From the IMG/VR virus record IMGVR_UViG_3300037247_001905, positions 1 to 61,975 of that record: a DNA stretch of 61,975 nucleotides. One strand, written 5' to 3'. Origin of the DNA: a virus. Below, one piece after another: positions 1 through 61,975 of the stretch. Numbering within the stretch: position 1 is the stretch's first letter; each line of letters opens with the position of its first letter. Under the pieces are notes generated by a model. The model ran no database searches. It saw nothing but the letters and a program-made list of their open reading frames with translations, and was not told the origin of the DNA. The translations under genes and the position numbers were made by a program.

Positions 1-228
1 GTTGCCGCCCAAGGCCATAGGCTAGTGGTTGCCAACGGTGGGCCTGTTGAGAATGGGTTCTCACTAAGCATGTAGTGGTGGCTACGACCATAGCTACGAC
101 ACCCTGCCACGCCAACACGACCGATGCGGTAGAGGTGACTGCCGGCACGCCAGCATGACCGCTGCGGCTGGTGCGGTCGCCCTCCGTTGGTGCGGGGGTG
201 TGCCGCTGGCGTGGCGGGGTGCCGCCCG
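1..228. repeat. Left copy of the 228-bp direct terminal repeat
   Basis: Bases 1-228 match 61748-61975 except at one position (G at 128, A at 61875). The block begins with a variant of the genome-wide repeat (GCCGCCCAAG followed by GCC) and contains no credible gene. It could be a true short terminal repeat or assembly overlap of a circular or permuted molecule; the single mismatch suggests that two separate read populations were joined. Confidence 0.9.
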
Positions 229-508
229 TGCGCTGGGGGTTGCCCCTGAAGTGGAGAGCAGGCTACAAATAAAGGTCAAATACTGGTGCGTGACGCTTGC
301 GGTGCCGATGACTGTCATGTATGATGCGTGCATGTCAGTCAGTTGGTCAGACGATGGGCGAGTGACACTAATGAGAATGGAAACTCACCTACCCTCCTCC
401 ACCCCTACCACACCCCATACACCCACTCCCCCGCGCGCAAATGACCCCTTATTGCGACCCCATTCTCAACAAACCCCCGCCCCCACACCACACGAAAGGC
501 CCCACACC
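229..508. other. Untranslated left leader region
   Basis: No gene with a ribosome-binding site is visible before base 509. The stretch holds one good sigma70-like promoter (297-325) and then a C-rich segment running into the first ribosome-binding element at about 490. One frame is open from 155 to 733, but codons upstream of 509 have no start signal and cross the promoter, so I read this as a leader. Confidence 0.6.
297..325 (+). promoter_or_regulatory. Sigma70-like promoter for the rightward early block
   Basis: TTGCGG (297-302) and TATGAT (320-325) are separated by 17 bp. It is the only well-formed promoter seen upstream of the first plus-strand gene, and the phage carries no recognisable RNA polymerase, so host polymerase would have to start here (inference). 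Confidence 0.5.
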
Positions 509-733
509 ATGCCCGACAACCGCGACCATATCACGCACCGCAAACTACGCGAAGGTCTCGAACGCTGGCTCTCAAACCCCGCCGTCCGCACTCCCGCAAA
601 GGACATCGTGCGCACCGGTCTCAACCGCGACATCCTCGATGCTGCACACGACGCGCGCCAAGCTGCTTCTATTCTTACCGCCGTTGCTGCCGACATCGGT
701 GGTGGCGACCCAATCGCCAACCCCTTCGAGTAA
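509..733 (+). CDS. Hypothetical protein, 74 aa
   Basis: First gene of the plus-strand block. The start at 509 follows the ACACGAAAGG element at the spacing its neighbours use, although the frame is open further upstream. Residues 1-50 are charged and probably helical (Arg/Asp/His rich); the rest is Ala/Gly rich. No family recognised. Its place 180 bp behind a promoter suggests early expression, perhaps in host takeover, but nothing in the protein shows this. Confidence 0.6.
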   Translation: MPDNRDHITHRKLREGLERWLSNPAVRTPAKDIVRTGLNRDILDAAHDARQAASILTAVAADIGGGDPIANPFE

Positions 734-738
734 CCCCA

Positions 739-789
739 GCGCGGCACCGCTCACCGGCGCTCGCCGCGCATTCAACCAACACGAAAGGA
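739..789 (+). promoter_or_regulatory. Leader cassette: hairpin + TTCAACC + ACACGAAAGGA
   Basis: GCGCGGC (739-745) pairs with GCCGCGC (763-769), then TTCAACC (771-777) and ACACGAAAGGA. First full copy of a module seen before several genes of the left block. Confidence 0.5.
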
Positions 790-800
790 CCACACACCCC

Positions 801-986
801 ATGCCCAAAACTGTATATAAACGAGCAACGGAACTAGGTCGCAGAGTTGCGGCCAAGCTGGAAGATTCAGCCGTAGACGAAAGAAAAACACGCGGACAAA
901 CGGCACGCTACCGGCTCGAACTTGACGCGGCCGACCTACTCCGAGCGTTTGCGGCCGAGCGCGATCGGCACCACCCCACAAACTAA
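801..986 (+). CDS. Hypothetical basic protein, 61 aa
   Basis: Starts 11 bases behind the GAAAGGA of the preceding leader cassette. Highly charged, with about one residue in four Arg or Lys and an Ala/Leu/Asp-rich helical second half. The size and charge would fit a small nucleic-acid-binding or host-interaction protein, but no motif supports a function. Confidence 0.55.
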   Translation: MPKTVYKRATELGRRVAAKLEDSAVDERKTRGQTARYRLELDAADLLRAFAAERDRHHPTN

Positions 987-994
987 CCCTCTCT

Positions 995-1041
995 CGCCGA
1001 TCCCTTGACGGTGGTCGGCGGGATTTCACTAACTGAAAGGG
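995..1041 (+). promoter_or_regulatory. Leader cassette copy with CGCCGA/TCGGCG hairpin
   Basis: CGCCGA (995-1000) pairs with TCGGCG (1015-1020) and is followed by GAAAGGG at 1035-1041. This copy has lost the TTCAACC box found in most others. Confidence 0.4.
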
Positions 1042-1048
1042 TGCAGCC

Positions 1049-1375
1049 ATGAATCGGATTGCAACAATGATTGCAGCGCAGAGAGCGGAGATTGACCGTC
1101 GATTGACCGAAGGGTTGACGACTCAAGTGAAAGTCGACGAAACCTGCGCGGCCCTGGACATGGAACTTGACGAATACGTCAACTTCCAGAATCTCAAGAG
1201 TCTGGCGGTAGCCGACGGCACGTTGACCCCGGAAGAGGGTCAACTGGTCTACGCGTACTTGGGCGAATCGCCCACAACGTTCAACAATCAGCCCGTTGAA
1301 GTAAAAGCGATATTGACCAAGCTACACCACGAGTTGCTAGGCCGGACCATTCGAGCGCGGTCTGTAGCGTCCTAG
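1049..1375 (+). CDS. Hypothetical protein, 108 aa
   Basis: Good ribosome-binding site (GAAAGGG, 7 bases from the ATG). Well-balanced composition with alternating charged and hydrophobic residues; mostly helical to about residue 60, followed by a QLVYAYLGES segment. Looks like a folded soluble protein. It has the composition of an ordinary phage accessory protein; I recognise no domain. Confidence 0.7.
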   Translation: MNRIATMIAAQRAEIDRRLTEGLTTQVKVDETCAALDMELDEYVNFQNLKSLAVADGTLTPEEGQLVYAYLGESPTTFNNQPVEVKAILTKLHHELLGRTIRARSVAS

Positions 1376-1384
1376 TTTCACCTC

Positions 1385-1435
1385 CGCCGATCGGCTACCG
1401 CTGCTCGGCGACGTTCAACCACCAACACGAAAGGA
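1385..1435 (+). promoter_or_regulatory. Leader cassette: hairpin + TTCAACC + ACACGAAAGGA
   Basis: CGCCGA (1385-1390) and TCGGCG (1405-1410) form the stem, TTCAACC is at 1414-1420 and GAAAGGA at 1429-1435. The stem sequence is the same as at 995-1020, which argues for copying of the module. Confidence 0.5.
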
Positions 1436-1442
1436 CCACACC

Positions 1443-1739
1443 ATGAAAACCACCGAGATAATCGAACAGATGCTAACCGGCGAAGCGGTCCTCCTATCAA
1501 CCGACACCCTCGCCGAAATCGAGCAACTCAACCACCCCATCCGAACGGCGCACAACGCCGACCCCGCCGACGGCGCACACCCTTGGGTCGGATGGATGTC
1601 CGGCAGGGATAGCACGCGCCCCCCAGATTTTCACATCGACCAACAACCGCCCTACCACGCAACAGCGCGCCCGGGCCGCTGCATCTGGTCCCGCAGTCAT
1701 GCGCCACTCTCCGCCAACTACCGCGCCGACGTCAACTAA
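1443..1739 (+). CDS. Hypothetical protein, 98 aa
   Basis: Begins 7 bases after GAAAGGA. The first 35 residues look like a normal amphipathic helix-rich segment; after about residue 45 the sequence becomes rich in Pro, Arg, His, Trp and Ser with little hydrophobic core. The C-terminal part may be disordered, or the true gene may be shorter. No family recognised. Confidence 0.5.
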   Translation: MKTTEIIEQMLTGEAVLLSTDTLAEIEQLNHPIRTAHNADPADGAHPWVGWMSGRDSTRPPDFHIDQQPPYHATARPGRCIWSRSHAPLSANYRADVN

Positions 1740-1751
1740 CCGCCCTCGCAC

Positions 1752-1802
1752 CCGCGCGCACCCCACCCGGTCCGCGCTGGCTTCAACCCCAACACGAAAG
1801 GA
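1752..1802 (+). promoter_or_regulatory. Leader cassette copy
   Basis: Weak GCGC/GCGC stem (1754-1757 with 1773-1776), TTCAACC at 1782-1788 and GAAAGGA at 1796-1802 just before the ATG at 1809. Confidence 0.4.
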
Positions 1803-1808
1803 TATTCC

Positions 1809-2066
1809 ATGTTCAGCCAACACGACGCAGACTGCGAAGCCCTGGAGGACGAGCGCGAAACCGAACCCGAACCCGAACGCCCCGACGTCCGCGTCGAAAA
1901 TCACGGCTCCCTCATCCGGCTCGTCCCCTCCACCCCCGACGCTACCAACTGGCTCCGCCAGAACACCGATTCAGACGCCACTTGGTTCAGCGGCCTGTGT
2001 TGCGAACCCCGCTACGCTGAAGCCATTGTTGCCGGCCTCATTGACGACGGCTTTACCGTCAAATGA
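1809..2066 (+). CDS. Hypothetical acidic protein, 85 aa
   Basis: Preceded by a leader cassette with GAAAGGA 6 bases upstream. Residues 8-25 are a Glu/Asp/Pro-rich tract (alternating EP), followed by a compact domain with two adjacent Cys and a hydrophobic C-terminus. The layout resembles a small protein with an acidic N-terminal arm, perhaps a DNA mimic or an adaptor; this is only a guess. Confidence 0.6.
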   Translation: MFSQHDADCEALEDERETEPEPERPDVRVENHGSLIRLVPSTPDATNWLRQNTDSDATWFSGLCCEPRYAEAIVAGLIDDGFTVK

Positions 2067-2075
2067 CCTCGCCCC

Positions 2076-2128
2076 ACCCGTGTCGGTGGCTACCGCTACC
2101 GCGCGGGTTTCAACCCAACACGAAAGGA
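2076..2128 (+). promoter_or_regulatory. Leader cassette: hairpin + TTTCAACCC + ACACGAAAGGA
   Basis: ACCCG (2076-2080) pairs with CGGGT (2104-2108), directly followed by TTTCAACCC and GAAAGGA (2122-2128). The T-run after the stem gives it a terminator-like look. Confidence 0.45.
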
Positions 2129-2133
2129 TCCAC

Positions 2134-2397
2134 ATGTGGACGTTTGCAATATTCGGCACAATCAACGCAGAAGGCACGTTTGTCCCTAAATGCGGTACTG
2201 ACGCTACAGCGCGGGTAGATGGGCGACTGGGACACGCGAGACAATTGGCAGGGGCAAAGAGCTATCGCAAAAGGCACGCCAAAGTGTGGCCTAAATGGGC
2301 GGGGACTGCCGTGCAGTTTCACAAAGCCGAAACCGTACGAGACTTGCCCAATCTCTGGGGAGACCGAGCAAGCAAACACCCCACGCACAAACTCTAA
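2134..2397 (+). CDS. Hypothetical basic protein, 87 aa
   Basis: Start at 2134 lies 5 bases behind GAAAGGA; the frame is open far upstream but those codons overlap the previous gene. N-terminus is hydrophobic (MWTFAIFGTI), the middle is rich in Lys/Arg/His/Trp. Possibly nucleic-acid binding; no family recognised. Confidence 0.55.
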   Translation: MWTFAIFGTINAEGTFVPKCGTDATARVDGRLGHARQLAGAKSYRKRHAKVWPKWAGTAVQFHKAETVRDLPNLWGDRASKHPTHKL

Positions 2398-2461
2398 ACC
2401 GTTCAACACACGCCCCCGGCTAATGCGCACGGCATGCACCAACACGAAAGGACGCCCGCCA

Positions 2462-2827
2462 ATGACCCAAGCCACGGAAACCGCGCTCATAGCGCAACTC
2501 ATCCGAGAGAACCGCAATGCACCCGCGGACACGCTCATCCGCGCCGTCTTCAACGCCGGAGCAACAAACGTCAAAGACGTAGCGGAGCCGCAAGCCGAGC
2601 GATTCAGCACGGCACGCGCGGCCCTCGATTACTGGTACTCCGTTGACGAAATGCAGCTAGGTTTCATCGTGGAAAGCCGCCCGGCCTGGCTGCTGCTCAT
2701 CCACCAACACAGCCTCCATCGGCCCCACGTCGACGACGTCTGTGACTACACAACCAACCTCGAAGACATCGACGGCATCGCGCCCGCGCTCAAAGAGGAA
2801 AGCTACGCCCTGATCTACCGCGACTGA
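2462..2827 (+). CDS. Hypothetical protein, 121 aa
   Basis: ATG 8 bases behind AACACGAAAGGA. Composition is that of a globular mixed alpha/beta protein: helical N-terminal half, then aromatic residues around 57-60 and 76, and an acidic C-terminal half ending in DxxxALIYRD. No conserved motif recognised. Confidence 0.65.
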   Translation: MTQATETALIAQLIRENRNAPADTLIRAVFNAGATNVKDVAEPQAERFSTARAALDYWYSVDEMQLGFIVESRPAWLLLIHQHSLHRPHVDDVCDYTTNLEDIDGIAPALKEESYALIYRD

Positions 2828-2861
2828 CCAACCAACCCCAACGCACGAAAGGAAACCCCCC

Positions 2862-3494
2862 ATGCACCTCAACGACAAAGGCGCGACCCCATCAACCGCG
2901 CGTACAGCCATCAAACGACGCGCAAACGCCCGCGACTACCCCCCGCCCCCCACCGATTGCCACGACCGCGACGCCTGGACAACCTACCTCCACAAACACC
3001 ACTCGGTAGCCGCCGACGCCTTCTGTGTTCTCATTGAACGATCCGCCAACGACTACACCCGCTACAACAACGAGCGCGACGAGAGCGCCGAAGCCAACTA
3101 CCAACGCAACAGCGACGCGGCCAAGCTCATTGCTGCCGTCTTCTCAATCCGTCTCGACTGGCCCGGCCTTTACCCCACCTTTCACTTTGGCGACAACCCC
3201 ACCACCCATTATTACGACAACCCCAACGGCACCCGACGCGCCTTCGCCGAATCCATCAACGCTAGGCCCCCGGCGCGACCCATTTACTACATCCTCAAGG
3301 ACGCGGGAATTCCCATCGACTCCCATGAATCCGACCTCTACGCGCTCAAAACCCCCGAGTCCGAGCGCATCTTGCGCGACTACCCATCCCGCGCCAACGT
3401 CACCACCTTTCTCTCTGCCACCGACGGCAAAGTCTGGTACGACATCCCCTTTGCCTACATCCCGTTCTGGGCCGCCAAGCCCACCCGCCACTGA
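2862..3494 (+). CDS. Hypothetical protein, 210 aa
   Basis: Largest of the first block; ribosome-binding site GAAAGGA, 8 bases from the start. The N-terminal 30 residues are basic (KRRANAR), the centre is helical and charged, and the last 80 residues are rich in Tyr, Phe and Pro, as in a beta-rich domain. No catalytic motif visible. Likely a soluble early phage protein of unknown role. Confidence 0.7.
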   Translation: MHLNDKGATPSTARTAIKRRANARDYPPPPTDCHDRDAWTTYLHKHHSVAADAFCVLIERSANDYTRYNNERDESAEANYQRNSDAAKLIAAVFSIRLDWPGLYPTFHFGDNPTTHYYDNPNGTRRAFAESINARPPARPIYYILKDAGIPIDSHESDLYALKTPESERILRDYPSRANVTTFLSATDGKVWYDIPFAYIPFWAAKPTRH

Positions 3495-3521
3495 CCACAC
3501 CCACACGAAAGGAATCCCCCA

Positions 3522-4058
3522 ATGACCGACAAACCCGAAACCTGCATCGTCGACGTTAGCGGCTGTACTTTCGATCTCTCCCGCATCGAATCCGTTACCT
3601 TTGCCAACCCGACCACCTCCGGCATTCACTGGGACAGCGAACTAGCGGGACCAGACGGCTGCATGGTTGCCCTCTTCCCAACCGAGAACCACACCCGCGA
3701 CGACATCGCCAGCGCCAAAGCCGAGCTGCGCAACGCCCGCGATGTCGTCTCATTCAACATCTTCCGCGTACAAGAATCCGACTTGCCCCCGCTGCACACC
3801 GACGAGCCCGAAACCGGCCACTGGCTGCACGCTATTCGGCACATCGTCGACACTTGTCAAGCACGTCGCGTCACCGCTGACGGCGCACTCGTTCCCAAAG
3901 GAAAGCGGGGCGGTCAACTCGTCGATTTGTTTAGCGCCTCAATCGTCGCCCAAGTCTACGACGCCGTCAATGCCAAGAACCGCGCCAAGATGCACGCTAT
4001 GTCGTTACCTGTCGCCATGCACGTTGCCCTTGGTGTCGCCAACAAAGCCAGCACCTAA
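3522..4058 (+). CDS. Hypothetical protein, 178 aa
   Basis: Start is 9 bases after CACGAAAGGA. Two Cys and beta-strand-like segments in residues 1-55 (CIVDVSGCTFDLSRIESVTF), then an acidic middle and an Ala/Val-rich helical C-terminus. No family recognised. It is the last member of the first run of small genes before a 237-bp gap. Confidence 0.7.
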   Translation: MTDKPETCIVDVSGCTFDLSRIESVTFANPTTSGIHWDSELAGPDGCMVALFPTENHTRDDIASAKAELRNARDVVSFNIFRVQESDLPPLHTDEPETGHWLHAIRHIVDTCQARRVTADGALVPKGKRGGQLVDLFSASIVAQVYDAVNAKNRAKMHAMSLPVAMHVALGVANKAST

Positions 4059-4155
4059 CCGATATCCTTTCGTGGCCCTCCTTGTTGGAGGCGCGCCCGA
4101 CCCCCGCCCCACGCGCGCGGGGGAAGGGCACACCCCCAACGCTGAAAGGACTCTC

Positions 4156-4164
4156 ATGCCCTGA
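4156..4164 (+). other. Two-codon reading frame (ATG CCC TGA) with its own ribosome-binding site
   Basis: GCTGAAAGGA (4141-4150) stands 5 bases before an ATG followed at once by CCC TGA. The spacing is identical to that of real neighbouring genes, so a ribosome should initiate and terminate here. It sits alone in the gap 4059-4295. It could be the stub of a deleted gene or a minimal translated leader. Confidence 0.5.
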
Positions 4165-4241
4165 CCCACGAACGCACGGCGCGCGAGCCTCCATCCGCAC
4201 AACGGCGCACGCTGCACAACTGCGCCTTTTCAATCAACCGT

Positions 4242-4290
4242 GCCGGCGCCCAACCGCGTCGGCGCGGCTTCAACCCCTCACGCGAAAGGA
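4242..4290 (+). promoter_or_regulatory. Leader cassette: hairpin + TTCAACCCC + GAAAGGA
   Basis: GCCGGCGCC (4242-4250) can pair with GGCGCGGC (4261-4268); TTCAACCCC follows and GAAAGGA lies at 4284-4290. The rest of the gap 4059-4295 is GC-rich and, apart from the two-codon frame, shows no gene. Confidence 0.45.
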
Positions 4291-4295
4291 ACCCA

Positions 4296-4691
4296 ATGTC
4301 CGAGAAACAATCCGAACCCCTTGACCCCACCGCAGAAGCCAAGCGCATTGGCGAAACCGACGCCCTCATTGCCAAACACTGCCCACACGTCAAGCGCACG
4401 AAACACACGCCAGGGCCGTGGGCCATCATATTCGGCGGCATGGGCGAGGATGAACATTTTACCATTGGCGCTAAGCGCGATGATGTTCTAGTGGCCGAAT
4501 GTGCGAACAGCCGCGCACCAGGAGAACAGGTACGCGCAAACGCCGCACTCATTGCCGCCGCGCCGGACCTTCTGGCGGCGCTGCGGGGGGTACTCCCCCA
4601 TATTGAACACGAAGCCGACAACGGTGGTGGTTGGGACGAACTCGTCAAGACACTCAGCGCCGCGATCGCGGCGGCCGAAGGGAGCAAGTAA
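4296..4691 (+). CDS. HTPGPW-type phage protein, 131 aa
   Basis: Carries the two blocks typical of a common small phage protein family of unknown function: KHTPGPW at residues 36-42 and ANAALIAAAPDLLAALR at 80-96, here spaced by about 38 residues. The N-terminal 30 residues are an extra charged extension not seen in the next gene. Ribosome-binding site GAAAGGA. The stop overlaps the start of the second family member (TAATG). Confidence 0.8.
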   Translation: MSEKQSEPLDPTAEAKRIGETDALIAKHCPHVKRTKHTPGPWAIIFGGMGEDEHFTIGAKRDDVLVAECANSRAPGEQVRANAALIAAAPDLLAALRGVLPHIEHEADNGGGWDELVKTLSAAIAAAEGSK

Positions 4692-5032
4692 TGAGCAAGC
4701 ACACGCCGGGGCCGTGGGAAGCGTGGAACACTTTTGGCGGTAAGATCATGAAACAGTGGCGGATTGGCGAGCGCAATTCGACGCCGGGCATCGTCAGACC
4801 GGTTGCGGTGATATGCAATGAGGACGAGCAGCGTAGCGGTGACGAGCAAACAGCTAACGCCGCACTTATCGCCGCCTCGCCGGACCTGCTGGAGGCGTTG
4901 CGGGATCTATGCGCACCGCCAGAGGGATCACAAAAGGCACTTGGCTTGCACAATGGCCTCGGACAAAGTGGCGGCGCGATGCAGAAAGCCTATGACGCTG
5001 CCCGCGCCGCGATCGCCAAGGCCGAACCATGA
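4691..5032 (+). CDS. HTPGPW-type phage protein, 113 aa (paralogue)
   Basis: Second tandem member of the family: KHTPGPW at residues 3-9 and ANAALIAASPDLLEALR at 56-72, so here the motif stands at the usual N-terminal place. It overlaps its neighbours at both ends (TAATG and ATGA), implying translational coupling. Between the blocks the two paralogues differ strongly, so this is an old duplication or separate acquisition. Confidence 0.8.
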   Translation: MSKHTPGPWEAWNTFGGKIMKQWRIGERNSTPGIVRPVAVICNEDEQRSGDEQTANAALIAASPDLLEALRDLCAPPEGSQKALGLHNGLGQSGGAMQKAYDAARAAIAKAEP

Positions 5033-5121
5033 CCCCTCCCCAACTCGCCTACCTCTGGCTCATCGTCGGCCTCTTCTACTCCCTCTCCATCCGCACCCGC
5101 CCGCCCCAAGGCGCCGACTAA
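5029..5121 (+). CDS. Tiny membrane protein, 30 aa
   Basis: Starts inside the stop of the previous gene (ATGA) and ends in the start of the next (TAATG), which supports real translation. Residues 6-22 (LAYLWLIVGLFYSLSI) form one hydrophobic segment long enough to span a membrane, followed by a basic tail. A single-span micropeptide of unknown role. Confidence 0.5.
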   Translation: MTPPQLAYLWLIVGLFYSLSIRTRPPQGAD

Positions 5122-5345
5122 TGCTCAACTACGCGGACGCCCTCATCAAAGCACAGCGCATCGGCCCATCGCGCGCCGAAGGGGACGCCGACCTCGCCCA
5201 AACGTGCAGCGCACTTGCCAGCGTCCACGCGATCAATCCCCAAATGTGGTTCGAGGCAGCACAACGAAAGAAACTCTCGGCAACCGACCTTGCGCAACTT
5301 GCCAACACCAATCTTGGTACATTCGCCTTTCTCCCTTGGGAGTAA
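5121..5345 (+). CDS. Hypothetical protein, 74 aa
   Basis: ATG overlaps the previous stop as TAATG. Predominantly helical, Ala/Leu-rich, with a mid segment EAAQRKKLSATDLAQL that reads like a small helix-turn-helix or three-helix bundle. No family match I can name. Confidence 0.6.
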   Translation: MLNYADALIKAQRIGPSRAEGDADLAQTCSALASVHAINPQMWFEAAQRKKLSATDLAQLANTNLGTFAFLPWE

Positions 5346-5349
5346 ACAA

Positions 5350-5760
5350 ATGCCGCTCAAACGCGCCGACAAAATGCTCATCGCCGAAGTGCGCAAGCTC
5401 ACTGCCGCCATGCCCGCATTCATGGACTCCCTCGGCTTCACCCCCATCCCCGACGAATGCTTCTCGGGCACTTGGGAAATCCACTCCCCCCGCTTCGACT
5501 GCAACTTCACCGTCCACTACATCACCAACGAAGACATCGGTCACAACCCCTGGCTCGGTTGCTGCTTCAACCGTCCCTTGCCCCACCCCGAACTTCCATG
5601 GAGCCACGAGAGCAACCTCAGCAACTACCAAGACATCCACGACGCCCTCTGCGCCAACAAGTTCACCGGCAAATACAACTGCCACCTCTTCAGGCGCAAC
5701 TCTGCCGATGTCATCCTCGACATCTTCCGCTACCACCTCACCGCCGCCCTCACAGCCTAA
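5350..5760 (+). CDS. Hypothetical protein, 136 aa
   Basis: Starts 5 bases after the previous stop. Basic N-terminal helix, then a beta-rich part with many aromatic, His and Cys residues (about 40-80) and a helical C-terminus. Looks like a folded soluble domain. No known motif. Confidence 0.65.
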   Translation: MPLKRADKMLIAEVRKLTAAMPAFMDSLGFTPIPDECFSGTWEIHSPRFDCNFTVHYITNEDIGHNPWLGCCFNRPLPHPELPWSHESNLSNYQDIHDALCANKFTGKYNCHLFRRNSADVILDIFRYHLTAALTA

Positions 5761-5770
5761 GAGCCCCACC

Positions 5771-6067
5771 ATGATGACCCCCGCGCTCCCCTGCCTCGAA
5801 CCACAAGCCGCCCAAGCCGGCGACATTGTGTTCTGCGATCGCGGCCGCGCCGTCCCCATCCTCACTCTCCACTCCAACGCCCTCGAAACATTCGAGCGCG
5901 AAGCCCTCTCCCGCTACCTCTCAAGTTACGACACTCTCCTTACCGACGCGCGCTACCTTGCCGACTTGCTCTACGACCGCGAAGCAGTTGTTAGCACCCC
6001 CGCCGCAATCAACAAAGCCAAAGACGAACTCATTGCCACCCTCAACTACATCGAAAACACTGCCTAA
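5771..6067 (+). CDS. Hypothetical protein, 98 aa
   Basis: Short N-terminal segment with a CLEPQAAQAGDIVFCDRGRAVPI pattern-like stretch (Cys at 8 and 22) followed by a long helical C-terminal part. The codons for residues 13-16 lie on a copy of the genome-wide 12-bp repeat. Role unknown. Confidence 0.6.
   Translation: MMTPALPCLEPQAAQAGDIVFCDRGRAVPILTLHSNALETFEREALSRYLSSYDTLLTDARYLADLLYDREAVVSTPAAINKAKDELIATLNYIENTA
5807..5818 (+). repeat. Genome-wide 12-mer, forward copy
   Basis: GCCGCCCAAGCC, read as AAQA near the N-terminus of the 98-aa protein; flanks (AA before it) differ from the 15-mer. Confidence 0.85.
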
Positions 6068-6083
6068 ACCGCAAGGAACCCCA

Positions 6084-6404
6084 ATGCCACTCATTGACAG
6101 CACCAAATCCACCCCTCTCCCCGGCTATCCTCTTGCTCTAACCGAAGCCGTTGACACCAACGGCAATCCTTCTGTTGTCTGCCTCGGCATGTACGCGACG
6201 CCCGTCGGCCAAGACTTCTTTGACGAACACGTCTACATCGTCCGCGTTGAAGAACACAGACTAGACGGGCACCTCGCCGTCGACGATCCACACAACCGCC
6301 TCGAAAAGTTCTACGACATGGACGACCCGCACGGCCCCTACAAAACCTACGAAGTGCCCGGACTCGACGGCGACTGGGTGCCCCTCTTCTACCCCCGCTG
6401 CTAA
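6084..6404 (+). CDS. Hypothetical protein, 106 aa
   Basis: AAGGA lies 7 bases before the ATG. Beta-rich, acidic, with many Asp, Tyr and Pro, including residues 36-60 (CLGMYATPVGQDFFDEH and on) and a Pro/Gly-rich end. Probably a small beta domain; family unknown. Confidence 0.6.
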   Translation: MPLIDSTKSTPLPGYPLALTEAVDTNGNPSVVCLGMYATPVGQDFFDEHVYIVRVEEHRLDGHLAVDDPHNRLEKFYDMDDPHGPYKTYEVPGLDGDWVPLFYPRC

Positions 6405-6462
6405 CCCCGCTTACCCACGACTACAACTAAAGCCCGCCGCCCAAACCACCGAAGGAAACAGC

Positions 6463-6717
6463 ATGCCCCTCAGCACACGCGAAACACACCTCATCATCGA
6501 CAAGATCGCCGAGCGCTCGGCCAGCGGCGCAATCGGCGCTCTTGCAATCGCCAAAGTGCTAGGCGCAGTCAACAAACGTACGCCCCTCAATCTCGAACGG
6601 CTCTACGACTTCAACGTCTTCAACTTTACACACGACATCAAGGGAATCATCGAACACGCCAACCCCAAAACCGGCAAACTGCTCGATCATTTCTCGCCCC
6701 GCTGCGGATTCCGTTGA
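6463..6717 (+). CDS. Small conserved phage protein, DUF6874-like, 84 aa
   Basis: Residues 52-81 (FNFTHDIKGIIEHANPKTGK, then a CFxPR-like end) resemble the FxHDxxGIxRHxNxxTGxL block of a small phage family of unknown function. The N-terminal half is helical (DKIAERSASGAIGAL). The family name is my best recollection, not a computed match. Confidence 0.6.
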   Translation: MPLSTRETHLIIDKIAERSASGAIGALAIAKVLGAVNKRTPLNLERLYDFNVFNFTHDIKGIIEHANPKTGKLLDHFSPRCGFR

Positions 6718-6729
6718 AAGGACTCGACA

Positions 6730-7053
6730 ATGCCCCTCACCCATGCCCAACTCAGCTACCGCCAACAGAGCAGCGCCCAAGCGCTCATGTTCAACCGCAT
6801 CATCCGCCGCGCACTCGCGGGCGCCACCAACTTCGGCGGCGCCCTCCAGACTACAATCTCCTCATGCCTCCTCGAATCCGAACGCGCCGGCGACCCGGTC
6901 CTCACTACCCGCAACATCATCCTCAACTCCGTACTCCCCTGCGGCACTCTGGTCTCCGAACACTTCACCCTCCTGGCCGACATCGCCGCCCGCAGCGCCG
7001 TCTACATCTCTCCCAACGAACCCCACGTCCACCTCTCCCTCCTCCCCGCCTGA
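6730..7053 (+). CDS. Hypothetical protein, 107 aa
   Basis: GAAAGGA 8 bases upstream of the start, which lies 13 bases after the previous stop. Helical and hydrophobic throughout, with no long uninterrupted membrane segment; two Cys (47 and 69). No family recognised. Confidence 0.6.
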   Translation: MPLTHAQLSYRQQSSAQALMFNRIIRRALAGATNFGGALQTTISSCLLESERAGDPVLTTRNIILNSVLPCGTLVSEHFTLLADIAARSAVYISPNEPHVHLSLLPA

Positions 7054-7078
7054 CCGCATCCAAAGGACCAAAGCAAAG

Positions 7079-7333
7079 ATGAACAAACTAGCGTGCCAAC
7101 CCTGGGCGACCAGCGCACGCATGCAACTGCGCGAGCTGCGCCGCCACAACAACCTGACGCAACGCGAGATCGCAGCGGTGCTCGGCTACAAACGCTCCGC
7201 AATCGAAAGTGTCGAGTCGGGCCGCTACGCAATCAGCATCACAATGCTCGTCGCCCTACACAAAAAGTTCAATATCTCAATCGACGAGTGGGTCTGCCCC
7301 ACCGAATCCGCAGCAAGGGGGAGTAAAGAATGA
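7079..7333 (+). CDS. XRE-type helix-turn-helix regulator, 84 aa
   Basis: Residues 17-70 form a classic HTH_3 fold: REL RRHNNLTQREIAAVLG, then KRSAIESVESGRYAISI and a helix with LVALHKKFNISIDE. This is a sequence-specific DNA-binding protein of the Cro/CI type, without a protease or dimerisation domain. It is the only clear transcription regulator in the plus-strand block and sits mid-operon, overlapping the next gene (ATGA). It is a candidate reader of one of the repeat families described here, which is an inference only. Confidence 0.85.
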   Translation: MNKLACQPWATSARMQLRELRRHNNLTQREIAAVLGYKRSAIESVESGRYAISITMLVALHKKFNISIDEWVCPTESAARGSKE

Positions 7334-7527
7334 ACCGACAGGAAATAGCAACTGGAGTTCAGAAAGAGTATCAGCGGCTCATCGCGGACGCTAGCAAGGA
7401 TGTGGCGGCCGGTGCCGCAAGATCCCTTGAAGGCTACTTCTACGGCATCATGGCCCAAGATTTTGGGGAAAGGGTGGCGGCAGCCGTACAATCCATCGCC
7501 CGCGACGCAGCGGAAAGGAACAAGTGA
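7330..7527 (+). CDS. Hypothetical helical protein, 65 aa
   Basis: ATGA overlap with the HTH gene and a TGATG overlap with the next suggest coupled translation. One amphipathic helical stretch with charged ends and a YFYGIMAQDFGER centre. Could be a partner of the HTH protein; no evidence beyond position. Confidence 0.55.
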   Translation: MNRQEIATGVQKEYQRLIADASKDVAAGAARSLEGYFYGIMAQDFGERVAAAVQSIARDAAERNK

Positions 7528-7850
7528 TGGGCACCTACCAGATGCGAACGCAACGAAAGTTCGCATGGCGGCCGATTTGGTGTGAGATCCACGACTTCCG
7601 CGCCAAACGGTGGTTCTGTTTCTACTGGCGTGTGCAGACGCGCTGCCTCGGATGCGTCCATTGGAAAACGGAAACACGATACCGCTGTAGGGACCGCGCC
7701 ATTGCCCAGATCGACGAGCAGAAGCCAGCAGACATCGACCTGAAGCCCACCGTACACGGCACCAGATCAATGAAAGTGAAGTTGGTGCGTCGTGGCAAGG
7801 CCAAAGTTGAGTATCTCGACGACGAACAGAAGGAAGCCAACGATGAGTGA
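7527..7850 (+). CDS. Hypothetical Trp/Cys-rich basic protein, 107 aa
   Basis: ATG at 7527 within a TGATG overlap (a GTG one codon earlier is also possible). The N-terminal 60 residues contain six Trp, four Cys and many Arg, arranged in short beta-like segments; the C-terminal 40 residues are Lys/Glu-rich. A small metal- or nucleic-acid-binding domain is possible, but the Cys spacing fits no zinc ribbon I know. Confidence 0.6.
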   Translation: MGTYQMRTQRKFAWRPIWCEIHDFRAKRWFCFYWRVQTRCLGCVHWKTETRYRCRDRAIAQIDEQKPADIDLKPTVHGTRSMKVKLVRRGKAKVEYLDDEQKEANDE

Positions 7851-8205
7851 GTACCCGCCCGTAAACGCGACCGGTCACGATGCCGACGACGAGTTCTGGG
7901 CCAATATGGAGCAGGCGGGCGTAGCCGCCGACGTGCGTGGCTACGTCAAGCACACGGTTGATGACCTCGCCGCCGCGAACGAGCGGGCTGACGAGGCGGA
8001 AGAGAAATGGTCTAAGTTTTGGGAGAAATGTGCGGATAAGAGGCAGTTGGGCTCGGCGGCGTATTGGCACGATATGTACCAGCAAATCGAGCAGATCGCG
8101 ACCGATTGGCAGAAGAAGCACGACGCGGTGCAGGCCGAGGTCGAGCGGCTGCGGTCAACATGGACACCGCCGAAAGACGACCAGGAGCACGACGATGGGA
8201 ACTGA
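7843..8205 (+). CDS. Hypothetical coiled-coil protein, 120 aa
   Basis: Starts inside the end of the previous gene. From residue 43 onward it is almost one continuous charged helix with heptad-like Ala/Leu/Glu spacing, interrupted by two Trp-containing turns. Typical of small phage coiled-coil proteins. Overlaps the next gene by 11 bases. Confidence 0.65.
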   Translation: MSEYPPVNATGHDADDEFWANMEQAGVAADVRGYVKHTVDDLAAANERADEAEEKWSKFWEKCADKRQLGSAAYWHDMYQQIEQIATDWQKKHDAVQAEVERLRSTWTPPKDDQEHDDGN

Positions 8206-9157
8206 ACAGGCGTACATGGAGCGCGACGCATTGCGGGAAATAGTTGTCGAACGCGACGCCCAAATCACGAAACTGGAAAAACAGAACGAGCGGGTGTGGG
8301 ACGCATGCGAAATGGCAATCGGCATGTACGAACGCATCGCGGACAAGTACGAGCCCAACCGGGAACCCCAATCTACACTCGCCGCGCTGCGCGACATAGC
8401 AGAGCGCGCACTCAACGGCAAAGAGTCATCGGGGATGGTAGTTGCCAGATTGACCGACGAACTCGCCACTGCAAACAAGCAGATAGAACACCTAAAACTG
8501 AGCGATGCAGTATGGGAGGCAATGGCGAAAGATAGCGGGCGTCGTTGCGACACGGCACAGAAAGAGGTCAAGAAACAATACCGAGCGCGAGATATCCTCC
8601 GCACCGCACTACAGCAGGAGCGGAACAAGACGTTCCCAATCCAAAGAAGCCGCGAGTACGGAAAACCGCACCCCCTCGCGGTTCCATGGAGCATAGCAGA
8701 ACTTGCCTACTCGGTGTATTCCTCACTCTATCACGGACAAACTCTGGAACGGCTGGCCGAGCGCGGCGGGTTCGCTCCCCAGGAAATGGACGAATACTAC
8801 CCTGGCTGGATCGAATGCTGTAGCGAGATTACCCAAATCAAAGCCGTCCTCACTGCTGCAAACGCCCGCACTGCGGCGTACAAGCGCGATGTAGCCGAGA
8901 TCAGCAAAAGCCACGCAGAACTTGCCCTCGGTGTCAAGGCCGCCCTCGGATTCGAGAACTGGCCAAAGTTCGACGGCCCCTTCAACAAAGCGGTGGGCGC
9001 ATTCGTAGCAATGCGCATTGCAGAACTCGAAGCAAAACTCAAACCGAAGCGCCACCCTGACCTGTGGTTCTGCGACCGCTGCGGCTACCAGACCGGCGGC
9101 GGCACAATATGCAGCAGGTGCGGCCATCCACGCACCAAAGACGATCCCTCCCATTGA
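8195..9157 (+). CDS. Coiled-coil protein with C-terminal zinc ribbon, 320 aa
   Basis: Residues 1-150 form long charged helices (coiled coil); residues 165-280 are a mixed helical region. The extreme C-terminus holds two CxxC pairs, C293/C296 and C306/C309 (FCDRCGYQT...TICSRCGHP), a rubredoxin-like zinc ribbon. Such ribbons often bind nucleic acid or other proteins. The start is the ATG overlapping the previous gene. This is the end of one transcription segment, since a promoter overlaps its stop codon. Confidence 0.7.
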   Translation: MGTEQAYMERDALREIVVERDAQITKLEKQNERVWDACEMAIGMYERIADKYEPNREPQSTLAALRDIAERALNGKESSGMVVARLTDELATANKQIEHLKLSDAVWEAMAKDSGRRCDTAQKEVKKQYRARDILRTALQQERNKTFPIQRSREYGKPHPLAVPWSIAELAYSVYSSLYHGQTLERLAERGGFAPQEMDEYYPGWIECCSEITQIKAVLTAANARTAAYKRDVAEISKSHAELALGVKAALGFENWPKFDGPFNKAVGAFVAMRIAELEAKLKPKRHPDLWFCDRCGYQTGGGTICSRCGHPRTKDDPSH

Positions 9158-9181
9158 CACACGACAACCCTCCGATAAACT
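9154..9181 (+). promoter_or_regulatory. Sigma70-like promoter upstream of the 254-aa gene
   Basis: TTGACA (9154-9159), 16-bp spacer, TAAACT (9176-9181). The -35 hexamer overlaps the stop codon of the preceding gene. The ribosome-binding site AGGAGC follows at about 9190, so a normal short leader is expected. Confidence 0.6.
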
Positions 9182-9201
9182 CAGACCAAAGGAGCCCCTC
9201 A

Positions 9202-9966
9202 ATGACCGCACTCGCCACCGCCCCCACCCAAATCCCCGTCGAGACCTCCGGCATCGTCATTGCTCACAACCCGGCCGAAATGAAAACGGCCCGCACCAAA
9301 CTCACCGCCTGGGCCGCCGATAAGGAGGCAGCCGCCCAAGCCGAACTCGACGACATCGCCGCCTGTCTCGAAGTCGCCGAGCGCAACAAACAGCGCACCT
9401 CCACCCTCAAACGTCTCCGCCTGCGCGCCACACGCCGCCTCGAATACTTCGAGAAGATCCGCCTTGCCCTCGACGCTGGCTACGTCATCGTGCCCGACAT
9501 GGGCGGGGACATCTTCGCCATCCGCACGACCGCCGAACTTCCCCACGGCGGCGAAGTCACCACCCGCTACGGCAAGCCCATCGTAAACGACGAGCGCGAG
9601 AAGGCTCTGCCCACCGGCGAGGGCGACTACGTCGACGCCGAACCCACCCAACAAAACTACACCAGCAAAGACACCGATCACAACGGCAAAGAGATCACCG
9701 TCAACGCCGCCTACCCCCTCGCGTGGCGGGGCGTTGAACTCCCCTCGTTCGCCGCCAAGCCCGTCATCTTCGCCGACCTCGAACGCGCCATGCAGGACCG
9801 CATCTTCGACGAATTCGCCATCGCCCCCTCCCGCAAGTCCAGCCGCACCGACCCCACCATCACCGGCCGCATCATTCACCCCTCCGACGCGGGCAAGCTC
9901 TTGTGGCGCCGCCGCGCCGTCACCTTCCTCATCGCCTGGTGGATCGACCCCACCGACCTCGAATAA
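9202..9966 (+). CDS. Hypothetical protein, 254 aa
   Basis: Follows its own promoter and an AAAGGAG site. Helical coiled-coil-like N-terminal 100 residues (AEMKTARTKLTAWAADKEAA and on, many Arg/Glu), a charged middle, and a C-terminal domain with PSFAAKPVIFADLERAM and DPTITGRIIHPSDAGKLLWRR. The C-terminal end has a hydrophobic FLIAWWIDP stretch. I cannot name a family. Confidence 0.65.
   Translation: MTALATAPTQIPVETSGIVIAHNPAEMKTARTKLTAWAADKEAAAQAELDDIAACLEVAERNKQRTSTLKRLRLRATRRLEYFEKIRLALDAGYVIVPDMGGDIFAIRTTAELPHGGEVTTRYGKPIVNDEREKALPTGEGDYVDAEPTQQNYTSKDTDHNGKEITVNAAYPLAWRGVELPSFAAKPVIFADLERAMQDRIFDEFAIAPSRKSSRTDPTITGRIIHPSDAGKLLWRRRAVTFLIAWWIDPTDLE
9331..9342 (+). repeat. Genome-wide 12-mer, forward copy
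   Basis: GCCGCCCAAGCC inside the coiled-coil part of the 254-aa protein, read as AAQA. Confidence 0.85.
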
Positions 9967-9970
9967 CCCC

Positions 9971-9999
9971 TTGACACCCACTCACACCCCCGCTACCCT
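9971..9999 (+). promoter_or_regulatory. Strong sigma70-like promoter abutting a start codon
   Basis: TTGACA (9971-9976), 17-bp spacer, TACCCT (9994-9999). The ATG at 10008 is only 8 bases past the -10 box, where transcription would be expected to begin, and there is no ribosome-binding site in between. The transcript of the 206-aa gene may therefore be leaderless. Confidence 0.6.
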
Positions 10000-10007
10000 G
10001 TCCTGAC

Positions 10008-10628
10008 ATGCCCACCCCCGACCCCCACACCGATCCCCTCGTCCGCGCCGCGATCGACGTCGCCGCTATAGCCACCGACGCCCTCGTGCTCACCTTCAAG
10101 GGCGAGGGCATCGCGTGGGCCTCCCTCGGCCTCTTCCTCGTCTCCCGCGCCTGCCAACTCCACGACCCTCCATCCGCAACCACCGACGCTTTCATCGAGC
10201 GCACCCTCTACGACTGGTTCACCCGCGCCTGCGTCACCCCGACCACCCCCGTCTCCGAAGCAATCCCCCGCCTTCTCAGGATCATGGCCACCCAAACCAA
10301 CCCTGCTACTACGCACGGCTTGGGCGGCAAGGAAACTCTCGAGAGCAAGCCCCGGCAACAGGGCTGTACCGAGCGCGCCGTTCTCATCCTGGCAGACGAA
10401 CTGCGGAAGCCTAATGTCCGCGCGGTCTACTGCTGTCTGACACCTACCGCGCGCACATCATTCATGGATCGTGTTATTGCAGCGCTCAAATGTGACCTGT
10501 CCGTCTCCGCGCGCACCGATGACCGCATCGACTTTGCAAACGGTTCTACCCTGACGATTCCCATTGAACTCACCAGAACGGGCAGCAATGTGTCACAAGT
10601 GCATAACCTGCGGCGTCGCCACCGTTGA
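10008..10628 (+). CDS. Hypothetical protein, 206 aa
   Basis: First gene after the promoter at 9971-9999. The two halves differ: residues 1-95 are helical and hydrophobic, with one segment at 31-46 that could lie in or near a membrane; residues 108-206 are a charged, basic domain with paired Cys at 144-145 and several beta segments. The join (HGLGGKE, 103-109) is encoded by a copy of the 15-mer repeat. It may be a fusion; no family recognised. Confidence 0.55.
   Translation: MPTPDPHTDPLVRAAIDVAAIATDALVLTFKGEGIAWASLGLFLVSRACQLHDPPSATTDAFIERTLYDWFTRACVTPTTPVSEAIPRLLRIMATQTNPATTHGLGGKETLESKPRQQGCTERAVLILADELRKPNVRAVYCCLTPTARTSFMDRVIAALKCDLSVSARTDDRIDFANGSTLTIPIELTRTGSNVSQVHNLRRRHR
10317..10328 (-). 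repeat. Genome-wide 15-mer, reverse copy
   Basis: GGCTTGGGCGGCAAG spans 10317-10331 and is read as GLGGK at the boundary between the two halves of the 206-aa protein. Confidence 0.85.
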
Positions 10629-10791
10629 CCGTTCAGGCGGTGTCTGTATCCCCTGCCGCGACGCCCGCCTCATGGAACTTCGTCGCCAGTCAAACTACAG
10701 CCACAAGTCACGCGGCGACATCAACGGCCACTGCGAGCAGCGCACCCCGCCTCCCCGAAGGAAAGAACAATGCCTCGTAAGCCCAAACTGA
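10588..10791 (+). CDS. Small zinc-ribbon protein, 67 aa
   Basis: Two Cys pairs, C5/C8 and C20/C23 (CITC...CIPC), form a treble-clef-like ribbon in the first 25 residues, as in many small phage proteins. It overlaps the end of the 206-aa gene by 41 bases in another frame and the start of the next by 22. No strong ribosome-binding site is visible, so the call rests on the Cys pattern and on filling an otherwise empty gap. Confidence 0.45.
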   Translation: MCHKCITCGVATVDRSGGVCIPCRDARLMELRRQSNYSHKSRGDINGHCEQRTPPPRRKEQCLVSPN

Positions 10792-10979
10792 CGATGTCTC
10801 CAATCAACCGCGCGATCGCTAGCAAAGAACGCGCCATCAAGAACCTGCGCAACCGCGCCCGTAGCGTCAAGCTAGACGCCGACGTCGAGATCATGCGTCT
10901 CCTTGACAAAGCCACCGAACACGAGGCCATCCTTAGCGCCCTCTGTGTCGTCAGGCAACAGCGCAGCAAGAGCAAGTAA
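10770..10979 (+). CDS. Hypothetical basic helical protein, 69 aa
   Basis: GAAGGAAAGA stands before the start. N-terminus MPRKPKLTMSP is basic and extended, the rest a continuous Arg/Lys/Glu/Leu-rich helix. Suggests a small DNA-associated or coiled-coil protein. No family. Confidence 0.6.
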   Translation: MPRKPKLTMSPINRAIASKERAIKNLRNRARSVKLDADVEIMRLLDKATEHEAILSALCVVRQQRSKSK

Positions 10980-10980
10980 C

Positions 10981-11175
10981 ATGGCAATGACACCCTACGA
11001 CCGTAACTGTCTTATTGTACTCGTTGTGATATGGGTAACAACGGCACTCATTCTAGGGGCGTGCATGATTGCAGTTCTCCAGGACGCAACGGTTTCCATC
11101 CGATGGTATGCTCAATGGGCAATCTTTGGCCAAGTCTATTGCACACTTAGTCTTTGGTTCACGTCCCTAAAATGA
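10981..11175 (+). CDS. Small membrane protein, 64 aa
   Basis: One base separates it from the previous stop. Residues 9-34 (CLIVLVVIWVTTALILGACM and on) are a clear membrane span and 43-60 a weaker second one. Could be a holin-like or superinfection protein; the position before a DNA-repair gene gives no clue. Confidence 0.6.
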   Translation: MAMTPYDRNCLIVLVVIWVTTALILGACMIAVLQDATVSIRWYAQWAIFGQVYCTLSLWFTSLK

Positions 11176-11915
11176 CTCCCCTCCCCGCCCATCCCGACTG
11201 TACCGCCTGTGAACTTCACGAACACGCACAGTCCGTCGGTCTGCCTACGGTCCATGAGGGATTGCCGCCCAAGCCGAATGCGCCCGCTGTGTTCGCCATC
11301 GGCCAGAACCCCGGCAACGACGAGGACATCCACGGCTTGCCGTTCGTTGGCCCCTCGGGCGCCCTCCTGCGCGGCGCACTCTTCACCCCCAGCGACGAAC
11401 TCACGCTCAACCCCGCGCTTGGCGAGTTTCAGCCCGGCATCTACTTCCATCCACACAAACTTCACGCCCGCTGCTCCATCTACATCACCAACACCGTGCG
11501 CTGTCACACCGGCGCCAACGCCAAGCCCGGCTACCGCGCCCACATTGTCCCCTGCGCCCCGCACACCCTTGTCGACCTTACCGCCGTCCTCGACACCCAC
11601 CACGAATGCGACCGCAACATTGTGCTCTGCCTGGGCGCCGTTGCCGCCGACTTCGTCTGGAAGCTTGTGCTCGGCAACTCTCGAGCCCGTCCCATGAAAG
11701 AACACTTCGGGCACCAGGGCGAACTCCACGCCATCGACGGCCGCCCCTTCACCCTCTTCTTTACCTACCACCCGGCGGCCGTCATCCGTGACTGGAACCT
11801 CTCGCACGCCGTTGAGGGCCACATGAAACTCCTCAGCGACTTCCTCGACGGCATTGTCCCCTTTATCTCCAAACCCACCATCGTCCCCGTCCGCATCCTC
11901 GGCGCCCCCAGATAG
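11172..11915 (+). CDS. Uracil-DNA glycosylase superfamily protein, family 4-like, 247 aa
   Basis: Excises uracil from DNA, or a related damaged base. Motif 1 is GQNPG (44-48), followed by GLPFVGPSGALL (55-66), which matches the family 4 pattern GExPGxxEDxxGxPFVGxxGxLL; motif 2 is TYHPAAVIR (198-206) with His200. Four Cys (10, 13, 111, 128) sit where family 4 enzymes bind a 4Fe-4S cluster. Gln in GQNPG instead of Glu and Asn-Pro instead of Ala-Pro are departures, so substrate choice may differ. ATG at 11172 overlaps the previous gene (ATGA); a GTG at 11154 is less likely. Confidence 0.85.
   Translation: MTPLPAHPDCTACELHEHAQSVGLPTVHEGLPPKPNAPAVFAIGQNPGNDEDIHGLPFVGPSGALLRGALFTPSDELTLNPALGEFQPGIYFHPHKLHARCSIYITNTVRCHTGANAKPGYRAHIVPCAPHTLVDLTAVLDTHHECDRNIVLCLGAVAADFVWKLVLGNSRARPMKEHFGHQGELHAIDGRPFTLFFTYHPAAVIRDWNLSHAVEGHMKLLSDFLDGIVPFISKPTIVPVRILGAPR
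11264..11275 (+). repeat. Genome-wide 12-mer, forward copy
   Basis: ATTGCCGCCCAAGCC within the glycosylase gene, read in a third frame as LPPKP (31-35). Confidence 0.85.
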
Positions 11916-11925
11916 GAACACTGCC

Positions 11926-12189
11926 ATGAGCATCGACATTGCAAACGTGCTTGCAGCCAACGTCTCCATTGAATCGTTCGACGCCAACAATGTACGGGTT
12001 ACACTTGAAGACCTTGAACTGGGCGAATCCATCCCCGTTGGTACGGTTCTTGAGGACTACACGGCAACGGACATCCTTAGCGAGTTCGAGGCCGCCGAGA
12101 TCGTTGAACACTTTGATGTCGTTGCGCTGCTCGACGAAATCGGCCGTGATCGTGTCATTGAATACTTCGACATCAAAGAGATTGAATGA
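11926..12189 (+). CDS. Hypothetical acidic protein with LLDEIG motif, 87 aa
   Basis: AGGAAC before the ATG. Very acidic; the C-terminal part contains VVALLDEIGRDRVIEYFDI (67-85), a block shared with the 68-aa protein at 12951 (DELLDAIGEDAAMKHFDL). Such LL(D/E)xIGxDxxxxYF segments recur in small phage proteins of unknown function. Overlaps the next gene (ATGA). Confidence 0.65.
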   Translation: MSIDIANVLAANVSIESFDANNVRVTLEDLELGESIPVGTVLEDYTATDILSEFEAAEIVEHFDVVALLDEIGRDRVIEYFDIKEIE

Positions 12190-12458
12190 AACTCGCCTCT
12201 GTCCATCCCAACTTTTCCGTGCGCCAACTGCTCGTCCTCTCCTGCCTTACCGACGAGCCCGAGCGGGGCAACGTTGTTCGTCACCGCTTCGAGCAGCGCT
12301 GCTACGTCATCGCTGATACACTCTTCTACCGTGCCCTGCACCAACTCCACAAACACGGCTTGGTCGCCGCCAGCGGCACCGAGCACGTCTACTGGCGGCG
12401 CAGCGCCAAGGGCCGCGACCTTCTGCAATCCGTCCACACCGCAACCACAACCCCCTGA
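12186..12458 (+). CDS. Winged-helix-like protein, 90 aa
   Basis: The segment SVRQLLVLSCLTDEP is followed by ADTLFYRALHQLHKHGLV and then by VYWRRSAKGRDLL, a pattern of helix, recognition helix and wing strands seen in small winged-helix DNA-binding proteins. No ligand domain. It may act as a regulator; the fold call is by eye and moderate. Confidence 0.55.
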   Translation: MKLASVHPNFSVRQLLVLSCLTDEPERGNVVRHRFEQRCYVIADTLFYRALHQLHKHGLVAASGTEHVYWRRSAKGRDLLQSVHTATTTP

Positions 12459-12473
12459 CCGAAAGGACCGTTG

Positions 12474-12914
12474 GTGCCACTCGAACCAACACTAATCGAA
12501 AAGCAGACGCTCGCCGCTGAGATCCTCGCCTACAGCAAGGTGTATGACTACACGCGCAGCGCTATCGGCGGCGACGCCGTTGAGTCCTTCGTCCGCCGGA
12601 TGCTCAACGATCTCGGGCTCTCCATCAACGACCAGACGGTGCGCCCCACCAAGGACCGCGTGCTCATCCGCCGCGACAACCCCGCCACTCACACCGCCGC
12701 CAACGTCGAGATCCCCGAAGACTCCCGCGAGACACCCAACAGCGGTACCGTCGTCGCCGTCGGCGAAGACCTCGCCGCCGAAGATCCCCCGCGCATCCGC
12801 CCCGGCGACCGCGTCGTCATCGGCGAGTTCGCGGGCACCGAAACGCCCAACCCGCTTGGCGGACCCCCGCTCCTCATCGTCTCCTACGACGCCGTCTGCG
12901 CCATTCTCGACTAA
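12474..12914 (+). CDS. GroES-like co-chaperonin, 146 aa
   Basis: Residues 56-145 match the Cpn10 fold: TVRPTKDRVLIRRDNP, a gap where the mobile loop would lie, IPED...PNSGTVVAVGEDL, IRPGDRVVIGEFAGTE, and the end LLIVSYDAVCAIL. GroES would form the lid on host GroEL and assist folding of phage proteins, as T4 gp31 does for its capsid. About 55 N-terminal residues are an extra helical domain absent from ordinary GroES. The mobile loop looks short and altered (THTAANVE). No GroEL gene is present, so a host GroEL would be used. GTG at 12474 sits 6 bases from GAAAGGA; a TTG one codon earlier is possible. Confidence 0.8.
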   Translation: MPLEPTLIEKQTLAAEILAYSKVYDYTRSAIGGDAVESFVRRMLNDLGLSINDQTVRPTKDRVLIRRDNPATHTAANVEIPEDSRETPNSGTVVAVGEDLAAEDPPRIRPGDRVVIGEFAGTETPNPLGGPPLLIVSYDAVCAILD

Positions 12915-12950
12915 CCCCGCCAAAGAACACCCCAGCACAGGAAATAAGCC

Positions 12951-13157
12951 ATGGAAGATGTCACGATCACAGCCACCGACGTCGAGATCAGCACGGCGCT
13001 CCAGAACAACCACATTCGGCTCGTCATCTCGGGTGCCGACCTGAGCGAGTTGAATCCTCAGACGATCGTGGATGCCCAGGACACCGATGAACTGCTCGAC
13101 GCAATCGGTGAGGATGCGGCAATGAAGCACTTTGACCTCATCAAGAACGAGGGCTGA
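12951..13157 (+). CDS. Hypothetical acidic protein with LLDAIG motif, 68 aa
   Basis: Second protein with the DELLDAIGEDAAMKHFDL block (45-62), preceded by a beta-rich N-terminus. Probably a distant relative of the 87-aa protein at 11926. Start follows AGGAAATAAGCC. Confidence 0.65.
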   Translation: MEDVTITATDVEISTALQNNHIRLVISGADLSELNPQTIVDAQDTDELLDAIGEDAAMKHFDLIKNEG

Positions 13158-13162
13158 ACTGC

Positions 13163-13366
13163 ATGGAACTCACACCAGAAAACAAATCACACATCGACGC
13201 GCTCTCGTACCGATCACTCCTGTCACGATGGCGCAATACACCTGCCGGTGACGAGTGGTTCCAAGGAGCAACAGGCATGTATTGGGGCAAGCGCATGAAC
13301 GAACTCCGTGCGCAACCGGGCGGCGACGAGAGACACGTCCGCGCCAGCAAAGACATCGGCTGGTAG
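13163..13366 (+). CDS. Conserved small phage protein, 67 aa
   Basis: Belongs to a widespread phage family with the pattern LxxxxxxxxDxxSYxxLLxRWRxxPxGDxxFQGxxGxYWxxRMxELR; here RSLLSRWRNTPAGDEWFQG is at residues 17-35 and YWGKRMNELR at 40-49. Function unknown. No clear ribosome-binding site; the short gap to the previous stop points to coupling. Confidence 0.75.
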   Translation: MELTPENKSHIDALSYRSLLSRWRNTPAGDEWFQGATGMYWGKRMNELRAQPGGDERHVRASKDIGW

Positions 13367-13378
13367 AAAGCAGAACAA

Positions 13379-13567
13379 ATGGCAGAAGAAACAGCAGCAG
13401 AGCAACCCAAGAAGATCGAGGACTACCTCGGCGACGGGGTCTACGCGACGTTCGACGGCTACCACCTCTGGCTTGACCTGCGAGGGCAGGACAGCACCAC
13501 GAGGATCGCCCTGGAACCGGCGGTGCTCGACGCTCTGGACAGATTCAGGAAGCGGGTGATGCCATGA
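13379..13567 (+). CDS. Conserved small phage protein, YLGDGVYA family, 62 aa
   Basis: IEDYLGDGVYATFDGYHLWL (13-32) and IALEPAVLDALDRF (42-55) are the two hallmarks of a very common phage protein of unknown function. The stop overlaps the next start (ATGA). Confidence 0.8.
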   Translation: MAEETAAEQPKKIEDYLGDGVYATFDGYHLWLDLRGQDSTTRIALEPAVLDALDRFRKRVMP

Positions 13568-13803
13568 ACAAACACACACGAGTACGCGGCGCCAAGGGCC
13601 GTAGGGAGGACAAGTTCGTTCCCTACAAGGTGCTCATCACTAGCGTTCGGATCACACAGACGCCCGGGCACGATCAGGTCGAAATCTTCAACCGTGGACA
13701 AAAGACCGGCGACATCTTCGTAAGGATCGGCGACGGTGCCATGATCGCACTGTTGCTATTACCGTCAGGTGTCTGGGAAGACGAAAGCCCGCGCTCGCGC
13801 TAA
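13564..13803 (+). CDS. Hypothetical basic protein, 79 aa
   Basis: ATGA overlap with the previous gene. Basic N-terminal 20 residues, then a beta-rich domain (VLITSVRITQ, QVEIFNRGQKTGDIFVRI, GAMIALLLLP). Likely a small OB- or SH3-like barrel by pattern; function unknown. It lies just before the polymerase. Confidence 0.65.
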   Translation: MNKHTRVRGAKGRREDKFVPYKVLITSVRITQTPGHDQVEIFNRGQKTGDIFVRIGDGAMIALLLLPSGVWEDESPRSR

Positions 13804-13818
13804 CCGATAAGACCGCAA

Positions 13819-16062
13819 ATGACAGACCCCCGCGTCATCTCGCTAGACATTGAAACCTACGGCGCCTGTAAACACAACACACGCGGCGACCCGCTCCCCG
13901 AACAGACCGTCTTCCACCCGCTCAAGGCGCTCGCCCATGACCGTGTCGCCCCGCGCGACCTCATTCTTACCTGTTCCATTACCATCCCCAAGGAAGATCC
14001 ACGATGCCACAACCTCAAATCGCCATCACACAATACAAAAGCGGAGACAACACCAAAACAGTTGTCACGCTCCCGACGGCGGAAGAAACCGCCGAATGGC
14101 TCGTTGCCGTCATCACAGCCACGGAATCTGCCTTGGAGCGCCAGCGCAATAGCGGCGATGGTACCGGGTGACACTTGGGTCTACGACTTCGCCAACCCTA
14201 CGCATCGCCGCATGCTGGCGCGCACCCTTTACTACGCCGATACCATCATTGGCAAGGACGTCGTCTTCGACATTATCCACCTCCGCCGGTTCCCCGCCCT
14301 GCGCGCCGCGCTCGACGGCTTCCGTCACACCCTCATCGACGTCTCGTGGCTCAACTTCCTTCAGTGTGAAGTTCGTCCCGAACGTGCCCTCAAGAACATT
14401 GGCCCTGTCCTTGGCAAGTACCGGTACGACCCCGAGGCCACGCTCGCCGGTGGGCACCGCTATCTTGCTCCCTTCGCCGTCGACGCCAACGGCAACTCCT
14501 GTATGCACTACAACGCCGAAGACACACACAACAGCATTCTTGCCGCCGCCGAGTTTGCCGCTCGCATCATTGACGAGTTCCCCGACACCGATAAGCTCTC
14601 TCCCTTTTGCCTTACCCACTTTTCCGAACTGCAATGGACCGCCGTGCGCATGTCCGAAGCCGGCGTTCCCGTCCACCGCGCATCGCTTGTGGCCCTCGAG
14701 CGATCTCTTACCGCCACCGTCGCCCGCTGTGACAAATCGCTTGCCGCCCAAGCCCTGCAAATGGAGGGCAGGGGCTCTGACTCCTCGCGGCGGGGCTTCA
14801 TTGAGAAAGCCCTTGACCACATCGACGAAACCATCGACGTTGCTGAAGCCATCGAACACGAATCGGTCTGGGTAGCAAAGCATTTGGTACACATCACCAA
14901 GACCGGCAAGGTTTCGATGGACGAAACGACGCGGGCCACCGCGCTCCACCTGCTTCCCAAAGACGACACGATCTACCGCCCCGCGCTTGAACTCTGGAAC
15001 GAACGCTCCGTAGCCAACACCCTTATCACCCGGCACACCTGCCCCCTGCTTCGTTACAAACGGCCATCCTCTCTTGGCAAGATGAAAGACAAGCCGCTTG
15101 CTTCCAAACTCGTGCCCTCGCCCCTACCTACCGCGCGCGCTCTCGGCATCGAACTTGCCTACCCCTCGTGGTTCGTTGTTCCCTCGGCGTTCAAGGACGA
15201 TCGCGGCGGGCCGGGCGGCCAGCGTCAAGGCCGGATGAGCGCATCAAGCCCGCCCGTCTCGCAGTGGAACGTCCCGCTCAAACGCTGCGTGCGCTCCCGC
15301 TTTTACAACGGTTCCATCGTTGCCGCAGACCTTTCCCAAATCGAACTTCGCGTTGCGGCCGTCTGTTCGGGCGAGCCCACCATGCTCGACAACTATGCGC
15401 ACGACGGCGACCTGCACGGCGACCGTGCCGTCTTCGTATTCGGCCCCGACGTTGTCAACGATCCCGCCTTTCACAGCGGCGACATGCAGACCGACCCTCG
15501 CCAGTGGGCCAAACGATTCAACTTCGAGGATCTCTACTGGGCGGGCGCCAAGAAGATGCAGGAGATGCTCCTGCTCGAATCTGGTGTCTTCCGCCCCATC
15601 GCCTTCTTCTACGAAGTCGTCGACTCTCGTTCCGAACTCCGGCCCACGCTCTACGCATGGCAGCGATCCCTCGTCGCAAAGGCCCACCGTGACGGCGTGC
15701 TCATCCTCCCGTTCACCGGCCACTCCCGCTCCCTCATCGCCGCCAAACCGAACGAGGCCGTCAACTTCCCCGTCCAGACAATCGCCGCCGTCACAATGGT
15801 TGCTGTCCAACGCGAACTCCACCGCCTTCTGCCCGCGCTCAACCACCCCGCACCACCCTGCTACCTCATTACCAACTGGTACGACGCCAACTACTTCGAC
15901 TGCGCCCCGTCTTTCCTCTCCGAACTCAAAGACGCCTTCGCCATTGCCATCCACCACGTTGCGCACACCGGTTACTGGGCGCAAATCTGTAGCTACTACG
16001 GCCACTACGTCCCTCTCAAGTACGAACTCAAGTCCGCCCCCACCGCCGACGCCGCCGCCTGA
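13819..16062 (+). CDS. Family A DNA polymerase with 3'-5' exonuclease domain, 747 aa
   Basis: Replicates the phage genome. Exonuclease: D10 and E12 in SLDIETYG, a second block GKDVVFDIIHL, and YNAED near residue 235. Polymerase motif A is VAADLSQIELR with D504. Motif B keeps the four key O-helix residues at the right spacing (R561, K565, F569, Y573) but the usual NFGxxYG is NFEDLYW. Motif C, normally HDE, is YDA with D689. Residues about 55-115 look unlike a protein domain (Ser/Pro/Lys/Arg-rich, almost no acidic residues) and coincide with a well-formed gene in another frame (14004-14171). No separate primase or RNA polymerase gene is seen beside it. Confidence 0.9.
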   Translation: MTDPRVISLDIETYGACKHNTRGDPLPEQTVFHPLKALAHDRVAPRDLILTCSITIPKEDPRCHNLKSPSHNTKAETTPKQLSRSRRRKKPPNGSLPSSQPRNLPWSASAIAAMVPGDTWVYDFANPTHRRMLARTLYYADTIIGKDVVFDIIHLRRFPALRAALDGFRHTLIDVSWLNFLQCEVRPERALKNIGPVLGKYRYDPEATLAGGHRYLAPFAVDANGNSCMHYNAEDTHNSILAAAEFAARIIDEFPDTDKLSPFCLTHFSELQWTAVRMSEAGVPVHRASLVALERSLTATVARCDKSLAAQALQMEGRGSDSSRRGFIEKALDHIDETIDVAEAIEHESVWVAKHLVHITKTGKVSMDETTRATALHLLPKDDTIYRPALELWNERSVANTLITRHTCPLLRYKRPSSLGKMKDKPLASKLVPSPLPTARALGIELAYPSWFVVPSAFKDDRGGPGGQRQGRMSASSPPVSQWNVPLKRCVRSRFYNGSIVAADLSQIELRVAAVCSGEPTMLDNYAHDGDLHGDRAVFVFGPDVVNDPAFHSGDMQTDPRQWAKRFNFEDLYWAGAKKMQEMLLLESGVFRPIAFFYEVVDSRSELRPTLYAWQRSLVAKAHRDGVLILPFTGHSRSLIAAKPNEAVNFPVQTIAAVTMVAVQRELHRLLPALNHPAPPCYLITNWYDANYFDCAPSFLSELKDAFAIAIHHVAHTGYWAQICSYYGHYVPLKYELKSAPTADAAA
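14004..14171 (+). CDS. Possible overprinted small protein, 55 aa
   Basis: Lies wholly inside the polymerase gene, in another frame. AAGGA stands 8 bases before the ATG. Its translation has balanced composition (ITQYKSGDNTKTVVTLP, then a helix with TAEETAEWLVAVITATES), whereas the polymerase frame over the same bases looks random. Either a genuine overlapping gene or an insertion that happened to keep the polymerase frame open. No family recognised. Confidence 0.5.
   Translation: MPQPQIAITQYKSGDNTKTVVTLPTAEETAEWLVAVITATESALERQRNSGDGTG
14743..14754 (+). repeat. Genome-wide 15-mer, forward copy
   Basis: CTTGCCGCCCAAGCC (14740-14754) in the polymerase gene, read as LAAQA between the exonuclease and palm regions. 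Confidence 0.85.
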
Positions 16063-16073
16063 AAGGAATCCCT

Positions 16074-16271
16074 GTGCCCCCTCTGTTGTTCGTTGCCGCA
16101 TGTCTTCTGATTATGGCTTGGCTTTTTTTATGGACAACGTGGCTCAATATATTCATCTTCAGTTTAGAACAAGGGGACGCATCCGTTGAAGGCACTAGCA
16201 TCATTTGGTGGGCTGCCGTTGTGTGTATTGCAGGCGCAATGCTGCTTGCGGGAACGCACTGGTACGCGTAG
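16074..16271 (+). CDS. Small membrane protein with two spans, 65 aa
   Basis: GTG start 8 bases behind GAAAGGA. Residues 4-29 (LLFVAACLLIMAWLFLWTTW and on) and 43-62 (IIWWAAVVCIAGAMLLAGTH) are two clear membrane spans with a short acidic loop. The hairpin topology would suit a small holin or antiholin, but its place between polymerase and nuclease genes does not add support. Confidence 0.6.
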   Translation: MPPLLFVAACLLIMAWLFLWTTWLNIFIFSLEQGDASVEGTSIIWWAAVVCIAGAMLLAGTHWYA

Positions 16272-16274
16272 CCA

Positions 16275-16649
16275 ATGCACGCGCACTACCTCCTTGTTGA
16301 CGCACTCCTCGCGCGTGGCTACCACCCTACCAACATCGCCCTTGCTCTTTCCCTACACCACCCCGAAATCTATCGGCACTGCGTTTGCTACGACCTGCCT
16401 ACCAACCGCAGGATCACCGCCCGCAGCAAAACGGCCCGCCTCATCCGCCGCCAACTCATCGATCAACTCTGGACCCCCGAAGAAGTCGGCCGGTTCTACC
16501 GTCAGTCCCCCGACAACATCCGTGATATCGCCGGCGGCCACGCCAATCGCCGTACATTCATCTTGCCGCCCAAGCCCCTGATTGCCTACCTCCGGCGTAC
16601 ACTGCTCAACAATGCCCCGCACACAGGTCATCCTGGTGGATCAGCGTGA
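16275..16649 (+). CDS. Hypothetical basic protein with HTH-like helices, 124 aa
   Basis: Starts 3 bases after the previous stop. The N-terminal part (VDALLARGYHPTNIALALSL) and residues 65-85 (WTPEEVGRFYRQSPDNIRDI) look like two helix-turn-helix units; rich in Arg and His. Could be a DNA-binding protein acting with the nuclease whose gene overlaps its 3' end. No family confirmed. Confidence 0.55.
   Translation: MHAHYLLVDALLARGYHPTNIALALSLHHPEIYRHCVCYDLPTNRRITARSKTARLIRRQLIDQLWTPEEVGRFYRQSPDNIRDIAGGHANRRTFILPPKPLIAYLRRTLLNNAPHTGHPGGSA
16565..16576 (+). repeat. Genome-wide 15-mer, forward copy
   Basis: CTTGCCGCCCAAGCC (16562-16576), read as LPPKP near the C-terminus of the 124-aa protein; only 120 bp from the next, inverted copy. 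Confidence 0.85.
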
Positions 16650-17157
16650 ACGCAAGCCCCTGCCATTTCCCAAGCGGATCACCGATCTCGAACTGGGGCT
16701 TGGGCGGCAAGGGGCTGTCACCCTCGAGATCCGCCGCAAGAGGCTGGCAGTGGCCGATTACATGCTCGACGGGCTCCGGGGCAACTGCTACACTGCCGGC
16801 GCGGGCGCGGCCGTCATCGAGACCAAACGCTCGCTCTCGGAGTTGCACGGCAATGTCTTCGGAAAGAAGCGACCAAACTTCGTCCGGCTCCTCTCGCGAA
16901 TGCGTGAGCGCTTTAGATTCCCTCTTCTGGTTGTCGAGGGGCTTGTCTTCAACCCGGACGACGAGGACGCCGGTCCTGTCTGCGACGCCTTCCAACGTCT
17001 GCTCATGGAGCATGGCGTCCCGCACCTCATGTTTGCCCCCTGCAACACACCGGCACAGCGAAGGAAACTTGCGTGGTACGCCGCGCGTTGGCTCGTAAAT
17101 GGAGCGTTGACTTATGAGCGCACCCCCCACAATGACGAAGATCGCAACGGTGACTGA
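16612..17157 (+). CDS. ERCC4-type (XPF/Mus81-like) nuclease, 181 aa
   Basis: Structure-specific DNA nuclease of the restriction-like fold. VILVDQRERKPL (6-17) is the first acidic block, VADYMLDG the GDY-like second block, and VIETKRSLSELH the ERKxxxDL-like third. Conserved VDxREx, DYxL and ExKRSLxxL residues cover the catalytic site, though the canonical ERK reads ETK. Only the nuclease domain is present, without helicase or HhH part. In phages such proteins process branched replication or recombination intermediates. The start at 16612 overlaps the previous gene; an ATG at 16582 is in frame. Confidence 0.8.
   Translation: MPRTQVILVDQRERKPLPFPKRITDLELGLGRQGAVTLEIRRKRLAVADYMLDGLRGNCYTAGAGAAVIETKRSLSELHGNVFGKKRPNFVRLLSRMRERFRFPLLVVEGLVFNPDDEDAGPVCDAFQRLLMEHGVPHLMFAPCNTPAQRRKLAWYAARWLVNGALTYERTPHNDEDRNGD
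16697..16708 (-). repeat. Genome-wide 15-mer, reverse copy
   Basis: GGCTTGGGCGGCAAG (16697-16711) in the ERCC4-type gene, read as GLGRQ between the first and second blocks. Confidence 0.85.
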
Positions 17158-17764
17158 CGGCACGCAGCGGCGGCAACTCGTCAGCCAGTCCACGCCGCCG
17201 TTTGTTCTCAATCGCGACAGCCAACTGGCGCAGACTACTCCTACCGATCCGTGGGCGACCTTCGAGGCTACACACACGGATGCTGGCAGCGGTCCCGCTG
17301 ATGGCTACAACTGCATCGTCATCCAAAACCCGGAAAACCTGCCCCACCTCAACCTCTACAACTTCATCAAATACACCAGCGGTGCCGTTAGTGCCGCGTG
17401 CAAGATCAGGTGCTTCGGCGCCTTTAGCATGTCGGACATTTCGGCGAACGATCTCAAGGAGCCCGCCTTCTTCGATCCAGACAACTTTGAGTCGTTCATC
17501 AAGTTGCGCACTACGGATCCGGCGACGGCAACCGATTGGTTTGAGCGGTGGTGGCAACCTCTCTACAACCCCGTAACCGGCCTGCACGAAATCGACTTTG
17601 ACACTACGCTCGAATATATTCAGGAGGGGCCGCCGGCCTACCGCATTCAACACGCCAACAACTTCGTCTTTACACGCGGCCTCCAATACGTCGGCGCCGT
17701 CATCTCGCAGGCGATGACCGACATCGTTGGCACGTCAATGGTGCTCGGCACCTTCTCCAGCTAG
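17114..17764 (+). CDS. Hypothetical, possibly virion protein, 216 aa
   Basis: Overlaps the nuclease gene by 44 bases; GGAG precedes the ATG by 10 bases. Mixed beta-rich composition with many Asn, Thr, Phe and Trp and no charged coiled coil, resembling a small capsid or tail accessory protein. It heads a run of virion-like genes on the plus strand, so a structural role is inferred from context. Confidence 0.6.
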   Translation: MSAPPTMTKIATVTDGTQRRQLVSQSTPPFVLNRDSQLAQTTPTDPWATFEATHTDAGSGPADGYNCIVIQNPENLPHLNLYNFIKYTSGAVSAACKIRCFGAFSMSDISANDLKEPAFFDPDNFESFIKLRTTDPATATDWFERWWQPLYNPVTGLHEIDFDTTLEYIQEGPPAYRIQHANNFVFTRGLQYVGAVISQAMTDIVGTSMVLGTFSS

Positions 17765-17774
17765 AGAGGCAGCA

Positions 17775-19127
17775 ATGGCCGACAACACAGAACTCAATGT
17801 CGGCTCCGGCGGGGATGTGATCGCCACCGACGACATCGGGGGCGTCAAGCACCAGCGCGTCAAGGTCCAGCACGGGGTGGACGGCGCGGCGGACGACGTC
17901 TCGGCCAATAATCCGCTCCCGGTCGTCATGCCAGAGACCATGCGCGACGCCTTTGGAAGGCTCCGCACCTCCGAGCCCCACACGATCTTCGATTCCAAAC
18001 AGATATTCGACTCCCAACCGCTGTTCTGGGACGAATCGCTAGAGAGCGGCGCGGGGATCACGTCGGCACATTCAACCGCGCGGGCCTCAACAACCATCAC
18101 CTCGACGATCAGCACAGCCGGCGTCTACACCAGACAGACGTACGAGCGATTCAACTATCAGCCGGGCAAAAGCCAGATGATCCTGATGACCGGCATCATG
18201 GACCGCTTGGGAGGGGGTACTGGCGTCCAGCGACGTATCGGCCAGTTCGACGACGACAACGGGATCTTCTTTGAGGACGACGAAGGCACCTTCAAGGTCG
18301 TAGTTCGGTCCAGCACGAGCGGATCGCCCGTTGACACCAAGGTTGCTCAATCGAGCTTCAACCTCGATACACTTGACGGAACTGGTGCTTCGGGCGTCAC
18401 GATCGACCTGAGCAAAGCGCAGATATTTATCATTGATTACGAGTGGCTAGGCGTTGGTCGAGTCCGCTTGGGCTTAGCTGTTGGCGGCGAAATCATTTAC
18501 TGCCACGAGGTGCTCAACGCCAATGTGCTCGACGTGGTGTATATGTCGACGCCGAACAACCCTCTTCGGTATCAGATCGTCACTACCGGCAGTTCGCTGG
18601 CTTCTGAGCTTGAATGTAACTGTTCAACGGTAATCACTGAGGGCGGCGCGACGCATCTTGGCCAGCTTCGGTTCAAGTCGACCGCCGGGACACACGTCGA
18701 TGTTGCGGTCGAGAACACGATCTACGCAATCATCGGCATGCGGCTCAAGTCCACACACTTGGGCGAGACGATCGACATCCTCAAAAAGAGCATTGCCGAG
18801 CACGCCGGCAACAAGAACTATGAATGGCTGCTGATCTTCAACCCGACAGTAGCCGGGACGTTTACCTACTCGAACGAGACCAACTCGGCTGTGCAGACGG
18901 CGACCGGAGCGACGGCCAACACCGTGACGGGCGGGACGATCATTGACGGCGGTTTCGCGGCGTCCGCCAATAAGGGAGGGTCCGAGAGCAGCAACCTGGA
19001 AAACGCGATCCGGCTCGGGGCCGCGATCGACGGGACCGTGGACGAGATAGTGCTGTGCGTGCGTCCCGTAGGCGGGTCAAGCAATATCGACATTGAGGCT
19101 TCAATCGCGTGGCGGGAACGGCAATAG
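17775..19127 (+). CDS. Phage virion protein, tail-fibre-associated type, 450 aa
   Basis: N-terminus MADNTELNVGSGGDVIATDD is typical of a family of phage structural proteins, followed by NNPLPVVMPETMRDAFGRLR, FDSKQIFDSQPLFWDE, HSTARASTTITSTISTAGVY and RFNYQPGKSQMILMTG blocks I recognise from marine phage genomes. The rest is beta-rich with Gly/Thr/Ser. Probably part of an adhesin or fibre-like structure. It is away from the minus-strand morphogenesis operon, next to another large virion-like gene, so the two are likely expressed together. Confidence 0.65.
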   Translation: MADNTELNVGSGGDVIATDDIGGVKHQRVKVQHGVDGAADDVSANNPLPVVMPETMRDAFGRLRTSEPHTIFDSKQIFDSQPLFWDESLESGAGITSAHSTARASTTITSTISTAGVYTRQTYERFNYQPGKSQMILMTGIMDRLGGGTGVQRRIGQFDDDNGIFFEDDEGTFKVVVRSSTSGSPVDTKVAQSSFNLDTLDGTGASGVTIDLSKAQIFIIDYEWLGVGRVRLGLAVGGEIIYCHEVLNANVLDVVYMSTPNNPLRYQIVTTGSSLASELECNCSTVITEGGATHLGQLRFKSTAGTHVDVAVENTIYAIIGMRLKSTHLGETIDILKKSIAEHAGNKNYEWLLIFNPTVAGTFTYSNETNSAVQTATGATANTVTGGTIIDGGFAASANKGGSESSNLENAIRLGAAIDGTVDEIVLCVRPVGGSSNIDIEASIAWRERQ

Positions 19128-19178
19128 CCAATGCTGCTGCCGCTGGTCAGGAATCTTGATGCTCCGCCGGAGGTGCCA

Positions 19179-21869
19179 ATGTCTGCCCTCTCTCGACTCT
19201 GGGAAACCGTACCCTCCGGCCAAGAGATCGGCTCCGGCCGTTGGCGTGTCCCAAACACACTCGAAAAGTGCGAGTTCGCCAGCACGTCCCTGTCCGAAAT
19301 CCCCGACCTGCTCGACCGCGACTTCATTGTGTTCTCGCCGGTCGCGCACAACGCAACAGGCAATAATCTCTGGCTCTGGGGGCTCAACGGCAACAGCGGC
19401 ACAGCCGACAACAACATCTCGGTTCGTTACCGAACTCTGGCGGCCACCTTGCATCTTCGCTGGGCCGTCACGGGCACCGACCGAGGCGCAATCGACGCCT
19501 ATGCAGGCACCATCCGTACCGGACCGGTTACGCTCATCTTCTCCGGTCTCCGTGACGATGGCACCGGCGACAAGTATCCGTTTATCGGTCACATCGCCGA
19601 GGACAATACCGTTTCCATCGCGTTCGGCGTGACCCCGATCACCGGGAGCTACGTCTGGGACTCGATGCGCGGACGCGCCGGACGAAAGTTTATGATTGGC
19701 GGCTTCGACCACGGCGTAGCTGGTGTGAGGGCCACGCAAGGGCTCTGGAGCCACAACACGTTCTGCCGGTGCCGGTCCGGTGAGTCGATCGACGATGTGC
19801 TTGGCGACATCACGGCTTCTGCCGGGCAGGACACGATCAAGAAGCTGCTGCTCAACGCCGACCTAATCCGCGACTACGCCGACGTCGCCGGGGTCGCCAA
19901 CAAGTTCGATGCTCTCTGGAGCTTCGGGAATCTGAAAGACTCAAGCAACAACCTAAAGGCGTTCAACGCCGCTATTGCAGCGGGCGACAAGCTCGTCTGC
20001 CCGTGGACCGACGCAGAACTGGTCATAACCGAAGTTGGCTCCGACGTGTTCGTCGGCGAGCAGAACGGGCCGGTCGGCGCTGGTGTGCAGGCGGTCGGAC
20101 CGTACACCAACAGCGAGTTCGAGCAGAGCAGCGTCTTTGTGCAGCACTCGTCATTCCCGCCGTACTTCCCGGTGCCCGACGACCCATCCCGTCTCTTGTC
20201 ATCGAACATCAACCTGGAGGGCTCCAACAAGTCCGCAGCCGGTTCGCTTGCGGTCCGGAACGCGGCGACCGGAGCGCTCGATCGACATCCGATCCCGCTC
20301 CATGTTCAGGTCCGAGCGATCGACCAAGCGGGCGCCCCATCAGATACGTTCACGACCTACACGCGCAAGAATGTCACGGACGAGAACCATCGCGGCTGCG
20401 AGATCGTCCTGCTCGACACGTCCATCGTTGTCGCAAACCACGTCCACAGCGACATCATCGTTGATTATCCCGCAGCAGGAAACCGCAAGTTCGACGAGCT
20501 TGCAGTCTGGAGGATCACCGAGGACGGCCCCGTCGCCCTTACCCCCGACTTCTCCGACTTCACCGACCCGTGGGGCACGCCGGGCCTCGAATACGACACA
20601 AACGTCACGGCGTATGTGCGTTACACGGTCGGCTACGTCCAGGCGGCGAGGATCAACGACCTCGCGGTTATGCTAATGAGGAACGGGGGCTCCGCCAACG
20701 GCGACGCCTCGATCCTGTTCGTCGATGACGACGGAAACCAAGAACACCTCTGGATCGCACAGGACGAGGGACAGGTTCTCGACGTGCCGAAGATGGGGAT
20801 GGGCCAACCTTCCCGCGTGATAAATCTTCCGGGCAACAAGGCTCTGCTTCTCTGGAATGCGCGCGCCTATATCTACGAAACCGAGCCGATACGACATGGC
20901 AAGCGATATCCCAACCCGATCGGCATGATTCTCACCGATCTCTCCTCGCTCGCTAGCGCCGCGTCGAACGCCAACGCCTACTCCGCACGCACCGGACTCG
21001 CCCTTACCGGCGCTGGCGGCAACCCCGAAGCCGGATCATCGTGCGACATCACGTTCGCCGACATCGCCAACTTTGGGCTCTACGACGAGAACGACGACAG
21101 CGGCTCCATCAAGGCCGTGCCCGATTCGGTGTTCATGCGCGATGCGGTCGCCATCGACGGGGGATACGTCGCCATCATCTACCAGATCGAAGGTGGCGAT
21201 GGGTACGAAGACAGCGGCGACGCGGTTGTCAGCGACCACTTCATCCGCGTCTTCAAGCTCGTCGGCAACGCGCTCGTCAAGCAGCACGACATCAGCATCA
21301 ACACCGAGATCCAGTCCATCATCGGCTCCGGCGCACAGTACACCGACAAGCGGGACTACTGCTTCGCCACACGCGCCGGCAAACGGGCTGCACTCGTTAC
21401 GTTCTCCTACTACGCCGGGGCAGACCCCGTCGAAGATTTCCCCGACATCGGGCCGGGCAACCAACCCAAGGGTGTTATGAGTCTCGGTCTCTGGGGAGAG
21501 AAGGTCCGCGCCGTCTCGATCAGCGACCTTCTCGACGAGAATGCAACCGTTACAGCGCTCGACGATCCTGTGTACGACGTGGCCGTGGACGGCGGCGTGA
21601 CGTGCCGGCCGTTCCCGATGGTCAACGAGCACCCGTGGGGCGCGTCGGCGTGTGTTCAGGTTCTCCGCGACATCCAGATCAACCAATGGAGCAGCGGCGA
21701 CCCCGTCGTCGGCGGTGCAGACCGTGCTCAGAGCAACATTCTTATTGTCGACGCTACGGCGCAGCTCCCCGACGAACCTACGGGATGGCTTCCAACTACG
21801 GCAATAGGAACAGGTTACGGGCGGGGCCCCAGATTTCGTGGGCCAAATCCGTATTATCCGCGTGGCTAG
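19179..21869 (+). CDS. Large virion-associated or receptor-binding protein, 896 aa
   Basis: Long beta-rich protein with no coiled coil, full of Asn, Asp, Gly, Thr and aromatic residues, as in phage tail spikes and fibres. It follows the 450-aa virion protein and precedes the holin-like gene, a usual place for host-range genes. I chose the ATG at 19179 because GGAGG stands 5 bases before it; an in-frame ATG at 19131 adds 16 residues but has no good ribosome-binding site. No enzymatic motif found. Confidence 0.6.
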   Translation: MSALSRLWETVPSGQEIGSGRWRVPNTLEKCEFASTSLSEIPDLLDRDFIVFSPVAHNATGNNLWLWGLNGNSGTADNNISVRYRTLAATLHLRWAVTGTDRGAIDAYAGTIRTGPVTLIFSGLRDDGTGDKYPFIGHIAEDNTVSIAFGVTPITGSYVWDSMRGRAGRKFMIGGFDHGVAGVRATQGLWSHNTFCRCRSGESIDDVLGDITASAGQDTIKKLLLNADLIRDYADVAGVANKFDALWSFGNLKDSSNNLKAFNAAIAAGDKLVCPWTDAELVITEVGSDVFVGEQNGPVGAGVQAVGPYTNSEFEQSSVFVQHSSFPPYFPVPDDPSRLLSSNINLEGSNKSAAGSLAVRNAATGALDRHPIPLHVQVRAIDQAGAPSDTFTTYTRKNVTDENHRGCEIVLLDTSIVVANHVHSDIIVDYPAAGNRKFDELAVWRITEDGPVALTPDFSDFTDPWGTPGLEYDTNVTAYVRYTVGYVQAARINDLAVMLMRNGGSANGDASILFVDDDGNQEHLWIAQDEGQVLDVPKMGMGQPSRVINLPGNKALLLWNARAYIYETEPIRHGKRYPNPIGMILTDLSSLASAASNANAYSARTGLALTGAGGNPEAGSSCDITFADIANFGLYDENDDSGSIKAVPDSVFMRDAVAIDGGYVAIIYQIEGGDGYEDSGDAVVSDHFIRVFKLVGNALVKQHDISINTEIQSIIGSGAQYTDKRDYCFATRAGKRAALVTFSYYAGADPVEDFPDIGPGNQPKGVMSLGLWGEKVRAVSISDLLDENATVTALDDPVYDVAVDGGVTCRPFPMVNEHPWGASACVQVLRDIQINQWSSGDPVVGGADRAQSNILIVDATAQLPDEPTGWLPTTAIGTGYGRGPRFRGPNPYYPRG

Positions 21870-21908
21870 CCTTGCATCCACAACCCCCCCAAGATAGGAT
21901 GACACCCC

Positions 21909-22535
21909 ATGACACCAGCACCACCCCCCCAGCACAGCAAGAACCTCCTCCAATCAAGAACCATCTGGGCGCTCATCGTTGCAGCGGTTGCATTCGGACT
22001 CGAGCAGTTGGTCCCAAACATCCCGCTCGAGGAACGCCAGGGCGCTATCGACGCCGTGCAAACCCACGGCCCCACTGTTGTCGCCTTCCTTTCACTCGTT
22101 GCCGCAGCCATCTTTCGCCGCAAGGCCGACGGCCCGCTCACCATCGTCCCAAACACAACCGTACGGATGCTCCTGTACGGCACCCTGAGTCTCGGCTTGG
22201 GCGGCACGGCGGTTGGTACGGCTCTCAGCATTCCGGGCTGCACATCGCAGCAGGCCGGCCCTGAAGCCGCTCAGCGGGACATCCAAGAGAACGTCATCTT
22301 TGCACAACGGGCACTGTTGGCGGCCTACAGCGCCGGTTGGATCACCCGCGACACCTGGAAGACTACCGTCAACCCGGTCATCCAAGAAGCTGCTGCGTTC
22401 GTCAACGACTACGACGCGGCCCGACTCGTAGGCGACATTGACGAGATGGCGCTCATCCGCGCCAGCCTCGAACGCAGTCTGATCAAGCTCAGGGATCTTG
22501 AGCAGACACATCACCCCGCACCGGAGACACCGTAA
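21909..22535 (+). CDS. Holin-like protein fused to a lipoprotein-like domain, 208 aa
   Basis: Residues 18-35 and 52-70 are two membrane spans in the layout of a common holin class (SRTIWALIVAAV..., EERQGAIDAV..., then a basic RRKADGPLT end). After these, residues 87-111 read MLLYGTLSLGL...LSIPGC, a lipoprotein-type signal with a lipobox Cys at 111, followed by a helical charged tail. The second part could be made separately from the internal ATG at 22167, giving a spanin-like outer-membrane lipoprotein. The joint lies on a genome-wide repeat. No endolysin is seen next to it. Confidence 0.55.
   Translation: MTPAPPPQHSKNLLQSRTIWALIVAAVAFGLEQLVPNIPLEERQGAIDAVQTHGPTVVAFLSLVAAAIFRRKADGPLTIVPNTTVRMLLYGTLSLGLGGTAVGTALSIPGCTSQQAGPEAAQRDIQENVIFAQRALLAAYSAGWITRDTWKTTVNPVIQEAAAFVNDYDAARLVGDIDEMALIRASLERSLIKLRDLEQTHHPAPETP
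22194..22205 (-). repeat. Genome-wide 12-mer, reverse copy
   Basis: GGCTTGGGCGGC, read as GLGG inside the lipoprotein-like signal of the holin fusion. Confidence 0.85.
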
Positions 22536-22735
22536 TGACTCTCAGCGCCGCAATCGCCCTGCTCGAACTGGGGCTGGCCACTTTCGACCGCGTTGCCGCA
22601 ACGTCCAACATACCGCCCACCGAAGCGGAACTTCAGATGCGACGTGGCGTCGTCAACGAACTCGCTCGGCTCAGTCAGATGATCGCCGACGGCGGCGATA
22701 GTCCGTCCGCGACACCTCCGGCGGACGGCACCTAA
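22535..22735 (+). CDS. Hypothetical small protein, 66 aa
   Basis: TAATG overlap with the holin-like gene and GGAG upstream. Helical (residues 1-48) with a Ser/Pro/Ala tail. Its position in a lysis-like cluster suggests an accessory lysis role, not shown by any motif. Confidence 0.55.
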   Translation: MTLSAAIALLELGLATFDRVAATSNIPPTEAELQMRRGVVNELARLSQMIADGGDSPSATPPADGT

Positions 22736-22944
22736 ACAGGTCAGGACGACAAACGCGGAGAGGGTGCCACTCTCCCTCGAAGCGCTTGCCGCCCAAGCCG
22801 GGTGCGGTCTGCTTCCCGTGGGCCGCATCCTTTTCCACCCGGCGACGCGCCACGGGTTAGCGGGATTAGATACCCTGCAACGCGTTACCCTGAGCCGCCT
22901 GAAGGGGCAGTCTTCAGGGTTTGGAACAATGAAGGAGCCCTCCC
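22736..22944 (+). ncRNA. Structured 209-nt leader with a 16S 790-loop-like hairpin
   Basis: No protein is evident between the 66-aa gene and the GTG at 22945. In order it holds: a 15-mer repeat copy; a hairpin GCGGG/CCCUGC around the loop AUUAGAUA (22860-22878), identical over 22863-22877 to the conserved 16S rRNA 790 loop; and two competing hairpins just before AAGGAG (ACCCTGA 22887-22893 with TCAGGGT 22914-22920, or CCTGAAG 22898-22904 with CTTCAGG 22912-22918). It may be an untranslated regulatory RNA or an attenuator for the nuclease operon. The 16S likeness could be chance. Confidence 0.4.
22788..22799 (+). repeat. Genome-wide 15-mer, forward copy (non-coding)
   Basis: CTTGCCGCCCAAGCC (22785-22799) in the untranslated leader, where no protein could impose the sequence. 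Confidence 0.85.
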
Positions 22945-24381
22945 GTGCCACCGACTATTGCGCGGCCCGTCGTTCCGTCGGGCACCACCGACCCCTGCGC
23001 GAAAAGCTGGCTTGAACACGTCGGCCTGCTTGCAAAGACACCGCCCATTCGATCCTCGATGTTCGGCGACGCCGAAAAAGCCCCGTTTCGTCTCTACCTC
23101 GAGAGTCGGCTGGGCATCTGCTCGCCCTTTCGCAAATCCGAAGCGCTCAATGTGGGCACCTACTTCCACGTTGCCGGCGAGCAAATCGGGAACGAGCCCG
23201 CAGTTGCCGTGCATGCGGTTGAGCAGGCCATTGCGCTGCGCAAGAAGGAAATCGGCAAGGTCTGTCGTCAACTCAAAATGACGGAGACCACCCGTGTTCG
23301 CATGTGTGAAGACGAAGAGGACGACGCCCGCTTTGCGCTCGCTCTCTTTCTCGCCGCCGAGAAGTTCCGCCTTCCCAACAATGCCTATCTCAAGAACGGG
23401 TTTACCGGATACTTCCGGCAGAGTCGCTGGCAGCATCTCGCCGTTGAACTTCGCGTACGGTACGTCGATCCCGACTATCCCAACGCCGTGCTGTGCTGCA
23501 CCATCGACAAGCTTCTATTTGACAAGAAGAAGAATCTTCTCTGGATCGTTGACTACAAAACCACCTCGTTTTCTCCCATCATGCGTGCTCAGACAGTGCG
23601 CGCCGAGCCGCAGCCAATCCACTACCTGCACATTCTTGAGGGCACCCTGCGGCTCATCATTGAACGCTACGAGCTACCGTCTGCAACAAAGCTCGGCGGC
23701 GTCCTGCACATGATCGTGCGCAAGCCGAGTTCCAGTATGCGGCGCCCCGGCACCGCCGATCGCGACTTCTGCTACATCTCCCAGTCCAAGCGGGCCAAAC
23801 TAGCGGGTTCAGTCGCGTTTACCCGCTCTAAGATAATCGTTATCGTGCGTACCTGGAACGAGGCCGAGCCCGACGACAACAAACTGATCCACCGCCAAGA
23901 GTTTGCCGCCCAAGCCGAAGATGCTCTGGCGAAAGCTATTGCCTTCCTCGAAGAGAAGGTGACAACCAAGGCCAAGAAGGAATACATCGGCGAGCCCTCG
24001 TGGGAGCGGTTCAACGAGCGGGTTGTCGATTGGGAACTCGGACGTGGCAACTTCGCCGACGAGGACCGTGGCAGCGATCCGCCCGTCAACTTCTCACGCA
24101 CCCCGATGGCAGAGTTCCGCAGCCCCCGCCGGCAGCACGCGTACCACAAGCGACTGCGTCGCGTCTACGACCTTCTGACCTGTGATGCAGACCCCGTCAA
24201 CTTTCCGGAAACCGCTGAGGGAATGCTCGCCTTTACCGGCCGGTCGCTCAGCCCGTTCGCCGATTTTCACGTCACCGAGCCGCACCAATGGCTCGACGTG
24301 ATGCGGCGCAACCACCTACTGCCCGGCCTCCATCGCGACGCCGACATCATTGACGACGCCTGCATAACAGCCCTTGACTAA
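22945..24381 (+). CDS. PD-(D/E)XK nuclease superfamily protein (Cas4/RecB-like), 478 aa
   Basis: Central signature: GTYFHVAGE (71-79) as the helical N-terminal block, TIDKLLFDKKKNLLWIVDYK (185-204) with the catalytic D and DYK (D-x-K), and QxxxY-like IHYLHILEG after it. These are the RecB/Cas4-type nuclease elements. GTG start 8 bases behind AAGGAG. It heads a recombination module with a Sak4-like ATPase and an SSB-like protein, so it is probably the exonuclease that makes recombination or repair substrates. Confidence 0.7.
   Translation: MPPTIARPVVPSGTTDPCAKSWLEHVGLLAKTPPIRSSMFGDAEKAPFRLYLESRLGICSPFRKSEALNVGTYFHVAGEQIGNEPAVAVHAVEQAIALRKKEIGKVCRQLKMTETTRVRMCEDEEDDARFALALFLAAEKFRLPNNAYLKNGFTGYFRQSRWQHLAVELRVRYVDPDYPNAVLCCTIDKLLFDKKKNLLWIVDYKTTSFSPIMRAQTVRAEPQPIHYLHILEGTLRLIIERYELPSATKLGGVLHMIVRKPSSSMRRPGTADRDFCYISQSKRAKLAGSVAFTRSKIIVIVRTWNEAEPDDNKLIHRQEFAAQAEDALAKAIAFLEEKVTTKAKKEYIGEPSWERFNERVVDWELGRGNFADEDRGSDPPVNFSRTPMAEFRSPRRQHAYHKRLRRVYDLLTCDADPVNFPETAEGMLAFTGRSLSPFADFHVTEPHQWLDVMRRNHLLPGLHRDADIIDDACITALD
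23905..23916 (+). repeat. Genome-wide 12-mer, forward copy
   Basis: TTTGCCGCCCAAGCC (23902-23916), read as FAAQA in the C-terminal third of the PD-(D/E)XK protein. Confidence 0.85.
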
Positions 24382-24446
24382 ACCGAACACCAGTTTGCGG
24401 GAAGGGTTCCCCGAACGCCTCTAACCCCCTGAAAGGAACAGCACCA

Positions 24447-24812
24447 ATGGCAAAGAAGCAGTCCATCAAGAAACGCGCCGGCGATGAGCCGAAGAAGTCT
24501 TCGCTCCGGCAACTCATGGACGACATCACCATCAAGTTCGGTAAGGACGACACGGTCGTCATCGAAGGCATCGGCAACGCCGTCCTCCGCCCGATCATCA
24601 ATACCCTCGTTCAGCGGCTTGGCTACAACGTGACGATGGCCGATCTTCACGCCAAGTTTGTGAAGACGACCAGCATTCCGATCTCTCGTTCGCTCTTCAA
24701 CGAGTGGATGAAGGAACTCGGCATCGGCACCGTACAGACCGTAAGCGGGCTCGGTGAAGAGGAAACCGCTCCGAAGGAAGGCAACGCCGATGGCGAAGAA
24801 AACGACGACTAA
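24447..24812 (+). CDS. Hypothetical basic protein, 121 aa
   Basis: GAAAGGA upstream. Lys-rich N-terminal arm (1-20), a folded middle (LRQLMDDITIKFGKDDTVVI and following) and an acidic Glu/Asp tail from residue 98. This charge layout fits a DNA-recombination accessory protein. Overlaps the ATPase gene by 23 bases. Confidence 0.65.
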   Translation: MAKKQSIKKRAGDEPKKSSLRQLMDDITIKFGKDDTVVIEGIGNAVLRPIINTLVQRLGYNVTMADLHAKFVKTTSIPISRSLFNEWMKELGIGTVQTVSGLGEEETAPKEGNADGEENDD

Positions 24813-25809
24813 GCCCAAACAGACCCTCGCCGCCGGCAAAACCGTCGACGCCTTCTACGGCGACCCCATCCTCAGCGGCTTCCATAACGTCGCCATTACC
24901 ATTGCGCCGGAATCGGCGCTGATGCAGTTTGCCTCGAAGCCCGGTCGCGGCAAAACCACTCTCGTACAGTCCATCCCGGGCGCTTACGTCATCAACACTG
25001 ACACCTCATCTTCACCACAGAAACCCCGTGCGCTGGTGTGGCCCGTACGCAGCCCGCAGGGTCGCGTGATTGAGGCCGACCCCGCACACCCGTCGGATCT
25101 CTCCAAAGCCCGTCCCATCAAACTAACGTGGAAGGGCATCCGCGCAAAGAAGGATCATCTCCTGAAACTGTCCGAGCAGGATGCGCCTCGTCCAAGTGTT
25201 GTCGTGCTCGACACCGTTGACAGTGCGGTCGCCCTCATCAAGCAGTTCATGGTCGATGAGTGGAACGACCGGTATGGCGACACCAACCCCAAGGATGAGT
25301 TCAATGATCTTGACGGACGACAGGCGTGGCCTAACCTCTACGAAGAGGTCGTCACCTTCGGTCTTGAACTCAACCGTGCAGGGTACGGCTTCATCTGGCT
25401 TTATCACTTAGCCGACAAGGTCATTACGCTCGGCAAGCAACCCAATACCTACCGTGAACTTCTCAAGAACACGCCGCGCATCCAGGCAAATCTCTGGAAC
25501 GAAACAGTGGCGTGGGCCGAGGTCTGCGGCACCATAAAGTCTCGCATCGTTGACAAACCCTACCAAGTCAAGGTTACAAAGAACGGCAAACCCGTCATGC
25601 TCAAGAACGGTAAGCCCAAGACCCTGACCAAATACAGAAAAGCTAAAGAGGTCTACGTCTGTGTCGAGAGCACCGGCGAAGACGAGGGCGACAAGGACAA
25701 CAAGACGCGCTATTTCGGCCTGCCCGACGAGATCATTCTGGACAAGAAAGACCCGTGGGGCGCGTTCTCCCGGGCCGTCACCGAAGCGGTCGCCAAAGAA
25801 ACCGCGTAA
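24790..25809 (+). CDS. Sak4-like single-strand annealing ATPase (AAA_24 type), 339 aa
   Basis: RecA-fold ATPase that in phages assists single-strand annealing and recombination. Walker A is ASKPGRGKTT (48-57) in a GxxxxGKT form, Walker B VVVLDTVDS (137-145), and the VINTD after Walker A matches the AAA_24 layout. Lacks the RecA-specific DNA-binding loops. ATG at 24790 overlaps the previous gene. Upstream of an acidic-tailed SSB-like gene, as usual for Sak4. Confidence 0.75.
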   Translation: MAKKTTTKPKQTLAAGKTVDAFYGDPILSGFHNVAITIAPESALMQFASKPGRGKTTLVQSIPGAYVINTDTSSSPQKPRALVWPVRSPQGRVIEADPAHPSDLSKARPIKLTWKGIRAKKDHLLKLSEQDAPRPSVVVLDTVDSAVALIKQFMVDEWNDRYGDTNPKDEFNDLDGRQAWPNLYEEVVTFGLELNRAGYGFIWLYHLADKVITLGKQPNTYRELLKNTPRIQANLWNETVAWAEVCGTIKSRIVDKPYQVKVTKNGKPVMLKNGKPKTLTKYRKAKEVYVCVESTGEDEGDKDNKTRYFGLPDEIILDKKDPWGAFSRAVTEAVAKETA

Positions 25810-25833
25810 CCACACAGCAAGGAGCATCAACCC

Positions 25834-26523
25834 ATGAGTGACACGATCAAGTTCAGCAAGGCGCTGGCCAAGCGCATGCAGACCCGCAGCCCCAACAAGG
25901 GCTTCGGTTTCCGAGGGAAATGGCCGATGGAGCCGCTTCCCTTCGAGACATGCGCGCACGTCATCACCTGTCAACTCCTCGGCGTCACCGTCAAGGACGA
26001 CGCCAAGTTCAGGTATTCGCAGGGCAAAGGCGCAACCCGCGCCATGATCGAAGCCGACGCCATCAGCTTCCGTGCGCACTACCGATGGGAAGACGAAGAC
26101 GGCGAGACGCTCAAGTTCGATGGCGAAACCATCATCGTTCCCAAGGACGTCGACAAGCTTCCCGAAGAGGAAGGCTGCAAGCAACAAACACGCGCCGACA
26201 TTCAGATCGACCGGCTGCTCGGGCAGATTGAGGGCGTCGTCGGTGAAGTGCCAACCGATCCAAACGAGGGCATCCGTCGTATCGACGCCATGTTCCGCGA
26301 GGCGGACAAGAACGAATCTCCCGTTGAGGTCGAGGTCAAGCTCAACTTCGAGCTAAACGAATACACCAACCGCGCGGGCAAAGACGTCCGCCGCGAGGAA
26401 GCCTGCGACTTCATCCAATCAATCGTCAGCGGCCCCGGCTACGGCGAGGAAGAAGAGGAAGAAACAGAAGACACCAAGGGCGCAGAAGAAGAGGAGGGGG
26501 AGGAAACAGTAGAGGAAGAGTAG
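25834..26523 (+). CDS. Probable single-stranded DNA-binding protein, 229 aa
   Basis: About 200 residues of mixed alpha/beta sequence followed by a 25-residue tail made almost only of Glu, Asp, Gly and Thr. Single-stranded DNA-binding proteins of phages and bacteria end in such acidic tails, which recruit partner proteins. Its place directly behind the Sak4-like ATPase supports this. No OB-fold motif is obvious by eye, so the call is by context and tail. Confidence 0.55.
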   Translation: MSDTIKFSKALAKRMQTRSPNKGFGFRGKWPMEPLPFETCAHVITCQLLGVTVKDDAKFRYSQGKGATRAMIEADAISFRAHYRWEDEDGETLKFDGETIIVPKDVDKLPEEEGCKQQTRADIQIDRLLGQIEGVVGEVPTDPNEGIRRIDAMFREADKNESPVEVEVKLNFELNEYTNRAGKDVRREEACDFIQSIVSGPGYGEEEEEETEDTKGAEEEEGEETVEEE

Positions 26524-26538
26524 CATCCGCCGCCCCGA

Positions 26539-26572
26539 CCCCCGGCGCACCCAACGGTCACTGGGGGTTTTC
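26539..26572 (+). terminator. Terminator-like hairpin abutting a start codon
   Basis: CCCCC (26539-26543) pairs with GGGGG (26563-26567), followed by TTTTC and the ATG at 26574. It lies in the 50-bp gap after the SSB-like gene. It would give partial termination and hide the next ribosome-binding site. Confidence 0.35.
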
Positions 26573-26573
26573 A

Positions 26574-26765
26574 ATGCACAAGAACACCTGTCCGTATTGG
26601 CGTGCAAAGAAACGGTATTGCACACAGAAAAGGGCAATGCGCGAGGCCCGCTTCATTCGTGACTTCAGCCAACTGCCCGGCTCAAAGACGTGCAGCAGCT
26701 TCAAGTGCGATCACTGCGGCGGCTGGCACATCGGCCGTAGCGAAAGGTCGGGACAACCAGATTAG
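26574..26765 (+). CDS. Small zinc-binding phage protein, 63 aa
   Basis: C45 and C48 followed by GGWHIG (FKCDHCGGWHIG) match a widespread small phage protein with a YxCxxCGxWHxxR end; C6 and C16 further up may complete a zinc site. Basic throughout. The start lies right after a hairpin, with GGGGG as the only purine tract. Confidence 0.65.
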   Translation: MHKNTCPYWRAKKRYCTQKRAMREARFIRDFSQLPGSKTCSSFKCDHCGGWHIGRSERSGQPD

Positions 26766-26774
26766 GAGCGTAGC

Positions 26775-27908
26775 ATGAGCAGCAGGAATCCCTGCCTAAC
26801 CGCCGAACAGTCCGCAGCGGTGACGGGTATCTTCGAGATCATCGAGAACAGCAGTTTTTGCGGGATGACGCTGGCCGGCGTCGCGGGCACCGGCAAGACC
26901 ACCTGCATCAAGGCGATCGTCGACCGTTGCGCAGCAACGTACCGCCCCTGCGTCGTGGCGCCCACCGGCAAAGCAGCGTTCGTCCTCTGCAACAAAGGCG
27001 TCCCTGCGCGCACCGTCCACGCGGCCATCTATCACTGTGTTCGCGACGACCACGGCTTTGTCAAGTTCCTGCTCGACAACCGCGCAGAAACATGGGATAC
27101 CGTTGACCTGCTCATCTGCGACGAGGCTTCAATGGTCAACACCGCCCTGCACGAAGACATCACGACAATCTGTCGCACGCACGAGATCCCGCTTCTCTAC
27201 GTCGGCGATCCCTGCCAACTCGAGCCCATCGGCCAAGACCCGCGATTGCTTGACGACCCTGATTTCCTCCTTGCCGAGATCCACCGACAGGCGCTGGCTT
27301 CTCCCATCATTCGCTTTGCGCACGCCGAGCGCGTCGGCGACATCTTCGGTGAATCCAAGGACCAGACGGGCCTCAAGATCGTGCCGCAACAGGCGGCGCC
27401 TGAACACGCCACCGCAGCAGACTGCGTCATCTGCGGCTTCAACGACACCCGACAACTCTACAACGAGACCTTCCGCGAAATCCACGACTTTAGCGGCGTC
27501 CTGCAACCAGGCGAACAGATCATCTGCCTCCGCAACAACCGGGAGCACGGCATCTACAACGGCATGTCCGCCAAGGTGCTGCGCATCATTAGCGAAACGG
27601 ACCGTATCATCGTCGTTGATATCGCACTCGACAACGGCGCACGGCTCGTCTGTGTCCCCCTGCTCAAAGAGCAGTTCGGCGCTCCCGCCATCCCGTTCGG
27701 TAAAGAGCCGGCTTGGGCGGCAACCGGCGGCCCCTACACCCTCTGGGACTACGGCTACTGCATTACCGCACACAAGGCTCAGGGCTCCGAGTGGGACAAC
27801 GTTCTCGTCATTGAAGAAACCTCATCCGGTTGGAACGAACACCGCTGGCGGTATACTGCCATCACACGAGCGGCCAAACGGCTCGTCTACGCCACCGATC
27901 GCTTCTAA
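26775..27908 (+). CDS. SF1 DNA helicase, Dda/RecD-like, 377 aa
   Basis: Walker A GVAGTGKTT (35-43), the PTGKAAFVL box (63-71), Walker B LLICDEASMV (112-121), YVGDPCQLEPIG as motif III, and AHKAQGSEWD plus YTAITRAAKRL as motifs V and VI. This is the order of SF1B helicases such as T4 Dda. It unwinds DNA 5' to 3' by family; the phage probably uses it in replication start or recombination. AGGAG precedes the ATG. Confidence 0.85.
   Translation: MSSRNPCLTAEQSAAVTGIFEIIENSSFCGMTLAGVAGTGKTTCIKAIVDRCAATYRPCVVAPTGKAAFVLCNKGVPARTVHAAIYHCVRDDHGFVKFLLDNRAETWDTVDLLICDEASMVNTALHEDITTICRTHEIPLLYVGDPCQLEPIGQDPRLLDDPDFLLAEIHRQALASPIIRFAHAERVGDIFGESKDQTGLKIVPQQAAPEHATAADCVICGFNDTRQLYNETFREIHDFSGVLQPGEQIICLRNNREHGIYNGMSAKVLRIISETDRIIVVDIALDNGARLVCVPLLKEQFGAPAIPFGKEPAWAATGGPYTLWDYGYCITAHKAQGSEWDNVLVIEETSSGWNEHRWRYTAITRAAKRLVYATDRF
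27710..27721 (-). repeat. Genome-wide 12-mer, reverse copy
   Basis: GGCTTGGGCGGCAA in the helicase gene, read as AWAA close to motif V; 250 bp from the next copy. Confidence 0.85.
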
Positions 27909-27928
27909 ACCACAGCCAAGGAGACTCT

Positions 27929-29638
27929 ATGCTCACCCGCACACTCATCCTGATAGGACTCTTTGCCGCCCAAGCCGCGGCCCAAACCCCGTCCGTGCCT
28001 GCGAAGGCACCTGTAGCGCGGTTTCTCGACCCGCCGGGGCTGCCTGCCGTAACCATCGAAGTTGGTGTCTGGGACTCAACTGGGATTGCCTATGTTGAGT
28101 ACCTCAGCGTTCAACGACAACCGCATGCGCTCGGGTATCTGACGCTTGATGTGCCTTGGGGCGCAGAGACCGAACGCAATGAGGTTGTCCGTGTCGTAGC
28201 CAATGACGGTACCGAGCGCACAATCACCATTCATCTCGAACGCCCCGCTGCGCTGCGCGCGGTTGCAACTCAAGCAGAGTTCGATGATGCGCTGGCCACC
28301 ATGACCAACGGCGGCGTCATCAGTCTTGCTCCGCACCAGACGTGGTTGCTGCGCGACGTCCCCGCAGCCAGCGCCCGATGGATCTGGATTACTTCCCCCG
28401 AGGGCGCCGCGTTTGTGGTGGGTGCCGGCTCTGGTATCACCCGGATCCATGCCGACCATCTTGGCTTTGTGGGTTGCACCCTCGATCTGCCCTCGATCGG
28501 CGCGTTCTCGATTGACTCGAACGATGAAATCGCATTTGTTGACTGCGACTTGGTTGGCAAGGAGGGTATCCGCTGGGTACCGGCGGTCATTGGCGGCGAC
28601 GCCGGTGCCGGGCAGAAGTTCTACTTCGAGCGGTGTCACATCGTCGGCCGCACAACCTACGGTTTTACCGATGCGTACCTCGTTGATCGGTGCATCATCG
28701 ACTCGTTTCGTGGCGACGCGTTTCAGCACAGCCTAAACATTACGCGGTGCCGGATCGACGAGGTGTACGATTCAGGAGACGGCCACCACAAGGATCTTCT
28801 TCAGGACTTCGTTGACGTCGAAAACCAACTCATAAGTGACGTGCAGCTACTTGGGATCGCCGTCGGATTGCAGGACGACTTCGACGAAGACAACTTCCGC
28901 ATCGGGCAGTACGATGCGCGCATAGATGCTGTACGAGACCGCTATGTAAAGGCGAACAGCGTCATTCGTCGGGTGCAGGTGCTTCGCCACGACACAATCA
29001 GCCCGCCGCAGTCTCAACAATGGGGCACACAATCCAACTGCGGTATCATCGACTGCGCGTTCCTTCAGGGTATCTCATGGCGGGGCTCGGCATCGAACAC
29101 CAACCAGTTTACAGCGCTCAACGGCTACACCGTTGACGGTCTGCTCTGCGGATTGGCGTCATCTATTGAAATCACGGGCGAGCGGTTCGGCACCGGTGGA
29201 TTTGGGCCGGGCGTAACGTGGAACAATGTGGGCGTCACCGAATCGAAGTGGGCGAACAACGGGTTTGTCGGAGTCACAGAGGCGTACCCGTACACCGATG
29301 CGCTCGCGTACCTCGGCATTGAACCGCCGCTCTCGCCGGACTCCGCGCCGCCGGACGTCACTCCGGTTCTGGTCTACGACATCCGATTTGACATAACCAC
29401 GCAGGGCGTCGCAGCCGGCGATCCTGGTTGGCTTGAGCCCGATGGCCTGATTAGCGGCGCGGACCTCCAGGCGTTTACGAACCTCTGGCACACCCAGGAC
29501 CAACGCGCGGACCTGACGACTCAAGGGGCCAGCCTGAGCGACCCCGCGTACATGGTGCCCGACGGCTTTGTGACCGGCGCGGACATCGCGGTGTACGTCA
29601 ACTATTGGCACATCAACAACGGCGCGGCTGCCCTGTAA
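27929..29638 (+). CDS. Secreted beta-helix protein with two dockerin-like repeats, 569 aa
   Basis: Residues 1-19 (MLTRTLILIGLFAAQAAAQ) are a signal peptide. The body (about 100-460) is beta-strand-rich with short Ile/Val/Asn/Cys turns, like a right-handed parallel beta-helix. The C-terminus carries two 40-residue repeats of the pattern D(I/L)TTQG...GDP...PDG...GADxxxFxNxW (487-520 and 527-560), which I associate with planctomycete GC-type dockerin anchors. So the phage encodes a protein shaped like a host secreted protein. It may be a virion spike, a secreted enzyme acting on host surface polysaccharide, or an exclusion factor. AAGGAG lies 9 bases upstream. Confidence 0.7.
   Translation: MLTRTLILIGLFAAQAAAQTPSVPAKAPVARFLDPPGLPAVTIEVGVWDSTGIAYVEYLSVQRQPHALGYLTLDVPWGAETERNEVVRVVANDGTERTITIHLERPAALRAVATQAEFDDALATMTNGGVISLAPHQTWLLRDVPAASARWIWITSPEGAAFVVGAGSGITRIHADHLGFVGCTLDLPSIGAFSIDSNDEIAFVDCDLVGKEGIRWVPAVIGGDAGAGQKFYFERCHIVGRTTYGFTDAYLVDRCIIDSFRGDAFQHSLNITRCRIDEVYDSGDGHHKDLLQDFVDVENQLISDVQLLGIAVGLQDDFDEDNFRIGQYDARIDAVRDRYVKANSVIRRVQVLRHDTISPPQSQQWGTQSNCGIIDCAFLQGISWRGSASNTNQFTALNGYTVDGLLCGLASSIEITGERFGTGGFGPGVTWNNVGVTESKWANNGFVGVTEAYPYTDALAYLGIEPPLSPDSAPPDVTPVLVYDIRFDITTQGVAAGDPGWLEPDGLISGADLQAFTNLWHTQDQRADLTTQGASLSDPAYMVPDGFVTGADIAVYVNYWHINNGAAAL
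27965..27976 (+). repeat. Genome-wide 12-mer, forward copy
   Basis: TTTGCCGCCCAAGCC (27962-27976), read as FAAQA at the signal-peptide end of the beta-helix protein. Confidence 0.85.
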
Positions 29639-29655
29639 CCGAAAGGCCAACACGC

Positions 29656-30153
29656 ATGAACATCGTACAGGAACTCCCCGTTGAACCCCTGTTCACCCTG
29701 CATGGGGACTGCGCCCGCATGGAACTGGCGCCCACCCACATGAGCGAGGGTCTGCGCACGATCACGCCCCGCGGCGCCGATGTCTGCCCGGCGGTGGCGG
29801 GCCTCTTTCGTGACGCCGATCGCAAGCCAACGCACATCGTTCTGTCGTGGGCGCTCGACGGATCGAACGTCGCCAGCCCCGTTCACGAAGACGCCGTCTG
29901 CGAACACGAGCCCGGCGCTCAGGGCACGGACTACGACATTGCCCTGAGCGACAACACTACCGTTCGTGTCAAGTGGGCAAAGAACCGTGAGTTTTGCAGT
30001 GCCGCGGCCTCCGTTGCGCCCGCTATGGGCGACGGTAAACGTGAGTGCGGCTATCTTACTGCCGCGTTGTCAGACCGTAGGCTGCCCGGTGCCCTGCGCA
30101 TCATCGACACCGCAGCGGCGCGCCTCTGCCAACTCTGGATCCAACTGCCGTAG
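29656..30153 (+). CDS. Hypothetical protein, 165 aa
   Basis: GAAAGGCC before the ATG. Six Cys and a beta-rich composition (MELAPTHMSEGLRTITPRGA and later VRVKWAKN) suggest a compact, perhaps disulphide-free, virion or secreted protein, though no signal peptide is present. It lies in the same operon as the beta-helix protein. Family unknown. Confidence 0.6.
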   Translation: MNIVQELPVEPLFTLHGDCARMELAPTHMSEGLRTITPRGADVCPAVAGLFRDADRKPTHIVLSWALDGSNVASPVHEDAVCEHEPGAQGTDYDIALSDNTTVRVKWAKNREFCSAAASVAPAMGDGKRECGYLTAALSDRRLPGALRIIDTAAARLCQLWIQLP

Positions 30154-30162
30154 GAGACCGCG

Positions 30163-30360
30163 ATGTTCGCCGACGACACACAAGTCGCACAGATCCGCGA
30201 CCTCGACAACTCCGACGCCGACCTGGGCTCACGCGAGGCGCAGTTCATAGGCGATCTCCTCGACAAGCTGGAGAGGACGGGCCGCGTCTTCCTCACCGAC
30301 AAGCAGCGACGGTGGCTCTCTGACATCTACGAACGCCAGCGGTCTGCGGGCAACGTCTAG
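30163..30360 (+). CDS. Hypothetical acidic helical protein, 65 aa
   Basis: AGGAGA upstream. Acidic N-terminal half and a basic C-terminal helix ending in TDKQRRWLSDIYERQRSAG. Resembles small phage helical proteins found next to helicase genes. Function unknown. Confidence 0.6.
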   Translation: MFADDTQVAQIRDLDNSDADLGSREAQFIGDLLDKLERTGRVFLTDKQRRWLSDIYERQRSAGNV

Positions 30361-30362
30361 CA

Positions 30363-30722
30363 GTGCCAGCGATACCGCTCCACAACCGTCACGGCGCTGT
30401 CATTGCGTACGCGATCGTAGACGAACGGGACGCCCATCTCGCCGACCACCGCTGGCATCTGTCCCACAAGGCTTCGCGCAGTTATGCACAGCGCACCTAT
30501 CACATTCCCGGCACGGGCGGCAAGCGCAAGACCGTTCTGCTGCACCGCGTAGTCATGGCCGAAGAACTTGGCGATCAACTGCACATGCACGTCGATCACA
30601 TCAACGGCGACACGCTTGATTGCACCCGAGCGAACCTGCGCGTCTGCTCCCCCCGCGACAACTACCGCCACCGCGATCAGCGCAACAGCGATCCTGAAAA
30701 CATCGACCATCTGCCCGTCTGA
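30363..30722 (+). CDS. HNH endonuclease, 119 aa
   Basis: LLHRVVMAEELGD at 59-71, VDHINGDTLDCTRANLRVCS at 77-96 and the DNYRH end match the HNH_3 type found in free-standing phage homing endonucleases (HxxD-HxxG-N spacing). The N-terminal part is the matching beta domain. It makes double-strand or nicking cuts; as a mobile gene it may promote its own spread. GTG start right after the previous stop. Last gene of the plus-strand block. Confidence 0.85.
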   Translation: MPAIPLHNRHGAVIAYAIVDERDAHLADHRWHLSHKASRSYAQRTYHIPGTGGKRKTVLLHRVVMAEELGDQLHMHVDHINGDTLDCTRANLRVCSPRDNYRHRDQRNSDPENIDHLPV

Positions 30723-30730
30723 CGCGATGC

Positions 30731-30762
30731 GCTATCTGCCGTTGCCGGATAGCTGCTGCTTT
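30731..30762 (+). terminator. Intrinsic terminator of the plus-strand block
   Basis: GCTATCTG and CGGATAGC form an 8-bp stem (30731-30753, one G-U pair), followed by TGCTGCTTT. It lies inside the 3' end of the convergent minus-strand gene, so it separates the two opposing operons. Confidence 0.5.
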
Positions 30763-31034
30763 ACGATCTTTTCGGTGATGCACTCGAGAAGGGCGGTTGT
30801 CGCCTTTAGATTCTCGCTGATTATGAGATTTGTCTGTGCGGTGCTCGCCGCCTCGCGGTTGCTCACCTCAAGAGAGACCGCCGAAGACTTGAAGGCGTTA
30901 GCAACCGCCTCCATATGCCGTGCAAGTTCACGGCCGACGCTTCTCCACAGAACAATCACTACGCCGCACAACAAGACGATTGCAGCCGCCATCGGGCCTG
31001 CATCTTGTATGAAATCAGCCAGCTCAGGCGCCAT
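30732..31034 (-). CDS. Membrane protein with coiled coil, 100 aa
   Basis: One span at residues 14-33 (MAAAIVLLCGVVIVLWRSVG), then a helical Ala/Glu/Asn/Ser-rich part. Single-span proteins of this shape, last in a structural operon, are often holins or internal tail-tip components. AAGGAG precedes the ATG. It ends 9 bases from the HNH gene, tail to tail. Confidence 0.6.
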   Translation of the reverse strand: MAPELADFIQDAGPMAAAIVLLCGVVIVLWRSVGRELARHMEAVANAFKSSAVSLEVSNREAASTAQTNLIISENLKATTALLECITEKIVKQQLSGNGR

Positions 31035-31055
31035 AACAGTCTCCTTGGAAACAGT

Positions 31056-34000
31056 CTACCGCAGACCCTCGAAGCGGTCGAACGCCGTGCGCCCTTTGGA
31101 GCCGCCCAGCCGTCCCTCGAACTCTTCCAGTCTTCCTTCCAGTTCGGCAACCATCGCCGCGCGCCCCTCATTCCCAACGGCCTGCCTGCGACTCGTTGCC
31201 GTACCGTGCTGCACGATGACCTCAGGGGGCAACCCCGTTGATCGGCTGAGGGTGGCCACGAAAGCGTCGGTGTACTCCTGACGCACGTCCGCCGGGATGG
31301 AATCCAAGATCCGCTCCATACGGGGGCTCTCCCTGAGCCTCGCGGCTGCAACGAGCTTCTGGCGGTTCAGCCTCATCGGGAACCCAAAGCGTTTCTCGAA
31401 CTCTCTGCCGGCTCCCTCAAAGGCGTCCATGTCATTAGCTTGCAGGGCGTCGACAGCCGCCTTCGTGATCTGAAGGGCCGTCTCACGCCCCGCCAGCAGC
31501 GCCCGCTCGGCCTCCTGGGTCTGCCGGCCCACCGGGATCCCCAACGCCCGCAGCATGACGTCCAGAGCCGCCTCACGCCCGATCAGATTGCCGCTTGGCC
31601 CGTCAAAGACCGGCACCGTCAGCCGCCCGGTCTCGGCGTCCCGCTCGAGATCCTGCCAGCCCACATACCGGGGCTGTACCCCCTTCGGCAACGGGGCCCG
31701 TCCGAACACCTGAGTAAGTCGTCTCGCAGCAATCCCGCCCGGGATCAGCCGCGACGCGTTCCTCCCCAACAGTTCGGCATCCTGCGTGGCCAACCCGATC
31801 GCCAGCCCATACGCAAGGTCGATCGCCGGCGGAACAGGCAACGGGCCCTCCCGTGCGCTGAACCGCCCGCTCTCGAACCCCGGCAGTACATCCGTCTGCG
31901 CACTGAAGAACAGCCCGCGCGACAGGTCCAGCCCCAGTACGTTCTTTCCGACCTCATACACAAGCGCGCTAAACCCGATCCCGCGCATGATGTCGAACGC
32001 GGAGGCGCCCGCTCGTCCGAGTTCAATGTCACGACCTGCAAAGGTGCGTGTCGTGCCCGCCAGCTTTGACGTAAACGCAAACGGCGATGTAAACGATCGC
32101 GTCTGGAAACTGAGGAACTGCCGCATCACCGGCCCGGCAAAGAACCCGCCCGTCGGTGAGAGGTCGGCGGCGCGCCCCGTCGCCTGAAAGATGACCGGCG
32201 TGTTGCGCACACCCGCCCCGAACTGCGTCTCGTCCACGATACGACGCACATCGGTTATGAACTCCGGCGCGTCCAGCGCAAGCCCCTTCGTCCGGTAGAA
32301 ACTCTCAACCGCGTGCGCAGTTACAGACCTGTTCAACCACTCTGCCTTCTCAAACAGCTTCATCGGATACTCAAAGATGATCTGTTCGGCCAACGGCCCC
32401 CGGCCAATGTTCCCGCGCACCTGTCTCGAGGTCACGTCATCAAGCAACTCAAACGACGTAGCTAGCAGTCCGCTCTCCTCCCCATACTTGAAGTGCGCCC
32501 GTACCAACTCGTCGCGTTGCAACTTCGTAATCGGCTTGAATCCATACCGCCGGGCGCGCTCGGCACCGTAGTCAAGCATCTCCTTTACGCCCTTGGCGTA
32601 TCCCTTGAGAACGTGACGTTCGCCAAGGATCACCGGCCCCAGCAGGAACGGCTGCGTCATATTGAGGATCACGCTGCCCATGTTCACGCCAAGGTGCGAC
32701 ACATAAAGCGTGCCCGCCACCGCACGGCTCAACCCCTGCGCGTCCGCGAGCGTCGTCGGCCGATCGGCCCAGTTCTTTAGCGACCCGACGAACCGCTTGC
32801 CCCGCTCTCCGGTCTTCGCGATCGCGTCGCCCAAGCCTGAATCCGCCAGCGCCCTTGCCGAGTGCTTCGCCTGAATGAGCGAGAGTTGCACGGCCATCGA
32901 CTTCGGCTGCGCAACGCCGAGCGCCTGCGGCATAACAATGTCGGTGATGACCCGCTGCGCATACCCGTTGTGGTTGAGCGCTTTCCAGTCGGCCTCGATC
33001 AGATCCGTCACCGCCCACCCGCCCGGCGGCGCGTTCTCAAGGCTCTGCACCGGCACCGTCACATCATCGAGCCCCAGTTTCTTTGCGGCCTCCTTGCTGA
33101 CGCTGCTGTACCCCGCACCGCCCACGCTCTTTGGGTCGAGAACCTGTACAACTTTCTTGCCGCCCAAGCCTGTCTCATTGCGGATTGCGGCGTGGGCGGC
33201 AAGCACCTCCGCGTTGGGCGCGTCGCTGAGCGCAAGCATCCGTGTCGTCGCGTTGTGGTGCTTGGCTACTTGCTCCATCGCGTTGATCCGCAAGAACCGG
33301 GTCGAGCGAGACGCGTCTCTTGTTTTGTTGAGTAGCTTTTCGGCGTCTTCAATCAACACGCTCAACTCGGCGGTCGCGTCGTTGCCGAAGGTCTTGCGTA
33401 GCGAGTTTAGGTCGTCGGGGTGGTGGTGCAGCGTAAATCGCTTGCGGTTGAACACCGACGGCGCGGGCCGCACGGCGCTAATGGGGTTGCCGCGCCGCTG
33501 CACCCATGCGTTTTGGTCTAGCACTTCACCGTTGATGATATCGTCGAACAGGTTGCGGGGCATGTAGGTCGCACGGTTGACGCTGACCGGTGCGCGAATC
33601 GTGTTCTCCAGAGCCTCCCGAAACTGGATGAAGGAAACCTTACCGAGTGCAACTTGTTCGCTCATTGGGCCAAGGAACTGTCGGGCGATCTCCGCTCCCT
33701 GAATCGTCTCGACGTCGAGTGTCGCCCCGCCCCGGATGCTGCGGTTCTGGAGCACGTTGAAGATCCGCCGGAGCCGGTCCTCGTCCCCAAATATCAACGT
33801 GGCGCTGTCGTCAAAGTGGTCGTCGATCGCTTTGGACAGGTTCCCCAATCCGAGCGAAGCTACCTTGTCGTCAACGGCCTTCCGTGACGCCACCAGCGCG
33901 GGGTGCTGTACGACCTCCTGCACCGGCACCCCGTCCTTTACGACCGTTACGCGCTCGGCGGTGTTCTCCCACATCCGCATCCGCTTGGCCGTCAGCACAT

Positions 34001-34577
34001 CACTGATCTCGCGGGCCCGTGCGCGCTTGACAGGATCATTGATGGTCTGCCAATCAAGGTGCGGCAGGTTGTACCGTGCAAGAACATCGTGCAGGGGACG
34101 CTCAAAGCGTTTGGCAAAGATCGCGTTGCGGCTGAACGTGCGTGAAGCTATCTGGGCTTGGGCGGCACCGACGACTGTCCGTTCAAGCACCTGTTGCGGC
34201 GTCTTGAAGGCCCCGAGCCAACCGGCCTGTTCCAGCACGAACGCCGAGTGCTTTGCCTTCATGCTGCCCACAAGTGACTTGGCGCCCCGTCCGATCGCCG
34301 TTGTGCCGATGGGCGTCGTAACCACCCAGAACCAGATGAGAGGGTTGGTAGCGATGTCGACCAGGGCGTTCGTAATGCTGCCGCCCCCCGCCGCGTCCTT
34401 CAGCCGGCGCGCAACACCATTGCGCTCCTTAGGCGTCAACTTCGAGGGATCGAAGAACGTTGCCAGCGCCGCGTCTGTCGTAAACTCTCTGTCCCAGACG
34501 AGACTGAATACCTGCTCGGGCGCGTCGTAGACGCCGAGCGGCTCGAAAGGCGACGTTCTGATCGGCACTTGTGACAT
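31056..34577 (-). CDS. Very large virion protein, probably an internal or ejected protein, 1173 aa
   Basis: Longest gene of the window. Helical, Ala/Arg/Leu-rich, with scattered hydrophobic segments (70-90 and 660-690) that could insert into membranes when the protein is ejected. This size and position, downstream of the tail and internal proteins, match the largest internal virion protein of podoviruses. No lysozyme or polymerase motif is visible. It also resembles large polyvalent proteins of phages. A copy of the 15-mer is read as GLGGK (472-476). No clear ribosome-binding site; a hairpin stands just before the start. Confidence 0.7.
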   Translation of the reverse strand: MSQVPIRTSPFEPLGVYDAPEQVFSLVWDREFTTDAALATFFDPSKLTPKERNGVARRLKDAAGGGSITNALVDIATNPLIWFWVVTTPIGTTAIGRGAKSLVGSMKAKHSAFVLEQAGWLGAFKTPQQVLERTVVGAAQAQIASRTFSRNAIFAKRFERPLHDVLARYNLPHLDWQTINDPVKRARAREISDVLTAKRMRMWENTAERVTVVKDGVPVQEVVQHPALVASRKAVDDKVASLGLGNLSKAIDDHFDDSATLIFGDEDRLRRIFNVLQNRSIRGGATLDVETIQGAEIARQFLGPMSEQVALGKVSFIQFREALENTIRAPVSVNRATYMPRNLFDDIINGEVLDQNAWVQRRGNPISAVRPAPSVFNRKRFTLHHHPDDLNSLRKTFGNDATAELSVLIEDAEKLLNKTRDASRSTRFLRINAMEQVAKHHNATTRMLALSDAPNAEVLAAHAAIRNETGLGGKKVVQVLDPKSVGGAGYSSVSKEAAKKLGLDDVTVPVQSLENAPPGGWAVTDLIEADWKALNHNGYAQRVITDIVMPQALGVAQPKSMAVQLSLIQAKHSARALADSGLGDAIAKTGERGKRFVGSLKNWADRPTTLADAQGLSRAVAGTLYVSHLGVNMGSVILNMTQPFLLGPVILGERHVLKGYAKGVKEMLDYGAERARRYGFKPITKLQRDELVRAHFKYGEESGLLATSFELLDDVTSRQVRGNIGRGPLAEQIIFEYPMKLFEKAEWLNRSVTAHAVESFYRTKGLALDAPEFITDVRRIVDETQFGAGVRNTPVIFQATGRAADLSPTGGFFAGPVMRQFLSFQTRSFTSPFAFTSKLAGTTRTFAGRDIELGRAGASAFDIMRGIGFSALVYEVGKNVLGLDLSRGLFFSAQTDVLPGFESGRFSAREGPLPVPPAIDLAYGLAIGLATQDAELLGRNASRLIPGGIAARRLTQVFGRAPLPKGVQPRYVGWQDLERDAETGRLTVPVFDGPSGNLIGREAALDVMLRALGIPVGRQTQEAERALLAGRETALQITKAAVDALQANDMDAFEGAGREFEKRFGFPMRLNRQKLVAAARLRESPRMERILDSIPADVRQEYTDAFVATLSRSTGLPPEVIVQHGTATSRRQAVGNEGRAAMVAELEGRLEEFEGRLGGSKGRTAFDRFEGLR
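33159..33170 (+). repeat. Genome-wide 15-mer, forward copy
   Basis: CTTGCCGCCCAAGCC (33156-33170), read on the minus strand as GLGGK in the middle of the 1173-aa protein. Confidence 0.85.
34155..34166 (-). repeat. Genome-wide 12-mer, reverse copy
   Basis: GGCTTGGGCGGC, read on the minus strand as AAQA in the 1173-aa protein. Confidence 0.85.
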
Positions 34578-34583
34578 AGCAAA

Positions 34584-34619
34584 GGGGGCCGAGCCCTGCT
34601 TTGTAGAAGCCCGACCCCC
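34584..34619 (-). terminator. Hairpin at the start of the 1173-aa gene
   Basis: On the minus strand GGGGGTCGGGC pairs with GCTCGGCCCCC over 11 bp (two G-U pairs), followed by TTTGCT and the ATG of the 1173-aa gene. Partial terminator after the Ser-rich protein, or a control of translation of the large gene. Confidence 0.5.
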
Positions 34620-34642
34620 TGGTGGTTACTGCACTACGCGCG

Positions 34643-35308
34643 TTACGCCCCGCTTGACGATGCCTCTGACAACGATACCGAAGACGATGCCGCCGATGAT
34701 GATATTGACCCTGACGTAGTGGTTGCCGCCGACGAAGTAGTTACCGCCGACGAAGAAGAAATGGCGGAGCCGCCTGTTGCCGGGAACGTATTGGTGAACG
34801 CCGGGGGTGCGCTGGCGCCCGGACCGCTGCCGTCGCCGCCGGCGGGCAGCATTTCGGTCGTGCCGCCCGACAAGATTGACGGGGATTCCTGCCCGCTCAC
34901 CTCTGTCGTGTAGAGCATAAGCGTGTATTCGGCGCTGGCCAACGAGTCGTTTGCAATCAGCCACAGTGTTTCGCCGGGCTCGAGTACGGGGTTGCCGCCG
35001 TCGTTGTCGGCTTTCGCGATCGTAAAGTCGCGGCGACGCGCGGCGTTGTCGTCGAGCGCAATGGTGTTGCTGATGACAATACCGTTCGTTTCGGGCTCGG
35101 CATCGCCGGCCTGCCCAACATACAGGGTTGCCGCGCGGCTGGCTGGTTCGTTTGTCCCGTGCATCAGGTGCGCCCCGTCGATGCGGGTAGGCTTGCGTGC
35201 CGTCAGCAGGGGGATTGTCGTTCGCCCTGATCCCGCGAACGCAAACAGATGACGCATTGCGTCGCCGGGGTACATCTCAACAGGTGCGCCAGGATCTTGT
35301 TTCATCAC
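34643..35308 (-). CDS. Hypothetical virion protein with Ser/Thr-rich tail, 221 aa
   Basis: Residues 1-145 form a beta-rich domain (PLLTARKPTRIDGAHLMHG, ETLWLIANDSLASAEYTLML). The last 60 residues are Ala/Ser/Thr/Gly/Pro-rich and low in complexity, like the mucin-like tail at 46158. Likely a decoration or tail protein with a displayed flexible tail. ATGA overlap with the upstream gene. Confidence 0.6.
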   Translation of the reverse strand: MMKQDPGAPVEMYPGDAMRHLFAFAGSGRTTIPLLTARKPTRIDGAHLMHGTNEPASRAATLYVGQAGDAEPETNGIVISNTIALDDNAARRRDFTIAKADNDGGNPVLEPGETLWLIANDSLASAEYTLMLYTTEVSGQESPSILSGGTTEMLPAGGDGSGPGASAPPAFTNTFPATGGSAISSSSAVTTSSAATTTSGSISSSAASSSVSLSEASSSGA

Positions 35309-36093
35309 AGTTCTCCGATCGGGTCGAGGTCAATGCTGTTTGCAAACCGCCCTTCCAGCATGGCTCCTGCTACTTGGTCGAGCGCATCGACGCGATCGAC
35401 GTTGCCAAACATTCTACCGCCTCGGGGCAGGAGTCGACCCGCCCGCAACTGATTGTAGAGGTGCGGGTCCATCCCTGCAAGCCGTGCCAACTGCTGGGCC
35501 TTCAACTCCTGAATCCGTTGGATCCGCTCCTGAAGGAGCATCTGCTGCCGCGTCTGGAACTCAATGGCCCCCGCCAACTGCTGTGTACGGCCTCCCACAT
35601 CAGTAACAATCGCCTCTCCAAGCGGCTCGCCAGCCGCTCGCCCAACGACAGTTGCACCCAGCAGCGTGCCTGCTCCGGCTGTAATGGGATGGCTGATAAA
35701 CCCCTGACGTGTCGTGCGTGCAGCCGCCTTCAGCAGCCCCTCTCCCTCACGCGATACCAGCCGGGTTTGCCGCCCAGAGCCGATTGTCGACTGTAGCTCT
35801 TGCAGCAGTTGTTTGCGGCCCTTGACTGTTTCTACTGCCGGCCCGAACTGTCGGCGAGCTTTGCCGCTGAACGCAGGCCCAGCGCCCCCGCCGGGCTTGA
35901 AGGGATTGACCTTGACCTTTGCGCCGCTGGCGAACTCGACCTCGAGACGCGTGCCTACCGACCGTGTACGACGGACGCGGTCGCCCGCTTTGGTCAGCTT
36001 CGTAACCTCGGCGAAGTCGTCCAGTCGGATACGGCGCGCACCACGAGCGGCCTGCAATGCCGTCTTCAATGCGCTGGTTGCCAATCGACTCAT
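35305..36093 (-). CDS. Hypothetical virion protein, 262 aa
   Basis: Basic, Arg/Ala/Gly-rich and helical, with a C-terminal half full of Gln, Leu and Ile (QMLLQERIQRIQELKAQQLA). One segment (128-150) is mildly hydrophobic. Overlaps both neighbours by ATGA. Likely an internal or core protein by position and composition. Confidence 0.6.
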   Translation of the reverse strand: MSRLATSALKTALQAARGARRIRLDDFAEVTKLTKAGDRVRRTRSVGTRLEVEFASGAKVKVNPFKPGGGAGPAFSGKARRQFGPAVETVKGRKQLLQELQSTIGSGRQTRLVSREGEGLLKAAARTTRQGFISHPITAGAGTLLGATVVGRAAGEPLGEAIVTDVGGRTQQLAGAIEFQTRQQMLLQERIQRIQELKAQQLARLAGMDPHLYNQLRAGRLLPRGGRMFGNVDRVDALDQVAGAMLEGRFANSIDLDPIGEL

Positions 36094-36452
36094 CAGATGC
36101 CCAATGCTTGTGCGATCTCGGCGATGGTCGCGTGCGGCCGGATGCTCGCGCTGGCCAGCGCCGTTTGGTTCTGTTCTATTACACCCAGCAGTTCGAGGTC
36201 GCCCACAAAGGTTGCACCGGCGACGGCGCGGCCGCCCTCCAGTTGCAGTTCGGCGATGGCGTCGAAGAACGCGGTATCGCGCTCGGCCTTTTGCAGTGCA
36301 GTGCCGACCGCAGCCGCCTCTTCACCGAAGAGAAATCGCTGCGCCTCCGCTGGCGCCGGGTCGCGGCCTGTCAGATCGCGACCAAGCCGCCCAAGTTCTA
36401 CAGCGGTGAACCCGATAGTTGTGCCCCCAAGCAGCAGTGCAGGTAGTCCCAT
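36093..36452 (-). CDS. Hypothetical protein, 119 aa
   Basis: Hydrophobic N-terminus (MGLPALLLGGTTIGFTAVELG) followed by an Ala/Gly/Leu-rich helical protein. Overlaps neighbours at both ends. Probably a small internal core protein. Function unknown. Confidence 0.6.
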   Translation of the reverse strand: MGLPALLLGGTTIGFTAVELGRLGRDLTGRDPAPAEAQRFLFGEEAAAVGTALQKAERDTAFFDAIAELQLEGGRAVAGATFVGDLELLGVIEQNQTALASASIRPHATIAEIAQALGI

Positions 36453-36799
36453 CAGGCGGCTCCTTCACGGAGGTCAGTGCAGAACTGGCCCTCCTCAACC
36501 GCCGTAAGCATACCAACGCCGACCGTACTCTGGTTGGTCTGTACGTCGTGGGATGTCCAGATCACGGCGTCCTCATGGTTCTTTACGTCGTTCGGCACGT
36601 CCCGCAACAACCGCCGCACGTCCTGCTTCGGCAGCAACAGGCGGCCGTCTACGCGCAGCGTTGCGTCCTCGGCGCCCGCGAGGAACGCCGGACAATCGCC
36701 GATCGTCTCCAGCGTGCGCAGCCGTACTACGCAACCGCCCGCTTCTGCGTGCAACCGGGCCACCAGATGACTGACGAGTTTGGCCTCCGCCCCGGTCAC
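36452..36799 (-). CDS. Hypothetical protein, 115 aa
   Basis: GTG start in a GTGA overlap. Beta-rich, with three Cys and a LRVDGRLLLPKQDVRRLLRD centre. Its narrow place between internal-protein genes suggests a tail or head-completion factor. Unknown family. Confidence 0.6.
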   Translation of the reverse strand: MTGAEAKLVSHLVARLHAEAGGCVVRLRTLETIGDCPAFLAGAEDATLRVDGRLLLPKQDVRRLLRDVPNDVKNHEDAVIWTSHDVQTNQSTVGVGMLTAVEEGQFCTDLREGAA

Positions 36800-38403
36800 A
36801 GCCCGGCCTCAAGTTCCCTGGCAAGTTGTTCCTGGGCTTCTGCCTCCGCCTCGGCGACGCCCAACGCCCCGCGCACATTGACCGCTTCGTCAATATCGAG
36901 GGCGAGTTCCGCCCGGCGGCCCGCGATGTCTTCCAGCCGCCCGGTTTTGCTCTTGCGCTTCTCGAGCAGTTTGGCCCCTCGCTCAAGCAGCGCAACATAC
37001 CGATCGTACTCATCAGGTGTGCCTTCTTGTGCTAGTGTCGTAAGATGGTCTCGGATGACTTGCGGGTCGCTCTCGGCAACCGCCGCCAGTCCCATCGCCA
37101 GTGTGTTCGAGATGTCTCCCTGTTGGCGTGCGACACCGACGATGCCGGCTTCCCGCGCGAACACGTCGATTGTTGACAGCGACTCTACAACACGAGTGAA
37201 TATCTTGGTCTGCTTCTCACCGAGCCCCTTGACTTTTACTTTGCCCTCGTTGTCGATGATGTTCTGCGCAATGAACGCTTGGTCGCCCTCGGCGCGGAAG
37301 TCGAACGCGTCCGCCATGCCGTCCACAATGTACGCCAGCGTATGCGCGTCGATCGTTTCCTTTAGGTCTGCGGCGATGCTCTTGCTCCGTCCGTTTAGAG
37401 ATTCCAACGCTTCCTGTCTGGTGGTTGCTTCCGCAACGCTGGCCAGCCCCAAGCGCACGTCGATGCGCGTTCCTAGTGACGGCTTGGCGAACCCCTCGGC
37501 GAACGCCGTGTCGGTCATCCCTGTTAGATATGCCTGCGACGCCAACACCTCTACCAGTTGTGTCACCCGTGACTGGGCATGGTCGCGCTGATCTTTGCTG
37601 ACGTGCGCAAATACGCCCCGCTGCGCCAGCCCGCGCACGACGTCTTCCGCCACCAGCGCGATCGCCCGCCGTCCCTGAAACTCACTCGCGAACGAGGGCT
37701 GCGCCTGTTCGGTGAGCGCCTTGCGAAAATCATCGCCCCCGATCACAGCCAACGAAGCGTTGCGTACTGCGGCGTTGACGGACTGCAACACCTGGTTCCC
37801 TGACTGCTCCATTGCCAACGTGACCTGCTCGCCTTCCTTCCCGATCCGTACGATTGCAGCGGGCAGCAGTTGCCCGTTTATGACACCCACAGCGGTTTGC
37901 AGCGCGGAGGCTTCCTGCGCCAGCGATACTTCCTCCTTGTCAAACTGTCGTAACTCCTTCTTTACCGCAACGAGCGCTTCTACTTCGCCCCGAGCGGCCT
38001 GGGCCTTTGCACGCGCGACTGCGGCCACCCGCTTTGTGTCAAGTTCGTTGCGGAGGCGGACCATCTTCTCTTCTTGGGCCAGCCGTTCGGTGTGCTGCTG
38101 TTCTTGCGCAGTGCGTAAGGCGTCGGCGTCGGCGGACGTGGCCTCACGGTCGAGCGCGCCCTCTTCCCCTAGGAACTCGCGCTGCTTGTCGAAGCCCTCC
38201 TGCCGCAGCTTCTCGCGTTCGATTTCGGCCTCGATTTCGGCAGCGGCGATCTCGCGACGACCCTCGATATCCGCCTTCGCTTGCTTCTCCTGCGCACCGA
38301 TCGCGGCAATGCGCACGCGACGATCCGCAGCCTGATTCAGATTGTCCGCCGCCTGCCCCAGCAGGCCAGCAGCCACCGGTGTTACAGGTCCAACTCGGCT
38401 CAT
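36796..38403 (-). CDS. Coiled-coil internal virion protein, 535 aa
   Basis: After a short start, residues 25-160 are a long charged coiled coil (Glu/Arg/Ala/Lys, for example EIEREKLRQEGFDKQREF); the rest is helical with few aromatic residues. Size, charge and place behind the 419-aa coiled-coil protein match the middle internal/ejection proteins of podoviruses. No enzymatic motif. Confidence 0.65.
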   Translation of the reverse strand: MSRVGPVTPVAAGLLGQAADNLNQAADRRVRIAAIGAQEKQAKADIEGRREIAAAEIEAEIEREKLRQEGFDKQREFLGEEGALDREATSADADALRTAQEQQHTERLAQEEKMVRLRNELDTKRVAAVARAKAQAARGEVEALVAVKKELRQFDKEEVSLAQEASALQTAVGVINGQLLPAAIVRIGKEGEQVTLAMEQSGNQVLQSVNAAVRNASLAVIGGDDFRKALTEQAQPSFASEFQGRRAIALVAEDVVRGLAQRGVFAHVSKDQRDHAQSRVTQLVEVLASQAYLTGMTDTAFAEGFAKPSLGTRIDVRLGLASVAEATTRQEALESLNGRSKSIAADLKETIDAHTLAYIVDGMADAFDFRAEGDQAFIAQNIIDNEGKVKVKGLGEKQTKIFTRVVESLSTIDVFAREAGIVGVARQQGDISNTLAMGLAAVAESDPQVIRDHLTTLAQEGTPDEYDRYVALLERGAKLLEKRKSKTGRLEDIAGRRAELALDIDEAVNVRGALGVAEAEAEAQEQLARELEAGL

Positions 38404-38406
38404 GGC

Positions 38407-39666
38407 TTACTCCGGAAGGTTGAAGGCGGAGATGTTTCGGCCGCCCGGTGCGGTGGCCAGCGACAGGAGCGCCGCCAGCCCCTCGAACATCGAGATAAAC
38501 GGCGTGTTCAGCAGCATGTCCAGGTACGCCGTACGGCCCTGCAACTCCATCTGGGTTGCCTGCAACTCCGCCGATCCGGTGATGTCCGCCATCAGGCTTG
38601 CCAGATTCGTCCGCAACTCCTGAAAGGCCAGCCGCGTTTGAGCAATCGCTTGATCCCTCGCTAGATCGACCTCGGCTTCCGCTGCCCTGCCCGCCGTGCG
38701 CTGCTGCTCAACGCCCAGCAGCGTCGCGTCACGGGCGGCAGCGGCCCGTGTACCCTCGGCGACCAGCGCACCCCCGGCTTGGGTGGCGGCGACCTCCAGA
38801 CCCGCTCCCTGAAGGTTGACGTCCGCCAACGCCAACTCCGTCTGCGCAAGCGCTTGGTCGAGCCCGGCCCGAAACTTTGTGGCGTCCGCGCGCACCGCCG
38901 CCGTTGTCTGGGCAGTGATGAGACCTGTGTCAAACGCCAACTGCCGCGACGCCGCTCGCTTTTCAGAAGAGGTCATTGCCGTACCGTCTGGGTTGACGCC
39001 GGCCTGAATAAGCTGCTTCTGGCTCAGCGCCCGGCGCTGCATCCCCGCACTGATCGCGCTGATCGTCTCCCCTACGCGAGCGTTGAACCCCGTCGCCGTT
39101 TGCCGTGCGGTCTTGACCGCGCCGACCGCCGCCGAAATAGCATCGTCAATACGACCGCCCACGTTGCCAAGTTGTTCCAGCAGCCGGCTGATACGGGCGT
39201 CAGTTGTAGCAAACGCTCCCTGCGCCCCCGTCGCCACACGGTCCAGTCGTTCTTCGTCCACGAGGTCTGCCGGCCCTGTATCCAGCCGCGAGACGAGATC
39301 CGATTCGGTGGCCTCCAGTTCAAGATCGCGGCCCGCCAATAACTCGTTCGTGTCCCTTGCGGTTGCACGGATGTTTTCGCCGACGCCGCCCACGAAATCA
39401 CCGAACTCGGCGGTCGCTTCCTGAAACGGCGCCTGCACATTTTCGGAAAGGAAGTCGATGTCTTCGCCAAGCGCGACCGCAGCCTGATCGAACGCGGTGA
39501 TCGCGCTGGGGTCGCTGATCTGCGATATCGGCGTCCTCGTTGGAAACCCGCCGTGCGTCCCGAATGCAAAGTCGCCCTCCACATGAAGACCCTGCTGACG
39601 CGCGGCAGCCGCCCGAGACGACTGTGCCATTGACCGTGGCTTTGGAATCCCGCTGAAGCGACTCAC
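38407..39666 (-). CDS. Ala-rich helical internal virion protein, 419 aa
   Basis: Nearly all-helical with Ala, Glu, Arg and Gln making most of the sequence; N-terminal 60 residues are looser and Ser/Gly/His-rich. Between the tail nozzle and the 535-aa coiled-coil protein, as for internal core proteins. GTG start in a GTGA overlap with the nozzle gene. Confidence 0.65.
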   Translation of the reverse strand: MSRFSGIPKPRSMAQSSRAAAARQQGLHVEGDFAFGTHGGFPTRTPISQISDPSAITAFDQAAVALGEDIDFLSENVQAPFQEATAEFGDFVGGVGENIRATARDTNELLAGRDLELEATESDLVSRLDTGPADLVDEERLDRVATGAQGAFATTDARISRLLEQLGNVGGRIDDAISAAVGAVKTARQTATGFNARVGETISAISAGMQRRALSQKQLIQAGVNPDGTAMTSSEKRAASRQLAFDTGLITAQTTAAVRADATKFRAGLDQALAQTELALADVNLQGAGLEVAATQAGGALVAEGTRAAAARDATLLGVEQQRTAGRAAEAEVDLARDQAIAQTRLAFQELRTNLASLMADITGSAELQATQMELQGRTAYLDMLLNTPFISMFEGLAALLSLATAPGGRNISAFNLPE

Positions 39667-42566
39667 GCCAGTTCCTCCCGAGACAGTCCTCTATCAAGGA
39701 TCTTACCCTCAACCCGGACGCCCAACAACGTGTACCGCAGTTCGGGGCAGAACACCTCAATACCTGGGTGCAGCGAAGGCCCCTGGATCCCTCCTCGGCT
39801 GCCGTCACCCCCGCCAAAGCCCGCCGGGTACTCCTTGGCGATCGCATCGTCGCCCCCCACCGATTGCCAGTCCGCCGTGCGGTCGGGAGCGGCCGGGAAC
39901 ACCGATTCCTCGGCTTGGGCGGCATTCCCCTTGTAGACCAGCGCACGGTACCTCGCGTCGGTCGAAGAGGATGCAGCACCGTTGACGTCCGTTATAGCCG
40001 CCTTGATCGTGTTGACCTGCCGCTGGCGAAAGAACTCGTGCGACCCAAACTTGAAACCGTCCTCGGTCTGAAGCCCCACGCCCGCGCCCACCCACCGCTG
40101 ATGCACCGGGCTCAATCCGAGCCGTTGGCCGGCAACGCTTGCAAACTGTGCCGCGTCTTCTAGGGTCACCTCCTGAGCCGCGCCATTCGTTGCCGTGATC
40201 TTTGTGCGGTTGCCCGCGTCGTCGCCGTTCAGTACATAGATGTAGCACCCCTGAAGACGGTCGGTGTCGTTGAAGGCAAACGGCAACGTCAGTGTTGCAC
40301 CCGACGGGTTGCTTGCCTGCGTCCACCGTTTCGTCGCCGAGGTTGGCTGCATCAACGTCAGTTCGCTCTTTGTCTCCAGACGATCGTGCGCCCACACGCG
40401 CAACCGCTTTACATTAGCGATCGTGTATACCTCGAAGAAGACCGCACGCTTCTCCAGCGGATTCGTCTGTGCGTTGGGGGCTTGTGTTGGGTCGCGCGGC
40501 ATCACTCCATCGTCGACGTGACGGAACGGCAGATCGGCGAGCGCAGTGATCTTGCTCGTCTCGAACCACAGCAGTTGCGCCTCGCCCAACGACGTGTTCA
40601 GCACCCAGACCACGCCCACCGCGTCGTCGTACGCGCACTCCACGGACTCCAGACTTGCCGCCCAGACCGAGCGTATGACATAGTTGAGTGCGGCGAGGTC
40701 GGCAAGCTGCCCGCGTGCGTCGATTTCTTTGGCGCCCCGTCTTGTAATGCCGTAGCCGTGGCTGCCCATCTCGGCTGCGGCGCGGTCGTTGACCAGCCCG
40801 TACCCGCGATGGACCGGAAACCCCTTGAGCGACCGTGTCTCGCGGTGGAAGGCGTAAATGTTCTGCCCCGTCCAGCCCAAGATCGACGTGCCAATCTGCA
40901 AGAAGCGGAGCACCTCTTCGCTGGCGGCCTTCAGCGCGTACTTGTCTGCCGGGTCGAAGAGTTCAACGGCGGGCTCCAACAGGCTCGACCACCGCACGAT
41001 ACCGACGCCGGCCTCGTCCGGATCGAGCACGCCCGAGTTGCCGACCAGCATCGTGTTCTCACTGAACAGCAGGGCGCCGCCGGGAGGCATGTCCTCAAGG
41101 TACACGGGAATGTCAACCAGCGCGTTCTGCAACGGCAACTCATCCACCGCAGTCTGTACGAAGTAGCCTGCAACCCTCCACGGCGCTGCGGGCTGGCTGT
41201 CAATGTCATAATCTGCCAGCACAATCGTACCGTCGAGGTGCATGATTACGCTGTCGTTGTTGATGGTCAGCGTGCTCCGTCCACGGTACACCTGCATCGT
41301 GTCGTAGAGGCTGCTGTCGTAAATGACGTAGACCATCGGGAACGGTATGTTGAAGGTCAACCGGTGCATGTAATCGGACTGATCCGGGTCGTAGATATAG
41401 CTGAAGGAGCCAGAGCTTCCCGTCTTGGAAAGCTCCGCCGCTACCCGATTGCTTAGGGCGCTCTTGCGCCCGGTGCGGCTGTCGAGCAACCGGTACATGA
41501 ATATGCCACCCGGCGACGGCGTTGCGTCCGTGCGCAGTAGCGGCGCCGGTTCTTCGGCAGCGATGTCTCTTACGTCGCGGTTGTACCCGGCGCTCGTAAA
41601 CTCACCGGCGGGGCTCGGGAACGGATACACCGGTGTTTGTGGCGCACCGGCGGGGGCGGTGAGCAGGAACAGCGTGCGAAAGTTTGGGTCGCTGTGCGGG
41701 GGCGACGCCCACAACAGCCCGCCGCCCGGCAACCGCAGATCGCTCGGTCCGCGCAGACCAAGGGCGTAGTCCGGTCCCGCCGTGATGTTGCGCTCGCTCA
41801 AGTACGGGTTGGTCTCGTCAGCGGGACCGCCGCCCACTGTGCTGACGCCGGCCGTATTCCCAAACCCGCAGTATACGACGGTCGCTTCTGCGGGTTTGCT
41901 GGCCGGTGTGCTCTTGACAGGGATTGCTTCAACCATGTCGGGGTGTGGCGTCGCTGGCGCACTGTTCAGCGCACGCGAAGCAACGGCGTCCGTCCCGGCG
42001 GCCACCAGTTCCGGGGGCTCGCCCGGCCCGGTGTCTTCTATAACGATCAGATCAAAGACGCCCGGCGACGTCTCCGTAATGTAGAACATGAAGGTGGGCT
42101 TGCCGCGACGTCCGACATATACGAATCGACCTACGACCTCGACGCTCATCTCCTCAAAGCCAAACGGCTCGTCAGGGATGAGCCCCGTCACGAATCCATC
42201 GTCGAAGTCGTGTATCCACGTTGTTGAATCGCCAATCCGGTATTGGAGTCGGTAACGCGCGATCGTTTCCGCCGAGTTTGTGAACCGCATCAACACGCCA
42301 TAGGCGTAGGTTGTCGCGTCCACTCGAGACTCCCACATCCGCGCCCCGTGCAGGGTGCCCCCGCCGGCAAGTGTTGTGCTGTACCCGATGTCGACGTCGA
42401 AGTAGTGAATGAAGCCCGGAAACGGGCGCGTCCCGCCGTCGTACGAGCCGTCCGCCCCCAGCAACTCGGCGGCGGCGTTGGTCGCCGTGCCTGTGCGCGA
42501 CGTCTCGCGGTTCTGTGTGGCGAACGCGAGCGGATAATCCCATGCTGGACGGTCAATCGGCGGCAT
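39663..42566 (-). CDS. Tail nozzle / tail-tube B-like protein, 967 aa
   Basis: Beta-rich throughout, with repeated short strands and Gly/Pro turns like a propeller, and a region around 560-600 (LQIGTSILGWTGQNIYAF) that is typical of podovirus tail tubular protein B/nozzle proteins. It lies two small genes and the glycan cassette downstream of the adaptor, and next to the internal proteins, as the nozzle usually does. The head-tail machine would use it as the distal channel. Confidence 0.7.
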   Translation of the reverse strand: MPPIDRPAWDYPLAFATQNRETSRTGTATNAAAELLGADGSYDGGTRPFPGFIHYFDVDIGYSTTLAGGGTLHGARMWESRVDATTYAYGVLMRFTNSAETIARYRLQYRIGDSTTWIHDFDDGFVTGLIPDEPFGFEEMSVEVVGRFVYVGRRGKPTFMFYITETSPGVFDLIVIEDTGPGEPPELVAAGTDAVASRALNSAPATPHPDMVEAIPVKSTPASKPAEATVVYCGFGNTAGVSTVGGGPADETNPYLSERNITAGPDYALGLRGPSDLRLPGGGLLWASPPHSDPNFRTLFLLTAPAGAPQTPVYPFPSPAGEFTSAGYNRDVRDIAAEEPAPLLRTDATPSPGGIFMYRLLDSRTGRKSALSNRVAAELSKTGSSGSFSYIYDPDQSDYMHRLTFNIPFPMVYVIYDSSLYDTMQVYRGRSTLTINNDSVIMHLDGTIVLADYDIDSQPAAPWRVAGYFVQTAVDELPLQNALVDIPVYLEDMPPGGALLFSENTMLVGNSGVLDPDEAGVGIVRWSSLLEPAVELFDPADKYALKAASEEVLRFLQIGTSILGWTGQNIYAFHRETRSLKGFPVHRGYGLVNDRAAAEMGSHGYGITRRGAKEIDARGQLADLAALNYVIRSVWAASLESVECAYDDAVGVVWVLNTSLGEAQLLWFETSKITALADLPFRHVDDGVMPRDPTQAPNAQTNPLEKRAVFFEVYTIANVKRLRVWAHDRLETKSELTLMQPTSATKRWTQASNPSGATLTLPFAFNDTDRLQGCYIYVLNGDDAGNRTKITATNGAAQEVTLEDAAQFASVAGQRLGLSPVHQRWVGAGVGLQTEDGFKFGSHEFFRQRQVNTIKAAITDVNGAASSSTDARYRALVYKGNAAQAEESVFPAAPDRTADWQSVGGDDAIAKEYPAGFGGGDGSRGGIQGPSLHPGIEVFCPELRYTLLGVRVEGKILDRGLSREELA
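39912..39923 (-). repeat. Genome-wide 12-mer, reverse copy
   Basis: GGCTTGGGCGGC near the 3' end of the nozzle gene, read as AAQA. Confidence 0.85.
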
Positions 42567-42843
42567 CGTTCACAGGCAGCATAGCAGATGCGCTGAGCCT
42601 TGCGAGTTGCTCGTGGATCTCGGCGAGCGTTTCCCGCACACAGTAGACTATCTGCCCGTTGCCGCCCGTAAACGGCAGTTCGATCACCGCCCCGCACCGT
42701 TCCTCCGGCGGCCGTCTCTCTTCGGGCAGATCCTCCGGCGACCGCTTGGCGGCCTCCCCAATGAGCATCCCCTCTACCGGAGCCAGAAGGATCGTGCGGC
42801 CGTCCCACTTCGGATCCGAATGCACCTGTGTCAGTTTCAGCAT
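42553..42843 (-). CDS. Hypothetical protein, 96 aa
   Basis: ATGCTGA overlap with the upstream gene and 14-base overlap with the nozzle gene. Beta-rich N-terminus (KLTQVHSDPKWDGRTILLAP), acidic Pro/Glu/Arg centre, helical C-terminus. No family recognised. Confidence 0.6.
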   Translation of the reverse strand: MLKLTQVHSDPKWDGRTILLAPVEGMLIGEAAKRSPEDLPEERRPPEERCGAVIELPFTGGNGQIVYCVRETLAEIHEQLARLSASAMLPVNDAAD

Positions 42844-43142
42844 GGTAGTGTTCCCTTAGCGATTGCCACGAGCATGTCGGCGGCAACCTCGTACGATTTC
42901 TCAGCCGCTTTGTTGTGATGCTGAGATGCAAGCAACCCAGTTAGCGCCTGCCCCGCAAAACGATCGCGCCGCGCCGTGTGGATCATTGCGTCTATCTGTT
43001 CGTCACCACTGTTGGGGACACACAGATGGATTGCAGCGTACACGCGACGATCAAGCATGACGTGAGCAACTGTCTGCGTAAGCATCTGCCACGTCTTGCC
43101 GCCCTCGTCGTCATCTTTGGTCGTTTGGTCTTCTGCTGACAT
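42837..43142 (-). CDS. Hypothetical protein, 101 aa
   Basis: Acidic N-terminal 15 residues followed by an Ala/Leu/His-rich helical domain. It lies between the glycosyltransferase cassette and the nozzle genes. Function unknown; probably a small virion component. Confidence 0.6.
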   Translation of the reverse strand: MSAEDQTTKDDDEGGKTWQMLTQTVAHVMLDRRVYAAIHLCVPNSGDEQIDAMIHTARRDRFAGQALTGLLASQHHNKAAEKSYEVAADMLVAIAKGTLPC

Positions 43143-43164
43143 ATGCGGGTTCCTTGTGTGAGGA

Positions 43165-43839
43165 CTATTCTCTTGCCGCCCAAGCCGCGTCTGGTGTGTC
43201 GTAGTAGGGTACGTCGTGTGCGCGAGGGGTTTCGATGTTGTCGGAGTCGAACTTCGTAGAGCGCTCGACGGGGCGTGGTTCGTCGGGTGTGTAGACCATC
43301 ATCTGCGGGTGCAGCCCGGCGAGAAGCTGGTCGGCCCAATGCGCCCGTGTCTCGAGGGCGGCGAGACAACGGTCGTAGGCAACGTCGCGCACGGCGTAGG
43401 CCACCGTCCAATACATATAGGAGGGGCGGCAGCAGTAGCCGCGCACCAACCGCTTGTCGAGCATGATCTTGCCGCCGAGATAGAACATCTCCCAGTCGGA
43501 GGGCATATCCCGCAAGAACTGCGACGTCATCTCGTTGAAACGGTGGTTGAGTTTGGCGTCGTCCTCGAAGATCAGGACGCCTTTGTACCCCATGATCTTC
43601 GCCATTGAAATGACGGTGTGGTGTGACAGCAACGAGGCGAGCGCCCCGCCTTTTAGCGGGTAGACCAGCGGTGGACTCTCGGGCACCTTCTTCAGTGTGG
43701 CGCCATTGATCGCCTCGAACCGTGTCACCTCCAGGCCGCACCGCTCGAACTGTGGCCACATGAACGCCCACTTATCCTTGCGCCGTCGCAGGTTGATGCA
43801 GAACGCGGCGTCCACCGCTTCGAGCAGTTCCGGTATCAT
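43165..43839 (-). CDS. Glycosyltransferase family 25-like protein, 224 aa
   Basis: Transfers a sugar (galactose or glucose in this family) to a glycan or hydroxylysine. INLRRRKDK (15-23) is the N-terminal signature, AINGATLKK (43-51) the AIDG-like element, SHH (72-74) the SH motif, and FEDDAKL (91-97) the DxD-like metal site, then DWEMFYLGGK (115-124). These are all in the GT25 order. The protein ends in DAAWAARE, encoded on a 15-mer repeat copy. Translation is coupled to the upstream gene by ATGA. It belongs to a glycan cassette placed between adaptor and nozzle genes. Confidence 0.8.
   Translation of the reverse strand: MIPELLEAVDAAFCINLRRRKDKWAFMWPQFERCGLEVTRFEAINGATLKKVPESPPLVYPLKGGALASLLSHHTVISMAKIMGYKGVLIFEDDAKLNHRFNEMTSQFLRDMPSDWEMFYLGGKIMLDKRLVRGYCCRPSYMYWTVAYAVRDVAYDRCLAALETRAHWADQLLAGLHPQMMVYTPDEPRPVERSTKFDSDNIETPRAHDVPYYDTPDAAWAARE
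43175..43186 (+). repeat. Genome-wide 15-mer, forward copy
   Basis: CTTGCCGCCCAAGCC (43172-43186), read on the minus strand as AWAAR at the very C-terminus of the GT25-like protein. Confidence 0.85.
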
Positions 43840-44111
43840 TTGTTGTCTCTGTGCAAGGGGGCAGGTTTCTTGTAGAGACAGAACGTGTTGGGGCCGGTGC
43901 GCACACCGCATTCGATCTCGCCGACACGCAACGGCACATCCTTGCCTGTGGCGGCGATGAGTCTGTCGTGCAGCATCCAGTCAAGCGGAGGGCTGTCCTC
44001 CGTGTCGTCCCGCAGAATGCTGTAGCTAGCAGGCTGTGCGTGGGCGAGGTTGCGGATAACAACGACGCGTGCCTCGTTGCAAACGGCGATGACGTTGCCT
44101 TCCCAACTCAC
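43836..44111 (-). CDS. Hypothetical protein of the glycan cassette, 91 aa
   Basis: Start taken as GTG in a GTGA overlap with the upstream transferase gene; a GTG 13 codons earlier is possible. Begins VSWEGNVIAVCNEARVVVIR and ends in basic CLYKKP; two-layer alpha/beta look with no catalytic motif. Sandwiched between two sugar-transferase genes, so it may be an accessory glycan enzyme (inference). Confidence 0.55.
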   Translation of the reverse strand: MSWEGNVIAVCNEARVVVIRNLAHAQPASYSILRDDTEDSPPLDWMLHDRLIAATGKDVPLRVGEIECGVRTGPNTFCLYKKPAPLHRDNK

Positions 44112-45010
44112 TTTTCGTACCAGCCTTCCGTCGGAACCGACTTTTCGCACTCGGCCGCCGCCTTGTCCACCGCCTTCTTGAAGTCCATTGTCGGGAACGC
44201 CTTGAGCTTTGAACTGGGTGTTACGTTGATGATGTGAAACTTCATCTTTCGCCGGGTGATAACGCTCTGGATGTCGGCGAAGCGATCGTCAAGCGTGCCG
44301 TACCGTGTGTTGTTCGATTCGCGGGCGCCCTCCGACTTGCGTTCATCGAAGGCGTAGGCGCTGCCCTTAGCGGGCATGTTGAAGTCGGCGCCGACGAGAT
44401 AGACATTGCAGAACCCCAAGAAGTGTGCAAGCCGCAAGCAGCAGAGCATTGTCGAGCGGTTGCCCTTGACGCCTGAAGCATCGTGTTCGCCCTCGTCACA
44501 ACCCCACGCCACGCTCGTCTCTTCAAAGAACGTGTGCGGCTGAAAGTGCGTGTTGCGGCGGAAGAAATAGGTGGCGGGCATCTCACCGGTACGGAACGCC
44601 GACTCCCGCTTCTTGCCGTCCTGCATTACTCCCAGCTTGCTGTTGACGTGCGCGGCGGGCACGAACTTTATGATGCCGGGATCTTTCCAGCCGACATCGG
44701 CAAAACGATTAGGCGGGTCCGTGCAGCACCAGAAGTTCGGACGGTGTACCAACCACCCATTGTTCAGGCCCATCGTCATCAGACCGCGTCTACGCAACTG
44801 ATCGAGCGGTGTCTTTTTTAGCGACGGCCCGTTCAACAAGAGGAACAGGGATGAGCCGTGTCCCGACGTGTGCGCGTACACCCCGGAAAGAGGCGCGGGC
44901 GTGCCGTCGGCGCGAAACACCAGATTTGGGTAGAAGCGCTGGCCGCGCCACGGCGCAGAAATGTCAGATGGAGACGTGTGTCGGTTGCGGGGGAGTTCGG
45001 TGTCGATCAT
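44108..45010 (-). CDS. Maf/CST-like glycosyltransferase, 300 aa
   Basis: Residues 55-66 (LFLLLNGPSLKK) are the nucleotide-binding-type NGPSL element shared by CST-I/II sialyltransferases, MptE-like proteins and Maf flagellin glycosyltransferases, followed by GLMTMGLNNGW (76-86) and RPNFWCCTDPPNRF. Later YLVGADFNM (205-213) is a second alpha/beta strand. Family members transfer sialic, pseudaminic or similar acids, Maf onto Ser/Thr of protein. The residues 25-50 also share a YPxLVxR element with the Ser/Thr-rich protein at 46158. The donor sugar is unknown. Confidence 0.55.
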   Translation of the reverse strand: MIDTELPRNRHTSPSDISAPWRGQRFYPNLVFRADGTPAPLSGVYAHTSGHGSSLFLLLNGPSLKKTPLDQLRRRGLMTMGLNNGWLVHRPNFWCCTDPPNRFADVGWKDPGIIKFVPAAHVNSKLGVMQDGKKRESAFRTGEMPATYFFRRNTHFQPHTFFEETSVAWGCDEGEHDASGVKGNRSTMLCCLRLAHFLGFCNVYLVGADFNMPAKGSAYAFDERKSEGARESNNTRYGTLDDRFADIQSVITRRKMKFHIINVTPSSKLKAFPTMDFKKAVDKAAAECEKSVPTEGWYEK

Positions 45011-45597
45011 GGCGGGGGCCTTAGCAGTATAGTCGAGGTGCGCCTGTACCGTTCAAGCACCGTTGCGCCCTGCGCCACGAAGGCTTGAATCCACCAGTCC
45101 AGCGGGCGGACGGTCAGATGTAAGTTCTTGACCCCCATTGCTTTAGCCTTCGCCGTCGGCCTCTGCTTTGCGGGGCTCGTCGCTATCCGGCAGAACACAT
45201 GTTGCCGAGCAACCCGCAGGCATTGCCCAATGGCGCGGACCGCGTCTAACTGTTGCAGGTGCTCGAAGACGTCGGCGTGCATCACGACGTCGAAGCTCTT
45301 GTCGGGGAAGGGAAGGTTGCAGGCGCTCCCGACCACGCACGGCCGCCGCATCCGCAGCGTGCGTCCGATGACGACTGAAGACGCGTCCACGCCCATTGCA
45401 AAGCAGCCGTTTGCGTTTAGGTAGGCAACAGACGGGCCGTGCCCGCACCCGACGTCGAGTACGGTACAGCCCGGCCACCGCCTTGCTATCTCACGGGTAA
45501 CAGGCCACGCAAGATGTCCCGCGTGCATCTGTGCAGACGTGAAGTAGCCGTTGGTGTAGAGGTCGTCGTAGAGCGCGGTGTAGTTGATCTCGTTCAT
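45007..45597 (-). CDS. SAM-dependent methyltransferase, class I, 196 aa
   Basis: VLDVGCGHG (46-54) is the SAM-binding loop, GVDASSVVI (69-77) the acidic second motif, and MHADVFEHLQQLDAV the post-I motif of UbiE/COQ5-type methyltransferases. Members in glycan clusters O-methylate sugars, which fits this neighbourhood. ATGA overlaps on both sides couple it to the transferase genes. Confidence 0.85.
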   Translation of the reverse strand: MNEINYTALYDDLYTNGYFTSAQMHAGHLAWPVTREIARRWPGCTVLDVGCGHGPSVAYLNANGCFAMGVDASSVVIGRTLRMRRPCVVGSACNLPFPDKSFDVVMHADVFEHLQQLDAVRAIGQCLRVARQHVFCRIATSPAKQRPTAKAKAMGVKNLHLTVRPLDWWIQAFVAQGATVLERYRRTSTILLRPPP

Positions 45598-46148
45598 GGC
45601 GTCACCTGTGCAATATAGCCGGCTGCAACAACGTCCGCCAGCCATTCACGCTCCGCTGTTTCGGCGTGCTGTCGGTTTTCGGGGGCGTCCAGTTCCCAGT
45701 AGTGCTTGCCCATCTTGTCCATCTCTCCAATGCCGCAGAACCGCACGGGGCGTTCACAGCCCATGAGCAACGCCGCCCGCAACACAATAATGCCGAGAGA
45801 TGGCCCAACGCCGTCACCCCACAACGGGTGTTCGTCGCCGGCGATCCACTCCGCCGCGTACGGCACGAGAATCACGGGCAATGGCGTCCACAACCGGGAA
45901 TACTTTTCCAGATAACCGCTTGGGATGTGCGGCGGCACCCATAACCACACGCGGCAGCAATCGCCCGGCGGTTCTCTTTGGATATTGCCCCAGTTCACGA
46001 CCCAATCGGTTGTGCGACAACCAACATCGTTCTCGTGGCCGTCCGTTACGAAGTTGTTGAGCCGAACAACACGGTCGCACGCGTCAATCTGGGTTCCCAT
46101 CTCGGACCCTGCAAGAGACGGTGCGTTTCCAACAACGATCATGCTCAT
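45594..46148 (-). CDS. GT29-type sialyltransferase-like protein, 184 aa
   Basis: All three sialylmotifs of family GT29 can be read: L motif MIVVGNAPSLAGSEMGTQID with RLNNF and NDVGCRTTD (3-48), S motif GPSLGIIVLRAALLMGC then FCGIG (115-141), and the very-short motif HYWE (149-152) with the His that serves as catalytic base in this family. Family members use CMP-sialic acid. At 184 aa it is much shorter than animal enzymes, with no signal anchor. GT29 is rare outside eukaryotes and viruses, so substrate and donor are open. Next to it lies a mucin-like protein that could be the acceptor. Confidence 0.7.
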   Translation of the reverse strand: MSMIVVGNAPSLAGSEMGTQIDACDRVVRLNNFVTDGHENDVGCRTTDWVVNWGNIQREPPGDCCRVWLWVPPHIPSGYLEKYSRLWTPLPVILVPYAAEWIAGDEHPLWGDGVGPSLGIIVLRAALLMGCERPVRFCGIGEMDKMGKHYWELDAPENRQHAETAEREWLADVVAAGYIAQVTP

Positions 46149-46157
46149 GGGATTCCC

Positions 46158-46910
46158 TTATTCCGCAGTGCTGGTGGTCGTGTGAGATAGTACGGGTGTC
46201 CCCGTTGTACCGCCCGACGTCGTTGTCGACACTGTTGAAGGCGCAGTAGTAGACGCGGCGCTGCTTGTTGCAGTGGTCGATGCAGTTGAACTGCCGGTGC
46301 CCGACCCGCTGCCTGAACCCGAACCGGATCCCGAACCGCTCCCGCTGCCCGAACCGGACGCGCTGTCGGAACTGGTTGCTGTGCTGGTAGTAGTGCCTGG
46401 ACTCGAGCCGGTGCTTGAACCAACACTTGAAGCGGTACTAGAGGCGGTGCTCGAAGCAGTGCTTGAAGCAGTGCTGGAGACGCCGCTTGAACTGCCGGAC
46501 GCCGATCCGCTGCTGCCCGAACTGCCGCTTGCCGCCGACGATGAAGCAGAACTTGCGGAGGACGATGCCGTCGACGATGCCGTTGACGACGTCGTTGACG
46601 ATGTTGCAGTGCTCGAAGGCGGTACAGATGAAGAGGACGAACTGCCGCCGGGTGTAATCGTTGTGCTGGAGGGCAGCGGTGGTTCGGTGACGACAGGGGC
46701 GGGCGCAACGCCGTATGTCTCCTCAAAGAACACCTCGATGGGGAACGGCAGCCGTAACGCAAACGGGGGCTGCGCAAGCCGTCGACCAAACGCCGGGCCG
46801 GTCGTTCTTTGGTCACGCAACACCAACTTTGGGTACAACCCCTCGGAGAACCGCCGCATCAGATATTCGGACTGCCCGGCAACGAGACGATCTGGAAAGT
46901 CACGCGGCAC
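46158..46910 (-). CDS. Ser/Thr/Ala/Gly-rich mucin-like virion protein, 250 aa
   Basis: Residues 1-78 form a small folded domain (LYPKLVLRDQRTTGP, FPIEVFFEETYGV). Residues 81-250 consist almost only of Ser, Thr, Ala, Gly and Val in near-repeats such as STASSTASS and SGSGSG. Such tails are flexible and strongly O-glycosylated in eukaryotic and some bacterial proteins. Here the gene is immediately upstream of two transferase genes and a methyltransferase, so it is the natural acceptor (inference). The repeats make length variation likely. GTG start. Confidence 0.65.
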   Translation of the reverse strand: MPRDFPDRLVAGQSEYLMRRFSEGLYPKLVLRDQRTTGPAFGRRLAQPPFALRLPFPIEVFFEETYGVAPAPVVTEPPLPSSTTITPGGSSSSSSVPPSSTATSSTTSSTASSTASSSASSASSSAASGSSGSSGSASGSSSGVSSTASSTASSTASSTASSVGSSTGSSPGTTTSTATSSDSASGSGSGSGSGSGSGSGSGSGTGSSTASTTATSSAASTTAPSTVSTTTSGGTTGTPVLSHTTTSTAE

Positions 46911-46913
46911 CGA

Positions 46914-47831
46914 TTACCACCATCGTCCCATCGCCGGCTCCCACGCAATAAAGCCCGGGTCGTTGCGCATGGCGTTGTCGATTGTGTTCCGCTCGAACTG
47001 CGGGCCCACCCTGATAACGCGGTGCTTCAGCGTATTCAGCAGGGTGCGCCTCGCGTTGTGCTGTTTGGTCTCGAACGCCTGTAACGATATCCCGCTGAAC
47101 TTCCCGGCAATCGCCCGCGCCATTGCGATTTCATGGACAATCGCTTCCATCATTGCCTGCGAACCGCGCGGCGCAATCTCGTAGAGCGGAGCCGCCATTG
47201 GTGCCGGATCGAATGCGCTCTTTACGACTACAACACGAGTAACAGGATCGTAGGTGTCGATCACCCGTTCCTGGTGTACGCCACCTGTTGGAATCAGCCG
47301 GAGCACAGATCCGTTATACGCGCTCGGGCGCCGGTCGCGCATCCCCACCGCCGGGTCGTCTTCCAGTATCAACGAGGTCGTAGTTGCGCTTGCGCCTGCT
47401 CCCTCGTGCATCAGCATGTCGCCGGACGGCACATACAACAAGACAAGATCGCTGTCGTCTTTCTGGATGCGCGGGCGAAATACCAACTCGTTTTCTTCAA
47501 CGTACCAGTTCGGCCCTCTCGGGTGGAACTGTCCCCGAGGATAAGCATCGGCCAACAACTCCTTCTCGTCACTGAACTCAACAATGCCCCACACCTCGCC
47601 GACCATCGGCGGCAGCACGGCGCGCTCCTGCTCCTTCGTCAGCGTCAACGAGAGTGTCAGCAATACCGGTTGCGCTTCGGTCAACAGGATCTCGGACCAC
47701 AACTCGACGTACGCCGGGCCGATCAACTGCCGCACAATATAATCGGTGCTCAGCCGATCGCCGTCGCCGATGTCAAGCGCGTTGCGAACGCGCTCGGCAA
47801 TCGTTTCCAGAACCGAGCCAGAGCGGTGCAT
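46914..47831 (-). CDS. Head-tail adaptor / tail tube A-like protein, 305 aa
   Basis: Follows capsid and two small genes, as the adaptor (gp11/tail tubular protein A) does in podoviruses. N-terminal helical part (ETIAERVRNALDIG), central beta region, C-terminal helices (MMEAIVHEIAMARAIAGKF). No distinct motif; the call rests on size, order and fold-like pattern. Confidence 0.5.
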   Translation of the reverse strand: MHRSGSVLETIAERVRNALDIGDGDRLSTDYIVRQLIGPAYVELWSEILLTEAQPVLLTLSLTLTKEQERAVLPPMVGEVWGIVEFSDEKELLADAYPRGQFHPRGPNWYVEENELVFRPRIQKDDSDLVLLYVPSGDMLMHEGAGASATTTSLILEDDPAVGMRDRRPSAYNGSVLRLIPTGGVHQERVIDTYDPVTRVVVVKSAFDPAPMAAPLYEIAPRGSQAMMEAIVHEIAMARAIAGKFSGISLQAFETKQHNARRTLLNTLKHRVIRVGPQFERNTIDNAMRNDPGFIAWEPAMGRWW

Positions 47832-47834
47832 AGG

Positions 47835-48305
47835 TCACTCCTTGACGATGCTAGTGCGATCCGCAATCCGGCCGACATCAAGCACACGGTCGATGAGATC
47901 CTGATCGCCGGAAGCATCGGCGTGTGGCATGATACCAGCTTCCATCGCCCTCGCGATATCGGGGTCGCCGACCCGCCGTTCCAGCCTGATCTTCTCCGCC
48001 CGCGTCTCGGCGTCTCGTCGCTGCAACTCACTTGCCGCCCAAGCCTGCTCGCGCAACCGCCGTAGAGCCTCGCGGATGTGCAGTTGTTCGGGACGGAGTT
48101 GCTGCATCATGTAGTCGATGCGGGGAGGGAACCAGCCGTCGGCGTAGATCCGGTCGGGATGCCGTTGGAGACACTCCAGGGGCGCCAGCCGCCCGTCCTG
48201 GGCGACAAAGATCGTCCACCCGTGCCGCGTTCTCGCCATCGCAAGGTCCGCCGGCAACTCGTTCAGACGGGCCGCCGAACGCAGCGTTTCAAGATAGCCG
48301 TTCAT
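47835..48305 (-). CDS. Hypothetical helical protein, 156 aa
   Basis: Mostly helical and charged; residues 75-105 are Arg/Glu-rich (RPEQLHIREALRRLREQAWA). May be a head-completion protein by position between the capsid and adaptor genes. A 15-mer copy is read as AWAAS. ATGA overlap with the zinc protein. Confidence 0.55.
   Translation of the reverse strand: MNGYLETLRSAARLNELPADLAMARTRHGWTIFVAQDGRLAPLECLQRHPDRIYADGWFPPRIDYMMQQLRPEQLHIREALRRLREQAWAASELQRRDAETRAEKIRLERRVGDPDIARAMEAGIMPHADASGDQDLIDRVLDVGRIADRTSIVKE
48034..48045 (+). repeat. Genome-wide 15-mer, forward copy
   Basis: CTTGCCGCCCAAGCC (48031-48045), read on the minus strand as AWAAS in the helical 156-aa protein. Confidence 0.85.
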
Positions 48306-48493
48306 GTGAGCACCGCTTTCCTGCCCTCACACAATGGGCACGGGATTGGATGTCCTGTGCTGGGCTGCCGATTGCCGTAACCGGAGTTGCGCACTCCGTA
48401 CGTTTTCGGGCAGGGGACATGGCCTTGCCCCTTGCACTCGGGGCACAGCCGCATCGTCAAGCCGTCGGTGAGCTTGAGGGAAGGACCAGTCAT
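48302..48493 (-). CDS. DnaJ-type zinc-finger protein, 63 aa
   Basis: LCPECKGQGHVPC (16-28) and PCPLCEGR (51-58) repeat the CxxCxGxG unit of DnaJ central domains. Such stand-alone units occur in phages and bind zinc. Start at 48493; longer frames upstream would cross the hairpin behind the capsid gene. Confidence 0.65.
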   Translation of the reverse strand: MTGPSLKLTDGLTMRLCPECKGQGHVPCPKTYGVRNSGYGNRQPSTGHPIPCPLCEGRKAVLT

Positions 48494-48498
48494 TGAAA

Positions 48499-48528
48499 GG
48501 GCACCCTCCCTGGTGAGGAAAGGTGCCC
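48499..48528 (-). terminator. Hairpin behind the capsid gene
   Basis: On the minus strand GGGCACC pairs with GGTGCCC, followed by TTTCA and the ATG at 48493. It is likely a partial terminator giving more capsid than downstream message, and it blocks the start region of the zinc protein. Confidence 0.5.
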
Positions 48529-48544
48529 GCCCTCGCACCGACAA

Positions 48545-50140
48545 TCAGTTTGACACCGGACGTGTCGAGTTGACGCCCTCGAGCACCAACATCGGAATCT
48601 GCTTGGTCGGGATGAACTGCATCGTGACCTTGCCCGGCAACTGCTTGAACTCGCTGGGGAGCACAAGCCCGGACGCGTCGGTCTGCATCAACGGGAAGTC
48701 GGCGCGGTCGTGGCCCACGCTCGGCATCGTAAACTCGAACGGGAACGCGGACGGCAGTTGCCCGCCGGCGTCCACACGGCTGTTGGCACTGATCGAGCCG
48801 TCGCCCGGCGGCGTGATGATGGCCCAGTTGCCCTTGCGGAGCATACCGAGCATTACCCCGTCCTCGAAGAACGGCGAGCTAAACCCCTCGTAAGTCCTGC
48901 CTGTTTCCGGATCGGTGATCGCGAAACCCTCACCACGCCCCAATGCGCGCACGCTGCCGACAACGCCCTGCCGTTCGCGCCGTTCGATGGGCTGGAGCGT
49001 CTCGAAGATGTTGGTAAAGATGCCCGGCGCCGCCAGGATCGTGTCCATCTCGAACTGCCAGTAGCTCATCGTCTCCCAGAACCGGGACAGGTAGCTGAGG
49101 AACTTCCGCTCGGTAAGCGAACCGACGTTGTTGAAGTAGAGCGAGGCCACCCAGCCACGGTCGCGGAGGTCGAGATAGTCGTCAGACGTAGTAGTGATGG
49201 CGCTGCCGCGCAGCACGCGGTTCTCTGCATCTGTGGAACCGCCCCACACCGCCCAGTCGCGCCACGAGTAGAACCCACGGTAGCCAAGCGATGCGTCGTA
49301 GGTGTCACGGAACACGACGAATGCGTCCGCGCCGATGTTGCCGGTGGTTGCCCATGTCGCAAAGTTCGAGGCGAACTCGCCCGTGAGAATCACCTTGTTC
49401 TGTTGGGGCAGAACATTGTGAACGAACAACAACTCACGCGTACCGCTGTCCTCATTGATGCGGGTCGTCGACTTCATTAGGTCGACTTCCTGCCCGACAG
49501 CGAAGTAGTGAACGGTCTTCTCGACCGGCGTAAACGTGATCGTCTTCGCCGTCGCGTCAATCGTGTAGGCGCCCGTGCCTGTCGAGGCCCCGAGGCTGCC
49601 CAGCCGATAACTCTGTGACGGGTTGAGATGCCACGACACCGTACCGAAGCGACCGATGTTCGAGCCCATCCCCTTCAGCAAGTCGGGGATGTGCTGCCGA
49701 ATGTTTGCTTCGGTGGCATCCAACCGCGCCATCGTCGCCGACAGCGCAAGGTTGGTGTCAAGCCCGAACATCTGCATCGTCAGACCGTACGGCGTCGGGT
49801 TTGCCCCATGGAGCGGGTTCGGCGCCAACTGGTTGAGTTGGTTGATCGAGATGTTCGTGCCCTTGGTGGTTGTGTCGCCCACCAAGCCGTAGAAGCTGCT
49901 CTTGTGGGACGGCCGGATCACGCCGGCGAGCGAGCCGCGATACCGCTTCTTGAGCAGGAAGTCACGGCCGGGACCGAACTGCCGGAGTTCGGCGCCGGTG
50001 CGCTTTCCGCCGGGGTCGATAATCATGTCCCGAAAGACAGGGCTGAGTTGCGGCAACACCAGCATGGCGCGCGTACCGATCAGTTCGCGCATGGTGGCCG
50101 CGTTCGTCTTCAGATATGTGTCAGCGATTGAACTGGGCAT
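48545..50140 (-). CDS. Major capsid protein, HK97-fold type, 531 aa
   Basis: Preceded by AAAGGAG and placed directly behind the scaffold gene, with a strong hairpin after it. The N-terminus (STADTYLKTNAA-like, residues 3-16) and a long beta-rich region with TDAENR, RFWETMSYWQFEMDTI and PGDGSISANSRVDAGG blocks look like a large capsid protein. Larger than HK97 (about 385 aa) but normal for a large podovirus capsid with an inserted domain. Identity is by order and general pattern. Confidence 0.7.
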   Translation of the reverse strand: MPSSIADTYLKTNAATMRELIGTRAMLVLPQLSPVFRDMIIDPGGKRTGAELRQFGPGRDFLLKKRYRGSLAGVIRPSHKSSFYGLVGDTTTKGTNISINQLNQLAPNPLHGANPTPYGLTMQMFGLDTNLALSATMARLDATEANIRQHIPDLLKGMGSNIGRFGTVSWHLNPSQSYRLGSLGASTGTGAYTIDATAKTITFTPVEKTVHYFAVGQEVDLMKSTTRINEDSGTRELLFVHNVLPQQNKVILTGEFASNFATWATTGNIGADAFVVFRDTYDASLGYRGFYSWRDWAVWGGSTDAENRVLRGSAITTTSDDYLDLRDRGWVASLYFNNVGSLTERKFLSYLSRFWETMSYWQFEMDTILAAPGIFTNIFETLQPIERRERQGVVGSVRALGRGEGFAITDPETGRTYEGFSSPFFEDGVMLGMLRKGNWAIITPPGDGSISANSRVDAGGQLPSAFPFEFTMPSVGHDRADFPLMQTDASGLVLPSEFKQLPGKVTMQFIPTKQIPMLVLEGVNSTRPVSN

Positions 50141-50159
50141 TGCCTAGCTCCTTTGATGC

Positions 50160-51260
50160 TTAGGCTGCGCTCCCCGTGCCCTGTTCTTCAAGCTCGCGCA
50201 TGAGCCTGTCAACGGCCCAATCGTCGAACTCTTGGTCCTGTTCCGCTCCGGTTTTGGAGGGATCGAACTCGGGTCGGGAAACCGCCTTTGGATGTTGGTC
50301 GGACCATGACGGTTCCAGCGAGCCCTCTCCGCCGTACCCTTGCAGCCTGCCCAGCTTCGCCGGGTCGCCGTAAGACGCGCGGGCCTGACTCACCATGCTG
50401 GCGACGGCCTTCTTTGCAAGATCGTCCAGCCAGTCAAGGCTCATCTTACCCGTTTCGGCGAACTTCTGCACCACCAGCTTGCGCATTTCCTCAAAAGCGG
50501 TCTCGTGCAGCCGTTGCTGGGTGCTCTCCACCAGTTCTTTGACCTCGTCTTTGGGGGTCTCCGTCGCCTTTTCCCGCGCTTCCACCAACTTGATGTATTT
50601 GGCGATTTCCGCGTTGGCGAGCGGCCGAAGCGTCTGCTTCATGCTGTACCGCAGTATCTCCTTGAACTCGTCGGTTGGTCCCTTCTTGTCCTTGTCGTCG
50701 GCATCGGCCCCTTTTTTGCCCTTCTTGACGTCTTTGTCGTCGTCCTCGGCGGGGAAGTGCTCGGCGATCTGCTCGTCGATCTGTTCTTTGTCCCACCCCT
50801 GCGAAGCGAGGAACGTACGCATGGCGGTCTGCCGTTGAGTTGCCGTGGCGTCGGCGGCCTTCTCGCCCCAGAGCACCGCCGCCGCGTCGAGCACCTTCTT
50901 CTCGTTCTCGCCCTGTTTTATGGCGGTGTCCCTCGCCGACTCGAGCTTGTGGATGTCCTCGGCGCTGTAGAGCTTGTCGCCGATGCGCACGCGCTTATCG
51001 TCGAGCGCAACGACGCTGCCGGCTTGAGCGCCCTTGTCGGTCAGTTTGTCGATGAGCCCACCGCCACCGGTGTCCTTGCCGCCGTCGTCAGCAGCTTTGC
51101 CTTTCCCCTTGGTTTGGTCGTCGCTTCCCCCACCACCCCCACCACCACCACCCCCACCGCCGCTCGTGTCGTCGCCCTCGGGATGGAACAGCGGATGGAA
51201 TCCGGTGTAGTCGTGTGGGCACAAGGACGCAAGGTTCAATGCCATTGGTGTACGGTGCAT
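50160..51260 (-). CDS. Scaffolding protein, 366 aa
   Basis: N-terminal segment with a poly-Gly run (about 12 Gly, near residues 34-45), then a long charged, mainly helical protein rich in Lys, Glu, Asp and Ala, ending in a basic amphipathic helix and acidic end. Directly upstream of the capsid gene, the place of scaffolding proteins in this operon type. No protease motif seen. AGGAG precedes the ATG. Confidence 0.65.
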   Translation of the reverse strand: MHRTPMALNLASLCPHDYTGFHPLFHPEGDDTSGGGGGGGGGGGGSDDQTKGKGKAADDGGKDTGGGGLIDKLTDKGAQAGSVVALDDKRVRIGDKLYSAEDIHKLESARDTAIKQGENEKKVLDAAAVLWGEKAADATATQRQTAMRTFLASQGWDKEQIDEQIAEHFPAEDDDKDVKKGKKGADADDKDKKGPTDEFKEILRYSMKQTLRPLANAEIAKYIKLVEAREKATETPKDEVKELVESTQQRLHETAFEEMRKLVVQKFAETGKMSLDWLDDLAKKAVASMVSQARASYGDPAKLGRLQGYGGEGSLEPSWSDQHPKAVSRPEFDPSKTGAEQDQEFDDWAVDRLMRELEEQGTGSAA

Positions 51261-51269
51261 GAGGGTCTC

Positions 51270-53258
51270 CTATCGGGTTTGCGAGGACGCGACCAGTTCG
51301 CGTCCAGGGATCGTACCTGTGGGCGGGTTGGTAAGCAAGGCGATGTCCACCGGGTCCATTGCCGCCGGCGGCATGATCTGATCCATGATCTGCATGAGAA
51401 ACTCGCGGTACTCAATGAACTCGTTGACCACTTCCGTTGAAGCCAACCGCAACTCCGGCCCCGTGATGAACGCGTTGAGCACCCGCAACTGAAACGCGGG
51501 CAACTCGGTAAAGGGCGTGACCCAAAACGGCTGGCTGGGTGATTCGCCATCGCCGTACAACGCGAGGATGTTCATAACGATGGTGCGGTACGCCGCCTCT
51601 TCAGGCGCCAATATCATCGCCGGGTCAAGCCCTTCCTTCACCATCAGCCAACGGAACCGCGCCACATCGGCGACGCCCTGCGACAACAGTTCAAGCGCCT
51701 CGCGCTTCCGCAGCGATGGAGAGGCGGTGCTAATCGCCTTGATCTTGAAAGACAGCCGTGAAATGTCGGGGACGGGGTTGCGGTTGAACGACAGCGTTCC
51801 GCTCTCGAAGTCAATATTGGCGCCTACCAGCGACAGATCCAGCTTGCGCACCCGCAGGCGGTCTCCGCTTCGCAAGAGTTCGGCAATCGCCTCGGTAGTG
51901 GCGTAGCGGTGGGCCGCGCCGTAGGTTCGCGCGATGTTGGCAAGCGGTATGGTCATCGGCTCTTTGTTCTGCTCGTCAAGGAACTGAAGCGCCTGGAGCG
52001 AGTCGATACGGCCCTTGTCCCTTGCCAGATCGCGCACGAGCGCCGTTCGGTCCATCAGGTCGAGCAGGAGTTGCACAACACGCCCCGGCAGTTCAACGCC
52101 GGAACTGTGCGGCGCTATAGTAACCGGCCGCATCGGTGCACGAGAACCCGCGAACGCCAACCGCTCTTCATACGCCAAGATGCGGAGGGAGCGGCCATCG
52201 TCCTTGAAGGCGCGCCTCTCGTGCAGTTTGCCGTGCGGGATAAGCGTGATGGGATAGCGGTCGATGTCCTCGATGTTGTTGACGAGATTCTTTAGCGTAC
52301 GCTCGGCGTCCCGGTGCAGGCTCCAGAATATGTCACACAGTCCCGCACCGTAGAAGCCACCGGTCTCGATCATCCTGCACACGTTGAGCGCCGGCCATGC
52401 GATCAACCCCAGTTCCTTGTAGTCGACGTCGTGCAGGATGTAGTTGCCGGACCACGCCACGAACCGACTCATGCGGCCGAACTGGTCGTGCAACCACAAC
52501 CGACGGAACAGCACGGCGATGTAGCTCTCGTCGCTTTCACCGCCCGTTACACCACTCACGGTGCCTCGTTGATCCAGAAACGTGCGGTGCGCAGCGGTGT
52601 CAAGCGTGTCCGGGTAGCGAAGCTTGAACGCCGTCATCTTGCCAAGGTTGGCGGCAACGCGACTGCCAAACTCCTGCTTGAGCACATCGAGCGGTACATA
52701 CATCTGCCGCATGACGCCGCACGCCTTCGTTCGATCACGCCGCACGAGCGGGAAGGGGAATATCTCACGGGGATGCACGACCTCGTGATCGGCCTGCACG
52801 CCCACGCCCTCCATGCTGTCAACGTGCGTGTGCAGGGCGCAGGTGCCCAGCTTCGTCAGGATCTCATCAAAGGGGATCGCCTGTTCCTTTAGGCGTTGTT
52901 CACTGGTAACGTCGTCGGCGATGACCTGAGCAACGGCTCGGTCGCGGAGTTCGGCTACGGAGATGCCGTCCTTGGCGACCGCCGGCGCCCGATTGATCCC
53001 GGCGAGTACCCCCTGTACCCGATTCAACTGCGACAGCAGTTCTTGGAACTGGCTCTGCCAACGGCCGTCCTGATCGAGTTGGTAGGACGCCACACGGCCG
53101 GCGTGCGCGTCGATCACGTCGAAGCGGCGTGCCCCCTGAACATACGCCTCGAACAGATCCCACTTGGCCCAGTGCCAACGCGCGTCGACTTCAACCTCGC
53201 GCGCATACGCTTCGAGAACGCGTACGAGCTTCTTTTTATCCTTGGGCAGTTGAATCAC
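51270..53258 (-). CDS. Portal protein, 662 aa
   Basis: Between a small protein behind terminase and the scaffold gene, the normal portal place. A helical N-terminal part with wing-like beta segments (residues 130-330) and a long helical C-terminal region (MDQIMPPAAMDP) have the size of podovirus portals. The portal forms the ring through which DNA enters and leaves the head. GTG start with GGAGG 7 bases upstream. Confidence 0.75.
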   Translation of the reverse strand: MIQLPKDKKKLVRVLEAYAREVEVDARWHWAKWDLFEAYVQGARRFDVIDAHAGRVASYQLDQDGRWQSQFQELLSQLNRVQGVLAGINRAPAVAKDGISVAELRDRAVAQVIADDVTSEQRLKEQAIPFDEILTKLGTCALHTHVDSMEGVGVQADHEVVHPREIFPFPLVRRDRTKACGVMRQMYVPLDVLKQEFGSRVAANLGKMTAFKLRYPDTLDTAAHRTFLDQRGTVSGVTGGESDESYIAVLFRRLWLHDQFGRMSRFVAWSGNYILHDVDYKELGLIAWPALNVCRMIETGGFYGAGLCDIFWSLHRDAERTLKNLVNNIEDIDRYPITLIPHGKLHERRAFKDDGRSLRILAYEERLAFAGSRAPMRPVTIAPHSSGVELPGRVVQLLLDLMDRTALVRDLARDKGRIDSLQALQFLDEQNKEPMTIPLANIARTYGAAHRYATTEAIAELLRSGDRLRVRKLDLSLVGANIDFESGTLSFNRNPVPDISRLSFKIKAISTASPSLRKREALELLSQGVADVARFRWLMVKEGLDPAMILAPEEAAYRTIVMNILALYGDGESPSQPFWVTPFTELPAFQLRVLNAFITGPELRLASTEVVNEFIEYREFLMQIMDQIMPPAAMDPVDIALLTNPPTGTIPGRELVASSQTR

Positions 53259-53628
53259 GATCGGCCTCCGCCCGCGCTTCTTCGGGGCTCAGCAGTTGCA
53301 TCCTATCACCAGACGGCTGCCGACGCGAAAGATCCTCCATGATCTCCGTCCGGATACGGTCAAGCCCCTCAGACAACGCCTTCGCGATCGCGGGCCGCAT
53401 CTCCTCCAGCACGGCCGCGCGGTCGGCCTCCGACGCCGGGACCAACCGGCCCTTCTCAACGTCGGCCGCCACCGCAACCAGCGTAACGTAGTGATCGAGC
53501 GGCACGACAATGTGGTCGAGTGACAGCCGCATCACCGTCGAACGCGGCTTGGGCGGCTCGCTCTCGGACTCCTCGCCCATGACGAGTTGACGGAGACGGG
53601 AGACTTCGGCCTGTTCGTCGGGGGTCAT
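53236..53628 (-). CDS. Hypothetical protein, 130 aa
   Basis: Acidic, helical, with a conserved-looking centre LSLDHIVVPLDHYVTLVAVAAD. Overlaps the portal gene by 23 bases and the terminase gene by ATGA. Possibly a portal- or terminase-associated factor; no family. Confidence 0.55.
   Translation of the reverse strand: MTPDEQAEVSRLRQLVMGEESESEPPKPRSTVMRLSLDHIVVPLDHYVTLVAVAADVEKGRLVPASEADRAAVLEEMRPAIAKALSEGLDRIRTEIMEDLSRRQPSGDRMQLLSPEEARAEADRDSTAQG
53546..53557 (-). repeat. Genome-wide 12-mer, reverse copy
   Basis: GGCTTGGGCGGC in the 130-aa gene, read on the minus strand as EPPKP. Confidence 0.85.
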
Positions 53629-55646
53629 GCGGCACCTCGAGGGTCTTTGGGCGGCGAGCGCCGTCGAGCGGAGATTACGGCGGCGTCGGCGGGGCTCATC
53701 GTAGCAAGCGCCAGCATAAGCTCGTCGTGGCTGAGCCGCTCGCCCTGCTTCAGTCGTTCAATGACGTTGGTCTCGTCCTCCTCGGCGGCATCCTGTTCAG
53801 AGGGCAATCCAGAGACGACAAAGCGATTCATCGAAAGAGTGTCCAGGAAGTCGTCCTTGTTGAGCCCAGTGTTGTCGCCGCCGAGATTCTTGAACCCCTG
53901 TATCTGCTCGGCAAGCCTTGGCCACACCGTGTCATGCGCGTAGCGATACATCCACGGGAACTTGTAGAGCCCGAACTGCATCCTGAAGGTAATCGCGCCA
54001 GCAATCTTTGCGCACTTGGACGTGCGCCCGGGGTTGAAGCCCATGATTTCAGGCAGGTGTTCGCCCTCAAACTCTTTGACGGCCCGCGTGCGCACGACCT
54101 CAAGAAGATCCTGCACAACACCGATGCCGTCCTCGATCGCCTCTACGCCAATAACAGCAGCGCGCCAGAGCACCGCCATTGATATTGCATTGGTCACGAG
54201 ATCACTCTGCTCGGCCTGCGCACCCCACAACCCCAGGCTAAACAGTTCGTTGAAGTCTGTAAGCGCCATGCAATGCGCAACCTTCCAGTCCGAATGGGAG
54301 CCGCTCGTTTTTGAGGTATCACATGTAAGGAAGCGGGGAAAACGCTCGCAGAACTCCGTCAGCGGCATCTTGACAAGTTGCGGTATCTGGGCCTTGCCAA
54401 GCGGCTGCCGCCACCAGCAGATCAGGGTGGGCGACTTCCACGGCGCGTTGAACGCATCGGCGTCGTTTCCCTCGAACCAGTAGCCGTGCTTGTCCTTTTC
54501 GAGCACACCAAACACGGTGCCCGCTGCGCCACCGGGGTTGCCCAGCATCTCTGCCTCAAACGGCGCGTCTCCCATCAGCAGGCGCACCTCGTCAAGCGTC
54601 TTGGTATCGTCGAACAGCCCCAACTCGGATTTCTCAGCGGTGTCCGCAGGCCAACGATGCGGCCAGCACGACACCAGTTTGGAGGTGCCGTCTTCCTGCT
54701 TCACATGTGAAGCCGCCGGCTGGTGAATGCGGAACCACGCGTCAAAGGTCTTATCAACGGCAACCTCGATCTCTTTGCCTGTCTCCGGATCGGTAGCGGT
54801 CGTTGTCTCCATGATGTGCCAGAGGTACGCCTGCTGGTCGATGTATGTGCCAACGTAACTGCATCGCGTGCCCTGCCCCGTAATCATCGGCAACAACTGG
54901 TACCGCATCATGCGGTCAAAGTTCTCGCGCATCTGTTCGCGTGACGACGTCGCCGTGGGATCCCACTCGGCGTCGTCGATCACGATTTCAACGGGGCGCT
55001 TGCCCCGCTTGCGGGCCTCGGCCGACGTACAGAAAAGCCACGACCGATTCGTCAACACGAAGTCGGACATCCCGCTGCGCACCTCGCCGCGCTTGCCGAC
55101 AATCGCGCCGCCGTACTCCGGCGCCCAATCCGCCAACACCCGCTCGTTGTTGGTCAACAGATATTTGGTGTCGTCACCGAAGACCGTCGAAAGATCCTGC
55201 GTCGACGAGCAATAGAGAAATGAATAGCCGGGGTGCGACACCATCTGAAACGGCACCGACTTCTTCCAGTAGAACGTCTTGGCGCCGCCCCGGGGCGCAA
55301 CAGCCGCAACATAGTGGTAGATGACGCGTGCAACCGTGATATGGTCGTGAAACTTCGGCCGGGGGATCGCCTGCCCCTCAAAGAACATGGGGTTGAAGTC
55401 GCCGTCCGCCGTCAGGTAGTACCGCTCCCACAGGTCCAGACCGGCAACGAGCGCGTCGGCCTTGCGCCACCACATCGCCCGCTTGACTTTGGGCGCATCG
55501 CTCGCCTGCGGCGTGTGCAGCGTCCACTGCCGACAGGCGTTTACACGGGCGGCACGACGGCCCTCGTTCGTCAGGCCGTCGTAGTCAGCCGGGAGGGGAT
55601 AGTTCGCATTCCCCTCATCGTAATGAGGAACCTGTTTGACGATCAT
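53625..55646 (-). CDS. Terminase large subunit, 673 aa
   Basis: Motor that packages DNA into the head. Walker A APRGGAKT (117-124), Walker B VEIVIDDAEWD (219-229) with the carboxylates at its end, and a nuclease domain with LTCDTSKTSGSHSD (440-453), where D443 and D453 are metal ligands, and a third acidic site near 631-637 (NKDDFLD). Overlaps the upstream gene (ATGA) and the downstream one. The DNA ends made by it decide whether the 228-bp repeat is real. Confidence 0.85.
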   Translation of the reverse strand: MIVKQVPHYDEGNANYPLPADYDGLTNEGRRAARVNACRQWTLHTPQASDAPKVKRAMWWRKADALVAGLDLWERYYLTADGDFNPMFFEGQAIPRPKFHDHITVARVIYHYVAAVAPRGGAKTFYWKKSVPFQMVSHPGYSFLYCSSTQDLSTVFGDDTKYLLTNNERVLADWAPEYGGAIVGKRGEVRSGMSDFVLTNRSWLFCTSAEARKRGKRPVEIVIDDAEWDPTATSSREQMRENFDRMMRYQLLPMITGQGTRCSYVGTYIDQQAYLWHIMETTTATDPETGKEIEVAVDKTFDAWFRIHQPAASHVKQEDGTSKLVSCWPHRWPADTAEKSELGLFDDTKTLDEVRLLMGDAPFEAEMLGNPGGAAGTVFGVLEKDKHGYWFEGNDADAFNAPWKSPTLICWWRQPLGKAQIPQLVKMPLTEFCERFPRFLTCDTSKTSGSHSDWKVAHCMALTDFNELFSLGLWGAQAEQSDLVTNAISMAVLWRAAVIGVEAIEDGIGVVQDLLEVVRTRAVKEFEGEHLPEIMGFNPGRTSKCAKIAGAITFRMQFGLYKFPWMYRYAHDTVWPRLAEQIQGFKNLGGDNTGLNKDDFLDTLSMNRFVVSGLPSEQDAAEEDETNVIERLKQGERLSHDELMLALATMSPADAAVISARRRSPPKDPRGAA

Positions 55647-57172
55647 TCATCGTCTTCGTCTTCATCTTCGGTAGTGTCGTCTTCATCTTCGGCAGACTCG
55701 ACAATACCAGCGTTATCGTCAACGCCATCATTGCCGAAAGCTTCCTTGCCGCCCAAGCCTAGATTCTCACCGCCTGCGATGTTCCACGCAACCATTTCAC
55801 CGCTGGCGGGCAACGGCGGCGCGCCCACCGTAGAGATACCGGCCGCATCCGTGGGCATAGCAACTGTGTCGTCGATGTCGTTGTTGTCGATTGCTTGTTG
55901 AATGCTGTGGCGGAACTCCTGCGCAATGACGTGATCCGACGCTAAAAACACGGCGGGGGCCTTTGCGAGACCGACTTTGCGCGCTTCGCTTGCGTCGATT
56001 GTGATTGTTGCAGGCGTGCCATTTTCCATTGGTGTTTGCGGGTCAAGCACGAGCATCATTGGCATTGTTGTCCACGCGGTCGGCAGCACAAGCGATGTGT
56101 CGCCTTCATTCTCTGCTGCGTGTTGCACGAGCAGCGGGAACGTTGCGTTCTGCCACCCGTATGATACAGCAGCAAATCGCACTTCGACTTCGGTGCCGCT
56201 GTCAAGTGTGATTGTGCAACAAGCGGGCGCGCTAGTTGGTTCACCGAGCACGGTTGCGATTGCTTCGTTGAGATTGACAAGCGATTCCTGTTCTTCAGGA
56301 GTGAACTCGTCCGTAACGGCAAGCTGTAGGGCAAACGCGGCGGCCGTAGAAAGAATCGGCGCGTCCGTCTCAAGGCGGTCACGCAGGATGTCACGGAGTT
56401 TGAGGAGCATGTCGGCGGCAACCGTCGTGATGTCCTCGTTGGGAAGGCGGTGCGCAATGGCTGCCGCGAGTTGGGCAATGTCAACCTCGTCAAGCGGCTG
56501 CTCCTGGGTTTCGACGCGGAGGGGGATCTTGAGACGGTTGGCGACCGCGTGCTTGCGGCGATCCGCGTCGACGCCCCGGCAGTGCTCGTCGAGGATGTGC
56601 AGGGCGAACTCGGTGCGGTCGTCGCCGGACATGTTGCTGACCCGTTGGGCGAACGATTCGGAAGTGAACTCACGCGGCTGAAAGTCCCATGTGGTAGGGA
56701 GTTCGGCGGTGTTGCAGGCGTGCGACGCAACCACCCACGCGCCTGCAAAGCGAGCCAGCATACGCGCAAGCGTGCCGGGTCGCCCGAGGCCGTTGGCGTA
56801 GTGACAGAACATCACGGCGATCGCGGGCACCCAATCGCGGTAGTTGTAGAGTTGCCGTGTGTCTTCGTCGCTGCGGGCGTATCCGATGGCGCAGAGTTCG
56901 GCAGGCGTGTCGTTAGTGAGTTCTCGCTTGACGAGAAGTATGTTGATGATGGCGTCGCGGATCATGTGTCGCGGGGGCAACACCCGGTCGGGGTTCGCCA
57001 CGCTGATTGCGCGCAGGTAGTTGGTGGCGTCAATGTAGAAGTCGTACTCGTTGATCTCGTCCAACAGGAAAGGGATGGAAGAGACGATACTGTCCCGGCA
57101 TTCGTCAGCGCTGGGGGCTGTCTTCACGGCTTGGTCGAGTGACAGGACGGGTGATACGGGCGAGGGTGTCAT
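55643..57172 (-). CDS. Unknown protein between terminase genes, 509 aa
   Basis: Helical N-terminal half; beta-rich second half with Cys-Cys around 325; acidic C-terminal tail of Asp/Glu (residues 488-509). The 3' part of the gene is visibly lower in G+C than its neighbours. A 15-mer copy is read as LGLGGKE just before the acidic tail. Function unknown, though its place in a packaging cluster suggests a packaging or head role. Confidence 0.55.
   Translation of the reverse strand: MTPSPVSPVLSLDQAVKTAPSADECRDSIVSSIPFLLDEINEYDFYIDATNYLRAISVANPDRVLPPRHMIRDAIINILLVKRELTNDTPAELCAIGYARSDEDTRQLYNYRDWVPAIAVMFCHYANGLGRPGTLARMLARFAGAWVVASHACNTAELPTTWDFQPREFTSESFAQRVSNMSGDDRTEFALHILDEHCRGVDADRRKHAVANRLKIPLRVETQEQPLDEVDIAQLAAAIAHRLPNEDITTVAADMLLKLRDILRDRLETDAPILSTAAAFALQLAVTDEFTPEEQESLVNLNEAIATVLGEPTSAPACCTITLDSGTEVEVRFAAVSYGWQNATFPLLVQHAAENEGDTSLVLPTAWTTMPMMLVLDPQTPMENGTPATITIDASEARKVGLAKAPAVFLASDHVIAQEFRHSIQQAIDNNDIDDTVAMPTDAAGISTVGAPPLPASGEMVAWNIAGGENLGLGGKEAFGNDGVDDNAGIVESAEDEDDTTEDEDEDDE
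55748..55759 (+). repeat. Genome-wide 15-mer, forward copy
   Basis: CTTGCCGCCCAAGCC (55745-55759), read on the minus strand as GLGGK just before the acidic tail of the 509-aa protein. Confidence 0.85.
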
Positions 57173-57605
57173 TGGCGATCTCCTGGGCTGAGTTGCGGCC
57201 TGCCGTCAGGCTCTTTGCGGTAAGGGTCTGTTCGAGTGCAACGGGCTGTCCGTCCGCCGTACGACCGAGCGCGCGGGCGCGGAGGTGTTGGATCAGGCCG
57301 TCGTCCTCAAGGGCTTTGCGGGCGATTGTACGGAGTTCGCGCATCGCCTGCATCGAGGGGCCGTCCTCGCCGGTGTCGGCGATGTCGATGAGCCGTTCGA
57401 CCTCGGCACGGAGATCCCAGTCGTTCTCGATAAAGGCAATGGCGATCGTGTCGGCCTCGAAGAACGACATGAGCGCCGTGAGCGGGGCTTGTTCGCCGCC
57501 TGGCCGCCGCTTCGCTTTCTTGGAAGAGCGGTCACGGGGGGATCGGGTGCGTTGCTTTGTTTGCGCGTTGTCGGGCACGGCGGTCAATGGTAGCAGCGTT
57601 CGCAA
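57105..57605 (-). CDS. Possible terminase small subunit, 166 aa
   Basis: Lys/Arg-rich N-terminal 35 residues, then helices with DTIAIAFIEND and ALEDDGLIQHL, and a basic C-terminus. Size, charge and place upstream of the terminase large gene fit a small terminase, but no HTH pattern is certain. The start is doubtful: TTG at 57605, TTG at 57587 or GTG at 57578 are all in frame without a strong ribosome-binding site. Confidence 0.4.
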   Translation of the reverse strand: MRTLLPLTAVPDNAQTKQRTRSPRDRSSKKAKRRPGGEQAPLTALMSFFEADTIAIAFIENDWDLRAEVERLIDIADTGEDGPSMQAMRELRTIARKALEDDGLIQHLRARALGRTADGQPVALEQTLTAKSLTAGRNSAQEIANDTLARITRPVTRPSREDSPQR

Positions 57606-58059
57606 GGGACATGCGCGCGATCGCGTCGGCCACCCGGTCGACAGCGGCGTCGAACTGGGGCGGCGTGACCCCGAGACGACGTGGATTTAGGTCACGGGCG
57701 ATGGCCAAGAGGCCCACGGCGCTGCGAGCGCGCTCCTCGAAGTCATTGCCCATGCTGGAGATATAGCTCTTGGGGATGCGCTTGGGGATGTCGTGCCCAC
57801 CGGGACGCAGCAGAACCGCGAGGCAAAGCTGAAAGGACTGAAGCCACACGAAACGACGGCCGTCGGGCACCTCCATATAACGAGCGCCAAGGGCTGAATA
57901 CCACGCGCGGAAGGTCTCGATGGTGTGCCCGAAATGCTCGAAGTGGTCAAAGAGTTCAATGTCGTCGACCAGATCAAGCCCGGCACCGAGGCGAATGGCG
58001 GTGTGTGTCCGCCGTATTGACGGGGGGCGGGTCGCTGGTGTATCGTCTGGGTGCCCCAC
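57532..58059 (-). CDS. Hypothetical protein, 175 aa
   Basis: GTG start three bases behind the previous stop. Mixed helical protein with an aspartate-rich N-terminal part (DDIELFDHFEHFG) and a basic C-terminus; may also be a terminase-related protein. Overlaps the 166-aa gene by 74 bases, which is unusual for this genome. Confidence 0.5.
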   Translation of the reverse strand: MGHPDDTPATRPPSIRRTHTAIRLGAGLDLVDDIELFDHFEHFGHTIETFRAWYSALGARYMEVPDGRRFVWLQSFQLCLAVLLRPGGHDIPKRIPKSYISSMGNDFEERARSAVGLLAIARDLNPRRLGVTPPQFDAAVDRVADAIARMSLANAATIDRRARQRANKATHPIPP

Positions 58060-58062
58060 CGC

Positions 58063-58848
58063 TCACGACCTCGAAACAGGGCCGACGAGTCCAGCCAATG
58101 TTGTCGGCGATGTCCGCAACGAAGGCAGCCGACCCACGAGCGGGGGGCCTAGATAGGCGTCGCCTTCTAGGTCGTACAACTCACGCAGCGCTTCGTAAGT
58201 TGCGTCTTCCTGAGAAAGCCCCTTGTTCCGGTACGACTCAACACGAAGGAGGAAGAATGCACGGCGTTTAGAACGTGTGCGCGCGTCGGGTGCGGTTGGG
58301 TCGTACGGCAGATTGGAGACGGGCGGGACGAGCGGCCGGCTTGGAGCCTGCGGCGTTGTTGCTGATGGCGTCGCCGGCGGTAGCGGTTTCGGCCCAAGCG
58401 GAAACATCGGTATGGGTATTGCTAGCGGCAGTGCTGGCGGCTTTTCCCTCTTTGGCGGCACGAATAACTGTGGTTTTGTTGGCGCGGGTGTCTGTGGTTT
58501 TGTTGGTGCGGGTGTTGGCAGCGGTGTCGGCTGCGGCGTTTGCGTCGCGGGTGCTGCTTTCGTGGTGGTGTTGTCTGCTTTGGCGGGGCGGCGGAAAGCG
58601 TTGGGATTGTTGATGCGACCGGCGGCTTTCAGCGCAGAGCGGTTGGGGTCGCTCAGTCGGCCGATGATGTCGCCAACATCGAAAATCTTGTCTTGGACTT
58701 GGCGGTCGTCGTCTTTAGCAGTGCCTTTGGGTTTCGCGGCAAGGAGCTGCGCACGACGATCGGCCAGCATGGTCAATCGTTGGCCCGCGTTCTGGAGCAA
58801 GGATCGGGCGGCACCGATCCCCTTACTGGCTGGGCGTGCCTGTGGCAT
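58063..58848 (-). CDS. Pro/Ala/Thr-rich protein heading the morphogenesis operon, 261 aa
   Basis: Start chosen at 58848 since the -10 box TACACT lies just upstream and longer frames cross the divergent region. N-terminal 70 residues are helical; 85-170 is a Pro/Thr/Ala/Lys linker with a PAPTKPQTPAPTKPQ repeat; the C-terminus (KRRAFFLLRVESYRNKG...) is a helical domain. No ribosome-binding site, so its message may be leaderless. Function unknown. Confidence 0.6.
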   Translation of the reverse strand: MPQARPASKGIGAARSLLQNAGQRLTMLADRRAQLLAAKPKGTAKDDDRQVQDKIFDVGDIIGRLSDPNRSALKAAGRINNPNAFRRPAKADNTTTKAAPATQTPQPTPLPTPAPTKPQTPAPTKPQLFVPPKREKPPALPLAIPIPMFPLGPKPLPPATPSATTPQAPSRPLVPPVSNLPYDPTAPDARTRSKRRAFFLLRVESYRNKGLSQEDATYEALRELYDLEGDAYLGPPLVGRLPSLRTSPTTLAGLVGPVSRS

Positions 58849-58854
58849 GACGGG

Positions 58855-58884
58855 AGTGTAGCAGATAGACGGCAAGGCAACCAA
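58855..58884 (-). promoter_or_regulatory. Sigma70-like promoter of the minus-strand operon
   Basis: On the minus strand TTGGTT, 18 bp, TACACT. The ATG at 58848 follows the -10 box after 6 bases, giving a leaderless transcript. A 15-mer repeat copy lies 6 bp upstream of the -35 box, between the divergent genes. Confidence 0.5.
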
Positions 58885-58890
58885 AAAGAG

Positions 58891-58902
58891 GGCTTGGGCG
58901 GC
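58891..58902 (-). repeat. Genome-wide 15-mer, reverse copy (divergent promoter region)
   Basis: GGCTTGGGCGGCAAG (58891-58905) between the divergently transcribed morphogenesis operon and the helicase gene; a good place for an operator. Confidence 0.85.
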
Positions 58903-58922
58903 AAGGGAATCGGAGGCGATGC

Positions 58923-60371
58923 ATGAGTAAGCCGCTGGAACTGGGCAGCAAGGAGCCGATGAAGATTGCACGGGCGATAGCTGCAACGGTGCTTGGGGGT
59001 GAGTTGCCAAGGTTGCTGCGGGTAGGGGAGCATTGGTACGCGTGGAAAGAGCTTGTCACCCACAGCCGGTGGATGGAGGTGCCGCCGGAGTGGGTGTTTG
59101 ATTGTGCGGCGCTGGCGCTGGAGGACGCGTGCGTGCTAACGGTGAAGCATGACGACAGCGGAAAGACCGAGGTGCGTGATCGGTTGAAACCGAAGGTGAC
59201 GGATGTTAGAGAGGTCGTGGGGTTTCTCGAGACGGTGTGCAGGCACGAGGGCGGGATGCCGGCGTGGGTCGGGAAGAAACCGAAGGGGGCGCCGAGTGCG
59301 GACGAGTTGACGGCGTTCGCCGACCGCCTGGTATGGATAGACGGGAGCAAGCCGCCGGAATGGGTCACGTTTGAGAGGGACGAGCGATGGTTCGGGTTGG
59401 CAGTTGCGCCGGCGGCGTGGGATCCAAAGGCGAAGTGTCCAGAATGGGAACGGTCGATGAAAAGATGGCTCGATGGGGAGCAGAGCGCCGTCGAGTTGCG
59501 GGAGCGGTTCTACGGGGATCTGCTGCGGGCGCACAGGTGTCATGGGTACGCGCTGTACGAGTATGGAGAGACGAAGGCGGGGAAGGGCATCGGCACGCGG
59601 TTGTTGCAGGCGGCGCTCGGCGGCGCGCCGTCGTACTACGGCACGCGGATGGAAGTGGTGTCGGGCGAGTTCGGGCAGGACGGGTTGGAGCGCGCGCAGG
59701 TAACGGTGGTGGGCGAGTTGCACGGCGACCTGCGGCGGGGCGTTGGCGATCGGTTGGGGAGTCTCATCAAGACGATCCTGGGGTGGGATACGACAACGCT
59801 GAACGCAAAGCACGTCAGATTGCGGCAGGTGGAATACCAGTGCGGGCTCATTTTGCAGGGCAACCCGCTAGTGCGGCTGCCGGACGACAAGAAGAGTCTG
59901 AGCGGGAAGCTGCTGTTCCTGTATTTTGGAGCGAGCGCGTTGGGAGCAGAGGACTTGGGATTGGAGACGAGGCTGCACAAAGAGTTGGCAGGGATCATGT
60001 TGCGGTGGTGCGAAGCCGCATGGCGGCTGGGGGAGGCGAAAGCCGGAGAGCGATGGCCAAAAACCGAGGCCGGCACTGCTATTCAGTTGCGGTTGGAGCA
60101 GGATACGCACCCAGTCGATTCTTTCGTGGGAGCAGCGTTTGAGCGGTCGCCTCGGTGGTTTGTGACGGGGGATGTTGTTGGGAGGCAACGGGCGGTGTGG
60201 AAAGCCGCAACGGGTCTGGATATTGAGAGGGAGAACGGAAATGCCGTAAGTGACCTGCGGTTGTGTTCGTACATCGAAGAACACCTAACGGGTGGTGGTG
60301 TCACGCTATGCCGTCGGAAAAATAAGAGGGGGTTGCAGGGATTGAAGCCGTTGCAGAAGTTGAGGCTGTAG
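58923..60371 (+). CDS. SF3 helicase (D5/DUF5906-like), 482 aa
   Basis: Replicative helicase of the plasmid/phage D5 type. Walker A GETKAGKG (215-222) in GExxxGKG form, Walker B VTVVGELHG (260-268), and motif C LILQGNPL (309-316) with the sensor Asn. The first 180 residues have no primase signature, so this is a helicase-only version. GGAGG precedes the ATG. It stands alone, divergent from the structural operon, and is the last plus-strand gene before the putative origin region. Confidence 0.75.
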   Translation: MSKPLELGSKEPMKIARAIAATVLGGELPRLLRVGEHWYAWKELVTHSRWMEVPPEWVFDCAALALEDACVLTVKHDDSGKTEVRDRLKPKVTDVREVVGFLETVCRHEGGMPAWVGKKPKGAPSADELTAFADRLVWIDGSKPPEWVTFERDERWFGLAVAPAAWDPKAKCPEWERSMKRWLDGEQSAVELRERFYGDLLRAHRCHGYALYEYGETKAGKGIGTRLLQAALGGAPSYYGTRMEVVSGEFGQDGLERAQVTVVGELHGDLRRGVGDRLGSLIKTILGWDTTTLNAKHVRLRQVEYQCGLILQGNPLVRLPDDKKSLSGKLLFLYFGASALGAEDLGLETRLHKELAGIMLRWCEAAWRLGEAKAGERWPKTEAGTAIQLRLEQDTHPVDSFVGAAFERSPRWFVTGDVVGRQRAVWKAATGLDIERENGNAVSDLRLCSYIEEHLTGGGVTLCRRKNKRGLQGLKPLQKLRL

Positions 60372-60410
60372 CACTGATTTTGGTTGCTGGTGCGTGGAAA
60401 ATCAGGGTTT

Positions 60411-60422
60411 GCCGCCCAAGCC
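60411..60422 (+). repeat. Genome-wide 12-mer, forward copy (non-coding)
   Basis: TTTGCCGCCCAAGCC (60408-60422) in the 59-bp gap between two convergent genes; no protein constraint applies. Confidence 0.85.
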
Positions 60423-60430
60423 GTGAGCGC

Positions 60431-60712
60431 TTAGTCAGAGGGCGGGAACTGCTGGGGGTGGTTTCGGCAGAAGAGTTGGGCGTGGAGCATGTGCCGGCCG
60501 ATGTCTATCAGGCCGAGGGCGTGGGTGGATGACGGGTAGTACCAGGTGCCGAGTGGGGCGCCGTCGTTGGGGCCGTCGTTGGTGGGCTCGAGTTCGACGA
60601 CGATGAAGGCGCCCCGCGTGCGCCGCATGATCTCGCTGCTGAGTTCGTCGAGGGTGTAGGTCGCGAGCGGGTTGACGTCGAGGGCGTTGGGTTTGTCGGG
60701 GGTGTCGGTCAT
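60431..60712 (-). CDS. Hypothetical protein, 93 aa
   Basis: Acidic N-terminus with a helix (YTLDELSSEIMRRTRGAFIVV) followed by a beta-rich part. ATGA overlap with the upstream gene. Convergent with the helicase gene. Function unknown. Confidence 0.6.
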   Translation of the reverse strand: MTDTPDKPNALDVNPLATYTLDELSSEIMRRTRGAFIVVELEPTNDGPNDGAPLGTWYYPSSTHALGLIDIGRHMLHAQLFCRNHPQQFPPSD

Positions 60713-61032
60713 GCGTTGTTGTTGAGGGCGTGTGCTGCCGCGCGGCGGAGTTGGCGGGAGCGGCGCAGGGCGTCTTTGTCGCTGGTGAGAGCTTCGAGTT
60801 TTTGGCGTTGGATGGCGGCAACGCGTTTCTCGGGGGCGCGTGGGAAATGCTCGGCGTGTTTGGCGGGCGTGATCGCGGCTTGCAGTTTGGTAAGACGGGC
60901 CTCGAGGACGCGTTGTTCAGGACTGAGGGGAGAGAGCTTGGCGTGTTCGTCGGCGGTGAGCGGGACGAAGTCGTCACGGCGGTCGCGGGGGATGTCTGAG
61001 AGTTTGAGGATCTCGCCGGTGTGTGGATTCAT
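60709..61032 (-). CDS. Hypothetical basic helical protein, 107 aa
   Basis: AGGAG before the ATG at 61032. MNPHTGEILKLSDIPRD start, then long charged helices (LSPEQRVLEARLTKLQAAI, EKRVAAIQRQKLEAL) with Arg/Ala-rich end. May bind nucleic acid. A GC-rich hairpin stands 25 bases upstream of the start. Confidence 0.6.
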   Translation of the reverse strand: MNPHTGEILKLSDIPRDRRDDFVPLTADEHAKLSPLSPEQRVLEARLTKLQAAITPAKHAEHFPRAPEKRVAAIQRQKLEALTSDKDALRRSRQLRRAAAHALNNNA

Positions 61033-61056
61033 GGGGGGCTCCTGGGAAAATGGGAC

Positions 61057-61084
61057 CGCCCCCGATGGAGGGACCACGGGGGCG
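61057..61084 (-). promoter_or_regulatory. GC-rich leader hairpin upstream of the 107-aa gene
   Basis: CGCCCCCG (61057-61064) and CGGGGGCG (61077-61084) form a perfect 8-bp stem; on the minus strand it is followed by GTCCCATTTTC and then AGGAG. Could be a terminator-like attenuator. Confidence 0.4.
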
Positions 61085-61085
61085 A

Positions 61086-61747
61086 TCCTGAAAGGGACGC
61101 GGGGAGTGTAGGGGGTAAGGGGCGGGAACGCAAGGCCGGGGTTGTGGGCGGCGGACGCTGGTGGGGCGGGACGGAGAGGGATTTTGTGGGCCGGTGGGTG
61201 GCTGAAGGGGGGCGAGGGCTTAGAGAGCGTTTGGGGGCTTCTGAGCGGTGGGTGGTTCTAAGCGTGGGACGGCAGAGGTACCGAACATGGGGGTGGGCGC
61301 GCGGGGATCGGAGCAAAATCGGGCAGAGGTGGACCTGAGAGGGGGTCGTGCCACTTTTTGAAAAGTGTAAGTGGTTGGGGGGCGAGGGGTTAGGGGGAAT
61401 CGTGCCAGTTTTGACGTTTGTAGGGGGGCGGGGGTTTGGGCCGCGTGCCTGGGCGTGCGTGGGTCTCTATATGTGTTTACAAGTGTCATAAGTGGCATAA
61501 AGAGGGTAAGGGCTGCTGGGGCAAGGGGTTACGGCTGCCACTTTGGGTGACGTTACGGGTACGTTGTGCCGGTTTGTGGTGGCGAAAACCTAACAGGGGG
61601 GTAACACTTTGGAGACAGAGACCTTGAGCGTGGGGAAATGTCCCCACACCCTGCCACGCTCGTTGCCGGGGGGCCGGTGGGGGGTCTTCTCCCTATGCGT
61701 CACGGGCACCCACTCCATCGTTAGGTATATGGTTGGTGGCTGGTTCA
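61086..61747. other. Gene-free region, candidate origin
   Basis: About 660 bp without a gene. TGCCACTT-like sites lie at 61349, 61403 (G for C), 61487 (reverse), 61536 and 61601 (partial), and CACTTTT/AAAAGTG forms a palindrome with a 2-base centre at 61352-61367. A promoter-like TTTACA-N16-TAAAGA is at 61476-61503. ACACCCTGCCACGC occurs here (near 61645) and again in the terminal repeat. Short open frames have no ribosome-binding site. Confidence 0.45.
61476..61503 (+). promoter_or_regulatory. Possible promoter in the gene-free region
   Basis: TTTACA, 16 bp, TAAAGA; overlaps the reversed TGCCACTT site at 61487. If used, it would read toward the terminal repeat and the left block. Confidence 0.3.
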
Positions 61748-61975
61748 GTTGCCGCCCAAGGCCATAGGCTAGTGGTTGCCAACGGTGGGCCTGTTGAGAA
61801 TGGGTTCTCACTAAGCATGTAGTGGTGGCTACGACCATAGCTACGACACCCTGCCACGCCAACACGACCGATGCAGTAGAGGTGACTGCCGGCACGCCAG
61901 CATGACCGCTGCGGCTGGTGCGGTCGCCCTCCGTTGGTGCGGGGGTGTGCCGCTGGCGTGGCGGGGTGCCGCCCG
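61748..61975. repeat. Right copy of the 228-bp direct terminal repeat
   Basis: Same as 1-228 with A instead of G at 61875. The copy starts with the GTTGCCGCCCAAGGCC variant of the genome-wide repeat. Confidence 0.9.

Follow-up and report, generated by a model that had tools for sequence, protein, structure and literature searches.

A phage gene for a predicted secreted protein that joins a putative beta-solenoid to a planctomycete-type dockerin domain

Phycisphaerales encode secreted proteins that carry, at the extreme C-terminus, two tandem dockerin repeats of the GC type, described by the model NF041540 (dockerin_GC; curated cut-off, 29 bits). Flanking cysteines and a terminal GC are typical of these host copies and lie outside the curated NF041540 criterion. 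For freshwater planctomycetes, a cohesin-dockerin assembly, the "planctosome", has been put forward as a hypothesis (PMC6461901). On the phage side, LysBT1 is a prophage endolysin with an S-layer homology (SLH) domain (PMC12285257).

The gene reported here encodes a 569-aa protein. Like the NF041540 host proteins, it appears to be secreted, has its two tandem repeats at the C-terminus, keeps the Ca-loop aspartates and scores above the curated cut-off. It differs from them in being phage-encoded, in having neither flanking cysteine (the C-x-A-D start and the GC end are both missing) and in its body, which shows no relationship to those dockerin proteins of the class that were sampled. With LysBT1 it shares the fusion of a phage-encoded protein to a host-type surface-binding domain, whereas LysBT1 is a Gram-positive prophage lysin with SLH in place of dockerin and with a measured enzymatic activity (PMC12285257). 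With the planctosome it would have in common a cohesin-dockerin assembly on the planctomycete surface. However, the planctosome was proposed for peptidases, is non-viral and needs a cohesin (PMC6461901), and the cohesin family PF00963 is absent from seven host-type genomes, from which the true host may differ. We found no phage-encoded dockerin-domain protein in the open-access literature searched. Phage proteins with host-type surface domains are already known, LysBT1 being an example (PMC12285257), and the dockerin version is without a found precedent within the limits of our pattern scans.

The window, i.e., the whole stretch of 61,975 nucleotides that was analysed, has identical direct repeats of 228 nt at both contig ends (1–228 and 61748–61975). 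Such ends are expected of a complete, terminally repeated phage genome, and the contig probably is one. The dockerin gene has the coordinates given to it in the first-pass annotation, which was made from the sequence alone (Table 1). Its ATG start, at 27929, lies downstream of a good Shine-Dalgarno sequence (CCAAGGAGACTCTATG; AAGGAG). In codon usage it ranks among those long genes that lie nearest to the phage average, so that by this measure the gene is not a recent foreign insert. Since the Dda-like helicase gene ends only 20 bp upstream, the dockerin gene is taken to be the end of a replication and recombination operon, in which a PD-(D/E)XK exonuclease gene and the Sak4-like annealing protein gene precede the helicase gene. 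On the same strand downstream there are two small unknown genes and then an HNH endonuclease. The large genes surrounding the terminase large-subunit gene share its minus strand, and the packaging module is therefore opposite in strand to the dockerin gene.

Table 1. Positions in the window of the dockerin gene, its parts, selected neighbours and a repeated 12-mer.
Feature	Position	Strand	Basis
569-aa protein gene	27929..29638	+	ORF, NF041540 match, rung motifs, Shine-Dalgarno
Signal-peptide-like segment, residues 1-19 (MLTRTLILIGLFAAQAAAQ)	27929..27985	+	hydropathy; A-x-A motif by eye
N-terminal region, residues about 38-104, perhaps Ig-like	28040..28240	+	Ig homology to relatives not significant
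Putative beta-solenoid core, residues 150-311, common to planctomycete surface proteins	28376..28861	+	rungs and homologues
Dockerin repeat 1 loop, DITTQG-x10-PDGLISGAD	29390..29464	+	NF041540 match, motif, alignment
Dockerin repeat 2 loop, DLTTQG-x10-PDGFVTGAD	29510..29584	+	NF041540 match, motif, alignment
Dda-like helicase gene	26775..27908	+	
Sak4-like annealing protein gene, same operon as helicase	24790..25809	+	
Terminase large subunit gene	53625..55646	-	
GCCGCCCAAGCC copies	5807, 9331, 10317(-), 11264, 14743, 16565, 16697(-), 22194(-), 22788, 23905, 27710(-)		
GCCGCCCAAGCC copies, further	27965, 33159, 34155(-), 39912(-), 43175, 48034, 53546(-), 55748, 58891(-), 60411		

The protein is laid out as a predicted signal peptide, a unique N-terminal region, a putative beta-solenoid, a linker and the two dockerin_GC repeats. 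The N-terminus (MLTRTLILIGLFAAQAAAQ/TP) resembles a Sec signal peptide in hydropathy and by eye, in line with the signal peptide first predicted for it. Other hydrophobic segments at N-termini in the proteome, judged by eye, resemble membrane anchors, short proteins or antisense ORFs more than signal peptides.

Residues 488–561 match NF041540 at E 1e-11 with 45.1 bits against the cut-off of 29, which bears out the two planctomycete-type dockerin repeats of the first-pass annotation; a six-frame search with the same model gave 48.7 bits. The domain ends 8 residues before the stop codon. A motif written to fit either repeat has exactly two matches in the window and none in 100 shuffles. When the phage domain is aligned with ten host domains, P25, D26, G27, D33, D49, D66, G67 and D73 are invariant, and the Ca-ligand aspartate positions are kept in both phage repeats. 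The Pfam model for the classical cellulosomal dockerin, PF00404 (Dockerin_1), does not match the phage protein. There is no cysteine at either flank of the phage domain. Of the 52 distinct host copies sampled, 45 have a cysteine among their last 7 residues, and a few host copies likewise have no terminal Cys/GC (L070, L072). The loss of both flanking cysteines is consistent with a dockerin that would lack a disulphide clasp.

A dockerin core pattern, run over 84,980 species genomes, matched at two places, both in a single Phycisphaerales MAG (DLM2.Bin69, G001), and the domain's worth as a clue to the host is upheld by this restriction to one species; a stricter TTQG pattern had no match in the same genomes. 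The MAG holds 30 dockerin_GC places. In a sample spread evenly over the Planctomycetota, dockerin_GC scored above the cut-off in 11 of 294 genomes, several of them with at least 19 copies. With the C-terminal tail of the phage protein as query, matches were obtained in 14 of 298 Phycisphaerae genomes and in 30 of 163 genomes from the family to which G001, G549 and G561 belong, the best at E 3e-10 and with identities up to about 50%. The repeats are C-terminal in 50 of the 52 host copies. The C-terminal layout is therefore the one used by Phycisphaerales surface proteins, as had been suggested, and the domain is not confined to non-planctomycete taxa. The phage spacing (10 residues from TTQG to PDG, with DP-x-[YW]) is nearer to that of G549 and its relatives (DPxxPxYGVPDG) than to that of G001. 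The best-scoring match to the phage C-terminal tail (38%) is a G561 protein (L042 928–1992, minus strand) with its dockerin repeats near the N-terminus; it likewise has no terminal GC directly after the repeats. Judging from the dockerin variant and the planctomycete relative of the body alone, the host is probably a member of the Phycisphaerales. A terminase search, run without a positive control, gave no relative in the Phycisphaerae genomes searched, and a tetranucleotide comparison did not discriminate among hosts.

The body of the protein shows five rungs of the form xFxxxCxI (hydrophobic-x-hydrophobic-x-x-Cys-x-hydrophobic) within residues 178–276, starting at 178, 201, 231, 250 and 269. 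Among 20,000 shuffles the mean count was 0.23 and the maximum 3, so none reached five. These rungs support a beta-solenoid with a cysteine ladder. Hydrophobicity autocorrelation gave no significant rung spacing, and so it is the motif count that carries the rung claim. Pfam yielded no beta-helix match to the phage protein, even at E 10, and a single-sequence AlphaFold model had a mean pLDDT of 34, unusable for the fold. The beta-helix body of the first-pass annotation is thus backed by the rung motifs and by a cellular homologue, and not by Pfam. Searches of Pfam, NCBIfam and PDB sequences matched no polysaccharide lyase, hydrolase or epimerase family. A PADLOC match to PD-T4-6 (E 0.005) covers only 27 residues and was dismissed.

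Relatives of the body were absent from the 298 Phycisphaerae genomes. A phylum-wide sample gave one clear match, in G242, with 33% identity over residues 148–311 (E 1.9e-9; E 5e-14 by BLASTP as a single comparison); two further matches, to a beta-propeller-like protein and a carotenoid-oxygenase-like protein (L079, L081), are due to chance. The G242 protein (L078/L084) has 679 aa; it begins with a signal-like segment, and its Dockerin_1 domain is N-terminal. Its gene belongs to an exopolysaccharide cluster, where it is flanked by a Wzx-type flippase gene and a Wzz/Wzc-like one, near genes for an SLBB polysaccharide export protein, a Bac_transf undecaprenyl sugar transferase and a fucosyltransferase-like protein. 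The two proteins share a solenoid core with GD-x-FQ-x-SL and HH-x-DL-x-Q, which in the phage read GDAFQHSL (262–269) and HHKDLLQ (286–292). They differ in that the G242 protein is cellular and its dockerin is of type I (PF00404) and N-terminal, whereas that of the phage is C-terminal.

A profile built from the phage and G242 sequences finds a remote member in G138 (E 8.5e-4), and hhalign of the G138 solenoid gives a probability of 91% (E 1e-6). This protein (L085; 1089 aa) has an inverse-autotransporter barrel, PF11924 (IAT_beta, E 5e-10). As its passenger it appears to carry a distant form of this solenoid, with H-x-D-[IL]-x-Q and EN kept, but its anchor is the outer-membrane barrel where that of the phage protein is the dockerin. 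D-x-F, H-x-D-x-x-Q and EN are common to all three, the H-x-D-x-x-Q motif being conserved among the solenoid relatives. An Ig-like region is common to G242 and G138 (z 13.6 between them), whereas the phage N-terminal region compared with it gave z 0.7 and 1.1, respectively, which is not significant. One solenoid family is thus found with three display modules, namely, an N-terminal dockerin, an autotransporter barrel and, in the phage, a C-terminal GC-type dockerin. Since the G242 and G138 relatives differ in their anchors, we regard the solenoid module as a planctomycete surface-protein family with exchangeable anchors. As judged from these sequences, what unites the family is its link to the cell surface of planctomycetes, to which G242 adds a polysaccharide locus. 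A solenoid with three different anchors marks a family of surface-displayed proteins outside Pfam coverage.

Among viruses, no whole-protein relative was found in IMG/VR or in GenBank phages, and the dockerin motif patterns had no match in IMG/VR. With patterns derived from profiles, the raw matches numbered 243, 87 and 24, and no relative was among them. These scans need exact short patterns, and therefore distant viral relatives could be missed. The similarity of the dockerin protein to other phage proteins nowhere rose above noise.

We propose that the protein is made during infection and would be exported by the infected planctomycete through the Sec route. The C-terminal dockerin, being of the host's own type, would keep it on the host envelope, where the beta-solenoid may bind, cut or epimerise host exopolysaccharide and so alter the infected cell's envelope. 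The phage would probably benefit in that further phages are kept out or that progeny are freed from the slime layer. The dockerin match, the use of C-terminal tags in the hosts, the surface and polysaccharide context of the solenoid relatives and the position of the gene point this way; the lack of an enzyme family, of a cohesin and of the flanking cysteines speaks against it. Export, docking, target and benefit are each an inference, the seven genomes have no cohesin, and no enzyme family matches; for these reasons we give about an even chance to the reading that the protein is displayed on the host surface and there binds or modifies the exopolysaccharide of the infected cell. The fuller proposal, that a lytic Phycisphaerales phage uses host dockerin display to put a polysaccharide-acting solenoid on the infected cell, is possible and is put forward tentatively. 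If true, it would add a new means by which phages remodel the host envelope. Little is known of the phages of planctomycetes, and for the dockerins of these bacteria no receptor has been established; a phage whose protein bears the tag is a small handle both on the host of an orphan phage and on the docking target of the tag.

The same solenoid could instead act from the particle, as a virion-associated depolymerase or adhesin whose dockerin attaches the virion to a host dockerin receptor. Beta-helix folds are common in tail spikes, and a dockerin would confer host specificity. However, the predicted signal peptide, the place of the gene at the end of a plus-strand replication operon and the minus strand of the terminase and the large genes around it favour export by the host during infection over packaging in the particle; moreover, comparison with other phage proteins gave nothing above noise, and the homologues are cellular surface proteins. 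We consider the virion reading decidedly unlikely, and a particle that anchors itself with the protein is the weakest of the three ideas in the first-pass annotation. The other two, glycan depolymerisation and a block to superinfection, may hold and are compatible with the evidence, in that the best relative lies in an exopolysaccharide cluster; against this, no catalytic site was identified.

The dockerin might also be a decoy that competes for host dockerin receptors and displaces the host's surface enzymes, in which case the solenoid would serve as ballast or as a shield. Dockerin proteins are numerous in host cells and a planctosome has been proposed (PMC6461901), but the seven host-type genomes have no canonical cohesin, and because the solenoid core is conserved it suggests a job of its own; this explanation is distinctly improbable. 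That the gene is host cargo of little or no use to the phage, or one that only helps the host to stick or feed, would agree with closest relatives that are cellular and with the absence of a found viral relative. It is at odds with the intact 569-aa frame, the good ribosome site and the phage-like codon usage, and an identity to host proteins of only 33–50% argues against a recent capture, so we regard cargo as unlikely. Host-like domain types could likewise reflect an assembly chimera or host contamination, but phage genes flank both sides (the helicase upstream and the HNH endonuclease downstream) and the contig ends are identical over 228 nt, as in a complete phage genome, which makes a non-phage gene scarcely credible.

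Several minor features of the window may be recorded alongside the favoured reading of a protein displayed on the infected cell. The HNH endonuclease (HNH_3, E 2.6e-9; 30363–30722, plus strand) is free-standing and lies between two converging gene arms. Next to it, 30732–31034 (minus strand) encodes a protein of 100 aa that has a single strong transmembrane segment and a charged tail and is holin-like by eye, for which family searches gave nothing worth naming. In the minus-strand arm, 43165–46148 encodes GT25, a sialyltransferase-like GT29, another sialyltransferase-like protein and a methyltransferase, a glycosyltransferase-like block that could decorate virion or host glycans.

The 12-mer GCCGCCCAAGCC, the core of TTGCCGCCCAAGCCG, has 21 exact copies in the window, on both strands and mostly inside genes, one of them (27965) inside the signal-peptide code of the dockerin gene. 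At up to one mismatch there are 27 copies against 0.75 expected, with a one-mismatch copy at each contig end (4 and 61751). It is absent from all the other loci examined. The next most frequent unrelated 12-mer, CCAACACGAAAG, has 5 copies and extends to CCAACACGAAAGGA; it is possibly a promoter or ribosome-site element.

Follow-up and report, generated by a model that had tools for sequence, protein, structure and literature searches.

Why would a podovirus-like phage carry, among genes presumed to encode its particle, a run of sugar-modifying enzymes beside a Ser/Thr-rich protein? Demonstrated cases of phage particle glycosylation are few, and GT29, the sialyltransferase family to which one of these enzymes belongs, is known chiefly from eukaryotes. 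ORF analysis of the window (the whole 61,975-nucleotide stretch of viral DNA) found all six genes of the cassette on the minus strand, running from 46910 to 43165 in the order given by the initial annotation (Table 1). The start-stop overlaps described there are present as four 4-nt overlaps joining the five enzyme-side genes, but not between the Ser/Thr-rich gene and the GT29 gene, which are separated by a 9-nt gap (46149-46157).

Table 1 Features of the cassette and its surroundings, in window coordinates.
Feature	Coordinates	Strand	Basis
Upstream gene, initially called head-tail adaptor	46914..47831	-	ORF; no family match
Mucin-like protein, 250 aa, proposed acceptor	46158..46910	-	ORF, composition, Ser codon switching
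GT29 (sialyltransferase-family) transferase, 184 aa	45594..46148	-	Pfam, motifs, fold
Class I SAM methyltransferase, 196 aa	45007..45597	-	PF08241, E=1.2e-15
GT42/CST-II-like transferase (MptE/CST fold group), 300 aa	44108..45010	-	phrog_4603, E=2.3e-7
Small protein, 91 aa	43836..44111	-	ORF, 4-nt overlap at both ends
GT25 glycosyltransferase, 224 aa	43165..43839	-	PF01755, E=1.1e-9
4-nt overlaps	45594-45597, 45007-45010, 44108-44111, 43836-43839	-	
Downstream gene, 967 aa, initially called nozzle	39663..42566	-	ORF; no confident match
Second Ser/Thr/Ala-tailed protein, 220 aa	34643..35305	-	Composition scan
Terminase large subunit	53625-55646		

The adaptor and nozzle names given to the flanking genes were not borne out by sequence searches of Pfam, PHROGs, NCBIfam and the PDB; in contrast to these calls, the terminase large subunit is the sole firm label. 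Close relatives sought in viral_contigs through the GT29, a 531-aa capsid candidate and the terminase yielded nothing real, a match to L002 being due to chance, and no match in phage records was obtained by tblastn with the capsid candidate or the 967-aa protein.

The first protein of the cassette consists of an N-terminal part of about 80 residues, followed by a tail of about 170 residues rich in Ser, Thr, Ala and Gly, and had no match in family searches. These four residues account for 91% of the tail, compared with 31% of the remaining proteome, and with 72% Ser/Thr in its best 60-aa window the product is the most Ser/Thr-rich of the genome; it carries the long Ser/Thr-rich low-complexity domain by which we term a protein mucin-like. 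Serine in the tail is encoded by 46 TCN and 27 AGY codons, and in 16 of 29 pairs of neighbouring serines the codon class changes. Selection for serine accounts best for this, so that the tail represents real coding sequence. A frame artefact is ruled out by these mixed codons together with the composition.

The adjoining product had been described as GT29-like, and Pfam, motifs and predicted fold agree. It matches PF00777 (E=5.9e-17, 62.4 bits against a cut-off of 23) and carries all four sialylmotifs: L (VVGN..L..S..G..ID..D.VVR.N), S (PSLG), III (HYWE) and VS (HAETAE), with H161 and E166 of motif VS conserved in at least 90% of 48 phage homologues. In a Foldseek search of the PDB with its AlphaFold model (pLDDT 82), all 30 matches at E<=1e-3 were GT29 sialyltransferases, the fold spanning the whole chain (query-normalised TM 0.57-0.73). 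The motifs and the fold along the chain are shared with known GT29 enzymes from animals, plants (RCKT1, with CMP-Kdo as its donor) and a few bacteria (PMC5811610); the phage enzyme differs from these in being shorter, phage-borne, coupled to a methyltransferase and free of a membrane anchor. A plant GT29 has been reported as the CMP-Kdo transferase of RG-II (PMC11288761).

Among the remaining enzymes, the methyltransferase call was upheld by its PF08241 match, and methyltransferases of the same kind are fused to GT29 in other phages. For the transferase described as Maf/CST-like, the resemblance holds at profile level: a profile of its phage homologues matches Campylobacter CST-II (GT42) along most of its length (E=1.5e-6), whereas the protein scores 11.3 bits against PF06002 (CST-I), below the cut-off of 25, and is therefore classed as GT42-like only. 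In an alignment made by eye, no His was seen at the position of the catalytic base of CST-II, His188; an AlphaFold model of the protein built from two sequences had a pLDDT of 28. Searches with tblastn of this protein against phage records, and family and relative searches with the 91-aa protein, gave no match. The last gene, whose start lies most likely at 43839 and not at 43911, encodes a GT25-like transferase, as annotated (PF01755, 38.9 bits against a cut-off of 24). Its closest PDB match is procollagen galactosyltransferase 1 (E=2e-9), a protein O-glycosyltransferase; because few GT25s are present in the PDB, nearness to the collagen enzyme argues only weakly for protein targets. The enzyme might act as an initiating or an extending transferase.

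A GT29 motif scan returned more than 120 viral stretches among the matches listed, a lower bound, and the association with methyltransferases recurs among them. Fusions in the order methyltransferase-GT29 (L054, L073, L092/L110, and L068 with Methyltransf_24), fusions in the reverse order (L060, L120) and direct adjacency (L019, L141 and the window) were all found among the matches listed. Moreover, one phage protein (L047) is a fusion of a CMP-sugar cytidylyltransferase to GT29, an arrangement that indirectly supports a CMP-activated donor for the phage enzymes. By an entropy measure chosen after the fact and given at several thresholds, extreme low-complexity genes among the matches listed accounted for 6 of 197 genes adjacent to a phage GT29, 1 of 159 at distance two and 0 of 787 beyond (adjacent versus rest, Fisher p=1.5e-4). 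An earlier, looser Ser/Thr statistic gave no enrichment (4/663 near, 4/719 far), because its threshold let in ordinary proteins.

Among the matches listed, Ser/Thr-rich partners were found in the window, L135, L138, L140, L149 and L160, and two genes away in L087, so that a Ser/Thr-rich protein and a GT29 occur together in about six lineages including the window phage; the genes overlap by 1 or 4 nt in five of these loci. At L140, the partner is a poly-Thr protein, and the GT2 beside it is closest in the PDB to polypeptide GalNAc-transferases (6e-7). At L141, judged by position and size, capsid-like, adaptor-like, structural, low-complexity, GT29 and methyltransferase genes follow each other in an order that resembles the window; profile comparison of the capsid and adaptor candidates of L137 and L141 with the window was negative, and these phages are thus without detectable relationship. 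Partner tails are not uniform: that of L137/L157 and L141 is (Pro-His)n, nearly free of Ser and Thr, and that of L068 is collagen-like. A reading of the L073 and L077 tails as S/P/A-rich was rejected, since the gene's own frame reads (Pro-His)n and the S/P/A pattern arises at synonymous sites in another frame. Over 90% of the sampled phage GT29s among the matches listed have no low-complexity neighbour, many lying in large sugar-synthesis loci, and several minimal cassettes contain no initiating transferase.

Since the pairing of protein and enzyme recurs in unrelated phages, a dedicated self-glycosylation system is probable. We consider it moderately probable that the cassette is a self-contained phage glycoprotein module that would place methylated acidic sugars on its own adjacent mucin-like protein. 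In such a module, the long disordered Ser/Thr tail, encoded in the presumed particle block, would be the acceptor, and the GT25, possibly together with the GT42-like enzyme, would add the first sugars to Ser/Thr. GT29 would then attach an acidic sugar supplied in CMP-activated form, probably CMP-Kdo or a nonulosonic acid drawn from the host, and the methyltransferase would cap that sugar by O-methylation. The donor is assigned to the host because NeuB and a CMP-sugar synthetase were sought in the window phage and neither was detected. A phage protein would thereby acquire a brush that is charged and methylated, serving for shielding or for tuning adsorption. We infer that the tail is the acceptor, and likewise the sequence of reactions, the sugar donated, the location in the virion and the biological role. 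The earlier proposal that the transferases act on the neighbouring protein gains from the recurrence, in unrelated phages, of the coupled pairing and of the GT29-methyltransferase fusions in both orders, but the (Pro-His)n partners of one lineage and the many phage GT29s that have no such partner speak against a strict rule.

Alternatively, the enzymes might act on the host surface, remodelling LPS or capsule in late infection or to exclude superinfection, with the Ser/Thr-rich protein unconnected. GT25 is classically a lipooligosaccharide enzyme, and GT29s occupy bacterial polysaccharide loci and, as GT4-GT29 fusions, apparent rhizobial prophages (L095, L111, L166). This explanation nevertheless appears unlikely: it does not account for the coupled GT29/low-complexity pairing in unrelated phages, nor for the lack of a mucin-like or low-complexity partner at bacterial GT29s (0/31 loci), and in the window the genes lie within the presumed structural block, with no integrase recognised among the window proteins scanned. 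Less likely again is an unglycosylated tail acting as a flexible or rod-like spacer, its linkage to GT29 reflecting a shared tail-gene hotspot. The variety of tails ((PH)n, GPD collagen, S/T/P) would fit such a spacer, the more so as tails of unlike composition occur even in the related phages L160 and L157, whose partners have homologous N-terminal parts; against it stand the direct coupling by 1 or 4 nt in most cases, the recurrence in about six lineages, the clustering of low-complexity genes at distance one and not at three or more, and the poly-Thr protein next to a ppGalNAc-T-like enzyme. Modification of DNA bases (hypermodification with sugar addition) against restriction is highly improbable: phage glycosyltransferases are often DNA glucosyltransferases and the GT25 also matches phrog_2835 "glucosyltransferase", but enzymes of the sialyltransferase type act on glycans with CMP sugars, the genes lie in a presumed structural location, and the 51 further window proteins scanned contained neither a thymidylate synthase nor a hydroxymethylase, nor any other enzyme of base modification.

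The glycoprotein module can be set beside known systems. In the mycobacteriophages Che8, Corndog and Myrna, virions are glycosylated by phage glycosyltransferases (Freeman et al. 2023, cited in PMC11256854 and PMC12363180), so the initial statement that no phage system of this make-up is known was too broad as regards virion glycosylation, whereas for this make-up no description was found in the open-access literature searched. In those mycobacteriophages, phage-encoded transferases modify the phage's own particle proteins, as is proposed here; the acceptors described there are capsid and tail-tube proteins, in contrast to a dedicated mucin-like protein, and the enzymes here are of the GT29, GT42-like and GT25 types with a methyltransferase. 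GT29, methyltransferase and mucin-like protein form a recurrent cassette that is apparently undescribed so far. With mucin-type O-glycosylation (ppGalNAc-T and ST3Gal/ST6GalNAc acting on Ser/Thr-rich mucins), the cassette shares a disordered Ser/Thr-rich putative acceptor and a GT29, L140 adding a ppGalNAc-T-like GT2; unlike that pathway, it is cytoplasmic, prokaryotic/viral and without a GT27-like enzyme, its chemistry being predicted. A broader and tentative reading, possible and in our view short of probable, is that a widespread and so far unrecognised phage "mucin" system exists, in which a dedicated low-complexity acceptor and GT29-methyltransferase of unrelated tailed phages, in some cases joined by an initiator resembling ppGalNAc-T or collagen GalT, would furnish the virion with a brush of methylated, acidic O-glycans; as part of the same tentative reading, it would be the prokaryotic-virus counterpart of mucin-type sialylation.

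The recurring pairing names both an enzyme and a likely acceptor, so that the question is directly testable by co-expression. That GT29 is common in phages, with repeated methyltransferase fusions and one CMP-sugar synthetase fusion, is relevant to where sialyltransferases came from, to the surface chemistry of phages and to immune recognition, and the phage members offer compact soluble enzymes of the sialyltransferase fold. Finally, the composition scan identified a second protein with a Ser/Thr/Ala tail, absent from the initial annotation and presumed to be a virion protein, which ranks second in the genome for Ser/Thr (50%) and whose tail comprises the last 55 or so residues at its C-terminus; it is a possible second acceptor.

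The best explanation of the gene cassette, drawn from sequence and strengthened by comparison with other phages, is that its enzymes would serve the neighbouring mucin-like protein. The six genes proposed in the initial annotation, including that for a Ser/Thr-tailed protein, were confirmed: gene calls and a codon-usage model concur for the enzyme genes, four consecutive 4-nt overlaps join the GT29, methyltransferase, GT42-like, 91-aa and GT25 genes, and the Ser/Thr gene lies 9 nt upstream of GT29. The window is the entire virus record (61,975 bases), in which a search for terminal repeats found none. Its minus-strand block encodes the terminase large subunit and long proteins, most without a family match, spaced as in a podovirus structural block, and the plus strand carries early/replication genes, including DNA polymerase A, a RecD-like helicase and uracil-DNA glycosylase. 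Among the early plus-strand products there is also a Cpn10/GroES-like co-chaperonin (Pfam match, E=4.4e-16).

The GT29 matched Pfam at 5.9e-17, its PDB sequence matches were ST3Gal1, ST6GalNAc2, ST6Gal1 and ST8Sia3, and all four sialylmotifs are visible and retained in alignment with phage homologues. An AlphaFold model (pLDDT 82) agreed, matching exclusively GT29 sialyltransferases in the PDB (E<=1e-3) and, in a viral library, GT29s of giant viruses, herpesvirus, poxvirus and a few Caudovirales. The methyltransferase (class I, 1.2e-15) and GT25-like (1.1e-9; nearest solved relative, procollagen galactosyltransferase 1) calls likewise held. The Maf/CST-like call for the 44108 protein stood in part: taken singly it matched phrog_4603 weakly (2.3e-7) and fell short of the Pfam CST-I cut-off, but a profile built from five phage homologues matched CST-II along its length (1.5e-6). 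GT42-like homologues accompany GT29 in L194 and L058 (L-numbers denote compared loci, mostly phage stretches with GT29).

Ser, Thr, Gly and Ala make up 154 residues of the 170-residue tail, and its richest 60-residue stretch is 72% S/T, compared with 12% for the remaining proteome. Judged by its codons, the tail is coding sequence: Ser is encoded by 46 TCN and 27 AGY codons, classes that do not interconvert by a single synonymous step, and the class switches in 16 of 29 Ser-Ser pairs, a mark of selection for Ser and not of DNA slippage. The protein second in S/T content is a possible second acceptor.

In large phages with GT29, NeuB and/or a CMP-sugar synthetase are common; neither was found in the window. 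LPS-making Gram-negative hosts generally supply CMP-Kdo. The plant GT29 RCKT1 can use CMP-Kdo (PMC11288761), and bacterial GT29s are mainly alphaproteobacterial (PMC5811610). From these points we infer that host CMP-Kdo would be the simplest donor.

A search for close relatives of the window phage found none. A degenerate motif L pattern, matched once in the window with none expected, occurred in at least 120 IMG/VR stretches; a profile identified a GT29 ORF in 124 of the 131 loci examined. Tightening the pattern yielded 23 stretches, plus 31 from bacterial genomes. The 484-kb phage LR756508.1 (L003) has four GT29 paralogues in one locus with GT25, NeuB and nucleotide-sugar genes. METHYLTRANSFERASE coupling was observed as methyltransferase-first fusions to GT29 (L054, L073, L092/L110), GT29-first fusions (L060, L120), a fused Methyltransf_24 domain (L068) and neighbouring separate genes (L141, L019); L160 has, judged by eye, an N-terminal domain of similar kind. 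That the fusions come in either order and involve two methyltransferase families argues strongly for a single pathway. GT29 is also fused to GT8 (L020, L058) and GT4 (L095, L111).

Low-complexity proteins (a 40-residue stretch <2.0 bits) were encoded by 6 of 197 genes immediately beside phage GT29, by 1 of 159 at a distance of two genes and by 0 of 787 beyond in the loci listed. Among the matches listed, this clustering gave Fisher p values of 1.1e-4 (2.2-bit limit) and 1.5e-4 (2.0 bits), which are descriptive because measure and thresholds were picked with the first cases already in view and an initial looser partner count at phage GT29 loci showed no difference. Partnered GT29s occurred in 0 of 31 bacterial loci (<2.2 bits) but in 6 phages of the same motif type out of about 19 counted by hand as distinct (p=0.0017). 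The proposal that the enzymes act on the mucin-like protein is favoured by these recurrent partners, but (Pro-His)n partners show that Ser/Thr is not universal among them. The L140 set looks like a complete mucin-type one, its GT2 having polypeptide GalNAc-transferases as best PDB matches.

Cassette, partners of GT29 and other features
Locus	Feature	Position	Arrangement
Window	Cassette	46910-43165 (-)	between 305-aa gene (46914-47831) and 967-aa gene (39663-42566)
Window	Two small genes	42837-43142; 42553-42843	between GT25 and 967-aa gene
Window	Presumed virion protein, second highest S/T	34643-35305 (-)	Ser/Thr/Ala-rich C-terminal tail, ~55 residues
Window	phrog_1645 (virion structural family) match, E=2.5e-88	17775-19127 (+)	amid early/replication genes, opposite main structural block; relatives in L046, L071, L055
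L135	S/P/T partner		4-nt overlap with methyltransferase-GT29
L160	PPSSSV-repeat partner		4-nt overlap
L138	PSSTPPP-repeat partner		4-nt overlap; incomplete at contig end
L140	TTTTTTVA-repeat partner		1-nt overlap; adjoins GT29-methyltransferase, another methyltransferase, GT2
L140 (44.6-kb phage contig)	ppGalNAc-T-like GT2, methyltransferase, GT29-methyltransferase fusion, 413-aa poly-Thr protein	8617-12483 (-)	poly-Thr protein with short terminal segment, possibly coiled-coil
L149	T/P-rich partner		1-nt overlap; GT-D-fold enzyme adjoining
L087	PSPSP partner		two genes from GT29
L137/L157, L141	(Pro-His)n partners	L137 about 12900-13500; L141 964-1278	adjoining GT29
L068	Collagen GPD-repeat partner
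L194 (GC-rich phage)	Three GT29, one methyltransferase, two GT42-like genes	9371-15408 (-)	content near that of cassette, but no evident Ser/Thr partner
L047	CMP-sugar cytidylyltransferase and GT29 in one phage protein	6530-7972 (+)

L135, L137, L141 and L160 are related phages that share structural genes. With this group, L138, L140 and L149 have just the GT29 region in common, and no structural gene of the window is detectably shared with any of these phages. In the GT29 tree the partnered sequences, which may have a single origin, clustered yet required six changes; the window sits on a long branch of unsure placement. We rate the cassette as a putative new form of phage self-glycosylation, and there is a real chance that it represents a mucin-type system that is widespread and has gone unrecognised. 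In the reading frame of GT29, the (Pro-His)n repeat DNA forms an open S/P/A-rich stretch that continues into the GT29 gene.
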